Origin: Brachybacterium endophyticum
GTDB taxonomy: Bacteria; Actinomycetota; Actinomycetes; Actinomycetales; Dermabacteraceae
DNA: 64,000 nt
Direction: 5' to 3'
NCBI RefSeq assembly: GCF_003130585.1
Contig: NZ_QFKX01000006.1
Span: forward strand, 124,001 to 188,000
Positions 1 to 64,000 of this stretch are shown here, piece after piece. The stretch's first letter is position 1; each line of letters opens with the position of its first letter. Under the pieces are notes generated by a model that was not told where the DNA came from, searched no databases, and was given only the letters and a program-made list of their open reading frames with translations. Made by a program: the position numbers and the translations under genes.

Positions 1-996
1 GGCCTGGGCGACCTGGGCCCCCTCGCCGCCATGCCCGTCATGGAGGGCAAGGCCGCGCTGTTCAAGCGCTTCGCCGACATCGACGCCTTCCCGATCTGCC
101 TGGACGCCCACTCGGTCGAGGAGATCGTCTCCCACGTCAAGGCGATCGCCCCCGTCTTCGCCGGCATCAACCTCGAGGACATCTCCGCCCCGCGCTGCTT
201 CGAGATCGAGGACCGTCTGCGCAAGGAGCTGGACATTCCCGTCTTCCACGACGACCAGCACGGCACCGCGATCGTCGTCGTCGCCGCGCTGCGCAACGCC
301 CTGCGCGTGGTCGGCAAGGAGATCGAGAAGGTGCGGATCGTGCTCTCGGGGGCGGGAGCGGCAGGGACCGCCATCCTGCGTCTGCTGCGCGCCGCCGGCG
401 CCCGCGACGTCGTGGTCACCGACATCGACGGCATCGTCCACGAGGGGCGCGAGAATCTCGAGGGCCGTCTGCCCTGGATCGCGGAGGTCACGAACCCCCG
501 CGGCCTCACCGGGACCCTGAGCGATGCGATCCAGGGAGCCGACGTCTTCATCGGCGTGAGCGCCGGGAACATCCTCAGCGCGCAGGACGTCGAGAGCATG
601 GCCGAGCGCTCGATCGTCTTTGCGATGGCCAACCCCACCCCGGAGATCGATCCGGCCGAGGCGGCGAAGCACGCCGAGGTCGTGGCGACCGGACGCAGCG
701 ACTTCGCCAACCAGATCAACAACGTGCTCGCCTTCCCCGGCGTCTTCCGCGGGCTGCTGGACGCCCGTGCCACCAACGTCACCGACCGCATGCTGCTGGC
801 GGCCTCGAAGGCCCTGGCCGACGTCGTGACCGCGGACGAGCTGAACCCGACCTACATCGTGCCCAGCGTCTTCAACGAGGGCGTGACCAAGGCGGTCGCC
901 TCGGCGGTCGAACACGTGGCCCGCGAGGAGGCCGGCACGGTCGACACCATCACCGGGGCCATCCCGGCCGTCTACGCCGAGCAGATCCACCTCTGA
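1..996 (+). CDS. NAD(P)-dependent malic enzyme, 3' part (cut by window start)
   Basis: Oxidatively decarboxylates malate to pyruvate in the cytoplasm. The frame is open from base 1, so the visible 331 codons are the C-terminal part and the true start lies outside. Seen: the GLGDLGP motif at the very beginning, a metal-site segment (NLEDISAP) and FHDDQHGTA, then a Rossmann nucleotide loop (VLSGAGAAGTA) near nt 340-370. All are hallmarks of the malic enzyme family. The short bacterial form is likely; NAD versus NADP preference cannot be read here. A perfect hairpin follows the stop, so the gene probably ends its transcript alone. Confidence 0.93.
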   Translation, partial: GLGDLGPLAAMPVMEGKAALFKRFADIDAFPICLDAHSVEEIVSHVKAIAPVFAGINLEDISAPRCFEIEDRLRKELDIPVFHDDQHGTAIVVVAALRNALRVVGKEIEKVRIVLSGAGAAGTAILRLLRAAGARDVVVTDIDGIVHEGRENLEGRLPWIAEVTNPRGLTGTLSDAIQGADVFIGVSAGNILSAQDVESMAERSIVFAMANPTPEIDPAEAAKHAEVVATGRSDFANQINNVLAFPGVFRGLLDARATNVTDRMLLAASKALADVVTADELNPTYIVPSVFNEGVTKAVASAVEHVAREEAGTVDTITGAIPAVYAEQIHL

Positions 997-1032
997 GGCG
1001 GCGGGTCGTCCGGGGCGTGAGCTCCTGAGGAT

Positions 1033-1062
1033 CGGCCGCACGACGTGCCCGTCGTGCGGCCG
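1033..1062 (+). terminator. Hairpin terminator after the malic enzyme gene
   Basis: A perfect 12-bp inverted repeat (CGGCCGCACGAC / GTCGTGCGGCCG) with a 6-nt loop lies 36 bases after the malic enzyme stop. There is no clear U tract, as is common in high-GC actinobacteria. Confidence 0.7.
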
Positions 1063-1130
1063 GAGACCCGTGAAAAGGGAAATTCCGCGTAACTGCTGAC
1101 GTATCGAGGGAACTTCACTACTCTCGAGGA

Positions 1131-2342
1131 ATGTTCCCCGGGTCACAGCCGCTGAGCGGTCTCGACGTCCTCGTCGCCGACCCGGGCCTGCTGGGGTTCC
1201 GGCGACCGGGGCTGCTGACGAACCACGCGGCCGTGACCGCCGGTCTCGCGCGAGGCGTGGACGCGCTGGTGGCCGCCGGGATCACGCCCCACTGCCTGAT
1301 CGCTCCCGAGCACGGGTACTGGGGCAGCGAGCAGGCGGGTGAGGGCGGCGGCGAGACGCGGGACGCCCGCACCGGCATCCCGGTGCTCTCCTCCTACGGT
1401 GTGCACGGGGCGGCGCTCGTGCAGCTGCTCGCCGACAGCGGGATCGACGGGCTCCTCGTCGACCTCCAGGACATCGGCTGCCGCTTCTTCACCTACCCGT
1501 GGTCGATGGTCGATGCGATGGCGGCCTGCGCCGAGCTCGACCTGCCGGTGCACGTGCTGGACAGGCCGGCCCCGCTCGCGATGCGCCCTCTGGGACCGGG
1601 GACGGACGAACGCTGCGCGAGCTTCGTCGGACGGATGGACATCCCCCTGCGTCACGGCGGCCGCCTCGGCGACATCGCCCGCCACGCCGCCGCCCACCAC
1701 CTCGAGCGGTCCCTGGACCTGACGGTCACCGCCGCGCCCGGCGCGGACGGCAGCGCACCGTGGGTGCCGCCGTCGCCGAACATGCCCACCCCCACGACGC
1801 TCGCCCTCTATCCCGGCACCGGGCTCGTGGAGGGCTGCACCTGGAGCGAGGGTCGCGGGACCACGCTGCCCTTCGAGGTCCTCGGCGCGCCCTGGGCCGA
1901 CCATCGTCTGGCCGACGCGCTGCGCGGCGCCGGGATGCCCGGTCTCGAGGTGCGCGAGCTCGAGGTGCGCGCGACGCACGGGGTCTTCGCGGACGAGGCC
2001 GTGCACGGTGTGCAGCTCCACCTGCTCGAGGACCCCCGGGACTTCGTCGCGCGCGAGGACGTCGACCCGCTGCGGATCGGGCACACGGTCCTCGCCGCCA
2101 TGCATGCGCTGCATCCCGCGAGCGCGGGCGACTTCTGGCGCCGAAACACCGCCTCGAGCCCCCTGTTCATCGACCTGCTGTGGGGGTCCGGCGCGCTGCG
2201 CGAGGGCATCGACGACGGCGCCTCCTACGAGGAGATCCTGGCCGCCTCGCCCGCACCCCACCCGCTCCTCGACCCGTCCGCGACCGGCGCGGACCAGGAC
2301 GCACCGGCGCCCCGCTCCGACGCCCCGGGGTCGCCGGCATGA
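1131..2342 (+). CDS. DUF1343 protein, NamZ-type exo-beta-N-acetylmuramidase
   Basis: 403 aa. The NamZ family removes N-acetylmuramic acid from the non-reducing end of peptidoglycan fragments. Seen: EHGYWGSEQAGE near residue 63-74, LLVDLQDIGCRFFTYPWSM, and the family signature EGCTWSEGRGTTLPFE in the middle, followed by GAPW. No signal peptide is visible, unlike the secreted Bacillus enzyme, so this copy probably acts in the cytoplasm on imported fragments. The last ~25 residues are low-complexity. The start lies just after a TACTCT -10-like box and GAGGA. The stop overlaps the next ATG by 4 bases. It heads an operon with a peptide-type ABC transporter, which fits cell-wall recycling. The family call is firm; the exact substrate is inferred. 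Confidence 0.9.
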   Translation: MFPGSQPLSGLDVLVADPGLLGFRRPGLLTNHAAVTAGLARGVDALVAAGITPHCLIAPEHGYWGSEQAGEGGGETRDARTGIPVLSSYGVHGAALVQLLADSGIDGLLVDLQDIGCRFFTYPWSMVDAMAACAELDLPVHVLDRPAPLAMRPLGPGTDERCASFVGRMDIPLRHGGRLGDIARHAAAHHLERSLDLTVTAAPGADGSAPWVPPSPNMPTPTTLALYPGTGLVEGCTWSEGRGTTLPFEVLGAPWADHRLADALRGAGMPGLEVRELEVRATHGVFADEAVHGVQLHLLEDPRDFVAREDVDPLRIGHTVLAAMHALHPASAGDFWRRNTASSPLFIDLLWGSGALREGIDDGASYEEILAASPAPHPLLDPSATGADQDAPAPRSDAPGSPA

Positions 2343-3397
2343 GCATCCAGGTGCGGGAGCGGCTGCACCCCGGGGACCTCTCCGCCCTCGCGGACCTCAC
2401 CCGCGACAGCGCCCAGCCGATCGACGAGAGGACGCTGACCCGTCTGCTGCTGGTCGACCCGGACCCGCTGAGCTCCGTCGTCCTGATCGCCGAGGAGGAC
2501 GGCAGGGCCCTCGGGTACACCCACGTCGCGCTCGAGGACGGCGTCGCCTATCTCGTCAGCGGGGTCGTCGCCCCGTCGGCCAGACGTCGCGGCCTCGGCA
2601 CGCTGCTGTGGGACGGCGCCGTGGCCCGTGCCCGTCGCGCGGGAGCCGGGCGGCTCGTGATCAGCGGACGCCCCCGCGGCTATGCGGCCCCCGGCATCGA
2701 CGAGCGGCGTGACCCCGCCACCGCTGCCTTCCTGCGCGCCCGCGGTGCCCGGGCGGGAGGGTCGGCCCTCGCCATGGAGCGAGACCTGACGCAGGACCTC
2801 GCGACCGCGTCGGCTCCGGCACGGATGCCGGTGGGCGTGCGGATCGCGCCGTGCACCCCCGAGGAGGTGCCGGAGATGATCGCCGCCGTGCGCGCGGACC
2901 TCGATCCGGACTGGGCACAGCTGCTCGCACGGCACGTGGACGAGCGGTCCGCGGAGCAGACCCGCGGACGGGACCTCCCGGCGGGCCCGGCGGCGGGGAT
3001 CCTGCTCGCCCGGGACGCGCCCGCCGAACCCCGGTCCGCTGACCGGGACACCCTCGGGGAGCTGCTCGGCGTCGCGGCCTCCGGCGTCGTCGGCGAGGAT
3101 CCCGAGCGCTTCGGGCCGATCGGGGTGATGCCCGCGGCCCGCGGCCGCGGGATCGGCGGCGCCCTCCTGGATGCCGCGCTGCAGGCGATGGCACGCGCCG
3201 GGTCCCGTCGGGCCTGGTTCCAGTGGACCTCCACCGCCGGTCCCGCTCACCGCCTGTACCTCTCGCGCGGCTTCCGTCCGCTCACGACCACCACCCCGTT
3301 CCTCCTCGACCTCCCCGGCGACCCGCACGTGCTCCCGGACGGTCCGCAGGAGCTCCTCGCCGCCATGCAGCCCCTCGAGCAGGGAAGGACCCGCTGA
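2339..3397 (+). CDS. Tandem GNAT-domain acetyltransferase
   Basis: 352 aa from the ATG that overlaps the upstream stop (ATGA). Two GNAT folds can be seen. The first carries VVAPSARRRGLGTLL near residues 76-90; the second carries VMPAARGRGIGGALLDAAL near 263-281. Both are acetyl-CoA pyrophosphate-binding loops. The acceptor substrate is unknown. Its position between a muramidase and a peptide-binding lipoprotein suggests it acetylates an amino sugar or peptide from the cell wall, but that is inference only. Confidence 0.85.
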   Translation: MSIQVRERLHPGDLSALADLTRDSAQPIDERTLTRLLLVDPDPLSSVVLIAEEDGRALGYTHVALEDGVAYLVSGVVAPSARRRGLGTLLWDGAVARARRAGAGRLVISGRPRGYAAPGIDERRDPATAAFLRARGARAGGSALAMERDLTQDLATASAPARMPVGVRIAPCTPEEVPEMIAAVRADLDPDWAQLLARHVDERSAEQTRGRDLPAGPAAGILLARDAPAEPRSADRDTLGELLGVAASGVVGEDPERFGPIGVMPAARGRGIGGALLDAALQAMARAGSRRAWFQWTSTAGPAHRLYLSRGFRPLTTTTPFLLDLPGDPHVLPDGPQELLAAMQPLEQGRTR

Positions 3398-5103
3398 TGA
3401 CATCCCTCGGTCCCCACATCGAACCCGACCGTCAGCCGGGCGCGTCCTCGCCCGGTCCCGGCCGGCGCGCCGTCCTCGGGGGCGCCTCCGGCGCGCTCGG
3501 GCTGCTGGCCACGACCTCCCTGGCCGGCTGCGGACCCGCCGGGACGGACGAGAAGAACCCTCCGCTGCGGATCCACGCCAACGACGCCACGGTCTACCAG
3601 CCCAACTTCAACCCCTACGCGCCCACCGCGCTGCAGGGCGCGAGCGGACTGATCTACGAGCCGCTGATGGTCTACACCGCGATGGATCCCGAGCACCCGC
3701 TGCCCTGGGTCGCCGAGGCGATCGAGTTCAGCGAGGACGGCACCAGCGCCGAGATCACGGTGCGCGAGGGCATCGTGTTCACCGACGACCACCCGCTGAC
3801 GGCGGAGGACGTCGAGTACTCCCTGCTGATGCTGCGCGACAAGCCGGCGACCAATGGCTCCGCCCTGCCGGTGACCGATGCCCGGAAGACGGGCGAGCGC
3901 ACCGTGAAGGTCTCGTTCGACGGCCCCGCCTTCGCCCATGCTCCGACGCTCGGCAGCTCCTACGTGGTGCCCAAGCACATCTTCTCGACCCTCGACGTGG
4001 AGAAGGACGCGATCGAGAAGCCCGTGGGCTCCGGCCCGTACGTGCTCGACCGCTTCTCCGCCCAGCTGTACACCTTCCGGCGCAACGAGAAGCACTGGGC
4101 GGTCCAGGACTTCGCTGTTCCCGAGCTGTACTACCCCTCGTACTCGACCGAGACCTTCAACACCGCACTGCAGGCGGGGGAGATCGACTGGTCCGGCGGG
4201 TTCGTCGCCAACGTCGACAAGATCTTCGTGGACAAGGACCCCGACCATCGCGGCTACTACTACCCGGGCCTGGGCGTGGTGAACCTGACCTTCAACCTCG
4301 AGAAGTCGCTGTGGCAGGACCTCGAGCTGAGACGCGGGATCTCGCTCGCGATCGACCGCCAGCAGATCGCGGACATCGCGATGCTCGGCTACGTCGGCCC
4401 ACCCCACCCCACCGCACTGCCACGCCCCACCTTCGAGCAGTACATCTCCGAGCGCTACCGGGGGAAGGAGTTCGAGTTCGACCCCGAGAAGGCCGAGAAG
4501 GTGCTGGACGCGGCCGGGTACGAGCGCGGCGAGGACGGCGTGCGCACGGCGAAGGACGGCACCCGCCTCGAGTTCCCCCTGCAGATCCCCTCGGGGTTCG
4601 TGGACTGGGTGAGCGTCACCCAGGTGCTCGACGAGCAGCTGACGAAGATCGGCGTGAAGTTCAGCCCGCAGGGCGTCTCCCTGGAGAGCTGGACCGAGAA
4701 GCGCAACGCCGGGAAGTTCGACGTCACCCTCTCGACGGTCTCCGCCGGGGCGAGTCCCTGGTTCATGTACCGCTCGATGCTTTCGGGTGAGCACAGGAGC
4801 AAGGATGGGTCGGTGCTCGCGAACTTCCAGCGCTGGTACGACGAGGACACCGACACGCTGCTGGGCGACTTCACCGCGACCGACGACGAGGCCGAGCAGC
4901 AGAAGTGCATCGACGGGATCGAGGACATCGTCGTCGAGAAGCTGCCCGCGCTGCCGCTGGTGACCGCCCCGAACTGGTTCAACTACAGCACCCAGTACTG
5001 GTCGGGATTCCCCGACCCCGACCACCCCTACGCGCTCGGCGCCCCCTACAGCCCGGTCGACCGCATCCTGGTGCTGCGCGGGCTGTCGCGGACCACGGAC
5101 TGA
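3397..5103 (+). CDS. ABC transporter substrate-binding lipoprotein (peptide/DppA family)
   Basis: 568 aa; the ATG shares one base with the preceding stop. N-terminus: twin arginine R23-R24, a hydrophobic stretch and lipobox LAGC with Cys45, so it is exported (possibly by Tat) and lipid-anchored. The body is a family-5 extracellular solute-binding protein of the peptide/nickel type. Typical pieces are TALQGASGLIYEPLM, FTDDHPLTAEDVEYSL and LRRGISLAIDRQQIAD. Downstream genes supply permeases and ATPases. The ligand is probably an oligopeptide or muropeptide, given the NamZ gene upstream. Confidence 0.92.
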   Translation: MTSLGPHIEPDRQPGASSPGPGRRAVLGGASGALGLLATTSLAGCGPAGTDEKNPPLRIHANDATVYQPNFNPYAPTALQGASGLIYEPLMVYTAMDPEHPLPWVAEAIEFSEDGTSAEITVREGIVFTDDHPLTAEDVEYSLLMLRDKPATNGSALPVTDARKTGERTVKVSFDGPAFAHAPTLGSSYVVPKHIFSTLDVEKDAIEKPVGSGPYVLDRFSAQLYTFRRNEKHWAVQDFAVPELYYPSYSTETFNTALQAGEIDWSGGFVANVDKIFVDKDPDHRGYYYPGLGVVNLTFNLEKSLWQDLELRRGISLAIDRQQIADIAMLGYVGPPHPTALPRPTFEQYISERYRGKEFEFDPEKAEKVLDAAGYERGEDGVRTAKDGTRLEFPLQIPSGFVDWVSVTQVLDEQLTKIGVKFSPQGVSLESWTEKRNAGKFDVTLSTVSAGASPWFMYRSMLSGEHRSKDGSVLANFQRWYDEDTDTLLGDFTATDDEAEQQKCIDGIEDIVVEKLPALPLVTAPNWFNYSTQYWSGFPDPDHPYALGAPYSPVDRILVLRGLSRTTD

Positions 5104-5126
5104 GAACGCACGGAGAGGAGGCAGCC

Positions 5127-6104
5127 ATGAAGTATCTCGCCCGCAAGATCGGCCTGTACGCATTCATCGCCTGGGCGGCGCTGACCCTGAACTTCCTGAT
5201 CCCGCGCCTGATGCCCGGGGACCCCGTGACCCTTCTGCTGGAGGGCTCCCAGGGGGCGATCGACCCCGCCGCGAAGGCGGCCATCGCCAAGGCCTACGGC
5301 ATCAGCGACGACCCGCTCCCGGTGCAGTACGTCGACTACCTGAGGGCACTGGCGCACGGCGACCTCGGCACCTCCATCAGCCAGTTCCCGGTGCCGGTGG
5401 TCGACATCATCTCCCGGGCCCTGCCGTGGACCCTGGGGCTGGTGGGCGTGGCGACCGTGGTCAGCTTCCTGCTGGGCACCGGGCTCGGCGTGCTGCTGGC
5501 CTGGCGGCGCGGCACCTGGTCCGACCACGTGCTGCCGGCCCTCACCTTCCTCAACGCCATCCCGTACTTCTGGATGGCGCTGATCCTGGTGCTGGTGCTG
5601 TCGGTGCACCTGGGCCTGTTCCCCAACGCCGGCGGCTACGAGCGGATCCTGTTCCCGGGCTGGACCCCGCAGTTCATCGGCTCGATCCTCTACCACGCCC
5701 TGCTGCCGGCGATCACGATCGTCCTGGGCTCCTTCGCCGGCTGGGTGCTCTCGATGCGCAACATGACGGTCACCGTGCTGGGCGAGGACTACGTCTCGCT
5801 GGCGGAGGCCAAGGGCCTGCCCTCGCGGCACGTGCTGCTGACCTACGCGGCCCGCAACGCGATCCTGCCCTCGATCACCGGCTTCGCCCTCTCCCTCGGC
5901 GCAGTCGTCGGCGGATCGATGCTCACCGAGGTCATCTTCAACTACCCCGGGGTGGGGTACACGCTGTTCAGCGCCGTGCAGGCCCAGGACTTCCCGCTCA
6001 TGCAGGGGCTCTTCCTCATCATCTCCCTCGCGGTGATCGCCGCGAACCTGGTGGCCGACGTCGCCTACGTGTTCCTCGACCCGCGAACCCGGCAGGGGGC
6101 CTGA
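5127..6104 (+). CDS. ABC transporter permease (DppB family)
   Basis: 325 aa, about six transmembrane segments. It starts at ATG with GGAGAGGAGG just upstream. The N-terminal helix, the periplasmic segment ending in DLGTSISQFPVPV, and the EAA cytoplasmic loop (LAEAKGLPSRHVLLTYAARN) place it in the DppB/OppB family. It pairs with the permease half of the following fusion protein. The gap to the next gene is only 3 bases. Confidence 0.92.
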   Translation: MKYLARKIGLYAFIAWAALTLNFLIPRLMPGDPVTLLLEGSQGAIDPAAKAAIAKAYGISDDPLPVQYVDYLRALAHGDLGTSISQFPVPVVDIISRALPWTLGLVGVATVVSFLLGTGLGVLLAWRRGTWSDHVLPALTFLNAIPYFWMALILVLVLSVHLGLFPNAGGYERILFPGWTPQFIGSILYHALLPAITIVLGSFAGWVLSMRNMTVTVLGEDYVSLAEAKGLPSRHVLLTYAARNAILPSITGFALSLGAVVGGSMLTEVIFNYPGVGYTLFSAVQAQDFPLMQGLFLIISLAVIAANLVADVAYVFLDPRTRQGA

Positions 6105-6107
6105 CCC

Positions 6108-7976
6108 ATGTCCATCTCGAGCCTCGTGCCCCGCAGCGGGAAGGTCCGCGCCGGACTGATCATCGTCCTGGTCTTCGTGCTGATCGCCCTGATCGGACCG
6201 CTGACCGCGACCCACGCCCCGCAGGCGACCTCCTTCGACCTGCGCCAGGCGCCCTCGGCCCGGCACTGGATGGGCACCACCCAGACCGGGCAGGACGTCT
6301 ACGCCCAGTTCGTCACCGGTGCCCGCGTGTCCCTGCTGGTGGGTCTCGTCGCGGGCGTCGTCTCCCAGGTGTTCTCCGTGATCATCGGGCTGCTCGGCGG
6401 GTACCTGCGCGGCGTCGCCGACGACCTGCTCTACATCCTCACCGCCGTGTTCCTGGTGATCCCCGGGATGCCGCTGCTGATCGTCCTCACCGGCTACCTG
6501 CCCAGCCGCGGGCTGTTCGCGATCGCCGTGGTCATCGCGATCACCTCCTGGGCCGGTTCGGCCCGCGTGATCCGCGCCCAGACCATGTCGCTGAGCGGCC
6601 GCGAGTTCGTCGAGGCCGCCCGGGCCGGCGGCGAGTCCCGGCTGCGGATCATGTTCGCCGAGGTGCTGCCGAACATGCTGCCGCTGGTCGCCTCCGGCTT
6701 CCTGTTCTCCGTCATCGGCGGCATCCTCTCCGAGGCCGGACTGTCCTTCCTCGGCCTGGGGTCGCTGACCACGGTCTCCTGGGGATCGATGCTCTACTTC
6801 GCCCAGAGCGGCCAGGCGCTGCTCTCCGGCGCCTGGTGGTGGTACGTGCCGCCGGGCCTCGCGATCGCGATCATCGGCGCGGGCCTGGCGCTGATCAACT
6901 TCGGCATCGACGAGTACGCGAACCCGCGTCTGCGGACCGGCGCGGCGCGACGTCACGCCGCGCGGGGATCCCTCGCCGCCGGTGCGGACCCGACCGCCGC
7001 CGACGCCGCTGCCGGCGGCACCGAGCTCCCGGCCGGGGGAGCCGGCGGACCCGCTGCCGCGGCGGCGACGACCCGCGCGGGGGCCGCTGGGACATCCGGC
7101 AGCGGCGCCGCGCTCGCCGACACCGTCCCCGACGCGGACCCGGTCATCCGAGCGGCGGACGTCACCGGCGATCCGGTGATCGAGGTCGACGCCCTCAGCG
7201 TGGACTACCCGACCGTGCACGGCACCGTGCACGCGGTGGACGGGGTGACGCTGACCCTGCACCGCGGGGAGATCCTGGGGCTGGCCGGGGAGTCGGGCAG
7301 CGGGAAGTCCACGCTGACCAACGCGATCACCCGGATGCTGCGGCCGCCCGCCCGGATCGCGGGCGGCGCTGTCACCTACACGGACGCAGACGGCACCCGC
7401 ACCGACCTGCTCGCCCTGGACGACCGCGGCCTGCGCGGGATCCGCTGGACCGAGATCGCGGTGGTCTTCCAGAGCGCCATGAACGCCCTGAACCCGGTGA
7501 CGTCGATCGGCTCCCAGTTCGACGACGTGATCCGCGTGCACCGTCCCGACCTGGGGCCCACTCGCCGCACCGAGCTGGCCCGCGAGCACCTGCGGCGGGT
7601 GGGGATCGACCCCGAGCGGATCGGCGCCTACCCCCACGAGCTCTCGGGCGGGATGAAGCAGAGGGTCGCGATCGCGATCGCCCTGGTCCTCGAACCCGAC
7701 GTGATCTTCATGGACGAGCCCACCACGGCCCTGGACCTCCTGGTCCAGCGCGAGGTGCTCGACCAGATCGTGCGGCTGCGCGAGGAGTACGGCTTCGCGA
7801 TCGTGTTCACCACCCACGACCTCGCGCTGCTGCTGGAGATCTCCGACTCGATCGCCGTGATGCGACGGGGCCACCTCGTGGAGTACGGCCCCGCCGCCGA
7901 GATCTACCGCTACGCCCGCCACCCCTACACCAGGAGTCTCCTGGACTCCCTCGAAGCACTCGGGAGCCTCGCATGA
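6108..7976 (+). CDS. DppC-type permease fused to DppD-type ATPase
   Basis: 622 aa in one frame. Residues 1-270 are a DppC-like permease with about five or six membrane helices and the EAA loop (REFVEAARAGGESRLRIMF). Residues ~272-350 are an Ala/Gly/Thr-rich linker. Residues ~355-620 are an ABC ATPase: Walker A GESGSGKS at 394-401, signature LSGGMKQRVAIA from 512, Walker B IFMDEPTTALD after it. These parts are usually separate genes in peptide importers. No stop or start interrupts the linker. The stop overlaps the next ATG by 4 bases. Confidence 0.9.
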   Translation: MSISSLVPRSGKVRAGLIIVLVFVLIALIGPLTATHAPQATSFDLRQAPSARHWMGTTQTGQDVYAQFVTGARVSLLVGLVAGVVSQVFSVIIGLLGGYLRGVADDLLYILTAVFLVIPGMPLLIVLTGYLPSRGLFAIAVVIAITSWAGSARVIRAQTMSLSGREFVEAARAGGESRLRIMFAEVLPNMLPLVASGFLFSVIGGILSEAGLSFLGLGSLTTVSWGSMLYFAQSGQALLSGAWWWYVPPGLAIAIIGAGLALINFGIDEYANPRLRTGAARRHAARGSLAAGADPTAADAAAGGTELPAGGAGGPAAAAATTRAGAAGTSGSGAALADTVPDADPVIRAADVTGDPVIEVDALSVDYPTVHGTVHAVDGVTLTLHRGEILGLAGESGSGKSTLTNAITRMLRPPARIAGGAVTYTDADGTRTDLLALDDRGLRGIRWTEIAVVFQSAMNALNPVTSIGSQFDDVIRVHRPDLGPTRRTELAREHLRRVGIDPERIGAYPHELSGGMKQRVAIAIALVLEPDVIFMDEPTTALDLLVQREVLDQIVRLREEYGFAIVFTTHDLALLLEISDSIAVMRRGHLVEYGPAAEIYRYARHPYTRSLLDSLEALGSLA

Positions 7977-8842
7977 GCATCGCCGCGCCCACGCACGACA
8001 CCTCCGGATCCCCGACCGCGGGCGAGATCGTCCTCGAGGGGACGCACCTGGTCAAGGAGTACGCCGTGGGGGAGCGGCGCGGGGTGCTGCGTCGCCGTCG
8101 CACGATGCGCGCGGTCGACGACGTCTCCCTCGGTCTGCGCCGGGCGGAGGTCACCGCCCTGGTCGGTCAGAGCGGCTCGGGCAAGTCCACGCTGGGCCGG
8201 CTGCTGGCCCGGCTGGTCCCGCTCACGTCCGGCGACATCAGGCTGCACGGCAGCGACGTCGGGGCCGCGACCGGCGCGTCGATGCGCCGTTACACCGGCG
8301 AGGTCCAGCTCACCCTGCAGGACCCCTTCGCCTCGTTGAACCCGCTGCGCCGCGTCGACTACATCCTGGGCCGGGCCGTGCGACTGCACCAGGACGTCTC
8401 CGGGGCCGACGAGGTCCGGGCACGCTGCGCCGGCCTCCTCGAACGCGTGGGGCTGGGCCCGACCGATCACTACCTGGACCGCTTCCCCCACGAGCTCTCC
8501 GGCGGTGAGCGCCAACGGGTCTCGTTCGCGCGGGCGCTCGCCGCGGGCCCGTCGGTGCTGCTGGCCGACGAACCCGTCTCGATGCTCGACGTCACGATCC
8601 GCAAGTCCATGCTCGACCTCATCGACGACCTGCGGCGCGAGGAGGACCTCGCCGTCCTCTACATCACGCACGACCTGGGCAGCGCCCGGCGTTACTCGAG
8701 CGAGGTGCTGGTCATGCACGAGGGCAGGGTCGTCGAGCGCGGCGAGTCCGAGAGCGTCATCTCGGATCCCCAGGACGCGTACACGAAGCGTCTGCTGGCG
8801 GCCGCACCGGATCCGTCCCGCTCGCTGGGCCGCTCGCGCTGA
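7973..8842 (+). CDS. ABC transporter ATP-binding protein (DppF family)
   Basis: 289 aa. Walker A GQSGSGKS at 65-72, Q-loop region TLQDPFASLNPLR, signature LSGGERQRVSFARAL and Walker B VLLADEPVSMLDV are all present. It is the second ATPase of the importer and partners with the ATPase half of the preceding fusion protein. The start overlaps the previous stop (ATGA). Its last 86 bases overlap the 3' end of the converging VanZ-like gene. Confidence 0.92.
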   Translation: MSIAAPTHDTSGSPTAGEIVLEGTHLVKEYAVGERRGVLRRRRTMRAVDDVSLGLRRAEVTALVGQSGSGKSTLGRLLARLVPLTSGDIRLHGSDVGAATGASMRRYTGEVQLTLQDPFASLNPLRRVDYILGRAVRLHQDVSGADEVRARCAGLLERVGLGPTDHYLDRFPHELSGGERQRVSFARALAAGPSVLLADEPVSMLDVTIRKSMLDLIDDLRREEDLAVLYITHDLGSARRYSSEVLVMHEGRVVERGESESVISDPQDAYTKRLLAAAPDPSRSLGRSR

Positions 8843-9197
8843 TCCGCCGCTCACCCCACCAGGTGAGGAGACCGATGCCGATCCCGAGCAGGTCGGAGAG
8901 GACGTCGAGGGGGTCGGCCGAGCGGTGCGGCAGCAGCAGGCCCTGCAGCACCTCGATCAGGAGCGCATGGACCACGGCGGCCAGCACCACCCAGCCGATG
9001 GGGAACCTCGAGGCGGGGGCGAGCACGCGGCCGACGGCCCAGACCGTGAGCGCGAAGACGCCCACGTGGTAGAGGGTGTCGATCCCGCCCACCCCGCCGG
9101 TCGAGGGGACGCTGGGAAGGTAGAAGCCCACGTTCGCCAGCAGGGCGAGAGCGCACAGGACCAGGCGGCCCGTGCGAGAGCGCAGGAGCTCCCTCAT
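8757..9197 (-). CDS. VanZ-family membrane protein
   Basis: 146 aa. Four hydrophobic segments are visible, with the family pattern DTLYHVGVFALTVW, LIEVLQGLLLPHRSADPLDVLSDLLGIGIGLL. VanZ-like proteins are small membrane proteins; the founding member gives low-level teicoplanin resistance, and the function of most members is unknown. The ATG overlaps the stop of the upstream serine hydrolase gene (ATGA), so the two form an operon. The last ~25 codons are hydrophilic and run into the end of the converging ATPase gene. Confidence 0.82.
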   Translation of the reverse strand: MRELLRSRTGRLVLCALALLANVGFYLPSVPSTGGVGGIDTLYHVGVFALTVWAVGRVLAPASRFPIGWVVLAAVVHALLIEVLQGLLLPHRSADPLDVLSDLLGIGIGLLTWWGERRISASGPASGTDPVRPPADASCTRPGDPR

Positions 9198-10321
9198 GCC
9201 GTGCCCGCCCGGGCGAAGGCCTGGCGTGCGATCTCGCGCCGCGCCTCCAGCACCTCGAAGCGGTCGCGGCGCGGGTGGACGCGGTTGGTCAGCAGCACGG
9301 CGACGGTGCCCTCGGCCGGATCGGCCCACAGCGCCGTGCCCGTGAACCCGGGGTGGCCCACCACGGTCGTCTGGACGGACCCGTCGGGCAGTTCCTGGCC
9401 GATCCGCACGCCCAGTCCCTGACGCCACGGCGCGTCGGTCGTGACGGAGGCGGTGAGCTGGTCGCGGGCCATCTCCGCGCGCAAGCCCTGCGAGAGCACG
9501 GGCCCCGGTGCGCGGCCGGCGAGCACCCGGGCGATCGCGAGGGCGTCCTCCAGGGTCGCGAACAGGCCGGCGTTGCCCACGCCTTCCAGCACCCAGGCGG
9601 TCTCGTCGTGGACCTCGCCGCGCACGAGACCGCGCGGGGGATCCTCCGCGTACTCGGTGGCGACCGTCCGCGAGCGTGCCGCCGCGTCCGGCCACCAGGT
9701 GGCGGTCGCGGCACCGGCGGGCGCGAGCACGCGGCGGCGTGCCAGCTGCGGCAGGTCCTCGCCGCCGAGGCGGGTGAGGATCTCGCCGAGCAGGATGAAG
9801 CCGATGCACGAGTAGGCGTGGGTGGTGCCCGGTGCGGCGTGCAGGGCGGCCCCACCGACCTCCGCCAGGCGTTCCTCGCGCGTGCCCTGGATCCGCCACA
9901 GGGGCATCGTCGGCGGCAGTCCGGCCGTGTGGGTGAGGAGGTGGCGCACGGTGATGCGCGCGTCCGGGACCAGGCGCGGCCCCAGATGGTCGATCGCGAG
10001 GTCGCCCAGGCCCAGGGCGCCCTCGTCCAGGAAGGTCGCGGCGGTGAGGGCCGTGACCACTTTGGTCACCGAGGCCATGTCGAACAGCGAGCTGGCATAG
10101 ACGTCGGTCACCGACCGGTCGACGTCGGGGCCGGAGTCGTCCGGCAGCGCCGTGCCGTCCTCGGCGAAGCTGACCGTGCGTCCGCCCGACCGCGTGATCG
10201 GCTCGCTCCCCGGGCGGTCGATCGCGGCCGCGACCGCGCCCGCACCCTCGATGCCTCCCGTGCGCGCCCTCTCCAGCAGTCCGTCCACGAGCGTGCCGAG
10301 CTCTGTCGCTGTGGTGGTCAT
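9194..10321 (-). CDS. Serine hydrolase, beta-lactamase/class C (AmpH-like) family
   Basis: 375 aa, no signal peptide. Seen: SxxK motif S84-V-T-K87, second motif Tyr170 (YSC), and HPGFTG as the third motif, with the fold signature HLLTHTAGLP. The family includes D,D-peptidases, esterases and class C beta-lactamases; activity cannot be assigned from sequence. A beta-lactamase-fold gene (ybbE) also sits in the Bacillus subtilis namZ region, so the neighbour NamZ gene suggests a role in peptidoglycan salvage. It is transcribed with the VanZ-like gene. Confidence 0.88.
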   Translation of the reverse strand: MTTTATELGTLVDGLLERARTGGIEGAGAVAAAIDRPGSEPITRSGGRTVSFAEDGTALPDDSGPDVDRSVTDVYASSLFDMASVTKVVTALTAATFLDEGALGLGDLAIDHLGPRLVPDARITVRHLLTHTAGLPPTMPLWRIQGTREERLAEVGGAALHAAPGTTHAYSCIGFILLGEILTRLGGEDLPQLARRRVLAPAGAATATWWPDAAARSRTVATEYAEDPPRGLVRGEVHDETAWVLEGVGNAGLFATLEDALAIARVLAGRAPGPVLSQGLRAEMARDQLTASVTTDAPWRQGLGVRIGQELPDGSVQTTVVGHPGFTGTALWADPAEGTVAVLLTNRVHPRRDRFEVLEARREIARQAFARAGTA

Positions 10322-10418
10322 GGGGGAGCCCTTCCTCTCCGGGGACCGGATGGATGTCCGATCCTTCCACGCCGACTACTCTCGGGGGTGAGAACGCCCG
10401 CCTCGGAAGGAGCCCTCC

Positions 10419-10796
10419 ATGCCCTCGACCTCGGATCCCGACCGCCTCGACCCGTACCGCGAGGACCCCGGGGCAGCCCCCGGTTCGACCGCTGTCCTGG
10501 ACCGCGACGTCAAGGAGCGGGAGGAGAAGACCGACGACGGCGACCACGACCGCTTCGCCCACTACGTGCGCCGGGACAAGATCACCCAGGCCGCCCTCGA
10601 CGGCAGCCCGGTGATCGCGCTCTGCGGCAAGGTCTGGGTCCCGGGGCGGGACCCCAAGAAGTACCCCGTGTGCCCGGAATGCAAGGAGATCCACGACGGT
10701 CTTCGCGAACCCAACGACGGGGGCGACGGCGACTCCGGCAAGGGCGGCGGCTCCGGTCGCGGCGGCTTCCGGGGCTTCTTCGGCGGGCGTCGCTGA
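10419..10796 (+). CDS. DUF3039 domain-containing protein
   Basis: 125 aa, cytoplasmic. The conserved core is FAHYVRRDKITQAALDGSPV followed by ALCGKVWVP and YPVCPECKEIH. Cys69, Cys85, Cys88 and His92 could bind a metal. The tail is Gly-rich and basic. It begins after GGAAGGAG, with a TACTCT -10-like box some 45 bases upstream. The family is actinobacterial and of unknown function, often next to this helicase, as here. Confidence 0.85.
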   Translation: MPSTSDPDRLDPYREDPGAAPGSTAVLDRDVKEREEKTDDGDHDRFAHYVRRDKITQAALDGSPVIALCGKVWVPGRDPKKYPVCPECKEIHDGLREPNDGGDGDSGKGGGSGRGGFRGFFGGRR

Positions 10797-10835
10797 CCCG
10801 CCGTCGGATCCTCTGAGCAGGCGGCGGGTCGTCGG

Positions 10836-10861
10836 CCCCGGGCGCGTCACGGCGCCCGGGG
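10836..10861 (+). terminator. Hairpin terminator after the DUF3039 gene
   Basis: A perfect 10-bp inverted repeat (CCCCGGGCGC / GCGCCCGGGG) with a 6-nt loop, 40 bases after the stop. Confidence 0.6.
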
Positions 10862-10920
10862 CGGCGATTCCTCACATGCCCCGGGCGGCGCCGCGGACGC
10901 CGGATGTCCGAGCGCGGCGG

Positions 10921-10936
10921 TAGCCTGGTCCGCGCT
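10921..10936 (+). promoter_or_regulatory. -10 box for a leaderless helicase transcript
   Basis: TAGCCT at 10921-10926 lies 10 bases before GTG 10937, the spacing expected when transcription starts at or beside the start codon. This favours GTG 10937 over an in-frame ATG at 10904, which would lie upstream of the promoter. Confidence 0.5.
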
Positions 10937-12751
10937 GTGAAACCACCACTGACGACTCCCTCCAACGACCCGCACCGGCCCTCGACCGCGGCGGCCCAGT
11001 CCCTTCCCCCGGCGTACCCGGAGAGGGCAGCCTGGGGCACCGCGCAGAAGCTGCGAGCCTGGCAGTCCGAGGCCCTCGAGATGTACCAGGAGCGCAGCCC
11101 GAAGGACTTCCTGACGGTCGCGACCCCCGGCGCCGGCAAGACCACCTTCGCCCTCCAGATCGCCGCGATGTTGCTCGCCCAGGGCGTCGTGCGCCGGGTG
11201 ACGGTGGTGGCACCGACCGAGCACCTGAAGACCCAGTGGTCCGACTCGGCCGCTCGCGTGGGCATCTCGCTGGATCCGAACTTCACCAACGCCCAGGGCC
11301 GCCACGGCGCCCACTACCAGGGCGTCGCGATCACCTACGCGCAGGTCGGCATGAACCCGATGCTCCACCGCGCCCGCACCGAGGCCGAGCGCACTCTGGT
11401 GATCCTCGACGAGATCCACCACGCCGGTGACGCCCTGACGTGGGGCGACGGCGTGCGCGAGGCCTTCGACCCGGCGACCCGCCGTCTCGCGCTGACGGGC
11501 ACGCCCTTCCGATCGGACGACTCCCAGATCCCGTTCGTGACCTACGAGGAGGACGGCGAGGGCTTCCTGCGCTCGCGCGCCGACTACTCCTACGGCTACG
11601 CGGACGCGCTCCGCGACCACGTCGTGCGTCCCGTCATGTTCGTGACCTACTCGGGTCGCATGCACTGGCGCACCAAGACCGGCGACGAGGTCTCCGCCCA
11701 GCTCGGGGCGATCGAGACCAAGGACATCACCCAGCAGGCCTGGCGCACCGCGCTCGACCCCAAGGGCGAGTGGGTCCAGGCCGTCCTCGCCGCGGCCGAC
11801 AGGCGCCTCACGGAGATGCGCCGGCACGTCCCGGACGCCGGCGGCCTGGTCATCGCGACCGACCAGAAGACCGCCCGCGCCTACGCCGCGACCCTCGAGC
11901 AGATCACCGGTGAGCAGGTCACCACCGTCCTGTCCGACGACGCCGGTGCGGGCAAGCGCATCGAGGCCTTCTCCGACTCGACCGATCGCTGGATGGTCGC
12001 CGTGCGCATGGTCTCCGAGGGCGTGGACGTGCCCCGCCTGGCGGTGGGCGTGTACGCGACCTCGACGGCGACGCCGATGTTCTTCGCCCAGGCCGTCGGC
12101 CGCTTCGTGCGCTCGCGGACCCGCGGCGAGACCGCGAGCATCTTCCTGCCCTCGGTCCCGATCCTGACCGCGCACGCCGCCGCCATGGAGGAGGAGCGCG
12201 ACCACGTCCTGGACCGTCGCCCGCCCGAGGGCGACCCGGAGACAGGACTGGACGACCACCTGGTCGAGGAGGCCAACCGCCCCGAGCAGACCTCCGACCA
12301 GCTCGAGCTCTCCTTCGAGGCGCTGGAGTCCCAGGCGTCCTTCGACCGTGTCCTCTTCGACGGCGGCGAGTACGGCGCCGGGGGAGAGGCCGGCAGCGAG
12401 GACGAGCAGGAGTTCCTGGGGATCCCCGGGCTCCTGGACGCCGACCAGATGCGCACGCTGCTCCAGGAGCGTCAGGCGACCCAGCAGGCCCGCCGCTCGA
12501 AGAACGGCGGCACCGCCGGCAGCGAGGCCGATCGCGAGATCCCCGTGGTGGACCATCGACGGCTGATGGACCTGCGCAAGGAGCTCTCCTCGCTGGTCTC
12601 GGCCTGGGCCCGCAAGTCCGGTACACCGCATGGCCAGGTCCACACCGCCCTGCGCTCCCGCTGCGGGGGTCCCGCCGTCCCGCAGGCCAGCGCCGAGCAG
12701 ATCCAGGACCGCATCGCCGTCGTGCGAGGGTGGTTCGTCGGGCGCAAGTGA
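10937..12751 (+). CDS. DEAD/DEAH-box (superfamily 2) helicase
   Basis: 604 aa from the GTG; an upstream ATG would add 11 residues. Motif I TPGAGKTTFALQ, motif Ia VVAPTEHLKTQW, motif II (DEIHH, a DExH type), motif III ALTGTPFRSD, then a helicase C domain with MVSEGVDVPRLAVG and AQAVGRFVRSR. It belongs to the UvsW/RecG-like group of SF2 proteins common in Actinobacteria beside DUF3039. A long acidic region (about 435-515) follows the helicase core. Substrate unknown. Confidence 0.9.
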   Translation: MKPPLTTPSNDPHRPSTAAAQSLPPAYPERAAWGTAQKLRAWQSEALEMYQERSPKDFLTVATPGAGKTTFALQIAAMLLAQGVVRRVTVVAPTEHLKTQWSDSAARVGISLDPNFTNAQGRHGAHYQGVAITYAQVGMNPMLHRARTEAERTLVILDEIHHAGDALTWGDGVREAFDPATRRLALTGTPFRSDDSQIPFVTYEEDGEGFLRSRADYSYGYADALRDHVVRPVMFVTYSGRMHWRTKTGDEVSAQLGAIETKDITQQAWRTALDPKGEWVQAVLAAADRRLTEMRRHVPDAGGLVIATDQKTARAYAATLEQITGEQVTTVLSDDAGAGKRIEAFSDSTDRWMVAVRMVSEGVDVPRLAVGVYATSTATPMFFAQAVGRFVRSRTRGETASIFLPSVPILTAHAAAMEEERDHVLDRRPPEGDPETGLDDHLVEEANRPEQTSDQLELSFEALESQASFDRVLFDGGEYGAGGEAGSEDEQEFLGIPGLLDADQMRTLLQERQATQQARRSKNGGTAGSEADREIPVVDHRRLMDLRKELSSLVSAWARKSGTPHGQVHTALRSRCGGPAVPQASAEQIQDRIAVVRGWFVGRK

Positions 12752-12815
12752 GCCCGGCCCGCACCCGTTGTCCACACTCGCTTCGCACCTGTGTTCGGCT
12801 GCCAGGTGCACTTCG

Positions 12816-12821
12816 TAGAAT
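12816..12821 (+). promoter_or_regulatory. -10 promoter element of clpS
   Basis: TAGAAT, one mismatch from the consensus. Transcription would begin near 12828, downstream of the in-frame ATG at 12823, so the GTG at 12859 with its own ribosome site is the better clpS start. Confidence 0.5.
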
Positions 12822-12858
12822 CATGATCCAGCCCCGCTCCGCACGGAAGGAGGACGCC

Positions 12859-13194
12859 GTGGAGGGACACGACCCCGCGATCGACCCGGACCGCACCAGC
12901 CGGCCCGTCGGTGTCCTCGATCCCGAGGAGGACTCCCTCCTCGAGGGCGTGGACGACGGGCCCTGGCAGACCGTGGTCTGGAACGACCCGGTCAACCTCC
13001 AGAGCTATGTCGTCCACGTCTTCCGCACCTACTTCGGCTTCAGCCGCTCGCGTGCCCATCAGCTGATGATCCAGGTGCACGAGCAGGGGCGCGCCGTCGT
13101 CTCCCGGGGCTCGCGCGAGCGCGTCGAGTCCGATGTGCAGGCCATGCATTCCTTCGGGCTGCGGGCCACCCTCGAGCGCACGGAGGAGGACTGA
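12859..13194 (+). CDS. clpS: ATP-dependent Clp protease adaptor ClpS
   Basis: 111 aa from GTG 12859, which follows GGAAGGAGG by about six bases. ClpS hands N-degron substrates to the ClpAP/ClpCP protease. Seen: the core WQTVVWNDPVNLQSYVVHVF with the ligand-pocket NDP, and the helix HQLMIQVHEQGRAVVSRGSRE. Length fits the family after a disordered N-terminus. The stop overlaps the start of the DUF2017 gene by one base, an arrangement conserved in Actinobacteria. Confidence 0.93.
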   Translation: MEGHDPAIDPDRTSRPVGVLDPEEDSLLEGVDDGPWQTVVWNDPVNLQSYVVHVFRTYFGFSRSRAHQLMIQVHEQGRAVVSRGSRERVESDVQAMHSFGLRATLERTEED

Positions 13195-13841
13195 TGGCCC
13201 ACGCGTTCCGTCCCCGCCCCGGCGGGGAGGTCGCCTGCCGGTTGGAGAGCGAGGAGAAGGCGATCATCTCCCAGGTCGCCCAGGAGGTCGGCGAGCTCAT
13301 CCGCCACGACCTCGACCTGCGCGAGGACGCCGAGCCGGTCCGGGAGGCCGCCGGGTCCGCGGATCCGCTCGAGCGGCTGGAGGCCGAGTACGCCTCCCGC
13401 ACGCCGCGCAGTCCGCGCGACAGCGCCGTCAGTCGTCTGTTCCCCGCTGCGAGCGAGGACCCCGCGGTCGCCGAGGAGCTGCGGCGTCTGGGTCAGGCCG
13501 ATCTCGCCGAGCAGAAGCTCGAGGATCTCGGAGCGCTGGTGCGCACGCTCGATGGGAGCGGCCCCGGCAGCAGCGAAATCAGCATCGACGAGGACGCCGT
13601 TCCCGGCTGGCTGCGAGGGCTGACGGACATGCGTCTGGTCCTGGCCGATCGGCTGCAGATCACCCAGGACGGGGATTTCGAGACCCTCCAGATGCTGCAG
13701 CAGATCGGGGAGCGGGTCCCCGAGGCCCAGCCCGTCGAGGACGAGGACGACCAGGTCGCCGGGAGCGACGTCGTCGCCGCCGTCTACGAGCTGCTGACCT
13801 GGCTGCAGGAGAGCCTGCTGCGCGCGATCGAGGACTACTGA
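13194..13841 (+). CDS. DUF2017 domain-containing protein
   Basis: 215 aa, acidic and predicted cytoplasmic. It begins with [18 protein letters not shown] and has the family pattern of two helical parts, ending [17 protein letters not shown]. Function unknown. It is translationally coupled to clpS, which suggests a link to Clp-dependent proteolysis (inference). Confidence 0.85.
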
Positions 13842-13935
13842 CCACCGCCCCGACGGCAGTCCGTCTCGTGTGATGTCCCGCGCACTGAGCGCGGCGTCAC
13901 TGAGAGCTGGGAAGAACCTCCCTACTCTGGGGCAG

Positions 13936-14751
13936 ATGAGCAACGCGCCGATCGGGATCTTCGACTCCGGGGTCGGGGGCCTGACGGTCGCCCGGGCGAT
14001 CCTGGACCAGCTCCCGCGCGAGCAGCTCCTCTACATCGGGGACACCGCGCACACGCCCTACGGGCCCCGCCCCATCGCGGAGGTGCGTGCGCTGGCGCTG
14101 TCGATCATGGACGACCTCGTCGAGCGCGGCGTGAAGATGCTCGTGATCGCCTGCAACACCGCGAGCGCCGCCGTGCTGCGCGACGCCCGCGAGCGCTACG
14201 ACGTCCCCGTCATCGAGGTCATCCAGCCCGCCGTGCGCCGAGCCGTCGCCGCCACCCGCAACGGTCGGATCGGCATCATCGGCACCGCCGCCACCGTGGC
14301 CTCCCGCGCCTACGAGGACGCCTTCGCCGCCGCGCCCGCGCTGCAGATCACCTCTGCCGCCTGCCCGCGCTTCGTCGAGTTCGTCGAGCGCGGGGAGATC
14401 CAGGGCGACGAGATCATCGCCGCCGCCGAGGAGTACCTCGCGCCCGTCCAGGAGGCGGGGGTGGACACCCTGGTGCTGGGCTGCACGCACTACCCGATGC
14501 TCGCCGGGCCGATCAGCCTGGTGATGGGCCCCGAGGTCACCCTGGTCTCCTCCGCCGAGGAGACCAGTCTCGACGTCTACCGCCAGCTGCGCATGGCCGG
14601 CATCCAGCGCACCGAGACCGCCCCGCCGGCGCACGTCTTCGCGGAGACCGCCGCCGCCGACGGCACCCCCTCGATGTTCTCCCGCCTCTCGCGCCGGTTC
14701 CTCGGACCGGCCGTGACCATGACCTCGACACTCCCGGTGGTGACACCATGA
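13936..14751 (+). CDS. murI: Glutamate racemase
   Basis: 271 aa. Interconverts L- and D-glutamate for peptidoglycan. The two catalytic cysteines are present: Cys73 in ACNTAS and Cys183 in GCTHYP; the N-terminal [11 protein letters not shown] is the family signature. ATG 13936 is chosen because a TACTCT -10-like box lies about 10 bases upstream, pointing to a near-leaderless transcript. The stop overlaps the next ATG by four bases. Confidence 0.95.
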
Positions 14752-15542
14752 GACTGACCGTGATCGGCTGCTGCGGCAGCTTCGCCGGCCCCACCGGCAC
14801 CGCCTCGAGCTACCTGCTGGAGCAGGAGGACGAGACCGGCCGCACCTGGCGAGTGCTGATGGACCTGGGCAGCGGCGCCTTCGGGCCGCTGCAGGCGCAG
14901 ATCGACCCCGCCACGCTCGACGCGGTGGTGATCTCGCACCTGCACCCCGACCACTTCCTGGACCTCACCGGCCTCGAGGTGTTCTGGGCGTACAACTCGC
15001 GCGAGCTGCCGCGCCTGCCGATCCACGCACCCGACGGGCTCGCCCAGCGTCTGCGCTCGGTGCTCGGGCGCGAGGGGGACGTCCCGGACGGCGTCACCTG
15101 CCTGCCCTTCGATCACCGTCCGATCCACGACGGCCAGGACATCGAGATCGGCCCGTTCCACTTCGAGATCGGCGCCGTCCGCCACACCGTGCCCTCCTAC
15201 GGGATGCGCGTGAGCGCGGGCGGGAGCGTGCTGACCTACTCGGGCGACACCGACACCTGCGACCGTCTCCTCGAGCTCGCGAGGGATGCCGACGTGCTGC
15301 TGTGCGAGGCCGGGTACATCGAGGGCCGCGACGACCGCTTCTCGGGCGTCCATCTGACCGGAAGCCGCGCCGGCGAGGCCGCCACCGCGGCCGGTGCCCG
15401 CAGTCTCGTGCTCACCCACATAGCGCCCTGGACCGACCCCGCGGTGTCCCTCGCCGAGACCCGCGAGACCTACCACGGCCCCATCACGATGGCCGAGCCC
15501 GCTCTCGTCGTGGAGACCGAGACGGTCCGCGCCTCGCACTGA
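14748..15542 (+). CDS. MBL-fold metallohydrolase
   Basis: 264 aa. Metal motif [10 protein letters not shown] gives His64, His66, Asp68 and His69; further ligands are in [17 protein letters not shown] and LTHIAPW. This is the RNase Z-like/AtsA-like part of the family, often found between murI and rph in Actinobacteria. It is probably a cytoplasmic phosphodiesterase; the substrate is not identifiable. Confidence 0.9.
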
Positions 15543-15680
15543 ACGCACACCCCTCGCTGAGCGACACCTCTCGCTGAGCGCGCACGGCGCCGCCCCGTGT
15601 GCTGAGCACTCGCGATCGTCGATATCCTCGTGGGCGACCGGCGGGCCCCGTCCCGCCACCCTCACGATGGAAGGCGGCCC

Positions 15681-16433
15681 ATGAGCGCGACCACCCCGAA
15701 TGGCCCCCGCGTCGACGGACGCACGGCTGAGCAGATGCGCGAGGTGCGCATCACCCGCAACTGGCTCGACCACGCCGAGGGCAGCGCCCTGATCGAGTTC
15801 GGCCGCACCCGCGTGCTGTGCGCCGCCTCCTTCACCGAGGGTGTCCCGCGCTGGAAGAAGGGCTCGGGCAGCGGATGGGTCACCGCCGAGTACGCGATGC
15901 TCCCGCGCGCCACCTCCACGCGCTCCTCCCGCGAGAGCGTCAAGGGCAAGATCGGCGGCCGCACCCACGAGATCTCCCGCCTGGTCGGCCGGTCCCTGCG
16001 CGCCGTGGTGGACATGGAGGCCCTGGGCGAGAACACCATCCAGCTGGACTGCGACGTCCTCCAGGCCGACGGCGGCACCCGCACCGCCGCGATCACCGGC
16101 GCCTACGTGGCCCTCGCCGACGCGATCACCTGGGGCAAGCGCCACGCCGCCGTCCCTGCCGCCCGCGAGGTCCTCACCGACTCCGTCTCGGCCGTCAGCG
16201 TCGGGATCGTGGATGGCGAGGCACTGTTGGACCTCGAGTACCGCGAGGACGTCACCGCGGAGACCGACATGAACGTGGTGGTCACCGGATCCGGCTCCTT
16301 CGTCGAGGTGCAGGGCACCGCCGAGGGGGCGCCCTTCGACCGCGACGAGCTGAACAGCCTGCTGGACCTCGCCGTGGGCGGCTGCGGCGAGCTCTCGGAG
16401 ATCCAGCGCGCGGCGCTCGAGGAGACCCGGTGA
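15681..16433 (+). CDS. rph: Ribonuclease PH
   Basis: 250 aa. Phosphorolytic 3'-to-5' trimming of tRNA precursors. Seen: [19 protein letters not shown], the phosphate-site segment [27 protein letters not shown] region, and [21 protein letters not shown] 15681 lies after GGAAGGCGG. It overlaps the following GTG by four bases, the common rph-rdgB operon. Confidence 0.95.
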
Positions 16434-17080
16434 GCCCGGACCCACAGACGATCCCCGCGGGGGCCCGCGTCATCATCGCGAGCCACAACCAGGGCAAGCT
16501 GCGCGAGCTGCAGCGGATCCTCGCCGAGATGATCCCCGGATTCGAGGAGACGATGCTGGTCTCCGCGGCGGGTCTGGAGCTGCCGGACGTCGTCGAGGAC
16601 CAGGTGACCTTCGAGGGCAACGCGCTGCTGAAGGCCCGCACCGTGGCCGCGGCGACCGGACTGGTCGCGGTGGCCGACGACTCCGGCCTCGCCGTCGACG
16701 TCCTCGGGGGCAGCCCCGGGTTCCTCTCGGCGCGCTGGTCGGGCCGCCACGGCGACGACGAGGCGAACAACGATCTGCTGCTCGCCCAGATGGGCGACAT
16801 CCCCGCCGAGCACCGTGCGGCGCGCTTCGTGTGCGCCGCGGCGCTGGTCGCCCCCGACGGGACCGAGGTGATCGAGCGCGGGGAGATGCCCGGACGACTG
16901 CTCACCGAGCGGCGCGGGACGAACGGCTTCGGCTACGACCCGCTGTTCGTGCCCGAGGACCAGCCGGCAGGCCAGGCGCGCTCGGCGGCCGAGCTCAGCA
17001 GCGAGGAGAAGGACGCGATCTCCCATCGCGGGAAGGCGTTCCGGGCGATCGCCGGGGACCTCGCGCGCCTGCTGGCCTGA
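16430..17080 (+). CDS. rdgB: RdgB/HAM1 family XTP/dITP pyrophosphatase
   Basis: 216 aa from GTG 16430 (GTGA overlap with rph). Removes non-canonical purine nucleoside triphosphates such as dITP and XTP. Seen: [28 protein letters not shown], and [10 protein letters not shown] with the catalytic-site serine/histidine region ISHRGKAF near the end. Complete length for the family. Confidence 0.94.
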
Positions 17081-17104
17081 GGCCGGACGCCCCGGCCATC
17101 CAGG

Positions 17105-17641
17105 TCAGATCAGGCCGGCGTGGGCGAGGGCGCGGCGCACGATCACGTCGTGCCCGTTCTCGAGCTCGGAGAGCACCTCGCCCTCGAGCAGCTCGTGCAC
17201 GTCGAACCAGGTGAGCTCGAGCGCGTCCTCTTGCGGTGCGGCCTCGCCGTCCACGGGGACGATGTAGGCGAGCGAGATCGCATGCTGACGCGGATCGGTG
17301 AACGGGGACTGCCCGGGCGTCGGGAAGTACTCGGCCACCGTGAAGGGCACGGGGGAGACGGGGATCCTGGGCATCGCCATGGTGCCCAGGTCCTTCTCCA
17401 CGTGACGGCCGATGGCCTCCCGCAGGGTCTCGTGCACGAGCACGCGCCCGGAGACGATCGCCCGGATGATGCGACCGCTGCCCGAAGCGCGCAGCAGCAG
17501 GCCGACCTGCGTGATCGAGCCGTCGACGTCGGTGCGCACCGGCACCACGTCCACGTAGGCGATCGGGAGGGCGCGACGCAGCTCGGCGAGCCGGTCGGGA
17601 TCGAACCATGCGCCCTCGGCGTCCACGGCGGTGCGTGCCAT
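17105..17641 (-). CDS. NUDIX-fold protein (DUF4916-like)
   Basis: 178 aa; ATG preceded by AGGAGC. Pattern YVDVVPVRTDVDGSITQVGLLLR is typical of the actinobacterial DUF4916 group. A classical NUDIX box (GX5EX7REUXEEXGU) is degenerate: only the GRVLVHETLREAIGRHVEKDLG stretch is present, lacking the full set of glutamates. Catalysis is therefore uncertain. It lies 53 bases downstream of the histidine phosphatase gene and probably shares its transcript. Confidence 0.8.
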   Translation of the reverse strand: MARTAVDAEGAWFDPDRLAELRRALPIAYVDVVPVRTDVDGSITQVGLLLRASGSGRIIRAIVSGRVLVHETLREAIGRHVEKDLGTMAMPRIPVSPVPFTVAEYFPTPGQSPFTDPRQHAISLAYIVPVDGEAAPQEDALELTWFDVHELLEGEVLSELENGHDVIVRRALAHAGLI

Positions 17642-17694
17642 CGTTGCTCCTGCTCTCTCGGCGGTATCGGGGGTGCGACGTGCCTTCGGAGGGG

Positions 17695-18330
17695 TCAGAG
17701 CCCGAAGGGTCGCAGGTGGTGCTCGGCCAGGGGGAAGCGCGGGGAGGCCCCCGTGGTGGCGGTCCTCGCCGGTTCCTCGATGCTCTCCCCGGCGATCATC
17801 TCGACCCTCCACTGCTCGCCCTCGAGCCGCAGCAGGGAGAGGGTGCCGTTGGGGATCGAGGGCAGATGGGTCCCGATCACCCCGGACAGCAGCAGGCGGA
17901 TGAAGGTGCCGTGTGCGACCACCAGCAGCGACCGGCCCGGATGATCGGCGGCCAGGTCGTCCAGGGCGAGGTAGCCGCGGTCGGCGACCTGCTGGAGGCC
18001 CTCCCTGCCGGGGAACGAGCGGTCGGGGTACCGGGTCTCCATCTCGACGACGTCCTTGCCCTCGGCCTCGCCCCAGTCGATCTCCGACAGTCGCGGATCG
18101 GTGCCCAGCAGCGGGATGTCGTGGTCCTCGGCGATGATCCGTGCAGTCTGCCGGGCTCGCTGCAGCGGCGAGGAGACGGCCCCGTCCCAGGCGATCGGCG
18201 CAGCGGTGTCCAGAGCGTGATGAGCCTGCTCGCGTCCGGTCGCGTTCAGAGGGATGTCGCTGGATCCCTGGAACAGTCCGTGCAGGTTGTAGTCGGTCTG
18301 TCCGTGCCGCACGAGGCCGAAGAGGGTCAT
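17695..18330 (-). CDS. Histidine phosphatase family protein
   Basis: 211 aa. Phosphoglycerate-mutase-like fold: RHGQTDYN with catalytic His9, SSPLQRARQTA, the acidic segment EIDWGEAEGKD, and VVAHGTFIRLLL with the second His. The ATG at 18330 is just before MTLFGLVRHG. The substrate is unknown. tRNA-Leu is encoded 60 bases upstream on the same strand. Confidence 0.9.
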   Translation of the reverse strand: MTLFGLVRHGQTDYNLHGLFQGSSDIPLNATGREQAHHALDTAAPIAWDGAVSSPLQRARQTARIIAEDHDIPLLGTDPRLSEIDWGEAEGKDVVEMETRYPDRSFPGREGLQQVADRGYLALDDLAADHPGRSLLVVAHGTFIRLLLSGVIGTHLPSIPNGTLSLLRLEGEQWRVEMIAGESIEEPARTATTGASPRFPLAEHHLRPFGL

Positions 18331-18389
18331 CGTCGTGAATGCTCCTGTGGGGGTCGATGGGGGCGCCGCGCCGGTGAGCCGGCGGATCG

Positions 18390-18471
18390 TGCGCGAGGCG
18401 GGACTCGAACCCGCACGCCCTCGGGCACTGGGACCTAAACCCAGCGCGTCTGCCAGTTCCGCCACTCGCGC
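18390..18471 (-). tRNA. tRNA-Leu (anticodon UAG)
   Basis: Acceptor stem GCGCGAG/CTCGCGC, D arm, anticodon stem CTGGG with loop TTTAGGT, a long variable arm as expected for tRNA-Leu, and T loop GGTTCGAGTCC. The discriminator base is A. The 3' CCA is not encoded. Confidence 0.95.
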
Positions 18472-18558
18472 GCCGCTCCAGAATATCGGTCCTGACGCAC
18501 CAGTTGCGCGCGCACGATACGATCGGAGCCGTCATCACACACCGACCCGGAGGCAGCC

Positions 18559-18732
18559 GTGGCCAAGAAGAACAAGGCGTCCCTGGAGGACATGCGCCAG
18601 GAGGCGACTCGTCGCCAGGACAACCTGGCGTCGGACATCGACGAGCTCCTGGACCGCGTGAACCCCAAGAACGCGGCGTCGCGCTGGGTCAACGAGACCG
18701 TCTCGAGCGTCAAGGGGCTCTTCCGGCGCTGA
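18559..18732 (+). CDS. Small DUF3618-like protein
   Basis: 57 aa from a GTG preceded by GGAGG (six-base spacing). It is highly charged and helical: MRQEATRRQDNLASDIDELL, then RVNPKNAASRWVNET. The pattern resembles the DUF3618 family of small actinobacterial proteins of unknown function. There is no membrane segment. It ends before a strong hairpin. Confidence 0.75.
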   Translation: MAKKNKASLEDMRQEATRRQDNLASDIDELLDRVNPKNAASRWVNETVSSVKGLFRR

Positions 18733-18772
18733 CCGCACCCCTCGCGCGGCACCGACCGCGCGCACCCGCATC

Positions 18773-18819
18773 CACCGCGCCCCCGGCGCGGGCCCCAGGC
18801 CCGCACCGGGGGCGCGGTG
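18773..18819. terminator. Bidirectional hairpin terminator between convergent genes
   Basis: Outer perfect 14-bp inverted repeat (CACCGCGCCCCCGG / CCGGGGGCGCGGTG) with an inner 5-bp stem GCGGG/CCCGC. It separates the small DUF3618-like gene from the converging YchJ-like gene. Confidence 0.7.
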
Positions 18820-18864
18820 CGTCGGTAGCCTGGCCCGGCGGCCCGGGCGGTCGGGCGGATCGGA

Positions 18865-19317
18865 TCAGTCCAGCATCCGCCCGTCGATGTAGACCCAGCC
18901 CGGATGCTCCGCGATCCGGCGGAAGCGCGAGCGCTCGTGCATCCGCATCTTCCCCTGCGAGCCCCGGGCGATCGCCACGAACTCGACGACGCCCGTGCGG
19001 TCGCCCGGTCCTCCGGCCTCGGTGTCCAGGATCGCCAGGCGTCGCCAGGCGAGGTCGTCGTCGAGCGAGGCGCTGAGCTCGCGCCGCGTGGGCCGGTACC
19101 CCGGGTCCCAGCTCGCCAGGAGGTGCTCCGGGTCGCGCAGCGCGAAGGCGGTGAAGCGCGAGCGCATCAGCTCCTCGGCCGTCTCGGCCTCCCGGGAGCC
19201 CACCAGGATCGGCCGGCAGCACACCTCGAGCACCGCTCCGCTGCCGCAGGGGCAGAGGGCAGGGTCGGGTGACGGGTCGGATCCGTCGGCGGCGGCCGCG
19301 GGCATGTCCGTGTCCAT
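18865..19317 (-). CDS. YchJ-family SEC-C motif protein
   Basis: 150 aa. The N-terminal zinc-type motif CPCGSGAVLEVCC matches SEC-C; the body has ELMRSRFTAFALRDPEHLL and YDxxFR-like RSRFRR, as in the UPF0225 family. Function unknown. A second in-frame ATG four codons later (19305) is also possible. Confidence 0.85.
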   Translation of the reverse strand: MDTDMPAAAADGSDPSPDPALCPCGSGAVLEVCCRPILVGSREAETAEELMRSRFTAFALRDPEHLLASWDPGYRPTRRELSASLDDDLAWRRLAILDTEAGGPGDRTGVVEFVAIARGSQGKMRMHERSRFRRIAEHPGWVYIDGRMLD

Positions 19318-19395
19318 GCCCCCAGTATCCCGCCTCGCGACCGCACGCCCTCGAGGCCTCCGGGCGATCAAGGTCCCTCTGCGAGGATGCGGTGC

Positions 19396-19812
19396 ATGGC
19401 ACGACCGACACCCCTCCCAGGACTCCTCCACGAACCGCCGACCGTCCAGGAGTACGTGGACCTGCGGCTCTGCTCCGGGCTCACGCCCCGCACCGCGCAG
19501 CAGGCGGCGCCCGCGGTCACCGGCAGCTGGGCGTGGGCCGTCGTGCGTGGGGAGGGTGGGGCCCTGCTCGCGATGGGTCGGGTGATCGGCGACGGCGGCT
19601 GATACTTCCACATCGCCGACATGGCGACCCGTCCCGAGCACCAGGGCCGCGGATTCGGGCGGATGGTCCTCGAGGACCTGGTGGCCCGCATCCGCGCGGC
19701 GGCGCCGCCGGATCCCTTCATCTCCCTGATCGCCGACCCTCCCGGCCGCAGGCTCTACGAGTCCGTGGGGTTCGTCGATGCCGCGCCGTCGATCGGCATG
19801 CGCCTCCCGTGA
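19396..19812 (+). pseudogene. GNAT acetyltransferase broken by one in-frame TGA
   Basis: A single reading frame gives a full-length ~138-residue GNAT protein except for one TGA at 19600-19602. The order is ARPTPLPGLLHEPPTVQEY, then RVIGDGG-stop-YFHIADMATRPEHQGRGFG. Homologues normally have Trp at that place (GDGGWYFHI), so TGG to TGA is the simplest explanation. The acetyl-CoA loop (HQGRGFGRMV) and the C-terminus (LYESVGFVDAAPSIGM) are intact. Either a recent nonsense mutation, a sequencing error, or a readthrough case; frame preservation argues it is recent. Confidence 0.82.
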
Positions 19813-19847
19813 TGACCGCGCCCCCGGCTTCGCCGTAGTCTTCGGGC

Positions 19848-20432
19848 ATGAAGCCCTTCGCCGTGGACCCGGACGATCCGCGCTCCCACCACGAGCGCAT
19901 GGTGGCCGGTGACTGGTACATCGCCGAGGACCCCGAGATCCAGCGCGCGTACCGTCTCGCGCTGCGGGTGACGGCCCGCTTCAACGACATCTACGCGCAG
20001 GCACCCGAGGCCTCGCAGGGCGTCCTGGCCCCGCTGCTCGGGGAGCTCGGGGAGGGCGCCCACGTCCGAGCGCCCCTGCGCGTGGACTACGGGAGCCGGC
20101 TGTTCATCGGCGAGGGCACGTTCGTGAACTTCGGGCTCGTCGCCCTGGACGTCGTCGACGTCCGCATCGGCGCCCGCTGCCAGCTGGGACCGAACATCCA
20201 GCTGCTCACCGCGGTCCATCCCCTCGAAGCGGACCCGCGCGGTGAGGGCTGGGAAGCCGCCGAGCCGATCACCATCGGGGACGACGTCTGGCTGGGCGGC
20301 GGCGTCATCGTCTGCCCCGGCGTCACCATCGGTGCGCGCAGCGTGATCGGGGCGGGCAGCGTCGTCACCTCCGACGTCCCGGCCGATTCGCTCGCCGTCG
20401 GCAGTCCGGCCCGGGTGATCCGAGAGCTCTGA
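19848..20432 (+). CDS. Sugar O-acetyltransferase (maltose/galactoside acetyltransferase type)
   Basis: 194 aa left-handed beta-helix enzyme. The N-terminal domain has MVAGDWYIAEDPEI and a hexapeptide-repeat region with RVDYGSRLFIGEGTFVNF, LLTAVHPLE with the catalytic His, and VWLGGGVIVCPGVTIG. It transfers acetyl from acetyl-CoA to a sugar hydroxyl. ATG follows GTAGTCT, so the transcript is near-leaderless. Confidence 0.93.
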   Translation: MKPFAVDPDDPRSHHERMVAGDWYIAEDPEIQRAYRLALRVTARFNDIYAQAPEASQGVLAPLLGELGEGAHVRAPLRVDYGSRLFIGEGTFVNFGLVALDVVDVRIGARCQLGPNIQLLTAVHPLEADPRGEGWEAAEPITIGDDVWLGGGVIVCPGVTIGARSVIGAGSVVTSDVPADSLAVGSPARVIREL

Positions 20433-20586
20433 GGGCGCTCCGCTCCGGGCCGCCGGCCGCGCCGTCGTGGGACCGCGCACGTCGCGACGCGGACGCGGCG
20501 CGCTCGCGCACGCGGGCCCCCGCATCCCAGTACCCTCGAGACGATGCCGGCACGCACCGGCGATCCGTCCCCATCGAAGGAGCACC

Positions 20587-21345
20587 ATGTCATCCCTTGC
20601 AGGCAAGACCGCCGTCGTCACCGGGTCCTCGCGCGGCGTCGGCGCCGACACCGCGAAGCTGCTCGCCGCCGAGGGTGCCAACGTGGTCGTGAACTACCGC
20701 CAGAAGGCCCCGCGCGCGAACAAGGTCGTGAAGGAGATCGAGGAGGCCGGCGGCCATGCGATCGCCGTCGGCGCCGATCTCACCGACCCGCAGTCGGTGC
20801 GCGGGATGATGCAGGCCGCGGTGGACACCTTCGGCGGGCTGGACATCCTGGTGCTGAACGCCTCGGGCGGCATGGAGGCCGACCTCGGCGAGGACTACGC
20901 GATGCGTCTGAACCGCGACGCCCAGCTGGATGCGCTGCGCGCCGGTACCGAGCTGATGGGCGAGGGCGGCCGGGTGGTCTTCGTGACCAGCCACCAGGCG
21001 CACTTCATCCGCGAGGTCGAGACCATGGCCCAGTACGAGCAGGTCGCCCTGTCCAAGCGCGCCGGCGAGGACGCGATCACCGAGCAGATCCCCGCGTTGT
21101 CCTCTCGCGGCATCAGCCTCGTGGTGGTCTCCGGCGACATGATCGAGGGCACCGTCACCGCGACGCTGCTGAACCGCGCGGAGCCGGGCGCCCTCGATGC
21201 CCGCCGTGAGGCCGCCGGGAAGCTCTACTCGGTCGCCGAGTTCGCGGCGGAGGTCGCCGCCATGGCCACGGCCGACGTCGAGACCGGGCACGTCGAGCTC
21301 GTCGGCGGCGCCGAGGACTTCCTCGCGCAGTCCTCCGATTCCTGA
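20587..21345 (+). CDS. SDR family oxidoreductase
   Basis: 252 aa. Rossmann motif VTGSSRGVG at the N-terminus and LVLNASGG in place of NNAG. The usual YxxxK is replaced by a spaced Y-E-Q-V-A-L-S-K arrangement, so catalysis needs checking. ATG 20587 follows GAAGGAG. Substrate unknown. Confidence 0.88.
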   Translation: MSSLAGKTAVVTGSSRGVGADTAKLLAAEGANVVVNYRQKAPRANKVVKEIEEAGGHAIAVGADLTDPQSVRGMMQAAVDTFGGLDILVLNASGGMEADLGEDYAMRLNRDAQLDALRAGTELMGEGGRVVFVTSHQAHFIREVETMAQYEQVALSKRAGEDAITEQIPALSSRGISLVVVSGDMIEGTVTATLLNRAEPGALDARREAAGKLYSVAEFAAEVAAMATADVETGHVELVGGAEDFLAQSSDS

Positions 21346-21496
21346 GCGGGGACCCGTCACGCCCTCCTCGAAGCGTCATCCCGCAGCCGGCCCCCGCGGC
21401 GAGGGCTCGGCGACGCGCGCGCCCGACGGCGGCGCGCCCGGCGCCGCGACCACCACGGGACCGGGGGAGGGGCGCGGTCACGCACCGCTGCCCTTC

Positions 21497-22168
21497 TTGC
21501 GCACCCTCGCTCTGGTAGCCGTCGTCCTGGTGATGGTCTGGCTCGCGCTCACCGTGCGGCTGCCCTCCCTGGACGTCCTGCAGGCGCGCATCGAGGCCTA
21601 CGGATGGGCGGCCTCGCTGGTCTTCCTCGGCCTGTACGCCGCCGTCGCGCTCACCCCGATCCCGGTCACGATCATGGCGGTCGCGGCGGGCATGCTGTTC
21701 GGGGTCCCCGAGGGGGCCGCGCTCTCGATCATCGGCGTGATGATCGGCTGCTGGGGAGGGTACTGGCTCGCGCGGGCGCTGGGCAGCGACGTCGTCGGCC
21801 GGGTCCTGGGACGCCACGCCGAGACCGTCGGCAGCCGCCTGGAGAACGGCGGCTTCGCTGCCGTGTTCCTGCTGCGGGTGATGCCCGGACTGCCCTACTG
21901 GCCGGTCAACTACGGGGCCGGGGCCTTCGGGATCACCCAGCGGGAGTTCCTGATCGCCTCGTTCGTCGCGTGCATCCCCGGCCAGCTCTCGCTGGTCGCG
22001 ATCGGTGCCTTCCTCACCGATCCCGGTGTGCTGACCGGTATCGTCCTCGCGGCGTCGTGGGCGGTGGTGATCGTGCTGACGGTCTGGGGATACCGGGCCT
22101 TCCGCGGCACCTCCCGCCGGCCGCTGCCCGGCGACCGCGAACGTCGGGACGGACGCGACCGGGACTGA
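21497..22168 (+). CDS. TVP38/TMEM64 (DedA-like) membrane protein
   Basis: About 223 aa if it starts at TTG 21497. Five or six hydrophobic segments, with the family signature FGVPEGAALSIIGVMIGCWGGYWLARALG and GGFAAVFLLRVMPGLPYWPVNYGAGAFGI. The frame is open to ATG 21197, but the extra residues look like a shadow of the upstream SDR gene, and no ATG or GTG lies between the SDR stop and the first helix, so the start is uncertain. Family members are SNARE-associated/VTT proteins linked to lipid flipping. Confidence 0.82.
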   Translation: MRTLALVAVVLVMVWLALTVRLPSLDVLQARIEAYGWAASLVFLGLYAAVALTPIPVTIMAVAAGMLFGVPEGAALSIIGVMIGCWGGYWLARALGSDVVGRVLGRHAETVGSRLENGGFAAVFLLRVMPGLPYWPVNYGAGAFGITQREFLIASFVACIPGQLSLVAIGAFLTDPGVLTGIVLAASWAVVIVLTVWGYRAFRGTSRRPLPGDRERRDGRDRD

Positions 22169-22196
22169 CGGGGAGCACGGACCCGGTCAGCGGGCC

Positions 22197-22997
22197 TCAG
22201 ATCGTGGCGACGGACCCCGCGTCCACGCGGTAGTTGGAGCCGTTGACGAACGAGGCCCGGTCCGAGCAGAGGAAGGTCACGACGGCCGCGACCTCCTCGG
22301 GGTCGCCGCGGCGCCCCAGCTCCATGTAGGGGCGTTCGATCTCGAGGAAGGACTCGACGGCCTCGTCGAAGCCGTGGCCGCGCTGTTCGGCGCGACCCTG
22401 CATCATCGCGTCGGTCATGGGCGTGTGGATGAACGCGGGGGAGACGGCGTTGACCAGCAGCCCCTCCTTCGCGTACGAGCGCGAGAGCCCCTTGGACAGC
22501 GCCAGCACGCCGGCCTTGGCGGCGCAGTAGGGCAGCTCGTCGTCGTAGGGCTGCACACCGTCCTCGGAGGCCAGGTAGACGATCCTGCCCCAGCCTCCCG
22601 TGCGCAGCGAGGGCAGGAACTCCCTGGTGACGCGCACGGCCCCGAGCAGGTCGACCTCCAGGGTGTGCGTCCAGCCCTCGTCGTCGATCTCGTGGAAGAG
22701 CCCCTTGGCCCCGGTGATCCCGGCGCAGTGCACCAGGATGTCGATGTCCCCCACCGCCTCGCGCACCACGCCGCCGAGCTCGGAGAGCTCCTCGACGCTG
22801 GTGACGTCCGCCGGGTGGTGGAACAGACGCCCGGCGGGGGCCTCGAGGCGACCGGCGGCCTCCTCGAGCTCGTCGCCGGCGGCGTCGGTGAGGAACACCG
22901 TGGCGCCCTCGGCGATCAGCTGCTTCGCGGTGTGCCACCCGATCCCGGAGTCGGCCCCGGTGATCAGCGCGGTGCGGCCCTGCAGTCCGAGATCCAT
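22197..22997 (-). CDS. SDR family oxidoreductase
   Basis: 266 aa. TGADSGIGWHTAK cofactor loop, HCAGITG, Ser in YLASEDGV and catalytic YCAAK. A typical classical SDR, complete. It starts one base after the stop of the flavin reductase gene, so the two are one operon. Substrate unknown. Confidence 0.92.
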   Translation of the reverse strand: MDLGLQGRTALITGADSGIGWHTAKQLIAEGATVFLTDAAGDELEEAAGRLEAPAGRLFHHPADVTSVEELSELGGVVREAVGDIDILVHCAGITGAKGLFHEIDDEGWTHTLEVDLLGAVRVTREFLPSLRTGGWGRIVYLASEDGVQPYDDELPYCAAKAGVLALSKGLSRSYAKEGLLVNAVSPAFIHTPMTDAMMQGRAEQRGHGFDEAVESFLEIERPYMELGRRGDPEEVAAVVTFLCSDRASFVNGSNYRVDAGSVATI

Positions 22998-22998
22998 G

Positions 22999-24183
22999 TC
23001 AGCGGATCCTCTCGTCGAGCTGGTCGGGATCGGTGGGGGCGTCGGCCAGCACCTGGCGGGCGCTGTCCCGCGCTCCGTCCACGTTCCACAGCAGCACGCC
23101 GACGGGGCGCTTCTGCTCATCGAGGTAGTAGACGACCACGCGGTCCTCGCCGAGGTCCACCTGGCGCGTGCGCAGCCCGCCGTCGAGACGGCCGATGGCC
23201 TCCCAGTGCAGATCGAAGAGCTGCGAGTAGAAGTACGGCGTGTGGTCGTAGGGCGCGTCGTCCCCGGCCATCGAGAGCCCCGCGGCGCGGCCAGACTCCC
23301 GGGCATGGTCGACGTGCTCGACGCGGGTCCGCCCGAGGATCGCATCGGGGTACTCGACGATGTCCCCGGCGGCCCAGATCGCGGGGTCGTCCGTGCGCAG
23401 TCGCGCGTCGACGACCACGCCCTCGGTGACCTCGAGGCCGGCGGCCGCGGCCAGGTCCACGCGGGGCGTCGCCCCCAGGCCGACGACCACCGTGTCCGTC
23501 TCCAGGGTGCTGCCGTCCTCGAGCGAGACCTCGAGGGTCCCGTCGTCGCGACGCCGGGCCGCCGTGGCGCGCCGGCCGGGCACCAGGTGGACCCCGGCCT
23601 CCTCGAACAGCTGCTGGTGGCGCTCGGCCAGACGCCGGGGGAAGAGCCCGCCGCCCAGGATCTCCTGGGGGAAGACGAGCGTGGTGTCCACGCCGTTCTG
23701 CACGAGGGCGGCGGCGAGCTCCGACCCGATGTACCCGCCCCCGAGGACGACGGCGCAGGAGCCCTTCCCTGCGAGCTCGCGGAGCCGGCGGTAGTCGGCG
23801 AAGTCGCGGAACACGATGACGGAATCGTCCTCGCTGCCGGGGATCCCCTGCGGTTCGGAGCCGGTGGCGAGCAGGAGCTTGCCGTAGCCGACCCGGGAGC
23901 CGTCGGCGAGGACGACCTCGTGGGCGTCGCGGTCGATCCGCTCGACGCGGGTCTCGAGCCGGAGGTCCGCGCCGGTGTCCTCGGCGGTGCCGAGCGGGAC
24001 CTGGTCCTCGTCGAACGACGGGTCGGTCCACAGCTTCTTGCTGAGCGCAGGTCGCGTGTAGGGGCCATCGACGTCCGTGCTGAGGATGCCGATCGTCCCG
24101 TCGGCATCGAGCTCCCGGATCGCGCGGGACGCGTCGTCGCTCACCTGCCCGCCGCCCAGGATCAGGTAGTCGTACGAGGTCAT
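22999..24183 (-). CDS. NAD(P)/FAD-dependent oxidoreductase (ferredoxin-reductase-like)
   Basis: 394 aa. FAD-binding YLILGGGQVSDDASRAI, ATGSEPQGIPG, second nucleotide loop VVLGGGYIGSELAAAL, and IWAAGDIVEYP. The C-terminal domain is reductase-like (YYLDEQKRPVGVLLWNV). Resembles rubredoxin/putidaredoxin reductases. It is divergent from the P450 gene and might supply electrons, but CYP152-type P450s use peroxide, so the link is only positional. Confidence 0.9.
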   Translation of the reverse strand: MTSYDYLILGGGQVSDDASRAIRELDADGTIGILSTDVDGPYTRPALSKKLWTDPSFDEDQVPLGTAEDTGADLRLETRVERIDRDAHEVVLADGSRVGYGKLLLATGSEPQGIPGSEDDSVIVFRDFADYRRLRELAGKGSCAVVLGGGYIGSELAAALVQNGVDTTLVFPQEILGGGLFPRRLAERHQQLFEEAGVHLVPGRRATAARRRDDGTLEVSLEDGSTLETDTVVVGLGATPRVDLAAAAGLEVTEGVVVDARLRTDDPAIWAAGDIVEYPDAILGRTRVEHVDHARESGRAAGLSMAGDDAPYDHTPYFYSQLFDLHWEAIGRLDGGLRTRQVDLGEDRVVVYYLDEQKRPVGVLLWNVDGARDSARQVLADAPTDPDQLDERIR

Positions 24184-24321
24184 GCCGATCACGCTCGCTC
24201 TCACGGTGTGCAGGAGATGATGTGGGATCGTCACCATACGGCGGGCCGGCACCCTTGGCCAGGATCACGGGCGGGATGCTCGTCTGCCCCAGAGGGACAG
24301 CGACCGCGCGGTAGCGATTCA

Positions 24322-24377
24322 TTGTGCGCGGCCCTGCCGGCGGGATAGCGTGGCGCCAACGGTGTGGCGGGCGCCAC
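24322..24377 (+). promoter_or_regulatory. P450 promoter with overlapping inverted repeat
   Basis: TTGTGC (24322-24327) and TAGCGT (24346-24351) with an 18-base spacer form a plausible promoter. A perfect 8-bp inverted repeat GTGGCGCC/GGCGCCAC (24350-24357 and 24370-24377) overlaps the likely start point, a good place for a repressor. The binding protein is unknown. Confidence 0.45.
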
Positions 24378-24453
24378 AGAGGGCGCGCGGCCCTCGTCCG
24401 GGCCCACCGGAGCAGATCCGCCGACCACGGACGATCGGCGACAGGGGGCGGCC

Positions 24454-25710
24454 ATGAGGACCTTGCAGGACGACACCCTCCGATTCCTGAGAGAGGGCTA
24501 CACCTTCATCTCGGCGCGATGCGACGAGCTGGAGACGGACCTCTTCACGACGCGGCTCGGCCTGCGCCGGGTGACCTGCGTCCGTGGTGCCGAGGCCGCG
24601 CGGATGTTCTACGACGGCGGTGACATCACCCGTGCCGGCGCCGTCCCCTCGACGACACAGCACCTGCTCCAGGACGTCGGCTCCGTGCAAGGACTCGAGG
24701 GCGAGGCCCACCGCACGCGCAAGGCGCTCTTCCTCTCGGTGCTCGGGCCGGACCAACAGGCTCGGCTCGCCGAGATCCTCGGCAGGGAGTGGAACCGTTC
24801 CTGGCAGCGCGCGGGGGAGTCGGTGGTGCGCCTCGAGGACGTGATGGCCCGGATCCTGACCCGCACCGCCTGCAGCTGGGCGGGCGTGCCCTCGGGGATG
24901 GTGGATGCGCCGGTGCTGACGGACCAGCTCCGATCGATGGTCGACCATGCGGGGTCGTTCGGGCCCGCGGGGTGGGCCGCGAGGGTGCGCCGCCGCAGCG
25001 CCGAGGCGTGGGCCGAGTCCGTGATCGAACATCACCGCGCCCTCGGTCCTGTGCCCGACGAGCACACCGCGCTGGGCGGCCTGCTGCGTCACCGGGACGC
25101 CGACGGCTCGGCACTGTCCGCCCGCGTGGCCGCCGTGGAGCTGCTGAACGTCCTGCGACCCCTCGTCGCGGTCACCCGCTTCGTCCTGTTCGCGCAGGTG
25201 GCGCTCGCGCGTGCTCCGCAATGGCGGGAGCGGATCGCCGAGGGGCCGAGCGAGGACGTCGTGGGCTTCGCCCAGGAGGTCCGCCGCTTCTTCCCGTTCT
25301 TCCCCGCGGTCCCGGGCCGCGTCAGCTCCCCCTTCCGCTGGGAGGGCCACGACTTCCTCGCGGGCGAGCGCGTGGTCCTGGACCTCTACGGGACCGACCA
25401 CGACGCCCGGATCTGGGATTCCCCGGAGAGCTTCCGGCCCGAGAGGTTCCGGGACTGGGAGTGGGAGCGCCACCCCTATTCGCTCGTCCCCCAGGGAGCG
25501 GGGGACGTCCGCACCGGCCACAGGTGCCCGGGCGAGTGGGCGACGCTCACGGTGCTCCGCGAGACGGTCCGACGGCTCTCCCGCGAGAACTTCGACCTGC
25601 CCGCGCAGGACCTCACGATCCCCCTGGACCGGATGCCCACGCGTCCCCGCAGCGGGGTGCTGGTGAGGCGCCGGGAGAACGGGGCAGGGTACGCCGCTGA
25701 CGGGCGGTAG
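24454..25710 (+). CDS. Cytochrome P450, CYP152-like fatty acid peroxygenase
   Basis: 418 aa, the usual CYP152 length. Heme-ligand Cys358 lies in GHRCPGEW, and the substrate-carboxylate motif NVLRPLVAV has Arg235-Pro236 in place of the usual acid-alcohol pair. VPQGAGDVRTGHRCPGEWATL matches P450BSbeta-type enzymes. These hydroxylate or decarboxylate fatty acids with hydrogen peroxide and need no redox partner. Other hallmarks: EVRRFFPFFPAVPGRVS. ATG 24454 gives the expected N-terminus TLQDDTLRFLREGYTF. Function is a family inference. Confidence 0.9.
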   Translation: MRTLQDDTLRFLREGYTFISARCDELETDLFTTRLGLRRVTCVRGAEAARMFYDGGDITRAGAVPSTTQHLLQDVGSVQGLEGEAHRTRKALFLSVLGPDQQARLAEILGREWNRSWQRAGESVVRLEDVMARILTRTACSWAGVPSGMVDAPVLTDQLRSMVDHAGSFGPAGWAARVRRRSAEAWAESVIEHHRALGPVPDEHTALGGLLRHRDADGSALSARVAAVELLNVLRPLVAVTRFVLFAQVALARAPQWRERIAEGPSEDVVGFAQEVRRFFPFFPAVPGRVSSPFRWEGHDFLAGERVVLDLYGTDHDARIWDSPESFRPERFRDWEWERHPYSLVPQGAGDVRTGHRCPGEWATLTVLRETVRRLSRENFDLPAQDLTIPLDRMPTRPRSGVLVRRRENGAGYAADGR

Positions 25711-25832
25711 GCCACCAGGGCGTCCGGGCACCCGGTCCTCCCCATACAGTGGCGACGTCGGTGATCGCCACCCCTGCCACCCGGCTCCGAGGAGTCCTCG
25801 CGTGGCAGCTCGTCGAAGAGGAGAGCACGAGA

Positions 25833-27017
25833 ATGAGAGCACTGACCTGGCAGGCGCCCGGACGGGTCTCGGTCGAGACCGTCCCCGACCCCCGTATCGA
25901 GCAGCCCACCGATGCGATCGTCCGGATCACGTCCACGGCGATCTGCGGCTCGGACCTGCATCTGTACGAAGCACTCGGCCCCTACATGGCACCCGGCGAC
26001 GTCGTCGGGCACGAGCCCATGGGCATCGTCGTGGAGACCGGCAGCGAGGTCACGCACGTCTCCGAGGGCGACAGGGTCGTGGTGCCCTTCAACATCTCCT
26101 GCGGCACCTGCGCGATGTGCTCCCAGGGCCTGCAGTCCCAGTGCGAGACCACGCAGGTCAGGGAGCACGGATCCGGGGCCGCGCTGCTCGGGTTCTCCGC
26201 GCTCTACGGCAGTCTTCCCGGAGGACAGGCGGAGTTCCTGCGCGTCCCCCACGCGGATCACGGCCTGATCCCGGTGGGGTCGGACCTGGCCGACGAGCGC
26301 TACCTCTTCCTCTCCGACATCCTGCCGACCGCCTGGCAGGGCGTGCGCTACGCCGACATCCCCCGCGGTGGCAGCGTCGCCGTGCTGGGACTCGGACCGG
26401 TCGGTCAGTTCGCGGCCCGCATCGCGGCGCGGGAGGGCGCCAGGGTCTTCGGCGTCGATCCCGTACCGGAGCGCCGTGCACTGGCCGAGCGCTGGGGGAT
26501 CGAGGCCTTCCCCCAGGGCGAGGAGGCGCACCAGCAGATCCTCGACGCCACCGAGGGACGGGGCCCGGACGCCGTGATCGACGCCGTGGGCATGGAGGCG
26601 CACGGGAGTCCCGTGGCCGCGGTGGCGCAGAAGGTCGTGGGCCGCCTGCCCGACAAGCTGGGCAGGCCCCTGATGGAGCGCGCCGGCATCGACCGGCTCT
26701 CCGCGCTGCACGAGGCGATCGCTCTGGTGCGACGGGGCGGGACGATCTCGCTCAGCGGTGTGTACGGAGGGACAGCGAGCCCCATGCCTCTGCTGACGAT
26801 GTTCGACAAGCAGATCCAGCTCCGCATGGGACAGTGCAACGTCCGGTCCTGGACCGAGGATCTGCTGCCGCTAGTGGAGGACACGTCGGACCCGCTCGGC
26901 ACGGGCGATCTGGTGACCCATCACCTGCCGCTCGAGGAGGGTCCGGCGGCGTACGAGATGTTCCGGAGCAAGAACGACAACTGCATCAAGGTCGTGCTGG
27001 AACCGGGGCGTGCCTGA
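25833..27017 (+). CDS. Zinc-dependent alcohol dehydrogenase
   Basis: 394 aa. Catalytic zinc ligands Cys38 and His60-Glu61; structural zinc set Cys90, Cys93, Cys96, Cys104; cofactor loop GLGPVG at 186-191. Similar to glutathione-independent formaldehyde dehydrogenase-like and Zn-ADH proteins with the ISCGTCAMC segment. ATG preceded by GAGGAG further upstream. It lies downstream of the P450 gene with a ~120-base gap, so it may be separately transcribed. Substrate unknown. Confidence 0.91.
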   Translation: MRALTWQAPGRVSVETVPDPRIEQPTDAIVRITSTAICGSDLHLYEALGPYMAPGDVVGHEPMGIVVETGSEVTHVSEGDRVVVPFNISCGTCAMCSQGLQSQCETTQVREHGSGAALLGFSALYGSLPGGQAEFLRVPHADHGLIPVGSDLADERYLFLSDILPTAWQGVRYADIPRGGSVAVLGLGPVGQFAARIAAREGARVFGVDPVPERRALAERWGIEAFPQGEEAHQQILDATEGRGPDAVIDAVGMEAHGSPVAAVAQKVVGRLPDKLGRPLMERAGIDRLSALHEAIALVRRGGTISLSGVYGGTASPMPLLTMFDKQIQLRMGQCNVRSWTEDLLPLVEDTSDPLGTGDLVTHHLPLEEGPAAYEMFRSKNDNCIKVVLEPGRA

Positions 27018-27035
27018 CCCGGGCCATCCACGGCC

Positions 27036-27075
27036 GGGCCCCGTCCCGGCGTGGCAGGGAGCCGGGACGGGGCCC
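27036..27075. terminator. Bidirectional terminator between convergent genes
   Basis: A perfect 15-bp inverted repeat (GGGCCCCGTCCCGGC / GCCGGGACGGGGCCC) with a 10-nt loop, between the alcohol dehydrogenase and the converging OYE gene. Confidence 0.8.
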
Positions 27076-27094
27076 TGGGGTCGGGCGCGGCGAT

Positions 27095-28195
27095 TCAGCC
27101 GGCGAGCACGCGCTGGCGGTAGGCCCGCCGGTAGGGGGCGGGGATCGGAGCATCCTGCACGTTCAGGGCGAGCGCGGCGCGGATCGCGAAGCTCGGATCG
27201 CGCAGGAACTCTCGCCCGACCAGCACCACGTCCGCGAGGCCCGTGGCGGTGATCTGCTCGGCCTGGCGCGGTTCGTCGATCATGCCCACGGCCGAGACCG
27301 GGATGCCGGCGCCCTGCTTCACGGCGGTCGCGAGCGGGGTCTGGTAGCCGGGGCCGACGGGGATCAGCGCATCGGGGCTGTTGCCACCCGAGGAGATGTC
27401 GACCATGTCCACACCGTGCTCCCGAAGCCAGCCCGCGAGCTGCACCGTGTCCTCGATCTGCACTCCGCCCTCGGCCCAGTCCGTCGCGGACAGGCGCACC
27501 AGCAGCGGCATCCCCTCGGGGAGCTCGGCCCGGACCGCGTCCACGATCCGCAGCAGCAGGCGGGCGCGGTTCTCCGCGGAGCCGCCGTACTGGTCCGTGC
27601 GCGAGTTGCTCAGCGGGGAGAGGAACTCGTGGATCAGGTAGCCGTGGGCGCCGTGGATCTCGATCATGTCCATGCCGGCCTCGACGGCGCGGCGCGCGGA
27701 GGCGACGAACGCCTCGACGACGCCGTCGATGGCGGCCTCGTCCAGGGCGAGCGGCTCGGCCAGATCACCGAAGGCCGTGGCCGACGGGCCGACGGTCTGC
27801 CAGCCGTCGTCCTCGACCGCGATCGAGGTGCCCGGCGCCCCGTTGCCCCATTCGCTGTAGGTCGAGGCCTTGCGGCCGGCGTGGGCGAGCTGGATGCCGA
27901 TCGCCGCACCCAGGGAGTGCACGAGGTCGACGATCCCGCCCAGGGCGTCGCGCTGGGCGTCGTTCCAGAGCCCGAGGTCCTGGGGGGAGATCCTGCCCTC
28001 GGGAGTGACCCCGGTGGCCTCGACGATCACCGCTCCGGCGCCGCCGCGCGCGAACGACCCGTAGTGCATCAGGTGCCACGGGGTGGGCACCCCGTCACCC
28101 TTCTCGACCATGTACTGGCACATCGGGGGGACCCACACGCGGTTGCGGACGGTCAGGTCGCGCAGGGTGATGGGCTGGAACAGGGTGCGGCTCAT
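27095..28195 (-). CDS. NADH:flavin oxidoreductase (Old Yellow Enzyme, YqjM-type)
   Basis: 366 aa. FMN-binding TIM barrel: NRVWVPPMCQYM at the start, QLAHAGRKAS, substrate His pair HGAHGYLIHEF, SPLSNSRTDQYGGS and VRLSATDW, as in the YqjM group. It reduces activated alkenes with NAD(P)H. ATG 28195 follows GAGGAGTAGCC. It is transcribed away from the TerC unit. Confidence 0.92.
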   Translation of the reverse strand: MSRTLFQPITLRDLTVRNRVWVPPMCQYMVEKGDGVPTPWHLMHYGSFARGGAGAVIVEATGVTPEGRISPQDLGLWNDAQRDALGGIVDLVHSLGAAIGIQLAHAGRKASTYSEWGNGAPGTSIAVEDDGWQTVGPSATAFGDLAEPLALDEAAIDGVVEAFVASARRAVEAGMDMIEIHGAHGYLIHEFLSPLSNSRTDQYGGSAENRARLLLRIVDAVRAELPEGMPLLVRLSATDWAEGGVQIEDTVQLAGWLREHGVDMVDISSGGNSPDALIPVGPGYQTPLATAVKQGAGIPVSAVGMIDEPRQAEQITATGLADVVLVGREFLRDPSFAIRAALALNVQDAPIPAPYRRAYRQRVLAG

Positions 28196-28569
28196 ACGGC
28201 TACTCCTCGAAAAGGGGGCACGCCGTGCCATGTCGGCGTCCGCGCAGATCGTGGGCATCCGGGGCGCTGAGGCGATGGCTCGCAGTGTTCCTCGGCGACA
28301 TGGCAGCGACGCTGACTGATACCGCGAAGCTATACCCGCCTCCCGAGGCAGGCCAACAGGTCAGCCTATGGAGGGCAATAGTTCACAGGTGGGAATGCGG
28401 GGAGCCGGGGGCGGGCGCGACGCCGATGCTGAGACCGATGCTGCGTGAGGTCGTTGCTGCGTGAGGCCGTCGGTTCGTCGGACCTGTTCCGGCCGATGTG
28501 GCCGAGGCCATACGCCGGCCCAGGCCGTTCCCAGCTCCAGTTCACCTGGGATCCGTAGCGTCTGCGGTG

Positions 28570-28665
28570 CAGAGGGAGTACTTCGCCTCGGCGAGCTCGT
28601 CAGTACGGTCGTGCGATCACGACCCGGGCCGCCGGTTCTGGGGGACCAGGACGAAGGAGACTCTG
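28570..28665 (+). promoter_or_regulatory. yybP-ykoY (manganese) riboswitch upstream of terC
   Basis: Seen: closing stem CAGAG/CTCTG at 28570-28574 and 28661-28665; conserved 5' loop GGGAGTA; a middle GTCA; and the 3' element GAAGGAGACTCT. The region is rich in short stems (GGTCGTGCGATCACGACC). This matches the yybP-ykoY family, known to sense Mn2+ and to precede TerC genes. The terC ribosome site (AGGAG 28692-28696) follows within 30 bases, so ligand could open or close it. Confidence 0.75.
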
Positions 28666-28701
28666 GCATCCACCGCATGCCCGAGCCCCTCAGGAGTCCC
28701 C

Positions 28702-29736
28702 GTGGACATCTCACCCCTGGTCTGGACGATCACCCTCGTCGTGACCGTCGCCTTCTTCGTGTACGAGTTCTTCGCGCACGTGCGCACGCCGCACGAGCCC
28801 ACGATCGGCGAGGCCGCTCGCTGGTCGGCCTTCTACATCGGTCTCGCCCTGCTCTTCGGCGTCGGCATCGGCGTGTTCTCCGGATGGGAGTACGGCGGCG
28901 AGTACTTCGCCGGGTACCTGACGGAGAAGGCGCTGTCGATCGACAACCTCTTCGTCTTCCTCATCATCATGACCGGCTTCGCCGTGCCCCGGATCCATCA
29001 GCAGAAGGTGCTGATGATCGGCATCGTGATCGCCCTCGTGCTGCGTGGCGCGTTCATCGCGGTCGGGGCGACGCTGATCGAGAACCTCTCGTGGATCTTC
29101 TACGTGTTCGGGGCCCTGCTGCTCGTGCTCGCCTGGCGTCAGGCCTTCGGGTCCGAGGAGTCCGATCCGACCGACGGTCGGATGATGCGCCTGGTGCGCC
29201 GGGTCCTGCCGGTGAGCGAGGAGTACGACGGCGGGCGCTTCCTCAGCCGCGTCGACGGCAAGCGCGTCGTCACGCCCCTGATGCTGACCGTGATCACCAT
29301 CGGCCTGGTCGACGTCGTCTTCGCGGTCGACTCGATCCCCGCCATCTTCGGCCTCACCGAGCAGACGTACATCGTCTTCACCGCCAACGCCTTCGCCCTG
29401 ATGGGTCTGCGTCAGCTCTACTTCCTCATCGGCGGACTGCTCGAGCGCCTGGTCTACCTCGCCCAGGGTCTCGCCGTGATCCTCGCCTTCATCGGCGTGA
29501 AGCTCGTGATGCACGCCCTCCACGTCAACGAGCTCCCGTTCGTCAACGGCGGCGAGCCGCTGCTGTGGGTGCCCGAGATCCCGATCTGGTTCTCGCTGTC
29601 CTTCATCGGTCTCGTCGTCGCCGTCGCCACGGCCGCCAGCCTGCTGCGCACGCGCGGGACCGGCAGCTCCGGCGAGGGCGGCGGGGGAGAGAACGGACGC
29701 AGCGAGTCCGCTGCCGTGGAGTCCTCCTCGCGGTGA
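28702..29736 (+). CDS. TerC family integral membrane protein
   Basis: 344 aa from GTG 28702 with CAGGAG just before it. Seven or so membrane helices; the metal-site pair is seen as EKALSIDNLFVF and DVVFAVDSIPA. TerC proteins include Mn2+ exporters (Alx, MeeF/MeeY) and secretion-linked metallation factors. The C-terminal tail is Ser/Gly-rich. The riboswitch upstream fits a manganese-responsive exporter. Confidence 0.9.
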   Translation: MDISPLVWTITLVVTVAFFVYEFFAHVRTPHEPTIGEAARWSAFYIGLALLFGVGIGVFSGWEYGGEYFAGYLTEKALSIDNLFVFLIIMTGFAVPRIHQQKVLMIGIVIALVLRGAFIAVGATLIENLSWIFYVFGALLLVLAWRQAFGSEESDPTDGRMMRLVRRVLPVSEEYDGGRFLSRVDGKRVVTPLMLTVITIGLVDVVFAVDSIPAIFGLTEQTYIVFTANAFALMGLRQLYFLIGGLLERLVYLAQGLAVILAFIGVKLVMHALHVNELPFVNGGEPLLWVPEIPIWFSLSFIGLVVAVATAASLLRTRGTGSSGEGGGGENGRSESAAVESSSR

Positions 29737-29783
29737 CGCGCACGTCGTGACGGTGATCAGCGCGTCGTAGAGGACGTGGACAG

Positions 29784-29816
29784 GCGCCGCCCCGGGCCAC
29801 CGGCCCCGGGCGGCGC
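29784..29816 (+). terminator. Hairpin terminator after terC
   Basis: Near-perfect 15-bp inverted repeat (GCGCCGCCCCGGGCC / GGCCCCGGGCGGCGC, one mismatch) with a 3-base loop. Confidence 0.6.
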
Positions 29817-30016
29817 TCCTACGCGTGCCCGCCCGGCGGCGGAGGTGATCCAGTTCTCGACGGCAGCGGGCCTTCACGCTTGCCCGATCACATCTCCCGG
29901 TCCCGGACCTGCATGAGGGGACGCAGAGGCGTACGGTGCTGACGCCCTGTCCTGACCGGCGGACCGCTGCGCCCGCGGCCGCGGGCCGGGTCCCCCGACG
30001 AGACAGGAGGCTGTGT

Positions 30017-31546
30017 GTGAGCACGATCAGCTACACGCCCCAGAAATGGCGGCCCGAGCAGGTGACGATCACCGAGCCGTCGGTGATCCGCCGTGCTATC
30101 GGCGCCGCCGCCATCGGCAACATCACCGAGTGGTACGACTTCGGCGTCTACGGATACCTGCAGGTCACCATCGAGGGTGTCTTCCTCCCCAAGGACGCCG
30201 GGCCTGCCGGCGCGATCATCGTCGCCGCCCTGTTCGCCGTCGCCTTCCTGGTCCGCCCCCTGGGCGGCATGTTCTTCGGCCCGCTCGCCGACAAGATCGG
30301 CCGCAAGTCGGTGCTCGCCACGACCATGATCATGATGGCGCTCGGCACCTTCCTGATCGGCGTCCTGCCCGACTACGCCACCATCGGCCTGGCCGCGCCC
30401 TTCCTGCTGCTGGCCTGCCGCCTGGTGCAGGGCTTCTCCACCGGCGGCGAGTACGGCAACGCGATGGCGTTCATCGCCGAGTACGCCCCGGACCGCCGTC
30501 GCGGCTTCCTGGGCAGCCTGCTCGAGGTCGGCACCTTCGGCGGCTACGTGCTGGGCGCCTCGATCGCCACCATCATGACGGCGGTCCTCACCGAGGACCA
30601 GCTGCTCAGCTGGGGATGGCGCCTGCCCTTCTTCGTCGCCCTCCCGCTGGGACTGGTGGGCGTCTACCTCCGCTCCAAGCTCGAGGACACGCCCGCCTAC
30701 CGCGAGCTCGAGAAGCAGCAGGACGCCGAGGCCAAGAAGAAGGCCGAGGAGAAGAAGGCCGCCAAGTCCTCCGGCCGCGCCGAAGCGCGGGACGCGGAGA
30801 AGACCGAGAAGAAGCGCGGCGGTGAGTTCTCGAAGATCCTGCAGCTGTGGCCGAACCTGCTGGCCTGCATGGGTCTCGTCCTCGCCTGGAACGTCACCAA
30901 CTACATGCTGACGGCGTTCATGCCGCAGTTCTTCCCGATGATCCGCGAGTACCAGGGCAGCGGCGGCGTCTCCGAGCTCGCCTCCTCGATCCTGCAGATC
31001 ATCGTGATGGTGATGTGCCTGGTCCTGATCCCCGTGATCGGTCGGCTGAGCGACCGGGTGGGACGCAAGGCCGTGGTGCGGGCGGGGTCGATCGCCCTCA
31101 TCGTGCTGTCGTTCCCCTCTCTCGCCCTGATCCGCGGACACAGCGACGCCACCGTGCTGCTGGGCCTGCTGATCATGGGTCTGAGCCTGATCTGCTTCAG
31201 CGCCACGATGCCCTCCACGCTGCCGTCGCTGTTCCCGACGGCGGTGCGTGCGGGCGCGCTGTCGATCTCGTTCAACGTCGCGATCTCGCTGTTCGGCGGC
31301 ACCACCTCCACGGTGATGACGTCGCTGGTGACCTGGAACCACTTCCTGATGTGGCCGGCGGTCTACCTGGTGATCGCGGGCGTGATCGGCCTGATCTGCG
31401 TGCACATCGTGCCCGAGAGCAACGGTCGTCCGCTGTGGGGCTCCAAGCCCGCGGCGACGGATCGTGAGGAGGCCACCGCGCACGCCAAGGAGCTCACGGA
31501 GGAGGCCGAGGCCTTCGCCCTGGCGCATCGCGCGCCGGCGCACTGA
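30017..31546 (+). CDS. MFS transporter, metabolite:H+ symporter (ProP-like)
   Basis: 509 aa from GTG 30017 with AGGAGG six bases upstream. Twelve membrane helices; GNITEWYDFGVYG, RPLGGMFFGPLADKIGRKSV and the RxxQGFSTGGEYG motif of the MHS family. Between helices 6 and 7 is a very charged loop of ~50 residues rich in Lys/Glu/Ala (LEKQQDAEAKKKAEEKKAAK), probably a long helix. The family includes proline/betaine, citrate and alpha-ketoglutarate carriers; substrate unknown. Ends before a strong terminator. Confidence 0.92.
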   Translation: MSTISYTPQKWRPEQVTITEPSVIRRAIGAAAIGNITEWYDFGVYGYLQVTIEGVFLPKDAGPAGAIIVAALFAVAFLVRPLGGMFFGPLADKIGRKSVLATTMIMMALGTFLIGVLPDYATIGLAAPFLLLACRLVQGFSTGGEYGNAMAFIAEYAPDRRRGFLGSLLEVGTFGGYVLGASIATIMTAVLTEDQLLSWGWRLPFFVALPLGLVGVYLRSKLEDTPAYRELEKQQDAEAKKKAEEKKAAKSSGRAEARDAEKTEKKRGGEFSKILQLWPNLLACMGLVLAWNVTNYMLTAFMPQFFPMIREYQGSGGVSELASSILQIIVMVMCLVLIPVIGRLSDRVGRKAVVRAGSIALIVLSFPSLALIRGHSDATVLLGLLIMGLSLICFSATMPSTLPSLFPTAVRAGALSISFNVAISLFGGTTSTVMTSLVTWNHFLMWPAVYLVIAGVIGLICVHIVPESNGRPLWGSKPAATDREEATAHAKELTEEAEAFALAHRAPAH

Positions 31547-31571
31547 CGCCGGGCGTCCCGGACGCTCCATC

Positions 31572-31613
31572 GACGAAGGCCCCCACCGTGGAAACACGGT
31601 GGGGGCCTTCGTC
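31572..31613 (+). terminator. Strong hairpin terminator after the MHS transporter
   Basis: Perfect 19-bp stem starting GACGAAGGCCCCCACCGTG, closed by a GAAA tetraloop. It is the clearest intrinsic-type hairpin in the window. Confidence 0.85.
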
Positions 31614-31750
31614 TCGGGTGTCGTCAGTTCGGAGGCCCCTGCCGTCGTGAGGCTCACGCCGTCGATGAAGGAACGAGCAGGTCCGTATCCTCGGGGCGAT
31701 GAGGACGAGCGCGGAGCCGGAGATGCTGTGGAGGACGCCGACCCGTAGGT

Positions 31751-32121
31751 CGAGCCGACGCGACGGTTCGGGATCGGCGACGTCGAGGGCGTAGGGACTT
31801 GGGTCCTGCAGCTGCTCGCCGAGGAGTGCGACCTATCGGCGGTGGGCCTCGATCGGATCGTGATCAGCTTCCACAACCTTCTGCTCTGGGTGCGGACGGC
31901 GCCGGACGCAAAGGTCGTCGTCAAGGTCTGCCGCCAGCACCCGGCCTATGAATGGCTTGGGGTCCGGGGGAGCCTGACCCAGGCGAGGCAGTGTTCGCGT
32001 GCCTCGTAGTCGTGGCCTGCTGCGAGATGCTGGCCCTCGAGATCCGGGAGGGGCACATGTCGGACGGGGCACTGGAGGTCGACCGGATGCGCTGCTGCCT
32101 GGAGTCCCTCGCGCTGATTTG
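31751..32121 (+). pseudogene. Decayed coding remnant, perhaps phosphotransferase-like
   Basis: No intact gene lies between 31614 and 32287. From about 31751 one frame reads VLQLLAEECDLSAVGLDR then IVISFHNLLLWVRTAPDAKV and VVKVCRQHPAYEWL, a pattern like the N-lobe of aminoglycoside-type kinases. A second piece in another frame reads CEMLALEIREGHMSDGALEV and ends at 32121. Frame shifts and stops separate the pieces, so the gene is dead. Family assignment is weak. Confidence 0.35.
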
Positions 32122-32287
32122 AGGGCGCAAACTGACCGCATGTACAGGACGGACGACGCGTCCTGATCGCCGGGGCCACAGGAGCAGGTGCGGTCCTAAG
32201 CTCCTGAATCTAGACCGGGAGGAGCCACCCGGGCCAAGAGGTGACCACATGAGTGACCGAAGAGTCTTGGGGGAAGGGGCGCCGCGG

Positions 32288-33259
32288 TCACCGAGAGGCG
32301 CAGTGCTCCTCCAGGAACTCGAGGTGGCGTCGCGTCTGCTGCCATTGGCCGTTGGTGTGGCCGTCGTAGGGATAGGTGCATAGGGTCTTGTCCTGCGCGG
32401 CGTAGGCAGCGAAGGCACTCTGAACGCTCCCTGGCGGGCAGATGGTGTCATGCAAGCCGACGGCGAACAGCGCCGGGGTCTGGGCGCGGGCCGCGAAGTG
32501 GACGCCGTCGAAGAACGCCAGCGTCCGCAGGGCGGCATCCTCCGCGCCGCGCTGGGTGCGCAGGTACTGCTGGATCTCGACCAGCGGCCCGCCCGTCGCG
32601 GCGTCGACCGCGCGGGGGATGTCGCAGAGCAGGGGGACGTCGACGATCGCGCCGGCGACACCCGTGCACAGTGCCGCAGTGGCGAGCGCGGTCGCGCCCC
32701 CCTGGCTGCCTCCGGCGACGAACAGACGTTCCGTGTCCACCTCGTCGCTGCTCTGCAGCGCGCCGATCGCGCAGACGGCATCGGTGAACAGGCGGCGGTA
32801 ATAGTGATCGGCCGGATCCTGGATCCCCGCCGTCATGCGTCCGATCACCTGGGGTCCGGTGGCAGAGACGGGGTCGGTCGTGGCACCGACGGAATCGGGA
32901 CCCGTCTGGCCACGGTTGTCCATCACGAACGCCGTATAACCAGCGCTCGGCAGCAGCGTCCACTGTTCCGGGATCCCTCGACCCGTGTTGTTGCCGAGGA
33001 ACTGGACCACGGTCGCCCGCGGGGACGCGGTGCGAGGTCGCAGCAACCAGCCCTTGATGTCGTGGCCGCCGAAACCCGAGAAGGTGGCGTCGTGGACCTC
33101 GAGCTCCCGCAGCGTCGTGGCAAGGGGCGCGAAGCGGGGCGGTTCCTGGGGCGTGTGGGCGGCGAGGGTCTCCTGCCAGAAGGCGTCGAACCCTGCGGGT
33201 GCCCTGTCATCGGAGCCTGCGAGACCTGCGGGGGTCCGCGGAACTGGCGGATTCGGCAT
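32288..33259 (-). CDS. Acetylxylan esterase / cephalosporin-C deacetylase family
   Basis: 323 aa alpha/beta hydrolase without signal peptide. Nucleophile Ser185 in GGSQGG, with Asp271 in GLHDTICPP and His301 in DGHTN completing the triad. The N-terminal FDAFWQETLA and HDIKGWLLRP are typical of this family, which removes acetyl groups from oligosaccharides. It diverges from an ABC importer operon and probably acts on imported acetylated sugars. Confidence 0.9.
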   Translation of the reverse strand: MPNPPVPRTPAGLAGSDDRAPAGFDAFWQETLAAHTPQEPPRFAPLATTLRELEVHDATFSGFGGHDIKGWLLRPRTASPRATVVQFLGNNTGRGIPEQWTLLPSAGYTAFVMDNRGQTGPDSVGATTDPVSATGPQVIGRMTAGIQDPADHYYRRLFTDAVCAIGALQSSDEVDTERLFVAGGSQGGATALATAALCTGVAGAIVDVPLLCDIPRAVDAATGGPLVEIQQYLRTQRGAEDAALRTLAFFDGVHFAARAQTPALFAVGLHDTICPPGSVQSAFAAYAAQDKTLCTYPYDGHTNGQWQQTRRHLEFLEEHCASR

Positions 33260-33359
33260 CGGGGAAGACCTCCGGGTGGGGTGAGCGGAGCGCTGCCCCG
33301 CGTCGCACCACCATAGAGAGACACAAGATGTGCAGCAAGGGTTGACCGTGGCGGCGCCT

Positions 33360-33398
33360 GATGCAAAAGTTGTGCATCTCGTCGGGTTCTTCTATACG
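33360..33398 (+). promoter_or_regulatory. Operator and promoter of the sugar import operon
   Basis: Inverted repeat GATGCA-N7-TGCATC at 33360-33378. It overlaps a possible -35 (TTGTGC, 33370-33375); -10 TATACG at 33393-33398, 17-base spacer. A repressor bound here would block transcription. The RpiR-type regulator encoded 3 kb downstream is the natural candidate (inference). Confidence 0.5.
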
Positions 33399-33439
33399 CG
33401 GGGTCCCCGACACGCAGCGCAGCGTTGGAAGGTTGTGGC

Positions 33440-34759
33440 ATGACACCTCCGTACCCACCTCAGGGTCCGCCGTTCGGTCGGCGCCGGTTGGCGGGAGTGC
33501 TCGGCGCGGCCGCCGGGGTCGCCGGCCTCGCAGGATGCTCCTCGGACGAGGCGAAGGACATGGGTACGTTGCAGGTGTGGGGAGGGATCCCCGCCGAGAG
33601 CGGACCGCAGAAGATCATCGACCGCTTCCAGAAGCTGCATCCCGACGTCACGGTGAAGTACACGCGGTACGTCAACGACGACCGCGGCAACCTGAAGCTG
33701 AACACCGCACTCCAGGGCGGGGTCGACATCGATGTCTTCTTCACCTACGGCGTCCCGAACCTCGCCATGCGCGCCAGTTCCGGGTTGGCCGCGGACGTCG
33801 CTGATCAGGTGCGCAGCACCCCCGAGCTGAAGACCTTCCTGGACAAGGACGAGCCCAAGGCGCTCTTCGACGGCGACCAGATCACGGCGCTCGCCACGAC
33901 CCGTATCCCGCAGATGGTGCTGCTGAACGAGCGACTTCGGAAGCGTGCAGGGGTCGACCTTCCCCGCCGATGGACGCTCGATGAGTATCTCGAGGCCCTC
34001 CGCGCGTTCGCCGATGCCGGCAAGTACGGCTCCTACACCCTGCCGGACATCGCCCGGATCGAACTCGGACCGAACTATCGCTTCACGCCGAAGGGCGACT
34101 CGAACTTCTCCGATCCCTCCTTCCTGCGGCAGTTCGACCTCTCCGCGCAGCTGATCCGGGAGGGCGTGCTGTATCCCTGGTCGCAGGCCGTGGCGCGCCA
34201 GCTGGAGGCCTACCAGCAGAACGTCTTCATCGCCGAGGAGTTCGGGCTGTGGATCACCGCTCCCTACAGCCTCCGTTTCCTGACGGACCAGGAGCAGTAC
34301 CCGCACGACTTCACCGTCGCGGCGGCCCCCGTTCCCACCAGCGCGGGCGGGGACTGGAACACGGGGGAGTACGGGGCCTTCATCCAGATCAACTCGCGAA
34401 GTCCCAAACAGGAACTGGCGTGGGAGTTCAGCAAGTTCTGGCTGCTGAAGGGCTCGCAGGACATGGTCCACGCCGGGTACATCTCCATCATCAGCGACGT
34501 GGACGAGGACGAGCTCCTCTCCGGGATCCTCGGGGAGGACGCGGAGAAATTCTTCGACGTCGACTCCTTCCGTCGGACCCTCTTCGAGGACGATCCGCGC
34601 CTTCACCTGGACACAGAGCTGACGGCGTACGCCGAGATCACACAGAAGTACGAACAGCAGCGGGACGTGTGCTGGCTCCTGGAGCAAACCCCGCAGAAGG
34701 CGATCAAGACGGTCGACAACAACGCCCAGGCGCTCATCGACCGGTTCCAGGAGGACTGA
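33440..34759 (+). CDS. ABC sugar transporter substrate-binding lipoprotein
   Basis: 439 aa from ATG 33440 (an in-frame TTG five codons upstream is less likely; GGAAGG precedes the ATG). RRR at 14-16, hydrophobic segment and lipobox LAGC with Cys33. Family-1 extracellular solute-binding fold: LQVWGGIPAESGPQKIIDRF, WTLDEYLEALRAFADAGKYG. Partners are two permeases immediately downstream. The ligand is probably an oligosaccharide. Confidence 0.92.
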   Translation: MTPPYPPQGPPFGRRRLAGVLGAAAGVAGLAGCSSDEAKDMGTLQVWGGIPAESGPQKIIDRFQKLHPDVTVKYTRYVNDDRGNLKLNTALQGGVDIDVFFTYGVPNLAMRASSGLAADVADQVRSTPELKTFLDKDEPKALFDGDQITALATTRIPQMVLLNERLRKRAGVDLPRRWTLDEYLEALRAFADAGKYGSYTLPDIARIELGPNYRFTPKGDSNFSDPSFLRQFDLSAQLIREGVLYPWSQAVARQLEAYQQNVFIAEEFGLWITAPYSLRFLTDQEQYPHDFTVAAAPVPTSAGGDWNTGEYGAFIQINSRSPKQELAWEFSKFWLLKGSQDMVHAGYISIISDVDEDELLSGILGEDAEKFFDVDSFRRTLFEDDPRLHLDTELTAYAEITQKYEQQRDVCWLLEQTPQKAIKTVDNNAQALIDRFQED

Positions 34760-34760
34760 C

Positions 34761-35720
34761 ATGTCGACCACACAGACCTCCCCTGCCCCGGTCGGCACGC
34801 GGCCGGCCCCGAGCGCGAGGCGCCGCACGGGCCGTGCACCGTCGGACCCGAAGCCGTTCGTCGGCTGGCTGTTCATCGCCCCGAACCTGCTCGGCGTTGT
34901 GGCCTTCACCTTCATCCCGCTGATCTCGGTGATCCTGCTGTCGTTCACGCAGTGGAACCTGGTCTCCGGCTTCGGCGGGATCAAGTTCGTCGGTCTCGCC
35001 AACTTCATCGCGGTCTTCCAGGACCCGACCTTCTGGCGCAGCCTGCTGATCACGATCGTCTACGCCGGCGTCGCCGTCCCGCTGACGCTCGTGGTGGGGC
35101 TCGCCCTCGCGCTCGCGCTGAACCGCGACCTGCCGGCCCGAGGTCTGCTCCGTGCCGCGTTCTTCGTCCCCTACATCGTCAACATCGTCGCGATCGGCAT
35201 GACCTGGCAGATGCTGCTGGATCCGTCGGCCGGACTGGTGAACCAGTTCCTGGGGTTGTTCGGCCTCGAGCACCTGCCGCAGTGGTTCGCCTCCTCCCAC
35301 TGGGCGCTCCCCGCCCTGATCCTGGTGACGATTTGGGCGCAAGCCGGCTACGCGAACCTCATATTCCTCTCTGCGCTGCAGGACGCCCCGACGCAGCTGT
35401 ACGAGGCGGCCCGCATCGACGGAGCGGGCCGGTGGGCCAGCTTTCGGGCGATCACCTGGCCCTCGCTGCTGCCCACCACCATCTTCCTGCTGGTGACCCT
35501 GTTCGTCGGGATCTCGCAGACCTTCGGCATGATCGCCCTGATCACCGGAGGCGGTCCCGGGGAATCAACGACCACCCTCTCCTTCTACATGTATCAGACG
35601 AGTTTTCAGTTCTACCGCTTCGGGTACGCCTCGGCAGTGGGGCTGGTGACCTTCATCGGGATCTTCGCCATCATGCTGCTCATGTGGCGGGCCCAGCGAG
35701 GGAAGGCCCTCCATGACTGA
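34761..35720 (+). CDS. ABC sugar transporter permease (MalF-like)
   Basis: 319 aa with six membrane helices after a Pro/Thr-rich N-terminus. The EAA loop is LYEAARIDGAGRWASFRAITWP. It overlaps the next permease gene by 8 bases. Confidence 0.93.
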   Translation: MSTTQTSPAPVGTRPAPSARRRTGRAPSDPKPFVGWLFIAPNLLGVVAFTFIPLISVILLSFTQWNLVSGFGGIKFVGLANFIAVFQDPTFWRSLLITIVYAGVAVPLTLVVGLALALALNRDLPARGLLRAAFFVPYIVNIVAIGMTWQMLLDPSAGLVNQFLGLFGLEHLPQWFASSHWALPALILVTIWAQAGYANLIFLSALQDAPTQLYEAARIDGAGRWASFRAITWPSLLPTTIFLLVTLFVGISQTFGMIALITGGGPGESTTTLSFYMYQTSFQFYRFGYASAVGLVTFIGIFAIMLLMWRAQRGKALHD

Positions 35721-36591
35721 GACCACGTCCGTTACGAGCATCGCGGGACGCCATGCCCTGCGTCGACGTCGCGATCGCATCCGCCGCTGGTCCTGGGGTG
35801 TGCCCCTGTGGATCCTCGCCCTCGTGTTCCTGTTGCCATTCGCCTGGATGATCTCCACGTCGCTCAAGCCCGACGTGCAGGCGTTCGCGATCCCGATGCA
35901 GTGGGTCCCGCGCGATCCGCACTGGGGGAACTACACGGAGGTCTTGTTCGGTGAGAACTCGATCCTCATCCCCTTCGGGAACTCGGTCTGCGTCGCCGCG
36001 CTGCGCGTGCTGGGGGAGCTGACCACGGCCACGCTGGCCGGCTATGCCTTCGCCAAGCTCCGCTTCCCGGGCCGGGGAGCCGTCTTCGTCGGATACCTCG
36101 CCACGTCCCTGATCCCGGCCCAGCTTCTGCTGGTGCCCCGCTTCGTGTACTTCCAGAAGCTGAGCCTGTACGACACCCTGTGGGCCCTGATCCTGCCGGG
36201 CATGTTCACGGTGCTCGGGACGTTCCTGATGCGTCAGTACTTCGTCTCCCAGCCGGAGGAGTTCGCCGAGGCCGCCCGGCTCGACGGCGCCAGCGAGATA
36301 CAGATCTTCTCCCGCATCTACCTGCCCAACGCGATGCCGATGATCAGTGCGCTGGCGATCCTGACCTTCGTCTGGTCCTGGAACGACTACGAGACACCCC
36401 TGGTGTTCCTCTCCACGCCGGAGAACTTCACTCTCCCGATGGGACTGACGAGCTTCACCGACGAGAACGGGGCGATGGCGGCAGGGTTGTCGATGGCGGC
36501 CTCGGTCATCTCGATCGTGCCGATCCTTCTGGTCTTCCTGATCTTCCAACGACGTTTCGTCGCGGCGATGACCGAGAGCGCCCTGAAATAG
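35713..36591 (+). CDS. ABC sugar transporter permease (MalG-like)
   Basis: 292 aa. Six helices, EAA loop EFAEAARLDGASEIQIFSRI, and the ending RRFVAAMTESALK typical of the MalG group. No ATPase gene is present in this locus; a shared MsmK/UgpC-type ATPase elsewhere in the genome would be needed (inference). Confidence 0.93.
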   Translation: MTETTSVTSIAGRHALRRRRDRIRRWSWGVPLWILALVFLLPFAWMISTSLKPDVQAFAIPMQWVPRDPHWGNYTEVLFGENSILIPFGNSVCVAALRVLGELTTATLAGYAFAKLRFPGRGAVFVGYLATSLIPAQLLLVPRFVYFQKLSLYDTLWALILPGMFTVLGTFLMRQYFVSQPEEFAEAARLDGASEIQIFSRIYLPNAMPMISALAILTFVWSWNDYETPLVFLSTPENFTLPMGLTSFTDENGAMAAGLSMAASVISIVPILLVFLIFQRRFVAAMTESALK

Positions 36592-36635
36592 TGCCACCGT
36601 CAGGACAACAACTCGGCACTCACGAACGAGGACAG

Positions 36636-37541
36636 ATGAACACCTCCGGCACCATCGCTCAGGCATCGCCGCTCCACCGCATTCGGGAGATCGTCCCCGA
36701 GCTGGGCGGCGGTCCACGGCGGATCGCCGAGGCGATCCTCGCCGATCCACTGCGTGCCGGGGAGTCCTCGATTACGAAGCTCGCCGCGACCGCGGAGACG
36801 GCGCCGGCGACGGTCTCACGCTTCGCTCGGAAGATCGGGTACCAGGGCTACCCCGCTCTGCGATCGGCGATCGCGCTCGACAACGGTCGCACCGCCCAGT
36901 CGGGGTGGGAGCGGGACATCGGCACCGCGATCACTCCCGGGGATGCATCCCGCGACGTGTTGGACATCCTCGCCGGCACCGCGGCACGGGCTCTCCGCGA
37001 CGCGGCCGCCGTGATCGATCTTCCGCTGGTCGAACGCGCCGCCGAGGCGATCACCCGGGCGGAGCGAGTGCATCTGCACGGCGAATGGGCGGATTCCGTC
37101 TCCGTCCGAGAGCTGTACCTGCGGCTACTGAGGATCGGTGTCCCGGTCTGGGCGCACGACAGCGGTCCTCGCACCCTCGATCTGGTTGCCCGCACCCTCA
37201 CCGAGCGGGACGTGGTCCTCGCACTGAACCGTTCCGGCAAGGATCCGGAGGCGCGGCAGCTGCTCCGGGCGGCCCGTCGCGTCGGGGCCACCACGATCGC
37301 GGTGCACGGATCGCCAGATTCCGCCCTCGCGAAGGAGGCGGCGCTCTCGCTCTACACCGGAGTTCGCAACGGATCAGTCTGGACGCAGCACTTCGCCGGG
37401 CGGGAGAGCGACACGCTGATGACCAGCCTGCTCTGGCTCCTCGTCGCCCAGCGACGATCCGCGGACCCCACGATGCGTTTCGTCGACGACGGCACCTTCG
37501 AGGGCCCACATGGAACCGAGGACCTTTCCGAGGCGCCCTGA
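36636..37541 (+). CDS. MurR/RpiR family transcriptional regulator
   Basis: 301 aa. N-terminal HTH of the RpiR type (SSITKLAATAETAPATVSRF and KIGYQGYPALRSAI) and a C-terminal SIS domain (VHLHGEWADSVSVRELYLRL, LALNRSGKDPEA) that would bind a phosphosugar. It sits in the middle of a sugar operon and probably represses it. Confidence 0.9.
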   Translation: MNTSGTIAQASPLHRIREIVPELGGGPRRIAEAILADPLRAGESSITKLAATAETAPATVSRFARKIGYQGYPALRSAIALDNGRTAQSGWERDIGTAITPGDASRDVLDILAGTAARALRDAAAVIDLPLVERAAEAITRAERVHLHGEWADSVSVRELYLRLLRIGVPVWAHDSGPRTLDLVARTLTERDVVLALNRSGKDPEARQLLRAARRVGATTIAVHGSPDSALAKEAALSLYTGVRNGSVWTQHFAGRESDTLMTSLLWLLVAQRRSADPTMRFVDDGTFEGPHGTEDLSEAP

Positions 37542-37598
37542 CCTCGCCCGGTCCTCTCCCAGTACAGGGCACCCTCCCCGTCCTTCGAAAGGAACTCC

Positions 37599-39833
37599 AT
37601 GCTCACCGAATCTGTCACCACCGACATCGTCGTGGTGGGAGGAGGCCTCGCCGGCGTCAGCGCCGCGATCGGCGCCGCCCGACAAGGCAGCCGCGTCGTC
37701 CTCGTGCAGAACCGGCCCGTTCTCGGAGGGAACTCCTCGAGCGAGGTGCGCGTCTGGGTCTGTGGCGCCACGGCGCACGGCATCCATCTCTTCGCCCGCG
37801 AGACCGGAGTGATGGGGGAACTGTTTGTCGAGAACCAGTTCCGCAACCCTGACGGGAACCCGTACTACTGGGACATGCTCCTGCTGGAGAAGGTGAAGGC
37901 GGAATCAAACATCGAGCTGTTCCTCAACACCGAAGTGATCGAGGTCGAGGCCGACGGTCCTCGAGAGAGTCGCGAGATCCATTCCGTGACCGGATGGATG
38001 AGCGGGTCCGAACGGCGGATCACCCTGACGGCACCGACCTTCATCGACTGCAGCGGGGACGGTCTGGTGGGGGACCTCGCGGGAGCCGAGAGCATGCGCG
38101 GGAGCGAACCGCGCGAGAGCTACGGGGAATCGTGGGCGCCCGAGGAGCCCGGTGAGGACATGCTCGGCTCGACCATCCTGTTCTATACGAAGGACGTCGG
38201 GCACCCGCAGAAGTTCGTGGCCCCGCCATTCGCGATCGACATCGCCGCGACGTCGATCCCCCAGAACCGCGTGATCCGCCAGAGCATGAACGGATGCGAC
38301 TACTGGTGGATCGAATGGGGCGGTGAGCTCGACGTCGTTCACGACAACGAACGGATCCGCGACGAGCTGCAGGCCGTCTGCTACGGCATCTGGGACTACA
38401 TCAAGAACTCCGGGCTGTACGCGGCGGAGAACCTCAGTCTCGAATGGGTCGGCGCCGTGCCGGGGAAGCGCGAGTACCGTCGGTTCGTCGGCGACCACCT
38501 CCTGACTCAGCACGACGTCCTGGGACAGACCGAATTCGAGGACCGTATCGCCTTCGGCGGCTGGTCGATCGACCTGCACCCGGTCGGAGGGGTGTATGCG
38601 AGTGAGAAGGGGTCGCGCCACTGGCACCCCGAAGGGAACTACCACATCCCGCTGCGCTCGCTGTACTCGCGCAACGTCACGAACCTGTGGATGGCAGGTC
38701 GCGACATCAGCGCGAGCCACGTCGCCTTCGGGAGCACGCGAGTGATGGCCACCTGCGCCGTTCTCGGGGAGGCGGCGGGGATCGCAGCGAGCGTGGCGGA
38801 CCAGCTTTCCCTCACCCCGCGGCAGCTCGCCTCCGACCATGTTCACACGCTGCACCGGGCCATGGTCCGGGCCGACGCCTCGCTGCTGGGGGTGGCCGAC
38901 GATGATCCGGAGAACCTTGCCCTGATTGCTCGGGCGCAGGCCTCCTCTACCGCGACCCGTCTCGCCTCGGAACGGAGCAGCGGTCAGGAGGCCCTGGTGG
39001 ATGATCTCGCTCTCGTGCTGCCGGTGGATCCGGCCCTCGGTGCGGTGGAGCTCCTGGTCGACGCGGAGGAGGACACCGAACTGGAGCTGGAGCTGCACAG
39101 CGTCAGCCGCCCGCAGAACTACCTCCCGTCCGAGCGCGAACGCCACGTCGTCGTCCCGGTGGTCCGTGGTCGGTCGTGGGCCCGAGCGGACCTGGACTGG
39201 ACGCCCGAGCAGGCACAGAACGCCGTGCTCGTGCTCCGCCGCAACTCCCGAATCGCAGTGCATCGCGGCGTTGCCGCGCAACCAGGGACGGTCACCCTGC
39301 GCCATCGCGAGCTACCCGACGGAGAGAGGAACCCGGACCAGTGGCGGCATTGGAAGGAGACGCTGCATGGCCAAGGCATCTGCTTCCGCACACTGTCCGC
39401 CACGGAAGCCTTCGCCGCGCAGAAGGCGGTTGGTGGGTACGCGCGGCCCTACGGCGGGCCGAACCTGTGGATCTCCGACGTCGCTTCCGCGGATCCCCAG
39501 CCGTGGCTCGAGCTGCGCTGGACGGATACGCAGGAGGTCGCGTGCATCGAGATCGTCCTCGACGACGACCTCAATGAGGACCTCATCAACCTGCACCATC
39601 ACCGCACCCCGTCGGACACGATGCCCACGCTCGTGCGCAACGCTCGGATCGAGGCGCTCGAGGACGAAGTGTGGCGCGAGATCGCGCGGCTCGAGGACAA
39701 TCGGGAGCGACGCCGCCGTCTCGTGCTGGAGAACGCAGTCACCACCACCGCGATTCGCCTCGTCGTCGAGGACACGAACGGTGTGGAGGAAGCCAGAGTC
39801 GTGGCGTTGCGCGCCTATCGCGTCCGGCCGTAG
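37599..39833 (+). CDS. FAD-dependent oxidoreductase of a carbohydrate locus
   Basis: 744 aa. FAD loop VVVGGGLAGVSAAIGAAR at the N-terminus, RPVLGGNSSSEVRVWV, DCSGDGLVGDLAGA, and LYSRNVTNLWMAGRDISASH give the FAD_oxidored (PF12831-like) fold through ~residue 420. The C-terminal ~320 residues resemble a beta-rich discoidin-like domain (RWTDTQEVACIEIVLDDDL). Such proteins accompany glycoside-utilisation loci; a sugar-oxidising or ring-opening role is plausible, not proven. Coupled to the ABC importer by position. Confidence 0.85.
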   Translation: MLTESVTTDIVVVGGGLAGVSAAIGAARQGSRVVLVQNRPVLGGNSSSEVRVWVCGATAHGIHLFARETGVMGELFVENQFRNPDGNPYYWDMLLLEKVKAESNIELFLNTEVIEVEADGPRESREIHSVTGWMSGSERRITLTAPTFIDCSGDGLVGDLAGAESMRGSEPRESYGESWAPEEPGEDMLGSTILFYTKDVGHPQKFVAPPFAIDIAATSIPQNRVIRQSMNGCDYWWIEWGGELDVVHDNERIRDELQAVCYGIWDYIKNSGLYAAENLSLEWVGAVPGKREYRRFVGDHLLTQHDVLGQTEFEDRIAFGGWSIDLHPVGGVYASEKGSRHWHPEGNYHIPLRSLYSRNVTNLWMAGRDISASHVAFGSTRVMATCAVLGEAAGIAASVADQLSLTPRQLASDHVHTLHRAMVRADASLLGVADDDPENLALIARAQASSTATRLASERSSGQEALVDDLALVLPVDPALGAVELLVDAEEDTELELELHSVSRPQNYLPSERERHVVVPVVRGRSWARADLDWTPEQAQNAVLVLRRNSRIAVHRGVAAQPGTVTLRHRELPDGERNPDQWRHWKETLHGQGICFRTLSATEAFAAQKAVGGYARPYGGPNLWISDVASADPQPWLELRWTDTQEVACIEIVLDDDLNEDLINLHHHRTPSDTMPTLVRNARIEALEDEVWREIARLEDNRERRRRLVLENAVTTTAIRLVVEDTNGVEEARVVALRAYRVRP

Positions 39834-39836
39834 CGG

Positions 39837-40140
39837 GTGACTGCACGAAGGGGTGCACTGCCATTCCCTACCTTCCCGCGGACGACGCTCGTCGGCTGGA
39901 GGGCATGGAATGCGCTCGCGCACAACGTCGAGATCCCGCTTCTGAGCCTCAGCAGGTTCCGGACCCCACCGGAGGAGACCACGGCGGCGGTGACCACCGC
40001 CCTCCGGAGCGGCTATCGCCACATCGACACCGCCGCCGCCTATGGGAACGAGCACCATGTGGGAGGCGATCCGGGCATCCGGCGTCGGCTGCAACGACGT
40101 CAATCTCGAGGCGAAGATCTGGACCAGTGACTACGGCCGT
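39837..40140 (+). pseudogene. Aldo/keto reductase, truncated and frameshifted
   Basis: From GTG 39837 it reads NVEIPLLSLSRF, TTALRSGYRHIDTAAAYGNE, the start of an aldo/keto reductase including catalytic Asp-Thr-Ala-Ala-x-Tyr. Near 40056 the frame shifts and the next frame continues MWEAIRASGVGC then NLEAKIWTSDYG, still like the family. It stops near 40140, leaving only ~90 of ~280 residues. Confidence 0.8.
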
Positions 40141-40433
40141 GAGCTGAGGTTGCACGCCCAGACCGGCCAGTAGTGCAGTTGGGTGCGGCCGAAGAACTGT
40201 CCACCCTTGCGCAAGAACACGGCACTCTGCCCGTAGCCGCGCTCGTCGCACGCCTGGGTGAAGCTCTCCACCTGGGCAGCGATGATCTCGGGAGTCGGCC
40301 GTTCGCCGCCCACGTACCGCGCGACGTCGGGGTCCGAGTGCACTGCAGCCAAGGCATCGGTGTGCTCCGTGGTGATCGGGGGGAGCAGGAGACGCGGCGC
40401 GGACAGTGCGGCCGCGGCGGTCGTGCCGCACAT
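40131..40433 (-). pseudogene. GNAT acetyltransferase remnant, N-terminal half only
   Basis: 100 aa ending at a stop at the aldo/keto reductase junction. TTEHTDALAAVHSDPDVARY and RTQLHYWPVW match the first half of RimJ-type acetyltransferases, whose acetyl-CoA loop should follow but is missing. The two fragments meet head to tail end, suggesting a deletion joined them. Confidence 0.75.
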
Positions 40434-40463
40434 TCTCCGACACGTCGTCCCGTGTTGGAACGC

Positions 40464-40496
40464 GAAGAGGCCCCACCGAAGCGGTGGGGCCTCTTC
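40464..40496 (-). terminator. Terminator of tRNA-Lys
   Basis: 14-bp perfect stem (GAAGAGGCCCCACC / GGTGGGGCCTCTTC) with a 5-base loop immediately downstream of tRNA-Lys on the minus strand. Confidence 0.8.
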
Positions 40497-40501
40497 TCGG
40501 G

Positions 40502-40575
40502 TGCGCCATCAGGGACTCGAACCCCGGACCCGCTGATTAAGAGTCAGCTGCTCTAACCAACTGAGCTAATGGCGC
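40502..40575 (-). tRNA. tRNA-Lys (anticodon CUU)
   Basis: Seven-bp acceptor stem GCGCCAT/ATGGCGC, D arm GCTCAGTTGG, anticodon stem-loop CTGACTCTTAATCAG, T arm GGTTCGAGTCC. CCA not fully encoded. Confidence 0.95.
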
Positions 40576-40709
40576 CGACAGGAGAAGACATTACCGTGCG
40601 GCGGCGCTCCTGCAAAACCGGTGGCCAGAGGCTGTGAGCGAGCGAACAGCACTGGCCATCGCCTAGACTCGTCCTCGCCACTGAAGGGATCTGCGGAAGG
40701 AGTGCGGCC

Positions 40710-41606
40710 GTGAAGATCGCCGTGACCGGAGCCACCGGCGTCCTGGGTCAGGAAGCCGTCGAGGCGCTCGTCTCTGCGGGCCACGAGGTCACCGGTGTCA
40801 CCCGCCGTGAGCGCGGGATCCCGGTGGTCGAAGGGCGCGGTGCCCGCGCCGTCGTGGCGGACGTCTTCGATGCCGACTCCCTGACGCAGGCCTTCGAGGG
40901 GCACGACGTCGTGGTGAACACGCTCGCGCACGTCCCGATCGGGATGGCCGCGATGCGGCCGCTGGCATGGCGCGAGGACGACAAGCTGCACACGGACGCT
41001 TCCGTCGCGATCTCGTCGGCCGCCGCGGCCATGGGGGTGCAGCGCCTGATCCAGGAGTCGACGGTGTTCATGTACCCCGACAACGGCTCGGAGTGGATCG
41101 GCGAGGACGAGCCCCTGTCGGTGCGCAACCAGGCGTTCCGCCCCCGCGTGCGGGAGATGCGCTCCGCGGTGGACTTCGCCACCGGTGGCCGCAGCTCGGT
41201 GATCCTGCGCCTGGGCCAGCTGTTCGGGCGCGATCCGCAGACCACGCACACCCTCAAGGCCACCCGCTCCGGCGATCCGATCCTGCTGGGCAAGCCCGAG
41301 AACTACATCACCCTTCTGCACCATCGCGATGCGGGGCGCGCCTTCGTCGCCGCGCTCGGTGCCCGCAGCGGCTTCTACAACGTGGGCGGCGAGCCCATCA
41401 CCCGCGGGCGCTGGGCCAAGGACCTCGGCACCGAGGCCGAGTCGAAGAAATCCGCCAAGTTCTATCCCGAGATCACCCAGGCCGTCGTCGGCACCCGCCT
41501 CGAGGTGCAGCGCCGCAGCCTGCGCGTGAGCTCCGTGCGCTTCATGTCGGAGACCGGCTGGCGGCCGCTGATCGGCCCCTCCACGCCGGGCTGGTCCCGG
41601 ATGTGA
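40710..41606 (+). CDS. NAD-dependent epimerase/dehydratase family protein
   Basis: 298 aa from GTG 40710 with GGAAGGAG before it. Cofactor loop VTGATGVLGQEAVEAL, ESTVFMYPDNG in the active-site region; the normal YxxxK is replaced by sequences around RPRVREMRSAVDF, so catalysis is uncertain. An atypical SDR. It precedes the mevalonate operon but is separated by ~90 bases. Confidence 0.87.
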   Translation: MKIAVTGATGVLGQEAVEALVSAGHEVTGVTRRERGIPVVEGRGARAVVADVFDADSLTQAFEGHDVVVNTLAHVPIGMAAMRPLAWREDDKLHTDASVAISSAAAAMGVQRLIQESTVFMYPDNGSEWIGEDEPLSVRNQAFRPRVREMRSAVDFATGGRSSVILRLGQLFGRDPQTTHTLKATRSGDPILLGKPENYITLLHHRDAGRAFVAALGARSGFYNVGGEPITRGRWAKDLGTEAESKKSAKFYPEITQAVVGTRLEVQRRSLRVSSVRFMSETGWRPLIGPSTPGWSRM

Positions 41607-41693
41607 GTCGGGTGGCGGGGTGTTCACAGAACCTTCGCACGGCCGGCTCAGGAACCGCGCTCGCCCCTGCCCGCCGCGTGCCAGAATCGAAGC

Positions 41694-42815
41694 ATGTCCA
41701 CGGCCGACGTCCGCGCAGGTGAGCAGGACCACCGCAGTGGTCCCGTCCTCCCGGCGCAGCCGTATCCTGACGCCCGGCCCGTGCGGCCCGGTGCGCCGGA
41801 CCCCGGGGTGATGCAGTCCAGGCAGTCCGCCGAGGATCAGGGAGAGACGAGCATGCAGCAGGTGCGCTCCACGGCGCCCGGCGACCGCACGGGACACGGT
41901 CACGCACATGCGAAATCCATCCTGCTGGGGGAGCACGCCGTCGTCTACGGCACCCCCGCGATCGCCGTCCCCCTGCACGCCCTCGACCTCACGGTGACCG
42001 TCCACTCGCGCGCCGACGAACAGATCCGGATCCGCAGCGAGCTGTACGACGGGAGCGCCGAGGAGGCGCCCCAGCGTCTGCACCCCCTGGTCACCGCCGT
42101 GCACACCGCCCTGGCGCTGACCTCCGGCTCCCCGATGGGACTCGACCTCGAGGTCGTCTCCCGGATCCCCTACGAGCGTGGTCTCGGATCGAGCGCCGCG
42201 GTCGCCGCCGCCATCGCCCGGGCCATCGCCGACCTCACGGGGACCGACCTGGACGGCGAGGCCGTCCACGACGTGGTAATGGCCGCCGAGACCATCGCCC
42301 ACGGCCGCTCGAGCGGGCTCGACGGCCGCGCCGTGGCCTCCGATGCGCCCATCCTCTTCCAGGGTGGCGTGACGACCGCCGTCCCCGTCGGCGGGCGATT
42401 CGTCTTCGTCCTCGCCGATTCCGGCCACGCCGGGTCGACGGCCGAGGCCGTCGGCGCCGTCCGCGAGCTGCGTGCGACGTTCCCGACCCGCGTGGACGGC
42501 CTGATCGGGCGCCTCGGTGCGATCGTGGAGGAGTCCCGGAGCCTGTTCGCCAGCGGCGACCGCGTTGCTCTCGGGGCCCTGATGGACGAGGCCCAGGCAC
42601 TGCTCGTCGAGCTCGAGGTCTCCGACGCCACTCTCGATCGGCTCGTCGAGGCCGCCCGTGCGGCAGGCGCCCTGGGTGCCAAGCTCACCGGAGGCGGCCG
42701 CGGCGGCTGCATCCTGGCGCTCGCCCCCGACGTGGAGAGCGCCGCCGACCTTCAGCACTCCCTGCGGGCCGCCGGAGCGACCCGCACCTGGCAGACCACG
42801 GTGGAGACCGCATGA
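41694..42815 (+). CDS. mvk: Mevalonate kinase
   Basis: 373 aa from ATG 41694; a second start at 41853 (MQQVRS) would drop a 53-residue low-complexity N-terminus and has a GGGAGAG site. GHMP kinase motifs: KSILLGEHAVVYGTPA, RGLGSSAAVAAAIARA, AKLTGGGRGGCILAL. It phosphorylates mevalonate. First gene of the pathway operon; ATGA overlap with the next gene. Confidence 0.94.
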   Translation: MSTADVRAGEQDHRSGPVLPAQPYPDARPVRPGAPDPGVMQSRQSAEDQGETSMQQVRSTAPGDRTGHGHAHAKSILLGEHAVVYGTPAIAVPLHALDLTVTVHSRADEQIRIRSELYDGSAEEAPQRLHPLVTAVHTALALTSGSPMGLDLEVVSRIPYERGLGSSAAVAAAIARAIADLTGTDLDGEAVHDVVMAAETIAHGRSSGLDGRAVASDAPILFQGGVTTAVPVGGRFVFVLADSGHAGSTAEAVGAVRELRATFPTRVDGLIGRLGAIVEESRSLFASGDRVALGALMDEAQALLVELEVSDATLDRLVEAARAAGALGAKLTGGGRGGCILALAPDVESAADLQHSLRAAGATRTWQTTVETA

Positions 42816-43792
42816 GCACAGCCACGGCCCGCGCGCACCCCAACATCGCGCTGGTGAAGTACTGGGGCAAGGCCGAGGAGGACCTGATCCTCCCCGTCGC
42901 CGGCAGCATGTCCATGACCCTGGACGCCTTCGCGACCACCACCACCGTCACGGTGCGCGAGAGCGAGGAGGCCACCGACGCCGAGGACTCCTTCGTCCTC
43001 AACGGCACGCCCGCGACGGGGACCGCGCTCGATCGCACCACGCGCTTCCTCGACCACGTGCGCGAGCTCGCCGGGTCGAGCGCGCGGGCCGACGTCGTCT
43101 CGGTCAACGAGGCACCCACGGCCGCGGGCCTGGCCTCCTCGGCCTCGGGCTTCGCCGCGCTTGCCCTGGCCGCCTCCCGCGCCTACGGCCTCGACCTCGA
43201 CCAGCGGTCGCTCAGCCGCCTCGCCCGCCGTGGCTCGGGGTCGGCCTGCCGGTCCGTGGTGGACCGCTACGCCGTGTGGAATGCGGGCACGGACGACGCC
43301 ACCTCCTACGCCGAGCCGATCGACGCCCCGGAGATGCGTCTGGTGATCGTGACCGTCGACGGTGCCCAGAAGCAGGTCTCCAGTCGCGAGGGCATGCGTC
43401 GCACGGCCGCGACCTCACCGTTCTACGACGCCTGGATCACCTCGACCGCGCGCACCCTCGAGGACATGGTGGCCGCGTGCAAGGCCGGGGACCTCACGGC
43501 GATCGGGGAGATCACCGAGTCCCACGCCCTGCGCATGCACGCCGTGATCGCCTCGGCCCTGCCGCCTGTGCGCTACCTCGCGCCGGCCTCCGTCGCCGCC
43601 TTCGACACCGCGGCAGCGCTGCGGGAGCAGGGCACCTTCGCCTACGCCACGGCCGATGCCGGACCGAACGTCTGCGTGCTGACCACGCCGGACGCGGCCG
43701 AGGACGTCGCCGCCGCCCTCACGCCCCACGGGCAGGTCCGCATCGTCGGCCCCGGCCCCGGCGCCCACCTGACCGAGGAGGCCGCCCGATGA
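42812..43792 (+). CDS. mvaD: Diphosphomevalonate decarboxylase
   Basis: 326 aa. Signature ANIALVKYWGK-type start (HPNIALVKYWGKAEEDL), APTAAGLASSASGFAALALA, and RRGSGSACRSV. Converts diphosphomevalonate to IPP with ATP. Overlaps both neighbours by four bases. Confidence 0.95.
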   Translation: MSTATARAHPNIALVKYWGKAEEDLILPVAGSMSMTLDAFATTTTVTVRESEEATDAEDSFVLNGTPATGTALDRTTRFLDHVRELAGSSARADVVSVNEAPTAAGLASSASGFAALALAASRAYGLDLDQRSLSRLARRGSGSACRSVVDRYAVWNAGTDDATSYAEPIDAPEMRLVIVTVDGAQKQVSSREGMRRTAATSPFYDAWITSTARTLEDMVAACKAGDLTAIGEITESHALRMHAVIASALPPVRYLAPASVAAFDTAAALREQGTFAYATADAGPNVCVLTTPDAAEDVAAALTPHGQVRIVGPGPGAHLTEEAAR

Positions 43793-44874
43793 TCGAGACC
43801 CGAGCCCCCGGCAAGCTCTACATCGCCGGCGAGTACGCCGTGGTCGAGCCCGGCCATCCCGCGATCCTGGTCGCGGTGGACCGCTACCTCACGGTGCGTC
43901 TGACCGAGGCGATCGGCAGGGGACGCGTCCACTCCAGCCGCTACGGCCACGGACCGGTCACCTGGGTGCGCGACGCCGACGGCGACACCATCGTGGTGGA
44001 CCACAGTCCCTTCGACTACGTGACCGCCGCGATCACGCTGCTGGAGCGTCTGCGCTCCGAGCGCGGACTGTCCCCGCGCTACTTCGACCTCCACATCGAC
44101 TCCGAGCTCGACGACTCCAGCGGCCGGAAGTTCGGCCTCGGCTCCTCGGCGGCCGTCACCGTCGCGGTGATCGACGCCCTGAACCGCTTCTACGAGCTGG
44201 GACTCAGCCCGATGGAGCGGTTCCGGCTCGCGCTCCTGGCCACCATCCACGTCGCCCCCCGTGCTTCGGGTGGCGACCTCGCCGCCTCCACCTTCGGCGG
44301 CTGGATCGCCTACACCGCCCCCGACCGCGCCCGGCTGCTCGCCCTCAGCGACGCGCTGAGCGTCCAGGAGGTCCTCGAGGCCCCCGAGTGGGACGTGTGC
44401 ACCGTGCGCCCGCTGCGGGACCTCGGCTCCCTGCGACTGCTGGTGGGTTGGACCGGATCGCCCGCCTCCACCGAACGGCTCGTGGACCGCGTGAGGATGA
44501 GCGAGGACGAGCTCGACGCCCACTACGCGCGCTTCCTGGCCGACTCCCGCAGCGCCGTCGAGGAGCTCGTGAGCGTGTGGGACGAGGACCCCGCGGCCAT
44601 GCTCGGGATCGTCCGGCGCTGCCGTCGCCTGCTGCAGAAGCTCGGTCGCCTGCGCGGGACCACGATCGAGACCGATCAGCTGCGCTTCCTCTGCGATCTC
44701 GCCGAGGCCCAGGGCGCCGCCGGCAAGCCCTCGGGTGCGGGCGGCGGGGACTGCGGCATCATGCTGCTGCCGCCGCGCGTGGTCGACGACGAGGTGCTCA
44801 CCAGCTGGCGGGAGAACGACATCCTGCGCCTGGAGCTGCGTCCGCACCTCTGTGACGAGGCGATGGCGCGATGA
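43789..44874 (+). CDS. Phosphomevalonate kinase
   Basis: 361 aa from ATG 43789 (ATGA overlap). GHMP kinase: RAPGKLYIAGEYAVVEPGHP, KFGLGSSAAVTVAVI, and KPSGAGGGDCGIML. Adds the second phosphate in the classical mevalonate pathway. Position among mvk, mvaD and fni supports the assignment. Confidence 0.93.
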   Translation: MIETRAPGKLYIAGEYAVVEPGHPAILVAVDRYLTVRLTEAIGRGRVHSSRYGHGPVTWVRDADGDTIVVDHSPFDYVTAAITLLERLRSERGLSPRYFDLHIDSELDDSSGRKFGLGSSAAVTVAVIDALNRFYELGLSPMERFRLALLATIHVAPRASGGDLAASTFGGWIAYTAPDRARLLALSDALSVQEVLEAPEWDVCTVRPLRDLGSLRLLVGWTGSPASTERLVDRVRMSEDELDAHYARFLADSRSAVEELVSVWDEDPAAMLGIVRRCRRLLQKLGRLRGTTIETDQLRFLCDLAEAQGAAGKPSGAGGGDCGIMLLPPRVVDDEVLTSWRENDILRLELRPHLCDEAMAR

Positions 44875-46085
44875 ACGACAGCGTCGGGGACGATCGCGTC
44901 CCGCACGTCGACGAGGACGCCGCCGGGCGTCGCGAGCGCAAGGAGGACCACGTCCGCCTGGCGACCGCCCAGTGGACCGGTGGCGCGCGCACCACCGAGT
45001 TCGACGACCTCGAGTTCCTCCACCACGCCCTGGGCGGGGTGACCCTCGAGGAGGTCGACCTCTCCGTCCGGCTGTTCGACCGCGAGGTCGCCGCCCCCTT
45101 CTACATCAACGGGATGACCGGCGGCACGGAGTCCACCGGGCGCATCAACCAGCAGCTCGCGATCGCCGCCCGCGAGACCCGCACGGCGATGGGCTGCGGC
45201 TCCGTCTCGATCGCCCTCGAGGACGAGTCCGCGGCCGACGCCTTCCGCGTGATCCGCCGCGAGAACCCCGACGGTCTGGTGATGGCGAACATCGGCGTGG
45301 GGCGCAGCGCCGAGGACGCCCGCCGCGCCGTCGACCTGCTGCAGGCCGACGCACTCCAGATCCACGTCAACGCCGTCCAGGAGACCGTGATGCCCGAGGG
45401 CAGCCCGGACTTCTCGACCTGGCTGAGCGGCATCGAGCAGATCGTCCGCGCCCTCGACGTGCCCGTGCTGGTCAAGGAGGTCGGCTTCGGGCTGAGCGCG
45501 CGCACGCTCGCCCAGCTCGCCTCCATCGGGGTCTCCTGGGCCGACGTCTCCGGCCGCGGCGGCACCGACTTCCTCGCCATCGAGAACGACAGGCGCCCCG
45601 CCCGCGACTACTCCTACCTCACCGGCTTCGGTCAGTCCGCGCCCGCCGCGCTGCTGGACGCCGCCGCCCACCGCGAGCACGCCGAGCACCTGCGGCTGCT
45701 GGCCTCGGGCGGCGTGCGCGATCCGCTGGACGTGGTCAAGGCGCTCGCGCTCGGCGCGCAGGCCGTGGGCGTCGCCGGATCCTTCCTCAAGGCCGTGGTC
45801 GAGGGCGGGGCCGACGGACTGATCGAGCTGATCGGCTCCTGGCAGCAGCACACCCGGGAGCTCGCCGCCCTGCTCGGCGCCCGCACGGTCGCCGACCTGC
45901 GGTCGAGCGACCTGCTGGTGCGGGGGCGGCTCCGCGAGTTCTGCGAACTGCGCGGCATCGACCCGGGCACGTACTCCCGCAGGTCCCACGCGTCGCTCGA
46001 CGATCGCCTGGGTCCGCACGACGTCCCCACGCCCATGTCCCATCCCATCGACATCCCTCCCACCGAGAACCAGGAGCCGCGATGA
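44871..46085 (+). CDS. fni: Type 2 isopentenyl-diphosphate isomerase (FMN-dependent)
   Basis: 404 aa. RKEDHVRLATAQ near the start, FYINGMTGG, NIGVGRSAEDARRA, QIHVNAVQE, and VSGRGGTDF, all family hallmarks of Fni/IDI-2. Balances IPP and DMAPP. Overlaps pmk by four bases. Confidence 0.95.
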   Translation: MNDSVGDDRVPHVDEDAAGRRERKEDHVRLATAQWTGGARTTEFDDLEFLHHALGGVTLEEVDLSVRLFDREVAAPFYINGMTGGTESTGRINQQLAIAARETRTAMGCGSVSIALEDESAADAFRVIRRENPDGLVMANIGVGRSAEDARRAVDLLQADALQIHVNAVQETVMPEGSPDFSTWLSGIEQIVRALDVPVLVKEVGFGLSARTLAQLASIGVSWADVSGRGGTDFLAIENDRRPARDYSYLTGFGQSAPAALLDAAAHREHAEHLRLLASGGVRDPLDVVKALALGAQAVGVAGSFLKAVVEGGADGLIELIGSWQQHTRELAALLGARTVADLRSSDLLVRGRLREFCELRGIDPGTYSRRSHASLDDRLGPHDVPTPMSHPIDIPPTENQEPR

Positions 46086-47137
46086 GCACCGAGCCCGAGC
46101 CGACCACGCAGATCCCCACCCGCTGGGTGGGGCCGCTGCGGATGAGCGGCAACGCGGTCGAGGGCGAGATCGAGGTGCCGCTGGCGACCTACGAGACCCC
46201 GCTGTGGCCGTCCGTCGGCCGCGGGGCGCGGATCTCGAGGATGGTCGAGGGCGGCATCCGCGCCACCGTGCTGGGGGAGCGGATGACCCGCTCGACCCTG
46301 TTCGTCGCCCCCGACGGCGCCACCGCCTTCGAGGCCTCCATGGTGATCCAGGAGCGCATCGGCGAGCTGCGCGAGGTCGTCTCCTCCACCTCCCGCTTCG
46401 CGCGTCTGGAGGAGGTCCACCCCGAGATCGTCGGGAACCTGCTGTACACGCGCTTCGCGCTGACCACCGGGGACGCCTCGGGCCACAACATGGTCACCCA
46501 GGCCTCCGAGAAGCTGATGGAGCGGATCCTGTCCTGGGACCTGGGCCTGGAGTACGGCTCGATCTCGGGCAACTTCTGCTCCGACAAGAAGGCCACCGCG
46601 GTCAACGGGGTCCTGGGCCGCGGGCGCAGCGTCGTCGCCGAGATCCTGATCCCCCACGAGATCGTCGAGAAGCAGCTGCGCTCGAGCGCCGAGCGGATCA
46701 CCGACCTGGTGGTGCGCAAGGACTGGATCGGCTCCACGATCGCCGGGGCGCTGCGCTCGGCCAACGCCCACTACGCCAACATGCTCCTGGCCTTCTACCT
46801 CGCCACCGGTCAGGACGCCGCGAACATCGTCGAGGGCTCACAGGGCTTCACCCACGCCGAGGTGCGGAAGGAAGGCCTGTACTTCTCGTGCACCCTCCCG
46901 CACCTGATCGTGGGCACCGTGGGCAACGGCAAGCATCTCGCGCACGTCGACTACGCGATGGAGCGCCTGGGCTGCCGCGAGGAGCGCGAGCCGGGCGCGA
47001 ATTCGCGGCGCCTGGCCGCGCTGATCGCCGCCAGCGTGCTCTGCGGCGAGCTGTCGCTGCTGGCGGCCCAGACCAATCCGGGTGAGCTGATGACGGCCCA
47101 CCGACGCCTCGAGCGGAGGGGAGCATCACACTCATGA
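46082..47137 (+). CDS. mvaA: Hydroxymethylglutaryl-CoA reductase
   Basis: 351 aa from ATG 46082. Catalytic features: Glu in EVPLATYETPL, Lys in FCSDKKATAVNG, Asp in GDASGHNM and His in LMTAHRR near the end. The conserved loop is GTVGNGK rather than the common GTVGGGT. Makes mevalonate from HMG-CoA. Overlaps its neighbours by four bases. Confidence 0.94.
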   Translation: MSTEPEPTTQIPTRWVGPLRMSGNAVEGEIEVPLATYETPLWPSVGRGARISRMVEGGIRATVLGERMTRSTLFVAPDGATAFEASMVIQERIGELREVVSSTSRFARLEEVHPEIVGNLLYTRFALTTGDASGHNMVTQASEKLMERILSWDLGLEYGSISGNFCSDKKATAVNGVLGRGRSVVAEILIPHEIVEKQLRSSAERITDLVVRKDWIGSTIAGALRSANAHYANMLLAFYLATGQDAANIVEGSQGFTHAEVRKEGLYFSCTLPHLIVGTVGNGKHLAHVDYAMERLGCREEREPGANSRRLAALIAASVLCGELSLLAAQTNPGELMTAHRRLERRGASHS

Positions 47138-48339
47138 CCAGCACCGACACCACGACAGACACCACCGGGGCCACCCGTGGCGGCGGCATCGGGATCGAGG
47201 ACCTCGAACTCGCCGCCTCCCACCACGTGCTCGACCTCGCCCAGCTCGCCGAGGTCCGCGGCGTCGACCCAGCGAAGTACACGCGCGGCATCGGCCTGGA
47301 CGAGATGGGCGTGGTCGCGGCCGACGAGGACGTCGTCACCCTCGGTGCCTCCGCCGCCGAGCGGCTGCTCGCACGCAGCGGCAGCGAGGGCGTGCGCACC
47401 CTGCTGTTCGCGACCGAGTCCGGCGTGGACCACTCGAAGTCCGCGGCCGTGATCGTCCACGGGCTGCTGGGACTCCCGAGCTCCGTGCGATCGGTCGAGC
47501 TGAAGCAGGCCTGCTACGCGGGCGCCGCCGCCGTTCAGGCCGCGATCGGCATCGTCGCCCGGCGTCCCGAGGAGAAGGTCCTCGTGATCACTGCGGACGT
47601 CGCCCGCTACGGGCTGGGCTCCTCCGGGGAGCCCACCCAGGGTGCGGGAGCCGTCGCGATGCTGATCGGCGCCGACCCGTCCCTCGTCGAGATCGAGCCC
47701 GTCTCCGGCCTCTACTCGGCCGACGTCGACGACTTCTGGCGCCCCAACGACTCCACGACCGCGATGGTCAACGCGCGCCTGTCGATCAGCGCCTACAAGA
47801 ACGCCCTGCTGGGTGCGTGGGACGACCTGCAGGAGCAGGGCGGCCCGTCCGCGGAGGACATCGAGGCGTTCGTCTACCACCAGCCGTTCACGAAGATGGC
47901 GGTCAAGGCCCAGCAGTTCCTCGCCCAGCGCAGCGGCGCGGAGCTCGACCCCGAGGCGCTCGTCCAGGGGGCGGTCTACGACCGCCGGCTCGGCAACACC
48001 TACACGGCCTCCCTGTGGGCCGGTCTCGCCTCGTTGCTGGACCACCGACCCGGGCTCGACGGCGCGCGCATCGGCCTGTTCAGCTACGGCTCGGGCAGCG
48101 CGGGGGAGATGCTCACCGGCATCGTCCGCCCTGGGTACATGAGCAGCGCTCGAGCGGGATCGGCCGTGGCGGCGCTGGACGGGCGCGTGCCCGTGACCGT
48201 CGCCGAGTACGAGCAGCTCCACGAGAACCAGTTCGGCAGCTCCGAGGACGTCGAGACGCCGCGGGTGACCACGGCGCCCTTCCGCTTCGCCGGTGTGCAG
48301 GGCGGCGCGCGGGTCTACGAGCGCAACAGCGAGGACTGA
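47134..48339 (+). CDS. mvaS: Hydroxymethylglutaryl-CoA synthase
   Basis: 401 aa. Catalytic residues Glu95 (ATESGVD), Cys127 (KQACYAG) and His249 (VYHQPFTKM). Condenses acetyl-CoA with acetoacetyl-CoA, the first committed step. Last gene of the operon; followed by a hairpin. Confidence 0.95.
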   Translation: MTSTDTTTDTTGATRGGGIGIEDLELAASHHVLDLAQLAEVRGVDPAKYTRGIGLDEMGVVAADEDVVTLGASAAERLLARSGSEGVRTLLFATESGVDHSKSAAVIVHGLLGLPSSVRSVELKQACYAGAAAVQAAIGIVARRPEEKVLVITADVARYGLGSSGEPTQGAGAVAMLIGADPSLVEIEPVSGLYSADVDDFWRPNDSTTAMVNARLSISAYKNALLGAWDDLQEQGGPSAEDIEAFVYHQPFTKMAVKAQQFLAQRSGAELDPEALVQGAVYDRRLGNTYTASLWAGLASLLDHRPGLDGARIGLFSYGSGSAGEMLTGIVRPGYMSSARAGSAVAALDGRVPVTVAEYEQLHENQFGSSEDVETPRVTTAPFRFAGVQGGARVYERNSED

Positions 48340-48344
48340 GCGAC

Positions 48345-48399
48345 GGGCCGGGCAGGTGCGATGCCGCGTGAGGCGGTGATCGTCGCACCCGCCCGGCCC
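48345..48399. terminator. Terminator between mvaS and the converging fusion gene
   Basis: Long imperfect hairpin: GGGCCGGGCAGGTGCGA pairs with TCGCACCCGCCCGGCCC with one mismatched pair, loop of ~21 bases. Confidence 0.6.
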
Positions 48400-48422
48400 C
48401 GGGGCCGGGATCGGGAGGGGCG

Positions 48423-50999
48423 TCAGCCCTTCTGGTGCTTGACCAGCGCGTGATCCACACCCGTGCGCTTCGAGCGCGGGACCAGGACGTCCTGCTGGTA
48501 GTGGCCGACGCCGATGAACGAGATGAAGACCTCGTGATCGGGGATGTCGATGAGCTTGCGGATCGCGGTCTCCTTCTCGGTGCCCATGGCCGTGTTCAGG
48601 GGCACGGACCCCAGGCCCACCTGGGTGAGCCCGAGCAGGAGCGACATCATGAACAGGCCGCCGTCGACGAAGGGCTGGTTGCGCTCGGGAGCGAACAGGA
48701 ACGCATCGAGATCGGCGGTGACCAGCAGCAGACGCGGGGGCATCTCGTAGCCGGCGAAGCCGCCCTGGATGTCCAGCACCTCCTTGATCACCGTCGGATC
48801 CTCGAACTGGTGCACACGCGCGCCCTGCCGGTTGCACACCGACGGGGCCTGCATGGCGATCTGCACGGCACGGGCGATCTCCGAGTCCTGCACGGGCTGG
48901 TCGGTGTACTCGCGGACGCTGCGCCGTCCGTACATGACCTCCAGGAAGGGACGGCCCGGGTCCGTCTCCTCGGTGATCTCGCGCTCCTGCTGGGCGGGCA
49001 GCACCCCGCCCTCGCCGACGACCGCGGCGTCGATGATCTCCTGCGATGCCGGTGAGAACAGCTGGCGGAAGTGGGAGACGTCCGTGCCCAGGCTGTCGTG
49101 CCGGTCGAAGTAGACGTTCATGACCGTGGCCGAGCTCTGCAGGAAGTCGTCATCGGTCGGATGATCCGCGGCGAGCCAGGCGTTCATCTCCTTGGCGAGC
49201 CCCGGGACGGCCCGCTGGCCGAACCCGGGACGGAAGTTGCTGCGGCTGAGCCCCTTCTCGATCGCGTGGGCGTGGAAGATCATGCGGGCCCGCGCGCCGG
49301 AGACGCCCTCGGGGGAGCGGGCGTGCTGGAAGGAACGCACCTGGCGCTCGTGGTCCTTGAGCGCGAGCGTCCTGGCCTGGGCGGCGAAGCCCTTGGAGGG
49401 GGCGCCTCCCTTGGGCTTGGCGGGGGCGGCCGGCAGGGCGCCGGTGGGGATCCGCTCGATCGTGACGCTGCGGATGTCCGCGCCCGCCTTGCGGCCGGCG
49501 AAGTGGATCCCGCCCAGCATGAACTGCGTGGCACCGTCCTCGTCGATCGGGAACGTGATCGTGTCGGTGCGGGGCTGCGCCTTGCCCTCGGGGACGGACA
49601 CGCGACCGACCACGCGGAAGCGCCCGGTCTCGGGGTTGCGCACGTGGAGGTTGACGGTCTTGGCGTCGGTGGTGGGCGTCCAATCGAGGGTCAGCTGGTA
49701 GGCCGATCCCTTGTGCAGCGGCTCGGGCAGGTCGGTCCACACCAGGTTGCCCAGCACGTTGCCCCCGCGCGAGACCCGCAGGCGGGTCTGTTTCGCGCGC
49801 TTCTGGATCTTCCAGCCGTCGCCGGCGGTGGTGAACTCGGGGGCCGTCAGCGTGAAGCGCTGATGCGGGTACAGCGCCGCGGACCCCTCCGTCTTGGGGT
49901 CGAGGGCGTCCCGGAGCCACTCCGTCGAGGAGGCCCTCCCGCTCTCGATGTAGGAGCGGGCGGTGCTGAAGTCGATCTCGCGCGTGACGTTCGGGTCGGC
50001 CTCGATGTCGGCCGCCGTATCGGTCTCGCGCACGCGACGGCTCTCGCCGAACCCGAGGGAGCTCATCAGGTTCTTGAAGCGGTCCGCCCCGCGCTTCGCG
50101 TTGAAGATGGAGGAGAAGGGCTTCTCGAAGATCGTCGCGAACGCGGACCCGTGGAAGCTGTCGGTGACGACGTAGCCCGCGTCGCGGTAGGTGCGCAGGA
50201 AGTTCTCCGGGCGGTCCTCGTCGAGGATGTGGGCGCGCGGCTCGTCGGCCCAGATGGTCCGGCAGTGCTCGATCCCGTCGTCGGGGTTCGGGATCACGCG
50301 GATGGACTCGACGCCCAGCTTGTCCGCGATCGCCTGGGCGACGTTCCTCTTCTCCTCCGTGGGGTCGAGGAAGAACACGGCCAGGTAGTCGCCCTCGGGG
50401 CTGATCGTCGCCTTGTCCGCCAGCTCGCTGTAGTGCTCCTGGGGCAGCAGGAACACCGGGTCCACGACCAGGTCCGCCTTCGCGCCGAAGATGTCGCGGG
50501 CGGTGTCGATCGCATAGCCCTCCCGCACGGAGATGGCCTTGAAGCGCTGCAGGTGCGCAGCGTGCTGCGCGATGAACTCGGGGGTGAACTTCTTCGTGCC
50601 GCGGTTGCCGAACGAGGTCGCGTAGGCGACCCGGTCGTTCTTCTCGTCGACGAAGTCCAGGAAGAGGTCGCTGTTGACGCGACCGATCAGGGGGTTCCAC
50701 AGCTGGTCGCTGCCGACGACGAAGGCCCGCGCCTTCTGGTTCAGCGCCGGCAGCTCACGGAAGTGGGCCTGCTCCGTGTACTCGTACCCGACGCGACGCG
50801 CGAACTCCATCGAGACGATGTCGTCGGGCCATTCGACGCGCCAGCCGTTGTAGCCGAGGGGCTCGTGCACCATGAGGACCGAATGACCGAGGCTCTCGAT
50901 CGCGCGATTGAGGCCGTAGTAGGTCAGAATCGATCCGTAATTCTTTCCGTACCACCAGCCGACAACGGCGACATCGAACGTCTTCTTCGGATCGGTCAT
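48423..50999 (-). CDS. Polysaccharide pyruvyltransferase - nitroreductase fusion protein
   Basis: 858 aa. Residues ~10-330: PS_pyruv_trans fold (VAVVGWWYGKNYGSILTYYG, FVVGSDQLWNP, VVTDSFHGSAFATIF with His), which transfers pyruvate to polysaccharide. Residues ~375-530: beta-sandwich-like segment (LRVSRGGNVLGNLVWTDLP). Residues ~560-858: nitroreductase (FMN) domain (RRSVREYTDQPV, MQAPSVCNRQG). The start MTDPKK has AAGGA upstream. A single stop-free frame. Likely cell-surface polysaccharide modification. Confidence 0.88.
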   Translation of the reverse strand: MTDPKKTFDVAVVGWWYGKNYGSILTYYGLNRAIESLGHSVLMVHEPLGYNGWRVEWPDDIVSMEFARRVGYEYTEQAHFRELPALNQKARAFVVGSDQLWNPLIGRVNSDLFLDFVDEKNDRVAYATSFGNRGTKKFTPEFIAQHAAHLQRFKAISVREGYAIDTARDIFGAKADLVVDPVFLLPQEHYSELADKATISPEGDYLAVFFLDPTEEKRNVAQAIADKLGVESIRVIPNPDDGIEHCRTIWADEPRAHILDEDRPENFLRTYRDAGYVVTDSFHGSAFATIFEKPFSSIFNAKRGADRFKNLMSSLGFGESRRVRETDTAADIEADPNVTREIDFSTARSYIESGRASSTEWLRDALDPKTEGSAALYPHQRFTLTAPEFTTAGDGWKIQKRAKQTRLRVSRGGNVLGNLVWTDLPEPLHKGSAYQLTLDWTPTTDAKTVNLHVRNPETGRFRVVGRVSVPEGKAQPRTDTITFPIDEDGATQFMLGGIHFAGRKAGADIRSVTIERIPTGALPAAPAKPKGGAPSKGFAAQARTLALKDHERQVRSFQHARSPEGVSGARARMIFHAHAIEKGLSRSNFRPGFGQRAVPGLAKEMNAWLAADHPTDDDFLQSSATVMNVYFDRHDSLGTDVSHFRQLFSPASQEIIDAAVVGEGGVLPAQQEREITEETDPGRPFLEVMYGRRSVREYTDQPVQDSEIARAVQIAMQAPSVCNRQGARVHQFEDPTVIKEVLDIQGGFAGYEMPPRLLLVTADLDAFLFAPERNQPFVDGGLFMMSLLLGLTQVGLGSVPLNTAMGTEKETAIRKLIDIPDHEVFISFIGVGHYQQDVLVPRSKRTGVDHALVKHQKG

Positions 51000-51753
51000 C
51001 TGTTGAATCCTTACCTCTGATTGCAGGGGTCGTGAGGTGACGCCAGGAGGGTGATGGTCCCCGCGAGAGGCGGGCGCATCACGGGTCGGAATTGCTTGCG
51101 GCGAGTCTAGACCAGCGCGGGCGCGGGAACGGGTCGCACTCCGCGCGCCCGGTCCCCGTTCCGGAGGTGGTCGGCGCAGTTCCCTCCGCCGCCGCGGCGG
51201 CAGTGTGCAGGTCCGGCCCGACCAGCTCGGCCGGCCGCGCACGACCGCCCGGTGACGCTGCGAGGAGGTTCTCGTGCCCCGCCCCGGATGTGCGGCGACG
51301 AGCGAGGAAGCCGTGCGCACACCGCCTAGAACGCGCATGACCTGCGAAGACGTGTATCCAGGTGCTCGGTGGCGAGCCTGCGCCCGTCGGTCGAGTGGGG
51401 GCGGGGGCAGCCTGTGCCGGATCCCCGGGGCCGTTCGGGACGGCTCGTGCCGCCGAGGGCTCACGCAGTGTCCCGACCCGGGAGACCGGCCCCTCGGAAC
51501 CGTCCGGACAGCGCAGGAGCGCGTCCCGGGCGAGCCGTCCCGTGTCGCCGGGGCAGGAATGGAATTTCGGTCCCGTGGTCGAACTCACCGCAGGGAAAAA
51601 CACCTGTCGTGCAGTCGGTGTACACCCGGTGAACGAAACGGGACGAGCAGATTTCCCGGCCTCTCGCCTTTTCTCAGGAGAATGCGCGTCCATTCATCGG
51701 CGGATTCTCCTCGGATCCGCACAGGAACGACGTGGGCGCCCCGTGCACGGGGC
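51000..51753. other. Intergenic region without a convincing gene
   Basis: No open frame has normal codon composition here. It must hold the promoter of the minus-strand fusion gene. Seen: a perfect 10-base palindrome GGTGTACACC at 51617-51626 and an inverted repeat TTCTC-AG-GAGAA near 51671-51682. The lower-GC stretch around 51590-51720 contrasts with the surroundings. Significance unknown. Confidence 0.5.
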
Positions 51754-53517
51754 TCAGATGGCGACCAGCTGCGGCTCGCCCTCGATCGTCAGGTCCGGCC
51801 CGCCCACCCGCACGATCATCTGCGGGATGCTCCGATCGCGCGGGAGCGCGATGTTCAATCTGTAGGTGTGCAGCTTGCCGTCACCGGGGACCGTGAACGT
51901 CCTCGTCGAGCACCAGTTGTCGGGGTTCCCGAGCTGTTCCACCGAGAGCATGAGCGAGGTGGTGCTCTGAGCCCTCGCAAGCACCACGAGTTCGTGCGCC
52001 GCGCCCATCGCCCAGCCGAAACGGGTGTACAGCAACAACCGCTGCGACATGGCACCGGCACGAGGGGTCGACACCGCCCGGAAATCGCGGCCCGAGCCGC
52101 TGCGCGCCCAGGCGGACCCCTGCCACAGGTCACGGACCAGCAGGTTCTCGCGCCGCGCGTGGGAGGCGTCGGCGAAACCGCCACCCGCGGCGGTCATGAC
52201 CATGATCCGTCCGGCGTCCCGCTCGGCCTCGAGCCAGGCGCAGGTCGCCGTGAAGTCGGCACTCGTCTGATGGACGATGTGCCCGTTGGCGGCGGCCCAC
52301 GCGCGCAGCGCCGCGTCGTCGGTGAAGGTGAGCGCGCCGCCACCGGGGATCGACGGCGTCAGGGTGCGAGAGCCGTCCGCCCCGTAGCTCACCGCCCACA
52401 GGTGGTTCCCCACGCGCACGGTGTCCAGCAGCCCCGGGTGAAGGTAGATCGTGACGCCCCGCCCGGCTCTCTGCGCGAACTGCACGGTGGCGATGGTCTG
52501 TGCGCTCCTCTGGCGGTCGATGGAGAAGTGGGACTGCCCGATCTGCGGTGAGCCGGAGAGGGCCGGGTAGAACCCGCCCACCTTGCCCTCCACGATGGCG
52601 TGCTCGGCCATGACCAGGCGCCCCGCGTAGGACTGCGTGAAGGCGTCCAGTGTCCGGCCGAGATCCAACCCCTCGTCGCCCTCGATGTCGGAGGCGATGA
52701 GGTAGGCGGAGCCGTGCTCCTGCCAGGTCTCCACTGCGACGCGAGGCATGGCGGCCTCCAGGTTCCGCCGGCCGTCCATGATCTCGTGCCGGATGGCCTC
52801 GCGCGTGGAGGCATTGGTGTGCGTGGAGCCGTGATTGGCGATCTCGATGCCGTCGTACTGGTTCCACGCCTGCACGTCGTCCCAGGTGATCGAGCCGCCG
52901 CCGTTCTGCTCCGTGCCCAGGTTGTCGAAGTTGACGTTGAGGGTGCCGACGAGACCGTGGGCACGGAGCACGGGAAGGCACTTGTCGCGGAAGGCGGCCA
53001 GCCAGTGGTCGAACCGGAGCATGACGACGGGCTGCCCGCCGGTGCCGATCCCGCCGCCGCGACGCGCTCGTGCGAACTCCACGCGGGTCGCGTGATCGGA
53101 GGCCTGTGCGTCGTCCAGGGCGGTGCGCTCGGGCGGTGTGCCGGCCGGTGGGGCGCCCACGACGGTCCAGGGGACGCCCGTCCAGCCGTGCGCCAGCAGG
53201 GTCGTGCGCATGTACAGCTGCGGCGCCGAACCGGGGCCGTGGGCGAGGGTCGTGTACGTCTGCACCGCGACTCCGGCGCTCGCGAACAGCACGACCTCGA
53301 GGGTTCCCGGTGTGGCCGTCGGTGCGTTCTCGATGTGATCGGCTCCGACGATGCTCCAGACCCCCGGTTCGTCGAGGTCGTCGAGGTTCGAGGGAGTCAG
53401 GGGAGTGCCGCTGACGACGCCCGACGCCACGTCGGCGTGCGCCGTCGGGCGCGGCCGCTCGCGGCGAGCGGTGGTCTCTGCTGGCACCCGCGACGCGGGG
53501 ATGTCGACGGACACCAT
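51754..53517 (-). CDS. Polysaccharide deacetylase-like protein with phage knob-like N-terminus
   Basis: 587 aa, no signal peptide. Residues ~37-125 (LDEPGVWSIVGADHIENAP, GVAVQTYTTL, YMRTTLLAHGWTGVPWTVVG) resemble the knob domain of pyocin and tail-fibre proteins. Residues ~165-480 look like a NodB-fold hydrolase (VVMLRFDHWLAAFRDK, IEIANHGSTHTN). C-terminus is beta-rich. Normally part of phage tail or surface fibres; here it stands alone. ATG follows GAAGG. Confidence 0.75.
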   Translation of the reverse strand: MVSVDIPASRVPAETTARRERPRPTAHADVASGVVSGTPLTPSNLDDLDEPGVWSIVGADHIENAPTATPGTLEVVLFASAGVAVQTYTTLAHGPGSAPQLYMRTTLLAHGWTGVPWTVVGAPPAGTPPERTALDDAQASDHATRVEFARARRGGGIGTGGQPVVMLRFDHWLAAFRDKCLPVLRAHGLVGTLNVNFDNLGTEQNGGGSITWDDVQAWNQYDGIEIANHGSTHTNASTREAIRHEIMDGRRNLEAAMPRVAVETWQEHGSAYLIASDIEGDEGLDLGRTLDAFTQSYAGRLVMAEHAIVEGKVGGFYPALSGSPQIGQSHFSIDRQRSAQTIATVQFAQRAGRGVTIYLHPGLLDTVRVGNHLWAVSYGADGSRTLTPSIPGGGALTFTDDAALRAWAAANGHIVHQTSADFTATCAWLEAERDAGRIMVMTAAGGGFADASHARRENLLVRDLWQGSAWARSGSGRDFRAVSTPRAGAMSQRLLLYTRFGWAMGAAHELVVLARAQSTTSLMLSVEQLGNPDNWCSTRTFTVPGDGKLHTYRLNIALPRDRSIPQMIVRVGGPDLTIEGEPQLVAI

Positions 53518-53528
53518 GTCGAAACCTT

Positions 53529-53564
53529 CTATGGATGCATATTACCGGCAGTAACAGCCCATAG
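53529..53564 (-). promoter_or_regulatory. Nested inverted repeats upstream of the deacetylase gene
   Basis: CTATGG...CCATAG encloses TTAC-N5-GTAA, within 50 bases of the start codon. The AT-rich stretch stands out from surrounding GC-rich DNA. Could be an operator or leader hairpin. Confidence 0.35.
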
Positions 53565-53678
53565 ACGCATAAGTCGGGCATTCGTTGATGGGGTCGTCCC
53601 GACTGGTCGGGACGGGAGAGCGGACGGTGTCGACCGAGGCTCGATGGCAGGGGCTGGATGGCGCCCTGCGGCGCAGAA

Positions 53679-53705
53679 AAGGACCCCGGTGTCACCGGGG
53701 TCCTT
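53679..53705 (-). terminator. Terminator downstream of tRNA-His
   Basis: 12-bp stem AAGGACCCCGGT/ACCGGGGTCCTT with a 3-base loop, on the exit side of the minus-strand tRNA-His. Confidence 0.75.
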
Positions 53706-53757
53706 CTGTCTCGTCGGATCTCACGACATCCTTGAAGGATGTCCGGACCGCGAGCGG

Positions 53758-53831
53758 GGTGATCGACGGGATTTGAACCCGCGACCGCCTGGACCACAAC
53801 CAGGAGCTCTACCTACTGAGCTACGACCACC
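53758..53831 (-). tRNA. tRNA-His (anticodon GUG)
   Basis: Acceptor GTGGTCG/CGATCAC plus the extra G at position -1 opposite C73, as required for tRNA-His. Anticodon loop CTGGTTGTGGTCCAG; T loop GGGTTCAAATCCC. Confidence 0.95.
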
Positions 53832-54004
53832 ATGTGCGGCGCGCGGGCCGCAACGAGATGCAAGCATACCGGGCGTCGACCCTGCTCCGCACCCTGCGGC
53901 GGGCCCTGGCACTGTGAGACGCCTTGCACTTCCGGATGTTCGCTACCGTGAGATCGGAACGTATCGGGCCCGGATGCCGGGCGGACCACGGGAGGGGTTC
54001 AGGA

Positions 54005-54253
54005 ATGGGTGGCTTCGACGTACTCGGACTCGGTGGATGGGAGCCCGTCATCCTGGCGGCCGTCGCGGTCTTCTGGATCCTCGTCGCCCTCGTGGCGTAC
54101 TGGCTGATCCGCTCCGCCGTCCGTGCGGGAACGATCTCCGCGCACCGCTACCTGGCCCGCCAGGCGCGTCCCACCGGTCCGCCCGCGACCCGCTCGGCCA
54201 GGACCGAGCCGACGGCCGCGGAGGAGCGCGAGCCCTCCCACGTCGAGCGGTAG
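54005..54253 (+). CDS. Small single-pass membrane protein
   Basis: 82 aa from ATG 54005 with GGGAGGGG upstream. One hydrophobic helix (VILAAVAVFWILVALVAYWL) then a basic, Pro/Thr-rich cytoplasmic tail. Function unknown; TTGCAC and TACCGT about 80 bases upstream could be a promoter. Confidence 0.65.
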   Translation: MGGFDVLGLGGWEPVILAAVAVFWILVALVAYWLIRSAVRAGTISAHRYLARQARPTGPPATRSARTEPTAAEEREPSHVER

Positions 54254-54360
54254 CAGGATTAGGGCGACTCGAGCGGTCGCAGGACGCGCCGGCTCAGCCG
54301 CCGACGCAGGGCCGCCGCCCAGGCTTGCCAGCGTAGGGATCCGGGACGAGAGTGGGCGCC

Positions 54361-54579
54361 ATGATCATCGCCTTCTCCGTCCAGCCCACCGGTGAGCCCT
54401 CCGACCCCGAGGTCGTGCGCGATCTCGCCGAGGGGTCCGACGCCGCCAGCGTCCACGACGCGGTCGCCGCCGCCGTGCAGGTGGTGCGCGACTCCGGCCT
54501 CCCCAACCGCACCAGTTCGATGTTCACAAGTATCGTCGACCTAGGACATGGGTCTTTCATCCGGCCCGCAGGAATCTGA
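54361..54579 (+). pseudogene. Thiamine-binding protein (UPF0045), 5' part, split by the island
   Basis: MIIAFSVQPTGE to NRTSSMFT is the N-terminal half of a YkoF/MTH1187-type thiamine-binding protein. Homology ends at ~54527, then ten or so island codons run to a stop at 54579. Its missing half lies 4.4 kb away (58940-59116) in the same frame. The truncated frame ends 13 bases before the ATG of the island's own intact copy. Confidence 0.85.
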
Positions 54580-54592
54580 GGAGGGAACCGCC

Positions 54593-54904
54593 ATGTTGCT
54601 TGCATTCTCCGTTGCCCCGTCCGGAACTGGCCGCGAAGATGGATCAGTCCACGATGCTGTCGCTGCCGCAGTGAAGGTCGTCCGCGACTCCGGTTTGCCC
54701 AATAGGACGTCGAGCATGTTCACCGAGGTTGAAGGTACCTGGGATGAGGTCTTCGGCGTGGTGAAGCGTGCTACAGAGGCCGTTGAGCCATTCGGCTCGC
54801 GGGTCTCTCTCGTCATCAAGGCTGACATTCGTCCGGGCTACGAGGGCGAGCTGGACGCCAAGGTCGAACGGCTCGAACAGGCGATCTCGGAGTCGGATGA
54901 GTAG
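54593..54904 (+). CDS. Thiamine-binding protein (UPF0045), island copy
   Basis: 103 aa, complete: MLLAFSVAPSGTG, VHDAVAAAVKVVRDSGLPNR, WDEVFGVVKRATEAVEPFGS, and VSLVIKADIRPGYEGELDAK. Ferredoxin-like fold that binds thiamine or HMP. It is divergent from the native copy and has lower GC and different codon use, so it is foreign. GAGGAGGG precedes the ATG. It sits so that the old promoter can transcribe it. Confidence 0.88.
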   Translation: MLLAFSVAPSGTGREDGSVHDAVAAAVKVVRDSGLPNRTSSMFTEVEGTWDEVFGVVKRATEAVEPFGSRVSLVIKADIRPGYEGELDAKVERLEQAISESDE

Positions 54905-54964
54905 TAACTGCTCCCGCAGCCGTCCGAGACGGTGATCCTCAACTGGACGTGCTCTCGATGCGAT

Positions 54965-54996
54965 GGGCCTCCTCGTCCCTCATGACGAGGAGGCCC
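54965..54996. terminator. Hairpin between the island tbp copy and the recombinase remnant
   Basis: Perfect 12-bp inverted repeat GGGCCTCCTCGT/ACGAGGAGGCCC, 8-base loop, between converging frames; the recombinase stop lies within it. Confidence 0.7.
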
Positions 54997-55474
54997 CCGC
55001 GTTTTCCTCGGATACCACGCCGAGCACAGCCCCCACGGAGACGCCAGTGGTTGCTCCGATCTCGCGGATGGACTGGCCCCGTTCCCGACGAGCGAGGATG
55101 ACAGTGCGCTTGTCATCGTCGATCACCCGCGGCCGCCCACCGACCTTGCCGCGCTTCCGCGCTGCCTCCAGCCCGTTCTTCGTCTTGCGGACGATGTCGC
55201 GACGGCGATCCTCGGCCAATGCGAGCGCGAGGTCGAGGATCAGCGACCGCTCGGTGTGCTCGCCGGCCGCAATGCCCTCTAGTACCTTCACGGCGATGCC
55301 GCGCTCGAACAGATCGGTCAGGACGATGAGCCCTTCCAGGGGATTGCGACCGAGCCGGTCGACCTCCTGGACCGTGAGCATGTCGCCGTCCCTCATGTAC
55401 TCGATCGCCTCGCGGAGCCCCGGACGGGCATCGACATCGAGCTTGCCGCTGACCTTCTCCTCGAAGACCTTCAC
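54980..55474 (-). pseudogene. Serine recombinase (resolvase family), N-terminus and catalytic Ser missing
   Basis: 164 aa from GTG 55474: VFEEKVSGKLDVDARPGLRE, VDRLGRNPLEGLIVLTDLFE, then a helix-turn-helix end IREIGATTGVSVGAVLGV. Upstream codons in frame read SRQHDALDSIC, still resolvase-like, and a stop is met at 55535, so the VGYARVST start with the active serine is absent. Probably inactive; it marks the island as mobile once. Confidence 0.85.
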
Positions 55475-55566
55475 GCAGATGGAGTCGAGGGCGTCGTGCT
55501 GCCGAGACGTCTCCCGAGGCGTTCCAGCGCGCGGTCAATGGGGCTCACGAGGGCGACGACCTCCCG

Positions 55567-55797
55567 GTGCAGATCACCGTGCGCCAGGCCCAGAAGATCG
55601 CCGCGATCATGGGAGCAGTCGCCCGCGGCCATTCCGGCTACACCGACGCGCTGCGCGACGTCTCATGGTTCCTCGACGCCGTGGTGGCCGAAGGCCGGCC
55701 GCACACGGTCGTGTCGCGCTCGGCGTCCGAGCTGTGGGCCGTCGTCGACGCCTGGCCCTGGCCCCGACCTGGCAAGCCGAAGGACAACGCCGAGTAG
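55567..55797 (+). CDS. Hypothetical protein (island)
   Basis: 76 aa from GTG; the frame is open further upstream (AAETSPEAFQRAVNGAHEG), so a longer protein may be truncated at the recombinase junction. ITVRQAQKIAAIMGAVARGH and TVVSRSASELWAVV suggest a plasmid or ICE-type accessory protein. No known function. Confidence 0.5.
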   Translation: MQITVRQAQKIAAIMGAVARGHSGYTDALRDVSWFLDAVVAEGRPHTVVSRSASELWAVVDAWPWPRPGKPKDNAE

Positions 55798-55837
55798 ACC
55801 ACCCGGCAGCGCCCGATGTTCCCGCGACGATGAACCC

Positions 55838-56170
55838 GTGGGAACGAACAAGCGCTACCCCCACCTCCCTGCGCAGAGGGGTGAAGAGCGAGAGCTACGC
55901 GAGGCGCGGAAGCGTGGACCGCCGCGCACCCTCGACTCGCTCCAGCTGCGACTACACGCGCAGCCCCTCACGATCGTTCCCGAGCAGGTGACGATATGGG
56001 GTCACGCCTGGCTCCAGTTCGGAGATACGAACGTGCGGTGCGTCGTCCAGGTGAAGCGATGGACGGCCGACGCCGTGGGCGTCCAGATGACGATCGACGG
56101 CGACAAGCTGCGGTGCAGGATATGGCAGGTCGCATACCAGCGGATCTCGGACCCGACCGACGTCTGGTAG
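55838..56170 (+). CDS. Hypothetical protein (island)
   Basis: 110 aa from GTG 55838: GTNKRYPHLPAQRGEERELR, RCVVQVKRWTADAVGVQMTI. Resembles actinobacterial plasmid/ICE hypotheticals that begin MGTNKRY. Predicted soluble. Function unknown. Confidence 0.55.
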   Translation: MGTNKRYPHLPAQRGEERELREARKRGPPRTLDSLQLRLHAQPLTIVPEQVTIWGHAWLQFGDTNVRCVVQVKRWTADAVGVQMTIDGDKLRCRIWQVAYQRISDPTDVW

Positions 56171-56276
56171 CCCTGCCGCAAACGATCGTCTACGGCGGAG
56201 CCGCCTCGTGATCGCTGAAAAAGTCGGCGCGTCGTTCCGCTACCCACGACGCACTATCCATGGGACGATCGGCCGT

Positions 56277-56426
56277 ATGAGTACCCCGATCATCGCCATC
56301 GTCTGCGCCCTCGGAGTCATTGTTCCACTGGCGCTCGATGCCTACAAGAACTTCGACGCCAGGTCCAAGGGTTGGACCAAGGTCCTCATCAAGCCCGGCA
56401 ACTCGAACGGAAAGAAGGAAAACTGA
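56277..56426 (+). CDS. Small membrane-anchored protein (island)
   Basis: 49 aa from ATG 56277: STPIIAIVCALGVIVPLALD is one membrane helix, then KNFDARSKGWTK. It ends with a Lys-rich tail just before the PfpI start (GAAGGA). Could be a leader or membrane peptide; GC is low. Confidence 0.5.
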   Translation: MSTPIIAIVCALGVIVPLALDAYKNFDARSKGWTKVLIKPGNSNGKKEN

Positions 56427-56427
56427 G

Positions 56428-56997
56428 ATGGCAGCAGATCTTCAGGGCAAGAGGGTCGCGATCCTCGCCGCCGACGGAGTCGAACGCGTTGAGCTCGAGC
56501 AACCCCGCGAAGCACTGGAACGGGCCGGCGCTCAGACCGAGGTCCTCTCGATCCACGACGGCGAGATCAAGGCCCGTAAGAACGACCTGGACGAAGCGGG
56601 CACGTTCACCGTCGACGGGTTGGTCGCCGACGCCTCGGCGGGCGACTACGACGCCCTGCTGCTTCCCGGCGGCACGGTGAACCCCGACCAGCTCCGGGTC
56701 GACAAGGACGCCGTTTCCTTCGTCCGCGACTTCGTCGAGAGTGGCAAGCCCGTGGCGGCGATCTGTCACGGGCCCTGGACATTGATCGAGGCTGGCGTGG
56801 TCGGAGGTCGCACCTTGACGTCCTTCCCGAGCATCCGCACGGACCTGCGCAACGCCGGTGCGGACGTCGTCGACCAGGACGTCGTGGTCGACGGGAACCT
56901 GATCACCAGCCGCTCACCCGACGACCTGCCTGCGTTCTGCGATACGATCGTGGCGAAATTTGCGAGCAATTCGACCCAGGCAGAGGTGACGTCATGA
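56428..56997 (+). CDS. DJ-1/PfpI family protein (YhbO-like)
   Basis: 189 aa. Class I glutamine-amidotransferase-like fold: Cys113-His114 in AICHGPW, GGTVNPDQLR, and VAILAADGVERVEL with the catalytic-site Glu. Deglycase, glyoxalase or chaperone roles are known in the family. It overlaps the next gene by four bases. Confidence 0.92.
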   Translation: MAADLQGKRVAILAADGVERVELEQPREALERAGAQTEVLSIHDGEIKARKNDLDEAGTFTVDGLVADASAGDYDALLLPGGTVNPDQLRVDKDAVSFVRDFVESGKPVAAICHGPWTLIEAGVVGGRTLTSFPSIRTDLRNAGADVVDQDVVVDGNLITSRSPDDLPAFCDTIVAKFASNSTQAEVTS

Positions 56998-57296
56998 GCG
57001 TGACGAAGGGACTGCTTGTCAGGCTGGAGGCCCTGCCCGGCAAGGAAGACAAGGTCCAGGAATTTCTCGGCATCGGGCGAGGGCTCGTCGAGGAGGAACC
57101 GGCCACCATCGCGTGGTTCGCGATCCGTCTCGGCCCGTCCTCATTCGGGATCTTCGACGTGTTCCCCGATGGCGCCGGCCGCGACGCGCACCTGTCCGGC
57201 GCAGTCGCTGCCGCTCTCGGCGAGCAGACCGGCAAACTGTTCAGCGAACCGACGATCGAGAAGCTCGACGTCCTGGGCTCCAAACTCCCCGCCTGA
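56994..57296 (+). CDS. Putative quinol monooxygenase (ABM domain)
   Basis: 100 aa. Dimeric alpha-beta barrel: VTKGLLVRLEALPGKEDKVQ, TIAWFAIRLGPSSFGIFDVF. Family members act on quinones or aromatic substrates. Coupled to the PfpI gene (ATGA). Confidence 0.85.
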   Translation: MSVTKGLLVRLEALPGKEDKVQEFLGIGRGLVEEEPATIAWFAIRLGPSSFGIFDVFPDGAGRDAHLSGAVAAALGEQTGKLFSEPTIEKLDVLGSKLPA

Positions 57297-57328
57297 CACC
57301 ACAGAACGGGAGTACTGGCCCAGAAAGG

Positions 57329-57392
57329 AGGGGTCGCTGCGCGCGGTGACTTCGGGCTTACACAGCCCGCTGACGTCGTGGTAGCGGCCCCT
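57329..57392 (+). other. Structured 5' leader of the FAD oxidoreductase gene
   Basis: AGGGGTCGCT pairs with AGCGGCCCCT (one mismatch) around an inner CGGGCT/AGCCCG stem, 45 bases before the start codon. Could be a terminator of the upstream genes or a regulatory leader. Confidence 0.35.
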
Positions 57393-57437
57393 TCTCTTGC
57401 GGTCTATCGCTAATCACCAACAGATCGGGGAACCGCG

Positions 57438-58568
57438 ATGACACGAACTGACGACGGCGTTGCCACGACGCGTTCACCCGAGGTAGCAGTGATCGGGGGC
57501 GGGATCGTCGGTCTGTCGACGGCGTACGCGCTGCGGGAGCAGGGCGTGCCGGTGCGCTTGTACGAGGCTGGTCTGCCCGGGACGGGTCAGTCCGCAGGCG
57601 AGGCGCGGATCTTCCGGCATGCCCACGACGACCCGCGACTCGTCGCTTTCGCGCGCGAAAGCCGCGGCGTATGGGATGAGTGGGCCGAACACTTCGACGT
57701 CGAGCTGGTCTCATCAGACGGTGTCCTGGCGATCGGAGACAGCGCCCTGGCGCGGCTGCGGGTGCTCGACCAGGTCGGCGGCGTGGAAGCGCACGAGATC
57801 GACGCGGCCGAGGTCGCCCAGCGGATGCCGCTGCTCGCTGGGTACTCGGGGCCAGCGGTGCTCGACGAGTCGGGCGGCGCGATCCGTACCCGAGCCGCGA
57901 TCACGGCACTCACGGGTGCCCTCGCAGATGCGGTCACCACCGGTGAGGTCATCTCCATCGATCCCCGCGCCGACGGGACGGTCGAGGTGCGCAGCGTCAC
58001 CGACCGGGCTGTCTACTCCAAGGTGGTCGTGTGCGCCGGCCGCGAAACCGCCCGCCTGGCACGCAGCGTCGGCCTGTCGCTGCCGGTTCGCCTTGCCGCA
58101 CACGTCAGGCTGACCTTCGACGTGAAAGCCGCCGCCCCGGCACGAGTCGCGTGCCTGCAGGACAGCAGCGGCGTCTTCGGCGAAGTCGGCGTGTACGCGA
58201 CGCCGCTACCGGGCAACAGCAACTATTCGGTCGGACTCAGCGACACAGTCGGCGTCCGCGACGACGGAACTTTCATCGACCCGGCGGCGATTCGATCGCT
58301 GGACGAACGCGCCCGCGAATACGTGACACGGGCGCTGCCCGGTCTCCACCCAGAGCCGCGCGACTTCCTTCACTGCTGGGTGACCGACCTCCCGTGGAGT
58401 GAGGACGGCGTGGCCGTGTGGGAGGCAGGCTCTGTCCTTTTTGTGGCCGGTCACAATTTGTTCAAGCAGGCACCTGCGCTGGGTCGCGCTCTTGCCCGGG
58501 CTGCGACCGGCGGCGGTCTCCACGCCGAGCTCACGCCCGAAGCGCGCCTCGGCGAGGCCCAGAGCTAG
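57438..58568 (+). CDS. FAD-dependent oxidoreductase (DAO/sarcosine oxidase type)
   Basis: 376 aa. FAD loop VAVIGGGIVGLSTAYALRE, EARIFRHAHDDPRL near the covalent/active-site region, VCAGRETARLARSVG, VFVAGHNLFKQAPALGRALA at the end. Family oxidises amines or amino acids (sarcosine, glycine, N-methyl-tryptophan). Substrate unknown. Last intact gene of the island. Confidence 0.88.
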   Translation: MTRTDDGVATTRSPEVAVIGGGIVGLSTAYALREQGVPVRLYEAGLPGTGQSAGEARIFRHAHDDPRLVAFARESRGVWDEWAEHFDVELVSSDGVLAIGDSALARLRVLDQVGGVEAHEIDAAEVAQRMPLLAGYSGPAVLDESGGAIRTRAAITALTGALADAVTTGEVISIDPRADGTVEVRSVTDRAVYSKVVVCAGRETARLARSVGLSLPVRLAAHVRLTFDVKAAAPARVACLQDSSGVFGEVGVYATPLPGNSNYSVGLSDTVGVRDDGTFIDPAAIRSLDERAREYVTRALPGLHPEPRDFLHCWVTDLPWSEDGVAVWEAGSVLFVAGHNLFKQAPALGRALARAATGGGLHAELTPEARLGEAQS

Positions 58569-58580
58569 GGCGTGTCCCCC

Positions 58581-58604
58581 AATCGCGGGGGGTGACCCGC
58601 GATT
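58581..58604 (+). terminator. Short hairpin after the FAD oxidoreductase gene
   Basis: Perfect 9-bp repeat AATCGCGGG/CCCGCGATT with a 6-base loop, 12 bases after the stop. Confidence 0.6.
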
Positions 58605-58620
58605 CTGGCCGGCAAACTGT

Positions 58621-58666
58621 CGAGTGTGTCGCTGTGCGATGTTCAGATCGCACAGCGACACACTCG
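58621..58666. repeat. Perfect 20-bp inverted repeat
   Basis: CGAGTGTGTCGCTGTGCGAT and its exact complement, 6-base loop GTTCAG, between the FAD oxidoreductase and the UvrA remnant that converge on it. Likely a two-way terminator, but its length is unusual and it could be a recombination site of the island. Confidence 0.7.
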
Positions 58667-58939
58667 TCACATTGGGGTCACGTTGGTGGCTGCCTGCAGT
58701 GCGGCGGCAAGGTAGCCCGCGGAAGCACCGACGCTCTTGTCCGCGACGTAGGCGGGCGTACCAGCTGCAACCACGGTCCCGCCGGCGTCGCCCGCGCCGG
58801 GTTCAAGATCGATCACGTGATCGGCCACCGCGACAACGCGCATGTCCAGCTCCGCGGCGACGACCGTGTTGCCCGCATCGAGCAGCGGTTCGTCCTGGCC
58901 AGGGTTCCTCGCAGCGGCGGTCGAACAACGACCACCCAC
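58667..58939 (-). pseudogene. UvrA-like protein, C-terminal remnant
   Basis: Reads LLDAGNTVVAAELDMRVVAV, ADHVIDLEPGAGDAGG, TVVAAGTPAYVADKS, the very end of a UvrA-type ABC ATPase (switch His replaced: VVAAELDM in place of VVEHDM). The gene would have started to the right but is cut by the island border. Confidence 0.7.
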
Positions 58940-59116
58940 ACCGAAATCGAGGGGGAGTGGGACGAGGTCCTCGACGTCGTCAAGCGCGCCACCCAGGCGG
59001 CGGGGCGCTACGGATCGCGTGTCTCCCTCGTGCTGAAGGCGGACATCCGGCCCGGGCACGAGGGCGAGCTCGACGGGAAGATCGAGCGCCTGGACGACGC
59101 CCTCGACCGCCGCTGA
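58940..59116 (+). pseudogene. Thiamine-binding protein, 3' part
   Basis: TEIEGEWDEVLDVVKRATQA, SRVSLVLKADIRPGHEGELD, ending DALDRR. It is the missing C-terminal half of the gene begun at 54361, in the same frame and with native high GC. No start codon or promoter is visible, so it is not expressed on its own. Confidence 0.85.
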
Positions 59117-59130
59117 GACGGACGGCGGCG

Positions 59131-61029
59131 TCAGCCGATCTCGTCGACGAGCCCGTCGCGCACCGCGGCGGCCAGGGTCGGGGTGACGGGCAGGCGGGGG
59201 ATCAGGGTCGCCTGGTAGGCGTGGTAGATGTCGGGCTTGCCCTCCCAGGTGCGTGACTGGGGCTGGTTCTCCCGGTCCAGCTCGTGGTGCCAGCTGCCGC
59301 GCTCGGGGTCCAGCAGATGCTCACTGATGTACTCCCACCAGGTCTCGTAACGGTCGGCCCACTTCGCATCCCCGGTCACCTGGTGCATGACGGCCGCGGC
59401 GGCGGTGGCCTCGGCGGCGACCCAGTGCATGCGCTCGTGGACCACCGGCTCACCGTCCCAGTCCACGGTGTAGGGGAAGCCGGGCTCGCCGTCCGCGCCG
59501 AAGGTGGCGTCGGCCTTCTCCATCAGCGCGGTCGCGGCCTCGAGCATCCACTCGGGTGCCTCGCCGTCCTTGGCCAGCAGAGCCGCCCGGCCGTGCAGGA
59601 CCAGTCGCGACCACTCGAGCCAGTGGCCGACGGTCGCGCCGTAGGGGCGGAAGGGATCGGCGGGCTTGTCCTCGTTGTAGTCCAGGACCGGGTTCCAGCT
59701 GGTGTCGAAGTGCTCGGGCAGCAGCCAGTCCTGCTCGCGGGCGAACTCGTCGATGGCCCGCGTCATGATGCCGACCGCGCGGTCGAGCCAGCGGCGGTCG
59801 CCGGTGACGTCGGCCGCGGCCAGCAGCGCCTCGGTGGTGTGCATGTTCGCGTTGATCCCGCGGTAGTCCTCGCAGGTGGCGAAGGCGCGGTCGAAGGTGT
59901 CCACGCTCATGCCGGCGTCCTCGTCGTAGAACTTCGCATCGAGGACGCCGAGCGCCTCCTCGAGCAGCTCGGGGGCGTGGGGGCGGCCGGCCGCCGTGGC
60001 CGAGGCGGCCGCGAGCACGACGAACGCGTGGGCGTAGGCCTCCTTGGCGTCGTCCACGACCGTCTCCCCGGCGACCTTGGAGTACCAGCCGCCGTGCTCG
60101 TCGTCGCGGAAGACGCTGCGCAGCGAGTCGACGCCGTGGTCGACGAAGCGGCCGAACTCGGGGCTGCCCAGCATGTGCGCGAGGGCGAAGCAGTGCGTCA
60201 TCCGGCAGGTCAGCCACAGTTCGGAGGGCTTGTCGGGATCCAGCTCGCCGTTGTCGTCCAACCAGCCGAAGCCGCCGTCCTCGCGCAGGGACTCGGCCCC
60301 GAACACGAGCAGCTCGTCGGCCTCGGAGTCGAGCCAGGTGCGGTGCGTGGCGCGCTGCAACCACGGCACGTGCGGCGTGGACGGTGCGGCGGGCTCCCCC
60401 TCGGACGGGGTGCCGGTCAGCTCGAAGGTGCGGGCGGCGGCCTGGGCCTGGGCCGTCGTGGGGCCGGGATCGGCCACGAACAGCACCTCGCGGTAGTACT
60501 TCAGCTCCTGGATCGATTCGCGGATGTCCGCGAGCGCGCGATGCCCGCCGTGCTTGGCGGGGGTGTTGTAGAACACCCGCGGGAACCAGCGCTTGGCCAG
60601 CTCCTTGAGGCTCGAGACGTCGATTGTGCGGTAGGACAGCCAGGCCGCGAACTCCGGCACGTCCTTGTCCAGGAAGACCCGGTCGGTGCCCACGCTGTTG
60701 CCCGCCAGCGGAGCCTTGCCCGCCTCCGGGCAGTGCTCGCGCACGTAGGCCAGGCACTGCTCCTGCGCGGCCTCGAGGGTGATGCCCGCATCCAGCTCGT
60801 CCAGCAGGCCCGAGTCGGTGTGCATGGTGCGCACGAAGTCGCCCATGTTCTCCAGGGCCTCGGCCGGGGGCTTGACGACGACGTCGACGCCGTCGCCGAG
60901 GATGTTGAGGTCACCGTCGGTGACCAGGACGGCGATCTCGACGAGCGCGTCCTTCTGCTTGTCCAGTCCGGTCATCTCGCAGTCGACCCAGATGATGCGG
61001 TCGGCGGTTCCACGGTTCGAAGTGCTCAC
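59131..61029 (-). CDS. Oligoribonuclease fused to YihS-like (AGE family) sugar isomerase
   Basis: 632 aa in one stop-free frame. Residues 10-185: oligoribonuclease, DEDDh exonuclease with Asp16, Glu18 (IIWVDCEMTGLD), Asp116, His163 and Asp168 (HRALAD). Residues ~186-220: Ala/Pro linker. Residues ~221-632: AGE/YihS fold with FGWLDDNG, GGWYSKVAGE, EHFDTSWNPVLDYNEDKPAD, GHWLEWSRLVLHG and ERMHWVAAEA, matching the (alpha/alpha)6-barrel of sulfoquinovose/mannose isomerases. Orn degrades 2-5 nt RNAs and pGpG and is normally essential alone. Both parts look complete. Confidence 0.92.
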   Translation of the reverse strand: MSTSNRGTADRIIWVDCEMTGLDKQKDALVEIAVLVTDGDLNILGDGVDVVVKPPAEALENMGDFVRTMHTDSGLLDELDAGITLEAAQEQCLAYVREHCPEAGKAPLAGNSVGTDRVFLDKDVPEFAAWLSYRTIDVSSLKELAKRWFPRVFYNTPAKHGGHRALADIRESIQELKYYREVLFVADPGPTTAQAQAAARTFELTGTPSEGEPAAPSTPHVPWLQRATHRTWLDSEADELLVFGAESLREDGGFGWLDDNGELDPDKPSELWLTCRMTHCFALAHMLGSPEFGRFVDHGVDSLRSVFRDDEHGGWYSKVAGETVVDDAKEAYAHAFVVLAAASATAAGRPHAPELLEEALGVLDAKFYDEDAGMSVDTFDRAFATCEDYRGINANMHTTEALLAAADVTGDRRWLDRAVGIMTRAIDEFAREQDWLLPEHFDTSWNPVLDYNEDKPADPFRPYGATVGHWLEWSRLVLHGRAALLAKDGEAPEWMLEAATALMEKADATFGADGEPGFPYTVDWDGEPVVHERMHWVAAEATAAAAVMHQVTGDAKWADRYETWWEYISEHLLDPERGSWHHELDRENQPQSRTWEGKPDIYHAYQATLIPRLPVTPTLAAAVRDGLVDEIG

Positions 61030-61094
61030 ACTCTCAGCGTAGCGGCCGCGGACGCCGTCACGAGCCGCTCACCTCGGTGCCATACTGGCTGATC

Positions 61095-61170
61095 GGACAC
61101 GGGGTGCGCATGAGGCGCTGAGATCACACCCGTGGAACCTGATGCAGTTCGCACTGACGAAGGGATGTCC
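61095..61170 (+). promoter_or_regulatory. TPP riboswitch (THI element)
   Basis: Closing stem GGACA/TGTCC; CGGGGTGC, GCTGAGATCACACCC, GTGGAACCTGATGCAGTT and ACTGACGAAGGGATGTCC are all conserved THI-box elements in order. The GAAGGG of the last element is itself the best ribosome site for the next gene (GTG 61174), so ligand binding would hide it directly. A CATACT -10-like box lies just upstream (61081). Confidence 0.93.
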
Positions 61171-61173
61171 GCC

Positions 61174-62625
61174 GTGCGGTCACGTCTGTCCGGGAGCAGC
61201 ACTCCCGCGCGCAGCATCTCGCCGCCCTCGCACCGGGTGGCACCCCCTCCGCATCCACCGGAACCGGGAAACGGGCAGCTGCCGCCCGCGGGCCGCGCCG
61301 CCCTGCGCGCCGGCGTGGTGGGCAACTGGATCGACAATGTGCACGTCTTCCTGCCGCTGACGGCCCTCACCCCGGCGCTCGCCGTGGTGGCCGGGCCCGC
61401 GGTCGCGGCGAGCGCGGGAGCCGTCGTCGTGATCGCCATGATGCTGGGTCGCCCCGTGGGCGGCATGGTCTTCGGGCGCATCTCCGACCGGCTGGGCCGC
61501 ACCCGCACCACGCGGGTCGCGATCACCGGCACCGCGGCCTGCGCGCTGCTGATCGCCGCCGTCCCCACCCACGAGCTGCTGGGCGTCGGGACGATCGGGA
61601 TGATCCTCGCGCTGCGATTCCTGGGCGGGATCTTCGTGGCCGGGGAGTACTCGGCGGCGATCCCGCTGGCGATGGAATGGTCGGCTCCGCGCAGGCGCGG
61701 GCTGATGAGTGGGCTGATCCTCTCGATGGCACCGTGGGCGCAGGCGTCCATCGCCTTTGCGACCGCGCTGCTGATGGTCGTGCTCGGCCCCGACGCCTAC
61801 GCGGCCTGGGGGTGGCGCCTGCTGTTCGTGCTCGGCGCTCTGGCCTCGCTCGGGATGCTGCTCTACTACCGCACGCGTGTGGTCGACGCCCCGATCGCGC
61901 GACGCATCCGGACCACGTCGGACCCCGCCGTGGACACCTCGGCCGACGGGGCCACCCCGGTCACCGGCATCCGCGGGGTGCTCACGGGCCGCTGGGCCGG
62001 CGCGTTCTGGCAGGTGTTCACGCTGATGACGGGCCTGTGGCTGCTCACCAACACCACGGTTATCATGCTCACCTCCCAGCTCGGGGCCGAGACGGCGCTC
62101 TCGGCGACGAGCGTCTCCGTCGCCATGGGTGTCGCCTCCTGCGCGCAGGCGCTCGCGATGGCGCTCGCCGGCCATCTCTCGACCACGATCGGCCGCCGCC
62201 GCGTGTTCGTGATCTGGGGGATCGCGGCGACGGTGCTGGGCCCGGTGCTGTGGTGGGCGGCCGTCGGCTCGACGACCCTGGCGCGGGCCGCTGTCCTCGC
62301 AGCCCTGCTGCAGGTGGTCACGGTCGCCGCCTACGGCCCCGTCTCCGCCTACCTCTCCGAGCGCTTCCCGACGCACGTGAGATCCACGGGGTACGGCATG
62401 GGATACAGCATCTCGCTGATCCTCCCCGCCCTCTATCCCTTCTACCTGCCGGGCCTTGCGACCGTGCTGGGTGCGCACACGGCCGTCCTCGTGCTGCTCT
62501 CGCTGGGCGGGGCGCTCGTCGTGGTCGGCGCGCTGGTGGGACCGCGGCTCGCGGCACGGGAGATCGACGACGACCTCGACGAGGTCGCCGAAGGACGAAC
62601 CAGAATCAGAAGGAGCGCCACATGA
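61174..62625 (+). CDS. MFS transporter under TPP control
   Basis: 483 aa from GTG 61174 (ATG 61165 inside the riboswitch stem is also in frame). Twelve helices, MHS-like motifs GNWIDNVHVFLP, GRPVGGMVFGRISDRLGRTR, FLGGIFVAGEYSAAIPLA. Long Ser/Pro-rich N-terminus. TPP riboswitch and thiM/thiE partners point to uptake of thiamine, HMP or thiazole. Overlaps thiM by four bases. Confidence 0.9.
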   Translation: MRSRLSGSSTPARSISPPSHRVAPPPHPPEPGNGQLPPAGRAALRAGVVGNWIDNVHVFLPLTALTPALAVVAGPAVAASAGAVVVIAMMLGRPVGGMVFGRISDRLGRTRTTRVAITGTAACALLIAAVPTHELLGVGTIGMILALRFLGGIFVAGEYSAAIPLAMEWSAPRRRGLMSGLILSMAPWAQASIAFATALLMVVLGPDAYAAWGWRLLFVLGALASLGMLLYYRTRVVDAPIARRIRTTSDPAVDTSADGATPVTGIRGVLTGRWAGAFWQVFTLMTGLWLLTNTTVIMLTSQLGAETALSATSVSVAMGVASCAQALAMALAGHLSTTIGRRRVFVIWGIAATVLGPVLWWAAVGSTTLARAAVLAALLQVVTVAAYGPVSAYLSERFPTHVRSTGYGMGYSISLILPALYPFYLPGLATVLGAHTAVLVLLSLGGALVVVGALVGPRLAAREIDDDLDEVAEGRTRIRRSAT

Positions 62626-63533
62626 CCGACCGACGCCACGAGGCGAGGATCCACCGGGCGGGCACGGACCCGCACACCGATCCCGACCTGCGCGAGGCCA
62701 CCGCGGTGATCGCCGCGGTCCGGCAGCGCGAGCCCCTGGTCCACTGCATCACCGCGACGGTCTCGATGAGCATCGTCGCCGACGGGCTGCTGGCCGCCGG
62801 CGCCCGCCCGATGATGACCGAGACCCTCCCCGAGGCCCCGGTGCTCACCGGGATCGCCGACGCCCTGCTGGTGAACTTCGGGACGCTCAGCAGCGACGCC
62901 GTCGAGTCCATCCCGGTCTCCGTCCGCGCCGCCGGCGAGGCCGGCCGCCCCTGGGTGCTGGATCCCACCGCGATCGGCCGTCCTCCCGTCCGCACCGCGA
63001 TGGCCCGCGAGCTCCTCGCCGAGCACCCGCGGGTGGTGCGCGGGAACGCCTCGGAGGTCCTCGCCCTGGCGGGAGGGGAGGGAGCGCGCGGCGCCGACTC
63101 CGAGGACGGCCCCGAGAGCGCTCGCGACGCCGCCCGCGAGGTGCTCGACCTGACAGGGGGAGCGGTCGCCGTCTCCGGGCCGACGGACCTGATCCTGGAC
63201 CGGGACTCCCAGCGAGAGGTGGCCCGCGGCGACGCCCTGCTCACCCGGGTCACCGGAACCGGGTGCCTGCTCGGATCCCTCACCGCCGCCTGCGCTGCCG
63301 CCGCCGAGCACGTGCCCGAGGCGCGGACGAACTCCACAGGGTCGGCTCTGGCGGCTGCTCACGCCGCCACCGTCTGGATGAGCCTCGCCGGCGAGCGGGC
63401 CGCGCGACGGGAACGCCGACCCGGCTCCTTCCGCTGGGCGCTGCTGGACGCGCTCGACGAGGTCGCCGAGGACGCCCTCGCGATCGCCGCCCCGTCCGGC
63501 GACCCGGCCACCGACACCGAGGAGAAGCGATGA
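62622..63533 (+). CDS. thiM: Hydroxyethylthiazole kinase
   Basis: 303 aa. HCITATVSMSIVADGLLAAG with the substrate-site His, ARPMM, VLDPTAIG, RGNASEVLAL and the ATP-site TGTGCLLGSLTAACAA. Phosphorylates 4-methyl-5-hydroxyethylthiazole in thiamine salvage. Overlaps the MFS gene and thiE by four bases. Confidence 0.94.
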   Translation: MTDRRHEARIHRAGTDPHTDPDLREATAVIAAVRQREPLVHCITATVSMSIVADGLLAAGARPMMTETLPEAPVLTGIADALLVNFGTLSSDAVESIPVSVRAAGEAGRPWVLDPTAIGRPPVRTAMARELLAEHPRVVRGNASEVLALAGGEGARGADSEDGPESARDAAREVLDLTGGAVAVSGPTDLILDRDSQREVARGDALLTRVTGTGCLLGSLTAACAAAAEHVPEARTNSTGSALAAAHAATVWMSLAGERAARRERRPGSFRWALLDALDEVAEDALAIAAPSGDPATDTEEKR

Positions 63534-64000
63534 GCCCCCACACCACCCCCACGACTCCTGCGACGACCGTGCCCGCCGCGAAGGAACCGGTGGACCTGCG
63601 CTGCTACCTTGTCACCTCCGGCGCCGACCGGCACACGGTCGAGACGGCCGCGGCTGCGGCCGGGGCCGGCGCCGGGATCGTCCAGGTCCGCGCGAAGGAC
63701 CTGGACGCGCGCCCGCTGCTCGCGCTCACCGAGGAGGTCGCCGCGGCCGTCCGGCACGCCGCCCCCGCGTGCCGGGTGGTCCTGGATGACCGGACGGACG
63801 TCGCCTACGCCGCGCGACGCCGAGGGGCCCACGTGCACGGCGTCCACCTGGGCCAGGACGATCTGCCGGTCGCCGATGCCCGCGCGCTGCTCGGTCCGGA
63901 CGCGATCATCGGACTGACCACCGGGACCACGGAGCTCGTCGAGGCCGCGGAGACCGATGCGGACCTGCTGGACTACATCGGCGCCGGCCCGTTCCGCCCC
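63530..64000 (+). CDS. thiE: Thiamine-phosphate synthase, 5' part (cut by window end)
   Basis: 157 codons visible. RCYLVTSGADRH, GIVQVRAKDLDAR, VVLDDRTDVAYAA, GVHLGQDDLPV and IIGLTTGTT are ThiE TIM-barrel motifs with the pyrophosphate and Mg sites. Joins thiazole phosphate and HMP-PP. The end is outside the window. Confidence 0.93.
   Translation, partial: MSPHTTPTTPATTVPAAKEPVDLRCYLVTSGADRHTVETAAAAAGAGAGIVQVRAKDLDARPLLALTEEVAAAVRHAAPACRVVLDDRTDVAYAARRRGAHVHGVHLGQDDLPVADARALLGPDAIIGLTTGTTELVEAAETDADLLDYIGAGPFRP

Follow-up and report, generated by a model that had tools for sequence, protein, structure and literature searches.

Gene-restoring integrative elements reconstitute one end of their target, which may be icd, prfC or a tRNA gene. 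In regulated gene integrity elements, such as skin and the gerE gin element, a mobile element with a site-specific recombinase splits a gene, and excision rebuilds it. The large serine recombinase phages phiC31, Bxb1 and TG1 simply break their target gene. The locus studied here lies in a stretch of 64,000 nt of Brachybacterium endophyticum DNA (hereafter the window), where a mobile island has split the gene thiB. As with the gene-restoring elements, the host would keep the function of the target gene after integration; those elements restore one end of the gene, by in-frame fusion or att-site identity, whereas the window has a whole separate gene, reached by restart and not by fusion. Like skin and the gerE gin element, the island splits a gene, but the gene is replaced while the element stays. 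The enzymes of phiC31, Bxb1 and TG1 are of the class found in Yangvirus phages and in the G686 element described below, and their targets likewise lie inside coding sequence, but the thiB elements also supply a replacement for the gene that they break. Many islands are reported to restore the gene entered (PMC12884075). In the literature that we searched, no report of such a gene-replacing thiB insertion was found.

In the window, a 4.4-kb island interrupts the thiamine-binding gene thiB (PF01910) at the Thr codon of MFT. The locus has the following features.

54361..54527, + strand: left half of host thiB (PF01910 E 1e-5); its frame continues to a TGA at 54577-54579
54526..54527, no strand: AC dinucleotide, presumed left crossover (attL), placed by the jump in identity to the other three island genomes
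54528..54592, + strand: island left end, with a 24-nt arm AAGTATCGTCGACCTAGGACATGG, 16 more host-frame codons, the TGA at 54577-54579 and the ribosome site GGAGGG
54593..54904, + strand: complete replacement thiB copy, 103 aa (PF01910 E 3.3e-25)
54957..55003, + strand: strong terminator-like hairpin directly 3' of the copy (-35.9 kcal/mol for 54955-55015, z -5.8)
54980..55474, - strand: small serine recombinase of the invertase/resolvase type that has lost its N-terminus (the Pfam match starts at profile position 33)
56428..56994, + strand: cargo, DJ-1/PfpI family protein
56994..57293, + strand: cargo, 100-aa protein without a family match; plasmid homologues are annotated antibiotic biosynthesis monooxygenase
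57438..58568, + strand: cargo, FAD-dependent oxidoreductase (DAO)
58667..58939, - strand: UvrA-like gene reduced to its C-terminal piece (UvrA structure match, E 2e-20), severed by the right junction
58940..58941, no strand: AC dinucleotide, presumed right crossover (attR), common to both junctions
58940..59116, + strand: right half of host thiB, ending with a TGA at 59114-59116

A preliminary description of this DNA had held that the two halves of one gene flank the island and rejoin in frame, and indeed, placed end to end, they form a single 113-aa frame that sorts with Brachybacterium genes in both trees described below. AC occurs at both junctions in all four island genomes compared, each in its integrated form; core dinucleotides and dyad symmetry were assessed by eye. 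The lower GC reported for the inserted DNA was also found, with 66.5% in the island against 70.9% in the 5-kb flanks and 60.6% in the copy, where third-position GC is 69.9% against 94.5% and 93.2% in the thiB halves. The intact, divergent copy was placed correctly as well: the TGA of the broken frame ends at 54579, and the ATG of the copy follows 13 nt later, at 54593, with GGAGGG between them. The copy passes the Pfam gathering score for the PF01910 Thiamine_BP / MTH1187 family (88.3 bits, cut-off 24.9) and is below the cut-off of NCBIfam TIGR00106 (44 bits against 54.7). Its DNA is 98.1-99.0% identical to that of the copies in the three other genomes, G002, G033 and G119, and pairwise comparison of the copies gave 3-6 synonymous against 0-2 non-synonymous differences. 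All three thiB matches of the window genome lie within this locus, with none elsewhere. A consensus scan for promoters and terminators called none, and so missed the hairpin, which is kept in G002 and G033.

Among the island ORFs examined, we found the cargo genes, the truncated recombinase and the UvrA piece, with no phage structural genes and no integrase. A large serine recombinase (Resolvase and Recombinase domains) is absent from the window island, which has only the truncated small one, a full-length homologue of which occurs in L125. The single PF07508 match of the window genome (G000) is 32 kb before the window start. No large serine recombinase common to the island genomes was found: G033 has no PF07508 match, the G000 and G119 proteins are only 26% identical, and the G002 frame taken in this comparison is not recombinase-like. 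The UvrA-like piece is at the island right end in all four genomes. Similarity to the island was found in 117 plasmid records, none covering 80% of it. Among the 20 plasmid matches listed, mainly cargo or recombinase genes were matched, and thiB once; eight plasmid records have a thiB match. A viral-contig scan with the copy as query gave no relative, and matches among phages pointed to Yangvirus. The window island is probably a decayed or trans-mobilised derivative.

Relatives with an empty site and further genomes with the same island in the same gene had been anticipated, and we identified both. Among 38 Brachybacterium genomes, 29 have one thiB match and three have two halves and a copy; the site is uninterrupted in 26 of the 27 intact Brachybacterium loci read. 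The window's island type occurs at the same nucleotide in G002 and G033 (Brachybacterium) and in G119 (Brevibacterium-like, another family), and chance is excluded because these three further genomes have the identical arrangement at the identical nucleotide. At the left junction, identity to the window is 68-83% over the last 100 nt of the left half and 94-97% over the first 65 nt of the island. At the right junction, identity falls from 94-98% in the island to 70-83% in the host half. Where the flanks match, identity is 79-92%, and within the island it is about 92-99%. A left-end pattern that fits the window type only was found in 2 of 60 genomes of G119's family and in none of 398 genomes of family f19, which was judged to be Microbacteriaceae.

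Phylogenetic trees were based on 109-116 columns. The first had 128 rows, including the out-of-frame NAT_L041agr, with a branch of 4.2, and the decayed COPY_L125. In the second, of 89 rows, these two were removed, NAT_G033 was trimmed, and the intact rows were thinned to every second one, with Brachybacterium, Brevibacterium and a few of the G genomes exempt; the G605 host gene, represented at first by its N-half and then deleted, is in neither tree. In the second tree, the window, G002 and G033 have host genes that fall with Brachybacterium, in a branch (84/99) that also includes two Glutamicibacter rows, and the host gene of G119 falls with Brevibacterium. A single clade for the four host genes was rejected (p-AU 0.027), and the four island copies form one clade (99/95). 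In both trees the copy groups mostly with Microbacteriaceae-type genes and not with Brachybacterium genes; in the second, the intact row closest to the copies is G096, from the window's own family. Because identity drops at both junctions, and the copies form one clade and the host genes do not, these comparisons establish, at the level of sequence, that the window-type island was inserted more than once, independently.

Insertions with a split thiB and a copy also occur in other Micrococcales, in L040, L041, G686 and G605 and, in part, in G243 and G168. This family has two insertion points in thiB, 12 bp apart. We defined a gene-replacing insertion as a split host gene with a complete same-strand homologue <=100 bp after the left junction and a host frame ending within -4 to +14 nt of the copy's start. 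Defined in this way, and with both halves present, it occurs in the window, G002, G033, G119, L040, L041, G686 and G605; L041 has its right half out of frame, and in G605 the right half is eroded and starts about nine codons late. G243 has only the left half, with its frame ending in the defined range, and G168 is without the left half. The gap from host stop to copy start is 13 nt in the window, G002, G033 and G119, 14 nt in L040 and G243, 9 nt in L041, 12 nt in G605 and -1 nt in G686. The exception is L045, which at 45 nt falls outside the definition on distance. Arms related to the left arm of the window island were found in L040, G243, L125 and L045. In L125 (G184) a related left end with a decayed thiB copy lies outside thiB, and G184 has an intact native thiB, the one case of its kind. 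The claim that the island is always in this gene was thus narrowed to the full arrangement, because the L125 left end lies elsewhere. Whole-gene replacement, put forward earlier as the insertion strategy, is seen again in other islands and temperate phages, and we read the layout of split gene plus copy as a recurrent gene-replacing attachment module.

Those members of the family that retain a recombinase of their own link it to a large serine recombinase. In the G686 island this enzyme has about 484 aa, or 504 if an earlier start is used, and is encoded beside the att site, 74 bp from the right junction; it scores 54.1 bits with PF07508, above the cut-off, and is 62% identical to the integrase of the Arthrobacter Yangvirus Iter. 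A related integrase adjoins a thiB right half in IMG/VR contig L141. Iter-type integrases occur in 3 of 395 genomes of G243's family, at 37-39% identity, with no thiB nearby in the stretches fetched from these three.

Eight Yangvirus phages (Arthrobacter cluster AZ1, temperate) have thiB: Elezi, London, Niobe, Asa16, Eraser, Iter, Ascela and Nitro. In each, thiB is divergent from the serine integrase, with attP between them. As in the window, the thiB copy is beside the attachment site, the att core is in the same host gene, and the host frame is led into the copy; unlike the window island, which has neither phage genes nor an integrase, these are full phages with their own integrase. Their insertion point is about 12 bp further on, at the GG of the IEG codons, and their thiB copy is closer to Arthrobacter genes in the first tree (128 rows). 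At the predicted attL, the host frame enters an ATGA overlap with the phage thiB in all eight, and it stops almost at once in 18 of the 19 relatives without thiB that were read, Berrie being the exception. The stop-position test gave a modest p of about 0.0008 with related left ends counted once, and, given an ATGA-type start, an open frame in part produces the overlap by itself. Of 47 phage records with a close integrase, only 9 (8 phages) have thiB, and therefore replacement is not required for these phages.

We consider it likely that the window contains a site-specifically integrating island whose att site is joined to a complete foreign thiB. The island would enter at the Thr codon of MFT and, because its attachment site is physically linked to a complete thiB, would break and replace the host gene in a single event. 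After integration, the host promoter and start codon would remain in position. A ribosome would translate the N-terminal half, pass attL in frame and stop just before the copy's start (in the phage version, overlapping it), where it could restart. The hairpin may insulate the copy unit from the cargo. From this layout we infer that host promoter and translation pass to the copy, and that the copy is functional. The recombinase would be a large serine recombinase, by analogy with the G686 element and the Yangvirus phages; the window island itself has none, and AC is its presumed crossover dinucleotide.

The arrangement could also have been caused by an unrelated mobile element that landed in thiB and chanced to carry another thiB, with no selection for replacement. 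The ordinary cargo of the window island would fit this, as would the minority of phage records with thiB (9 of 47): those read share the attP core, and because phages without thiB have the same core, thiB is not needed for phage integration. We nevertheless regard such a passenger gene as improbable, since the copy directly follows the left junction, has the same orientation and is reached by an open host frame in the window, G002, G033, G119, L040, L041, G243, G605 and G686, and since the frame is open in 8/8 thiB phages and closed in 18/19 relatives read. The copy is also conserved, yet decayed in the one case (G184) where an intact native gene persists.

A single ancient insertion, passed on by descent or by homologous recombination in the flanking DNA, is a somewhat poorer explanation still. 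It draws on the exactly shared junctions and truncated UvrA piece of the four genomes, whose internal deletions differ, and on the lack of an enzyme for renewed insertion in the window island, but it would require the flanks to match as closely as the island, which they do not, and crossovers several times inside short DNA of 68-83% identity. Both junctions show a drop in identity, and G119 is from another family, with its host gene grouping with Brevibacterium. Duplication of thiB in tandem in the host, with a transposon then inserted into one of the copies, would explain why two thiB reading frames adjoin; it can practically be dismissed, being contradicted by the single-gene relatives, whose empty sites have no second copy. 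In the island genomes compared, the inserted segment includes the copy, whose mostly Microbacteriaceae-type grouping and third-position GC (70% against 94%) also argue against a host origin.

Together, attP and thiB could be a portable docking module, a reading to which we give slightly less than even weight. Different serine-recombinase elements, of at least two specificities with cuts 12 bp apart, would each have come to target the conserved MFT-x-IEGEW, bringing a replacement gene into the host frame by stop/start coupling. The host would thereby be tied to the element, because island loss other than by exact excision would cost it the only working thiB. The arrangement suggests how conserved coding sequence can serve an integrating element as a cross-genus landing site with the host unharmed: the gene would be replaced and its expression signals taken over, with no match to the host gene needed beyond the att site. 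Phages with and without thiB, alike in attP core and close in integrase, are a natural experiment on why some pay for replacement. For stable insertion in Micrococcales, use could be made of serine integrases whose landing site is a conserved gene and which bring their own rescue.

The recombinase of L125 was considered as the missing integrase of the window, as it lies 2.9 kb from a window-like left end and is a large serine recombinase; it was not taken as such because the core there is AG and not AC. L045 has two tandem recombinases and two thiB N-halves, one of them reversed. More than one match was seen in G052, G094, G160, G186, G363 and G589, and two in G264, one of which was inspected.

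The thiamine-binding gene thiB of the window is split and a full replacement for it lies inside the insertion, as the preliminary description had proposed. The parts are as follows:

54361 onwards: left half of the host thiB, encoding an MTH1187-type thiamine-binding protein (PF01910)
54593-54904: complete thiB homologue (103 aa), within the 4.4 kb separating the host halves
58940-59116: right half of the host thiB, the remainder of the split frame

Within the motif MFT, the break falls between the second and third bases of the Thr codon. The interrupted host frame stays open for 16 codons of the island. Its TGA leads into the copy's ribosome site and lies 13 nt ahead of the copy's ATG; this succession of stop, ribosome site and start had also been claimed, and is borne out. 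A strong hairpin lies directly 3' of the copy, and no thiB match beyond the split locus was found in a search of the window genome. A takeover in which the copy would be expressed under host signals has good support from the sequence. The island also holds a small serine recombinase lacking its N-terminus, DJ-1/PfpI and FAD-oxidoreductase genes as cargo, and a C-terminal piece of UvrA that is cut by the right junction.

Among 38 Brachybacterium genomes, thiB was matched in 32, as a single match in 29 and as two halves plus a copy in three. The empty site suggested for relatives was found: an unbroken MFT-x-(I/L/V)EG occurs in 26 of the 27 intact Brachybacterium loci read, the other having escaped the search pattern. 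So was the same island in the same gene elsewhere, with identical junctions, in Brachybacterium genomes G002 and G033 (B. squillarum M-6-3) and in G119, a Brevibacterium-like genome of a different family. The four islands measure 4412 (window), 3564, 2922 and 2942 bp and differ in their internal deletions. Identity to the window (G002/G033/G119) steps at both junctions, from 83/77/68% in the last 100 nt of the left half to 97/94/95% in the first 65 nt of the island, and from 94/98/98% in its last 280 nt to 83/70/72% in the first 100 nt of the right half. In an 89-row tree a single branch (99/95) unites the four copies, with mostly Microbacteriaceae-type genes as neighbours. In the three Brachybacterium island genomes the host genes group with their own genus (84/99, on a branch that also includes two Glutamicibacter rows; 100/98 in another tree), that of G119 groups with Brevibacterium, and a single clade for the four host genes is rejected in the 89-row tree (p-AU 0.027). 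Because identity steps at the junctions, the copies form one clade and a host-gene clade is rejected, we conclude that the island arrived separately in its hosts.

The intact row nearest the island copies in this tree is G096, from the window's own family yet apart from Brachybacterium. Its one thiB (L126) groups with the element copies and not with Brachybacterium genes, and might be an old, completed replacement.

The reading of the island as a gene-replacing insertion holds, and its reach is wider than was first claimed: other islands and phages show the design, a gene-replacing attachment module in use by both. A genome-contig scan gave extra thiB pieces in three loci besides B. squillarum, among the 80 of 272 loci listed. 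Locus L040 (Microbacterium paraoxydans) has two halves and a copy, with 9.5 kb that include a Tmn/YobI-type NTPase (10964-14803), cargo of anti-phage or anti-plasmid type. In L041 (Agromyces agglutinans) the island is 0.8 kb long and is flanked by near-identical stretches, and the right half of thiB is out of frame. Two thiB halves occur in G686 (9.0 kb) and in G605 (7.3 kb), a genome with 9% contamination, where the right half begins about nine codons late and the cargo looks defence-like on reading. The island cargo of L153, a probable DNA methyltransferase and its neighbours, is also of anti-phage or anti-plasmid type, as judged only by reading. G243 has a left half and copy, the right half being absent from the stretch retrieved. 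G168 (L122) has a copy and right half but no left half. The gene upstream in the host is followed immediately by the copy, an order that recombination of the two N-halves would give, and the replacement here may be complete. Assigned by eye, the insertion dinucleotide is the AC of the Thr codon in the window, G002, G033, G119, L040 and G243, and the GG of the IEG codons, 12 bp on, in L041, G605, G686 and the phages. Such occupied sites are uncommon: one search matched thiB in 303 of 396 genomes, with the island or a relative in at least six, and another in 250 of 329, with at least three, some multi-match genomes being left out of both island counts.

Locus L045 is irregular. Two large serine recombinases in tandem (62% identical; region 81-3272 and 3363-9847) immediately precede an apparently frameshifted thiB N-half, and 6 kb further another N-half has the opposite orientation. 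This order is at odds with a simple insertion model.

The large serine recombinase of G686 (about 484 aa) shares 62% identity with the phage Iter integrase and lies 74 bp off the right junction. In eight Arthrobacter Yangvirus phages, thiB and an Iter-type integrase are divergent, and the 54-64 bp that separate them contain the att site; the core GAGGGCG is also present in host thiB (A. globiformis NBRC 12137). An IMG/VR contig (L141) with a related integrase (65%) adjoining a thiB right half looks like the edge of an integrated prophage. At the predicted attL of all eight phages the host frame stays open for 11 codons, counted from the core, up to a TGA overlapping the phage ATG (ATGA), whereas in 18 of 19 phages and contigs without thiB it closes directly behind EGA, three codons past the core start (Berrie being the exception); these are related phages rather than independent trials, a subset of 47 records with a close integrase. 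The 19 comprise 16 named phages, L136 (taken as DrManhattan) and two metagenome contigs, L139 (Yang) not being counted twice. No large serine recombinase is kept in the window-type islands; G033 has none, and the frame picked in G002 is not recombinase-like. The large serine recombinases of the window genome and G119 are only about 26% identical. Since the window type keeps no such enzyme, we infer by analogy that it may have used a large serine recombinase like those of G686 and Yangvirus.

The stop/start pattern was compared with shuffled spacers in which dinucleotides were kept, success being a frame end from -4 to +14 nt of the copy start, for eight elements (window, L040, G243, L045, L041, G686, G605 and phage Elezi). 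Success in at least seven of eight has a probability of 6e-5, and at least five of six, with related AC-type left ends counted once and L045 as a miss, 8e-4. For ATGA-type starts an open frame by itself brings about the overlap, with shuffle probabilities of 0.61 (G243) and 0.85 (Elezi). The phages therefore add little here, and what makes them informative is how they differ from relatives without thiB.

The copy is conserved: pairs of the four copies show 3-6 synonymous against 0-2 non-synonymous differences (about 78 and 231 sites, respectively). G184 carries a related left end with its copy at another place in the genome, and the native thiB (L124) is intact. This copy has lost its ATG (GTG comes next) and many conserved residues, with no internal stop, a single case of the decay expected if selection acts on the copy only where the native gene is replaced. 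The window-like left end there (L125, 4910-11184; core AG) lies outside thiB, as do the decayed copy and a full-length small serine recombinase; a large serine recombinase is found 2.9 kb upstream.

Protein P0001, 99% identical to the window copy, represents 60 member sequences, and the island may therefore be common in sequence collections.

Gene restoration in general is already known, since many genomic islands restore their target gene according to PMC12884075, which cites earlier work. No report of a thiB-replacing insertion was found in the literature searched, whose coverage excludes most subscription journals; nor did any paper searched there combine Arthrobacter phage, serine integrase and thiamine-binding, or serine integrase, thiamine-binding protein and attB. 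The available portions of three AZ-phage papers (PMC8758107, PMC10652945, PMC11600132) mention integrase and contain none of the words attP, attB and thiamine; the first describes stable lysogens formed by Powerpuff.

The thiB of MT835505.1 (L135), titled Bacteriophage sp., falls within the Brachybacterium clade, and the record looks like chromosomal DNA. Contig L092, filed as Stenotrophomonas maltophilia, has a Microbacterium-type thiB, probably through contamination.
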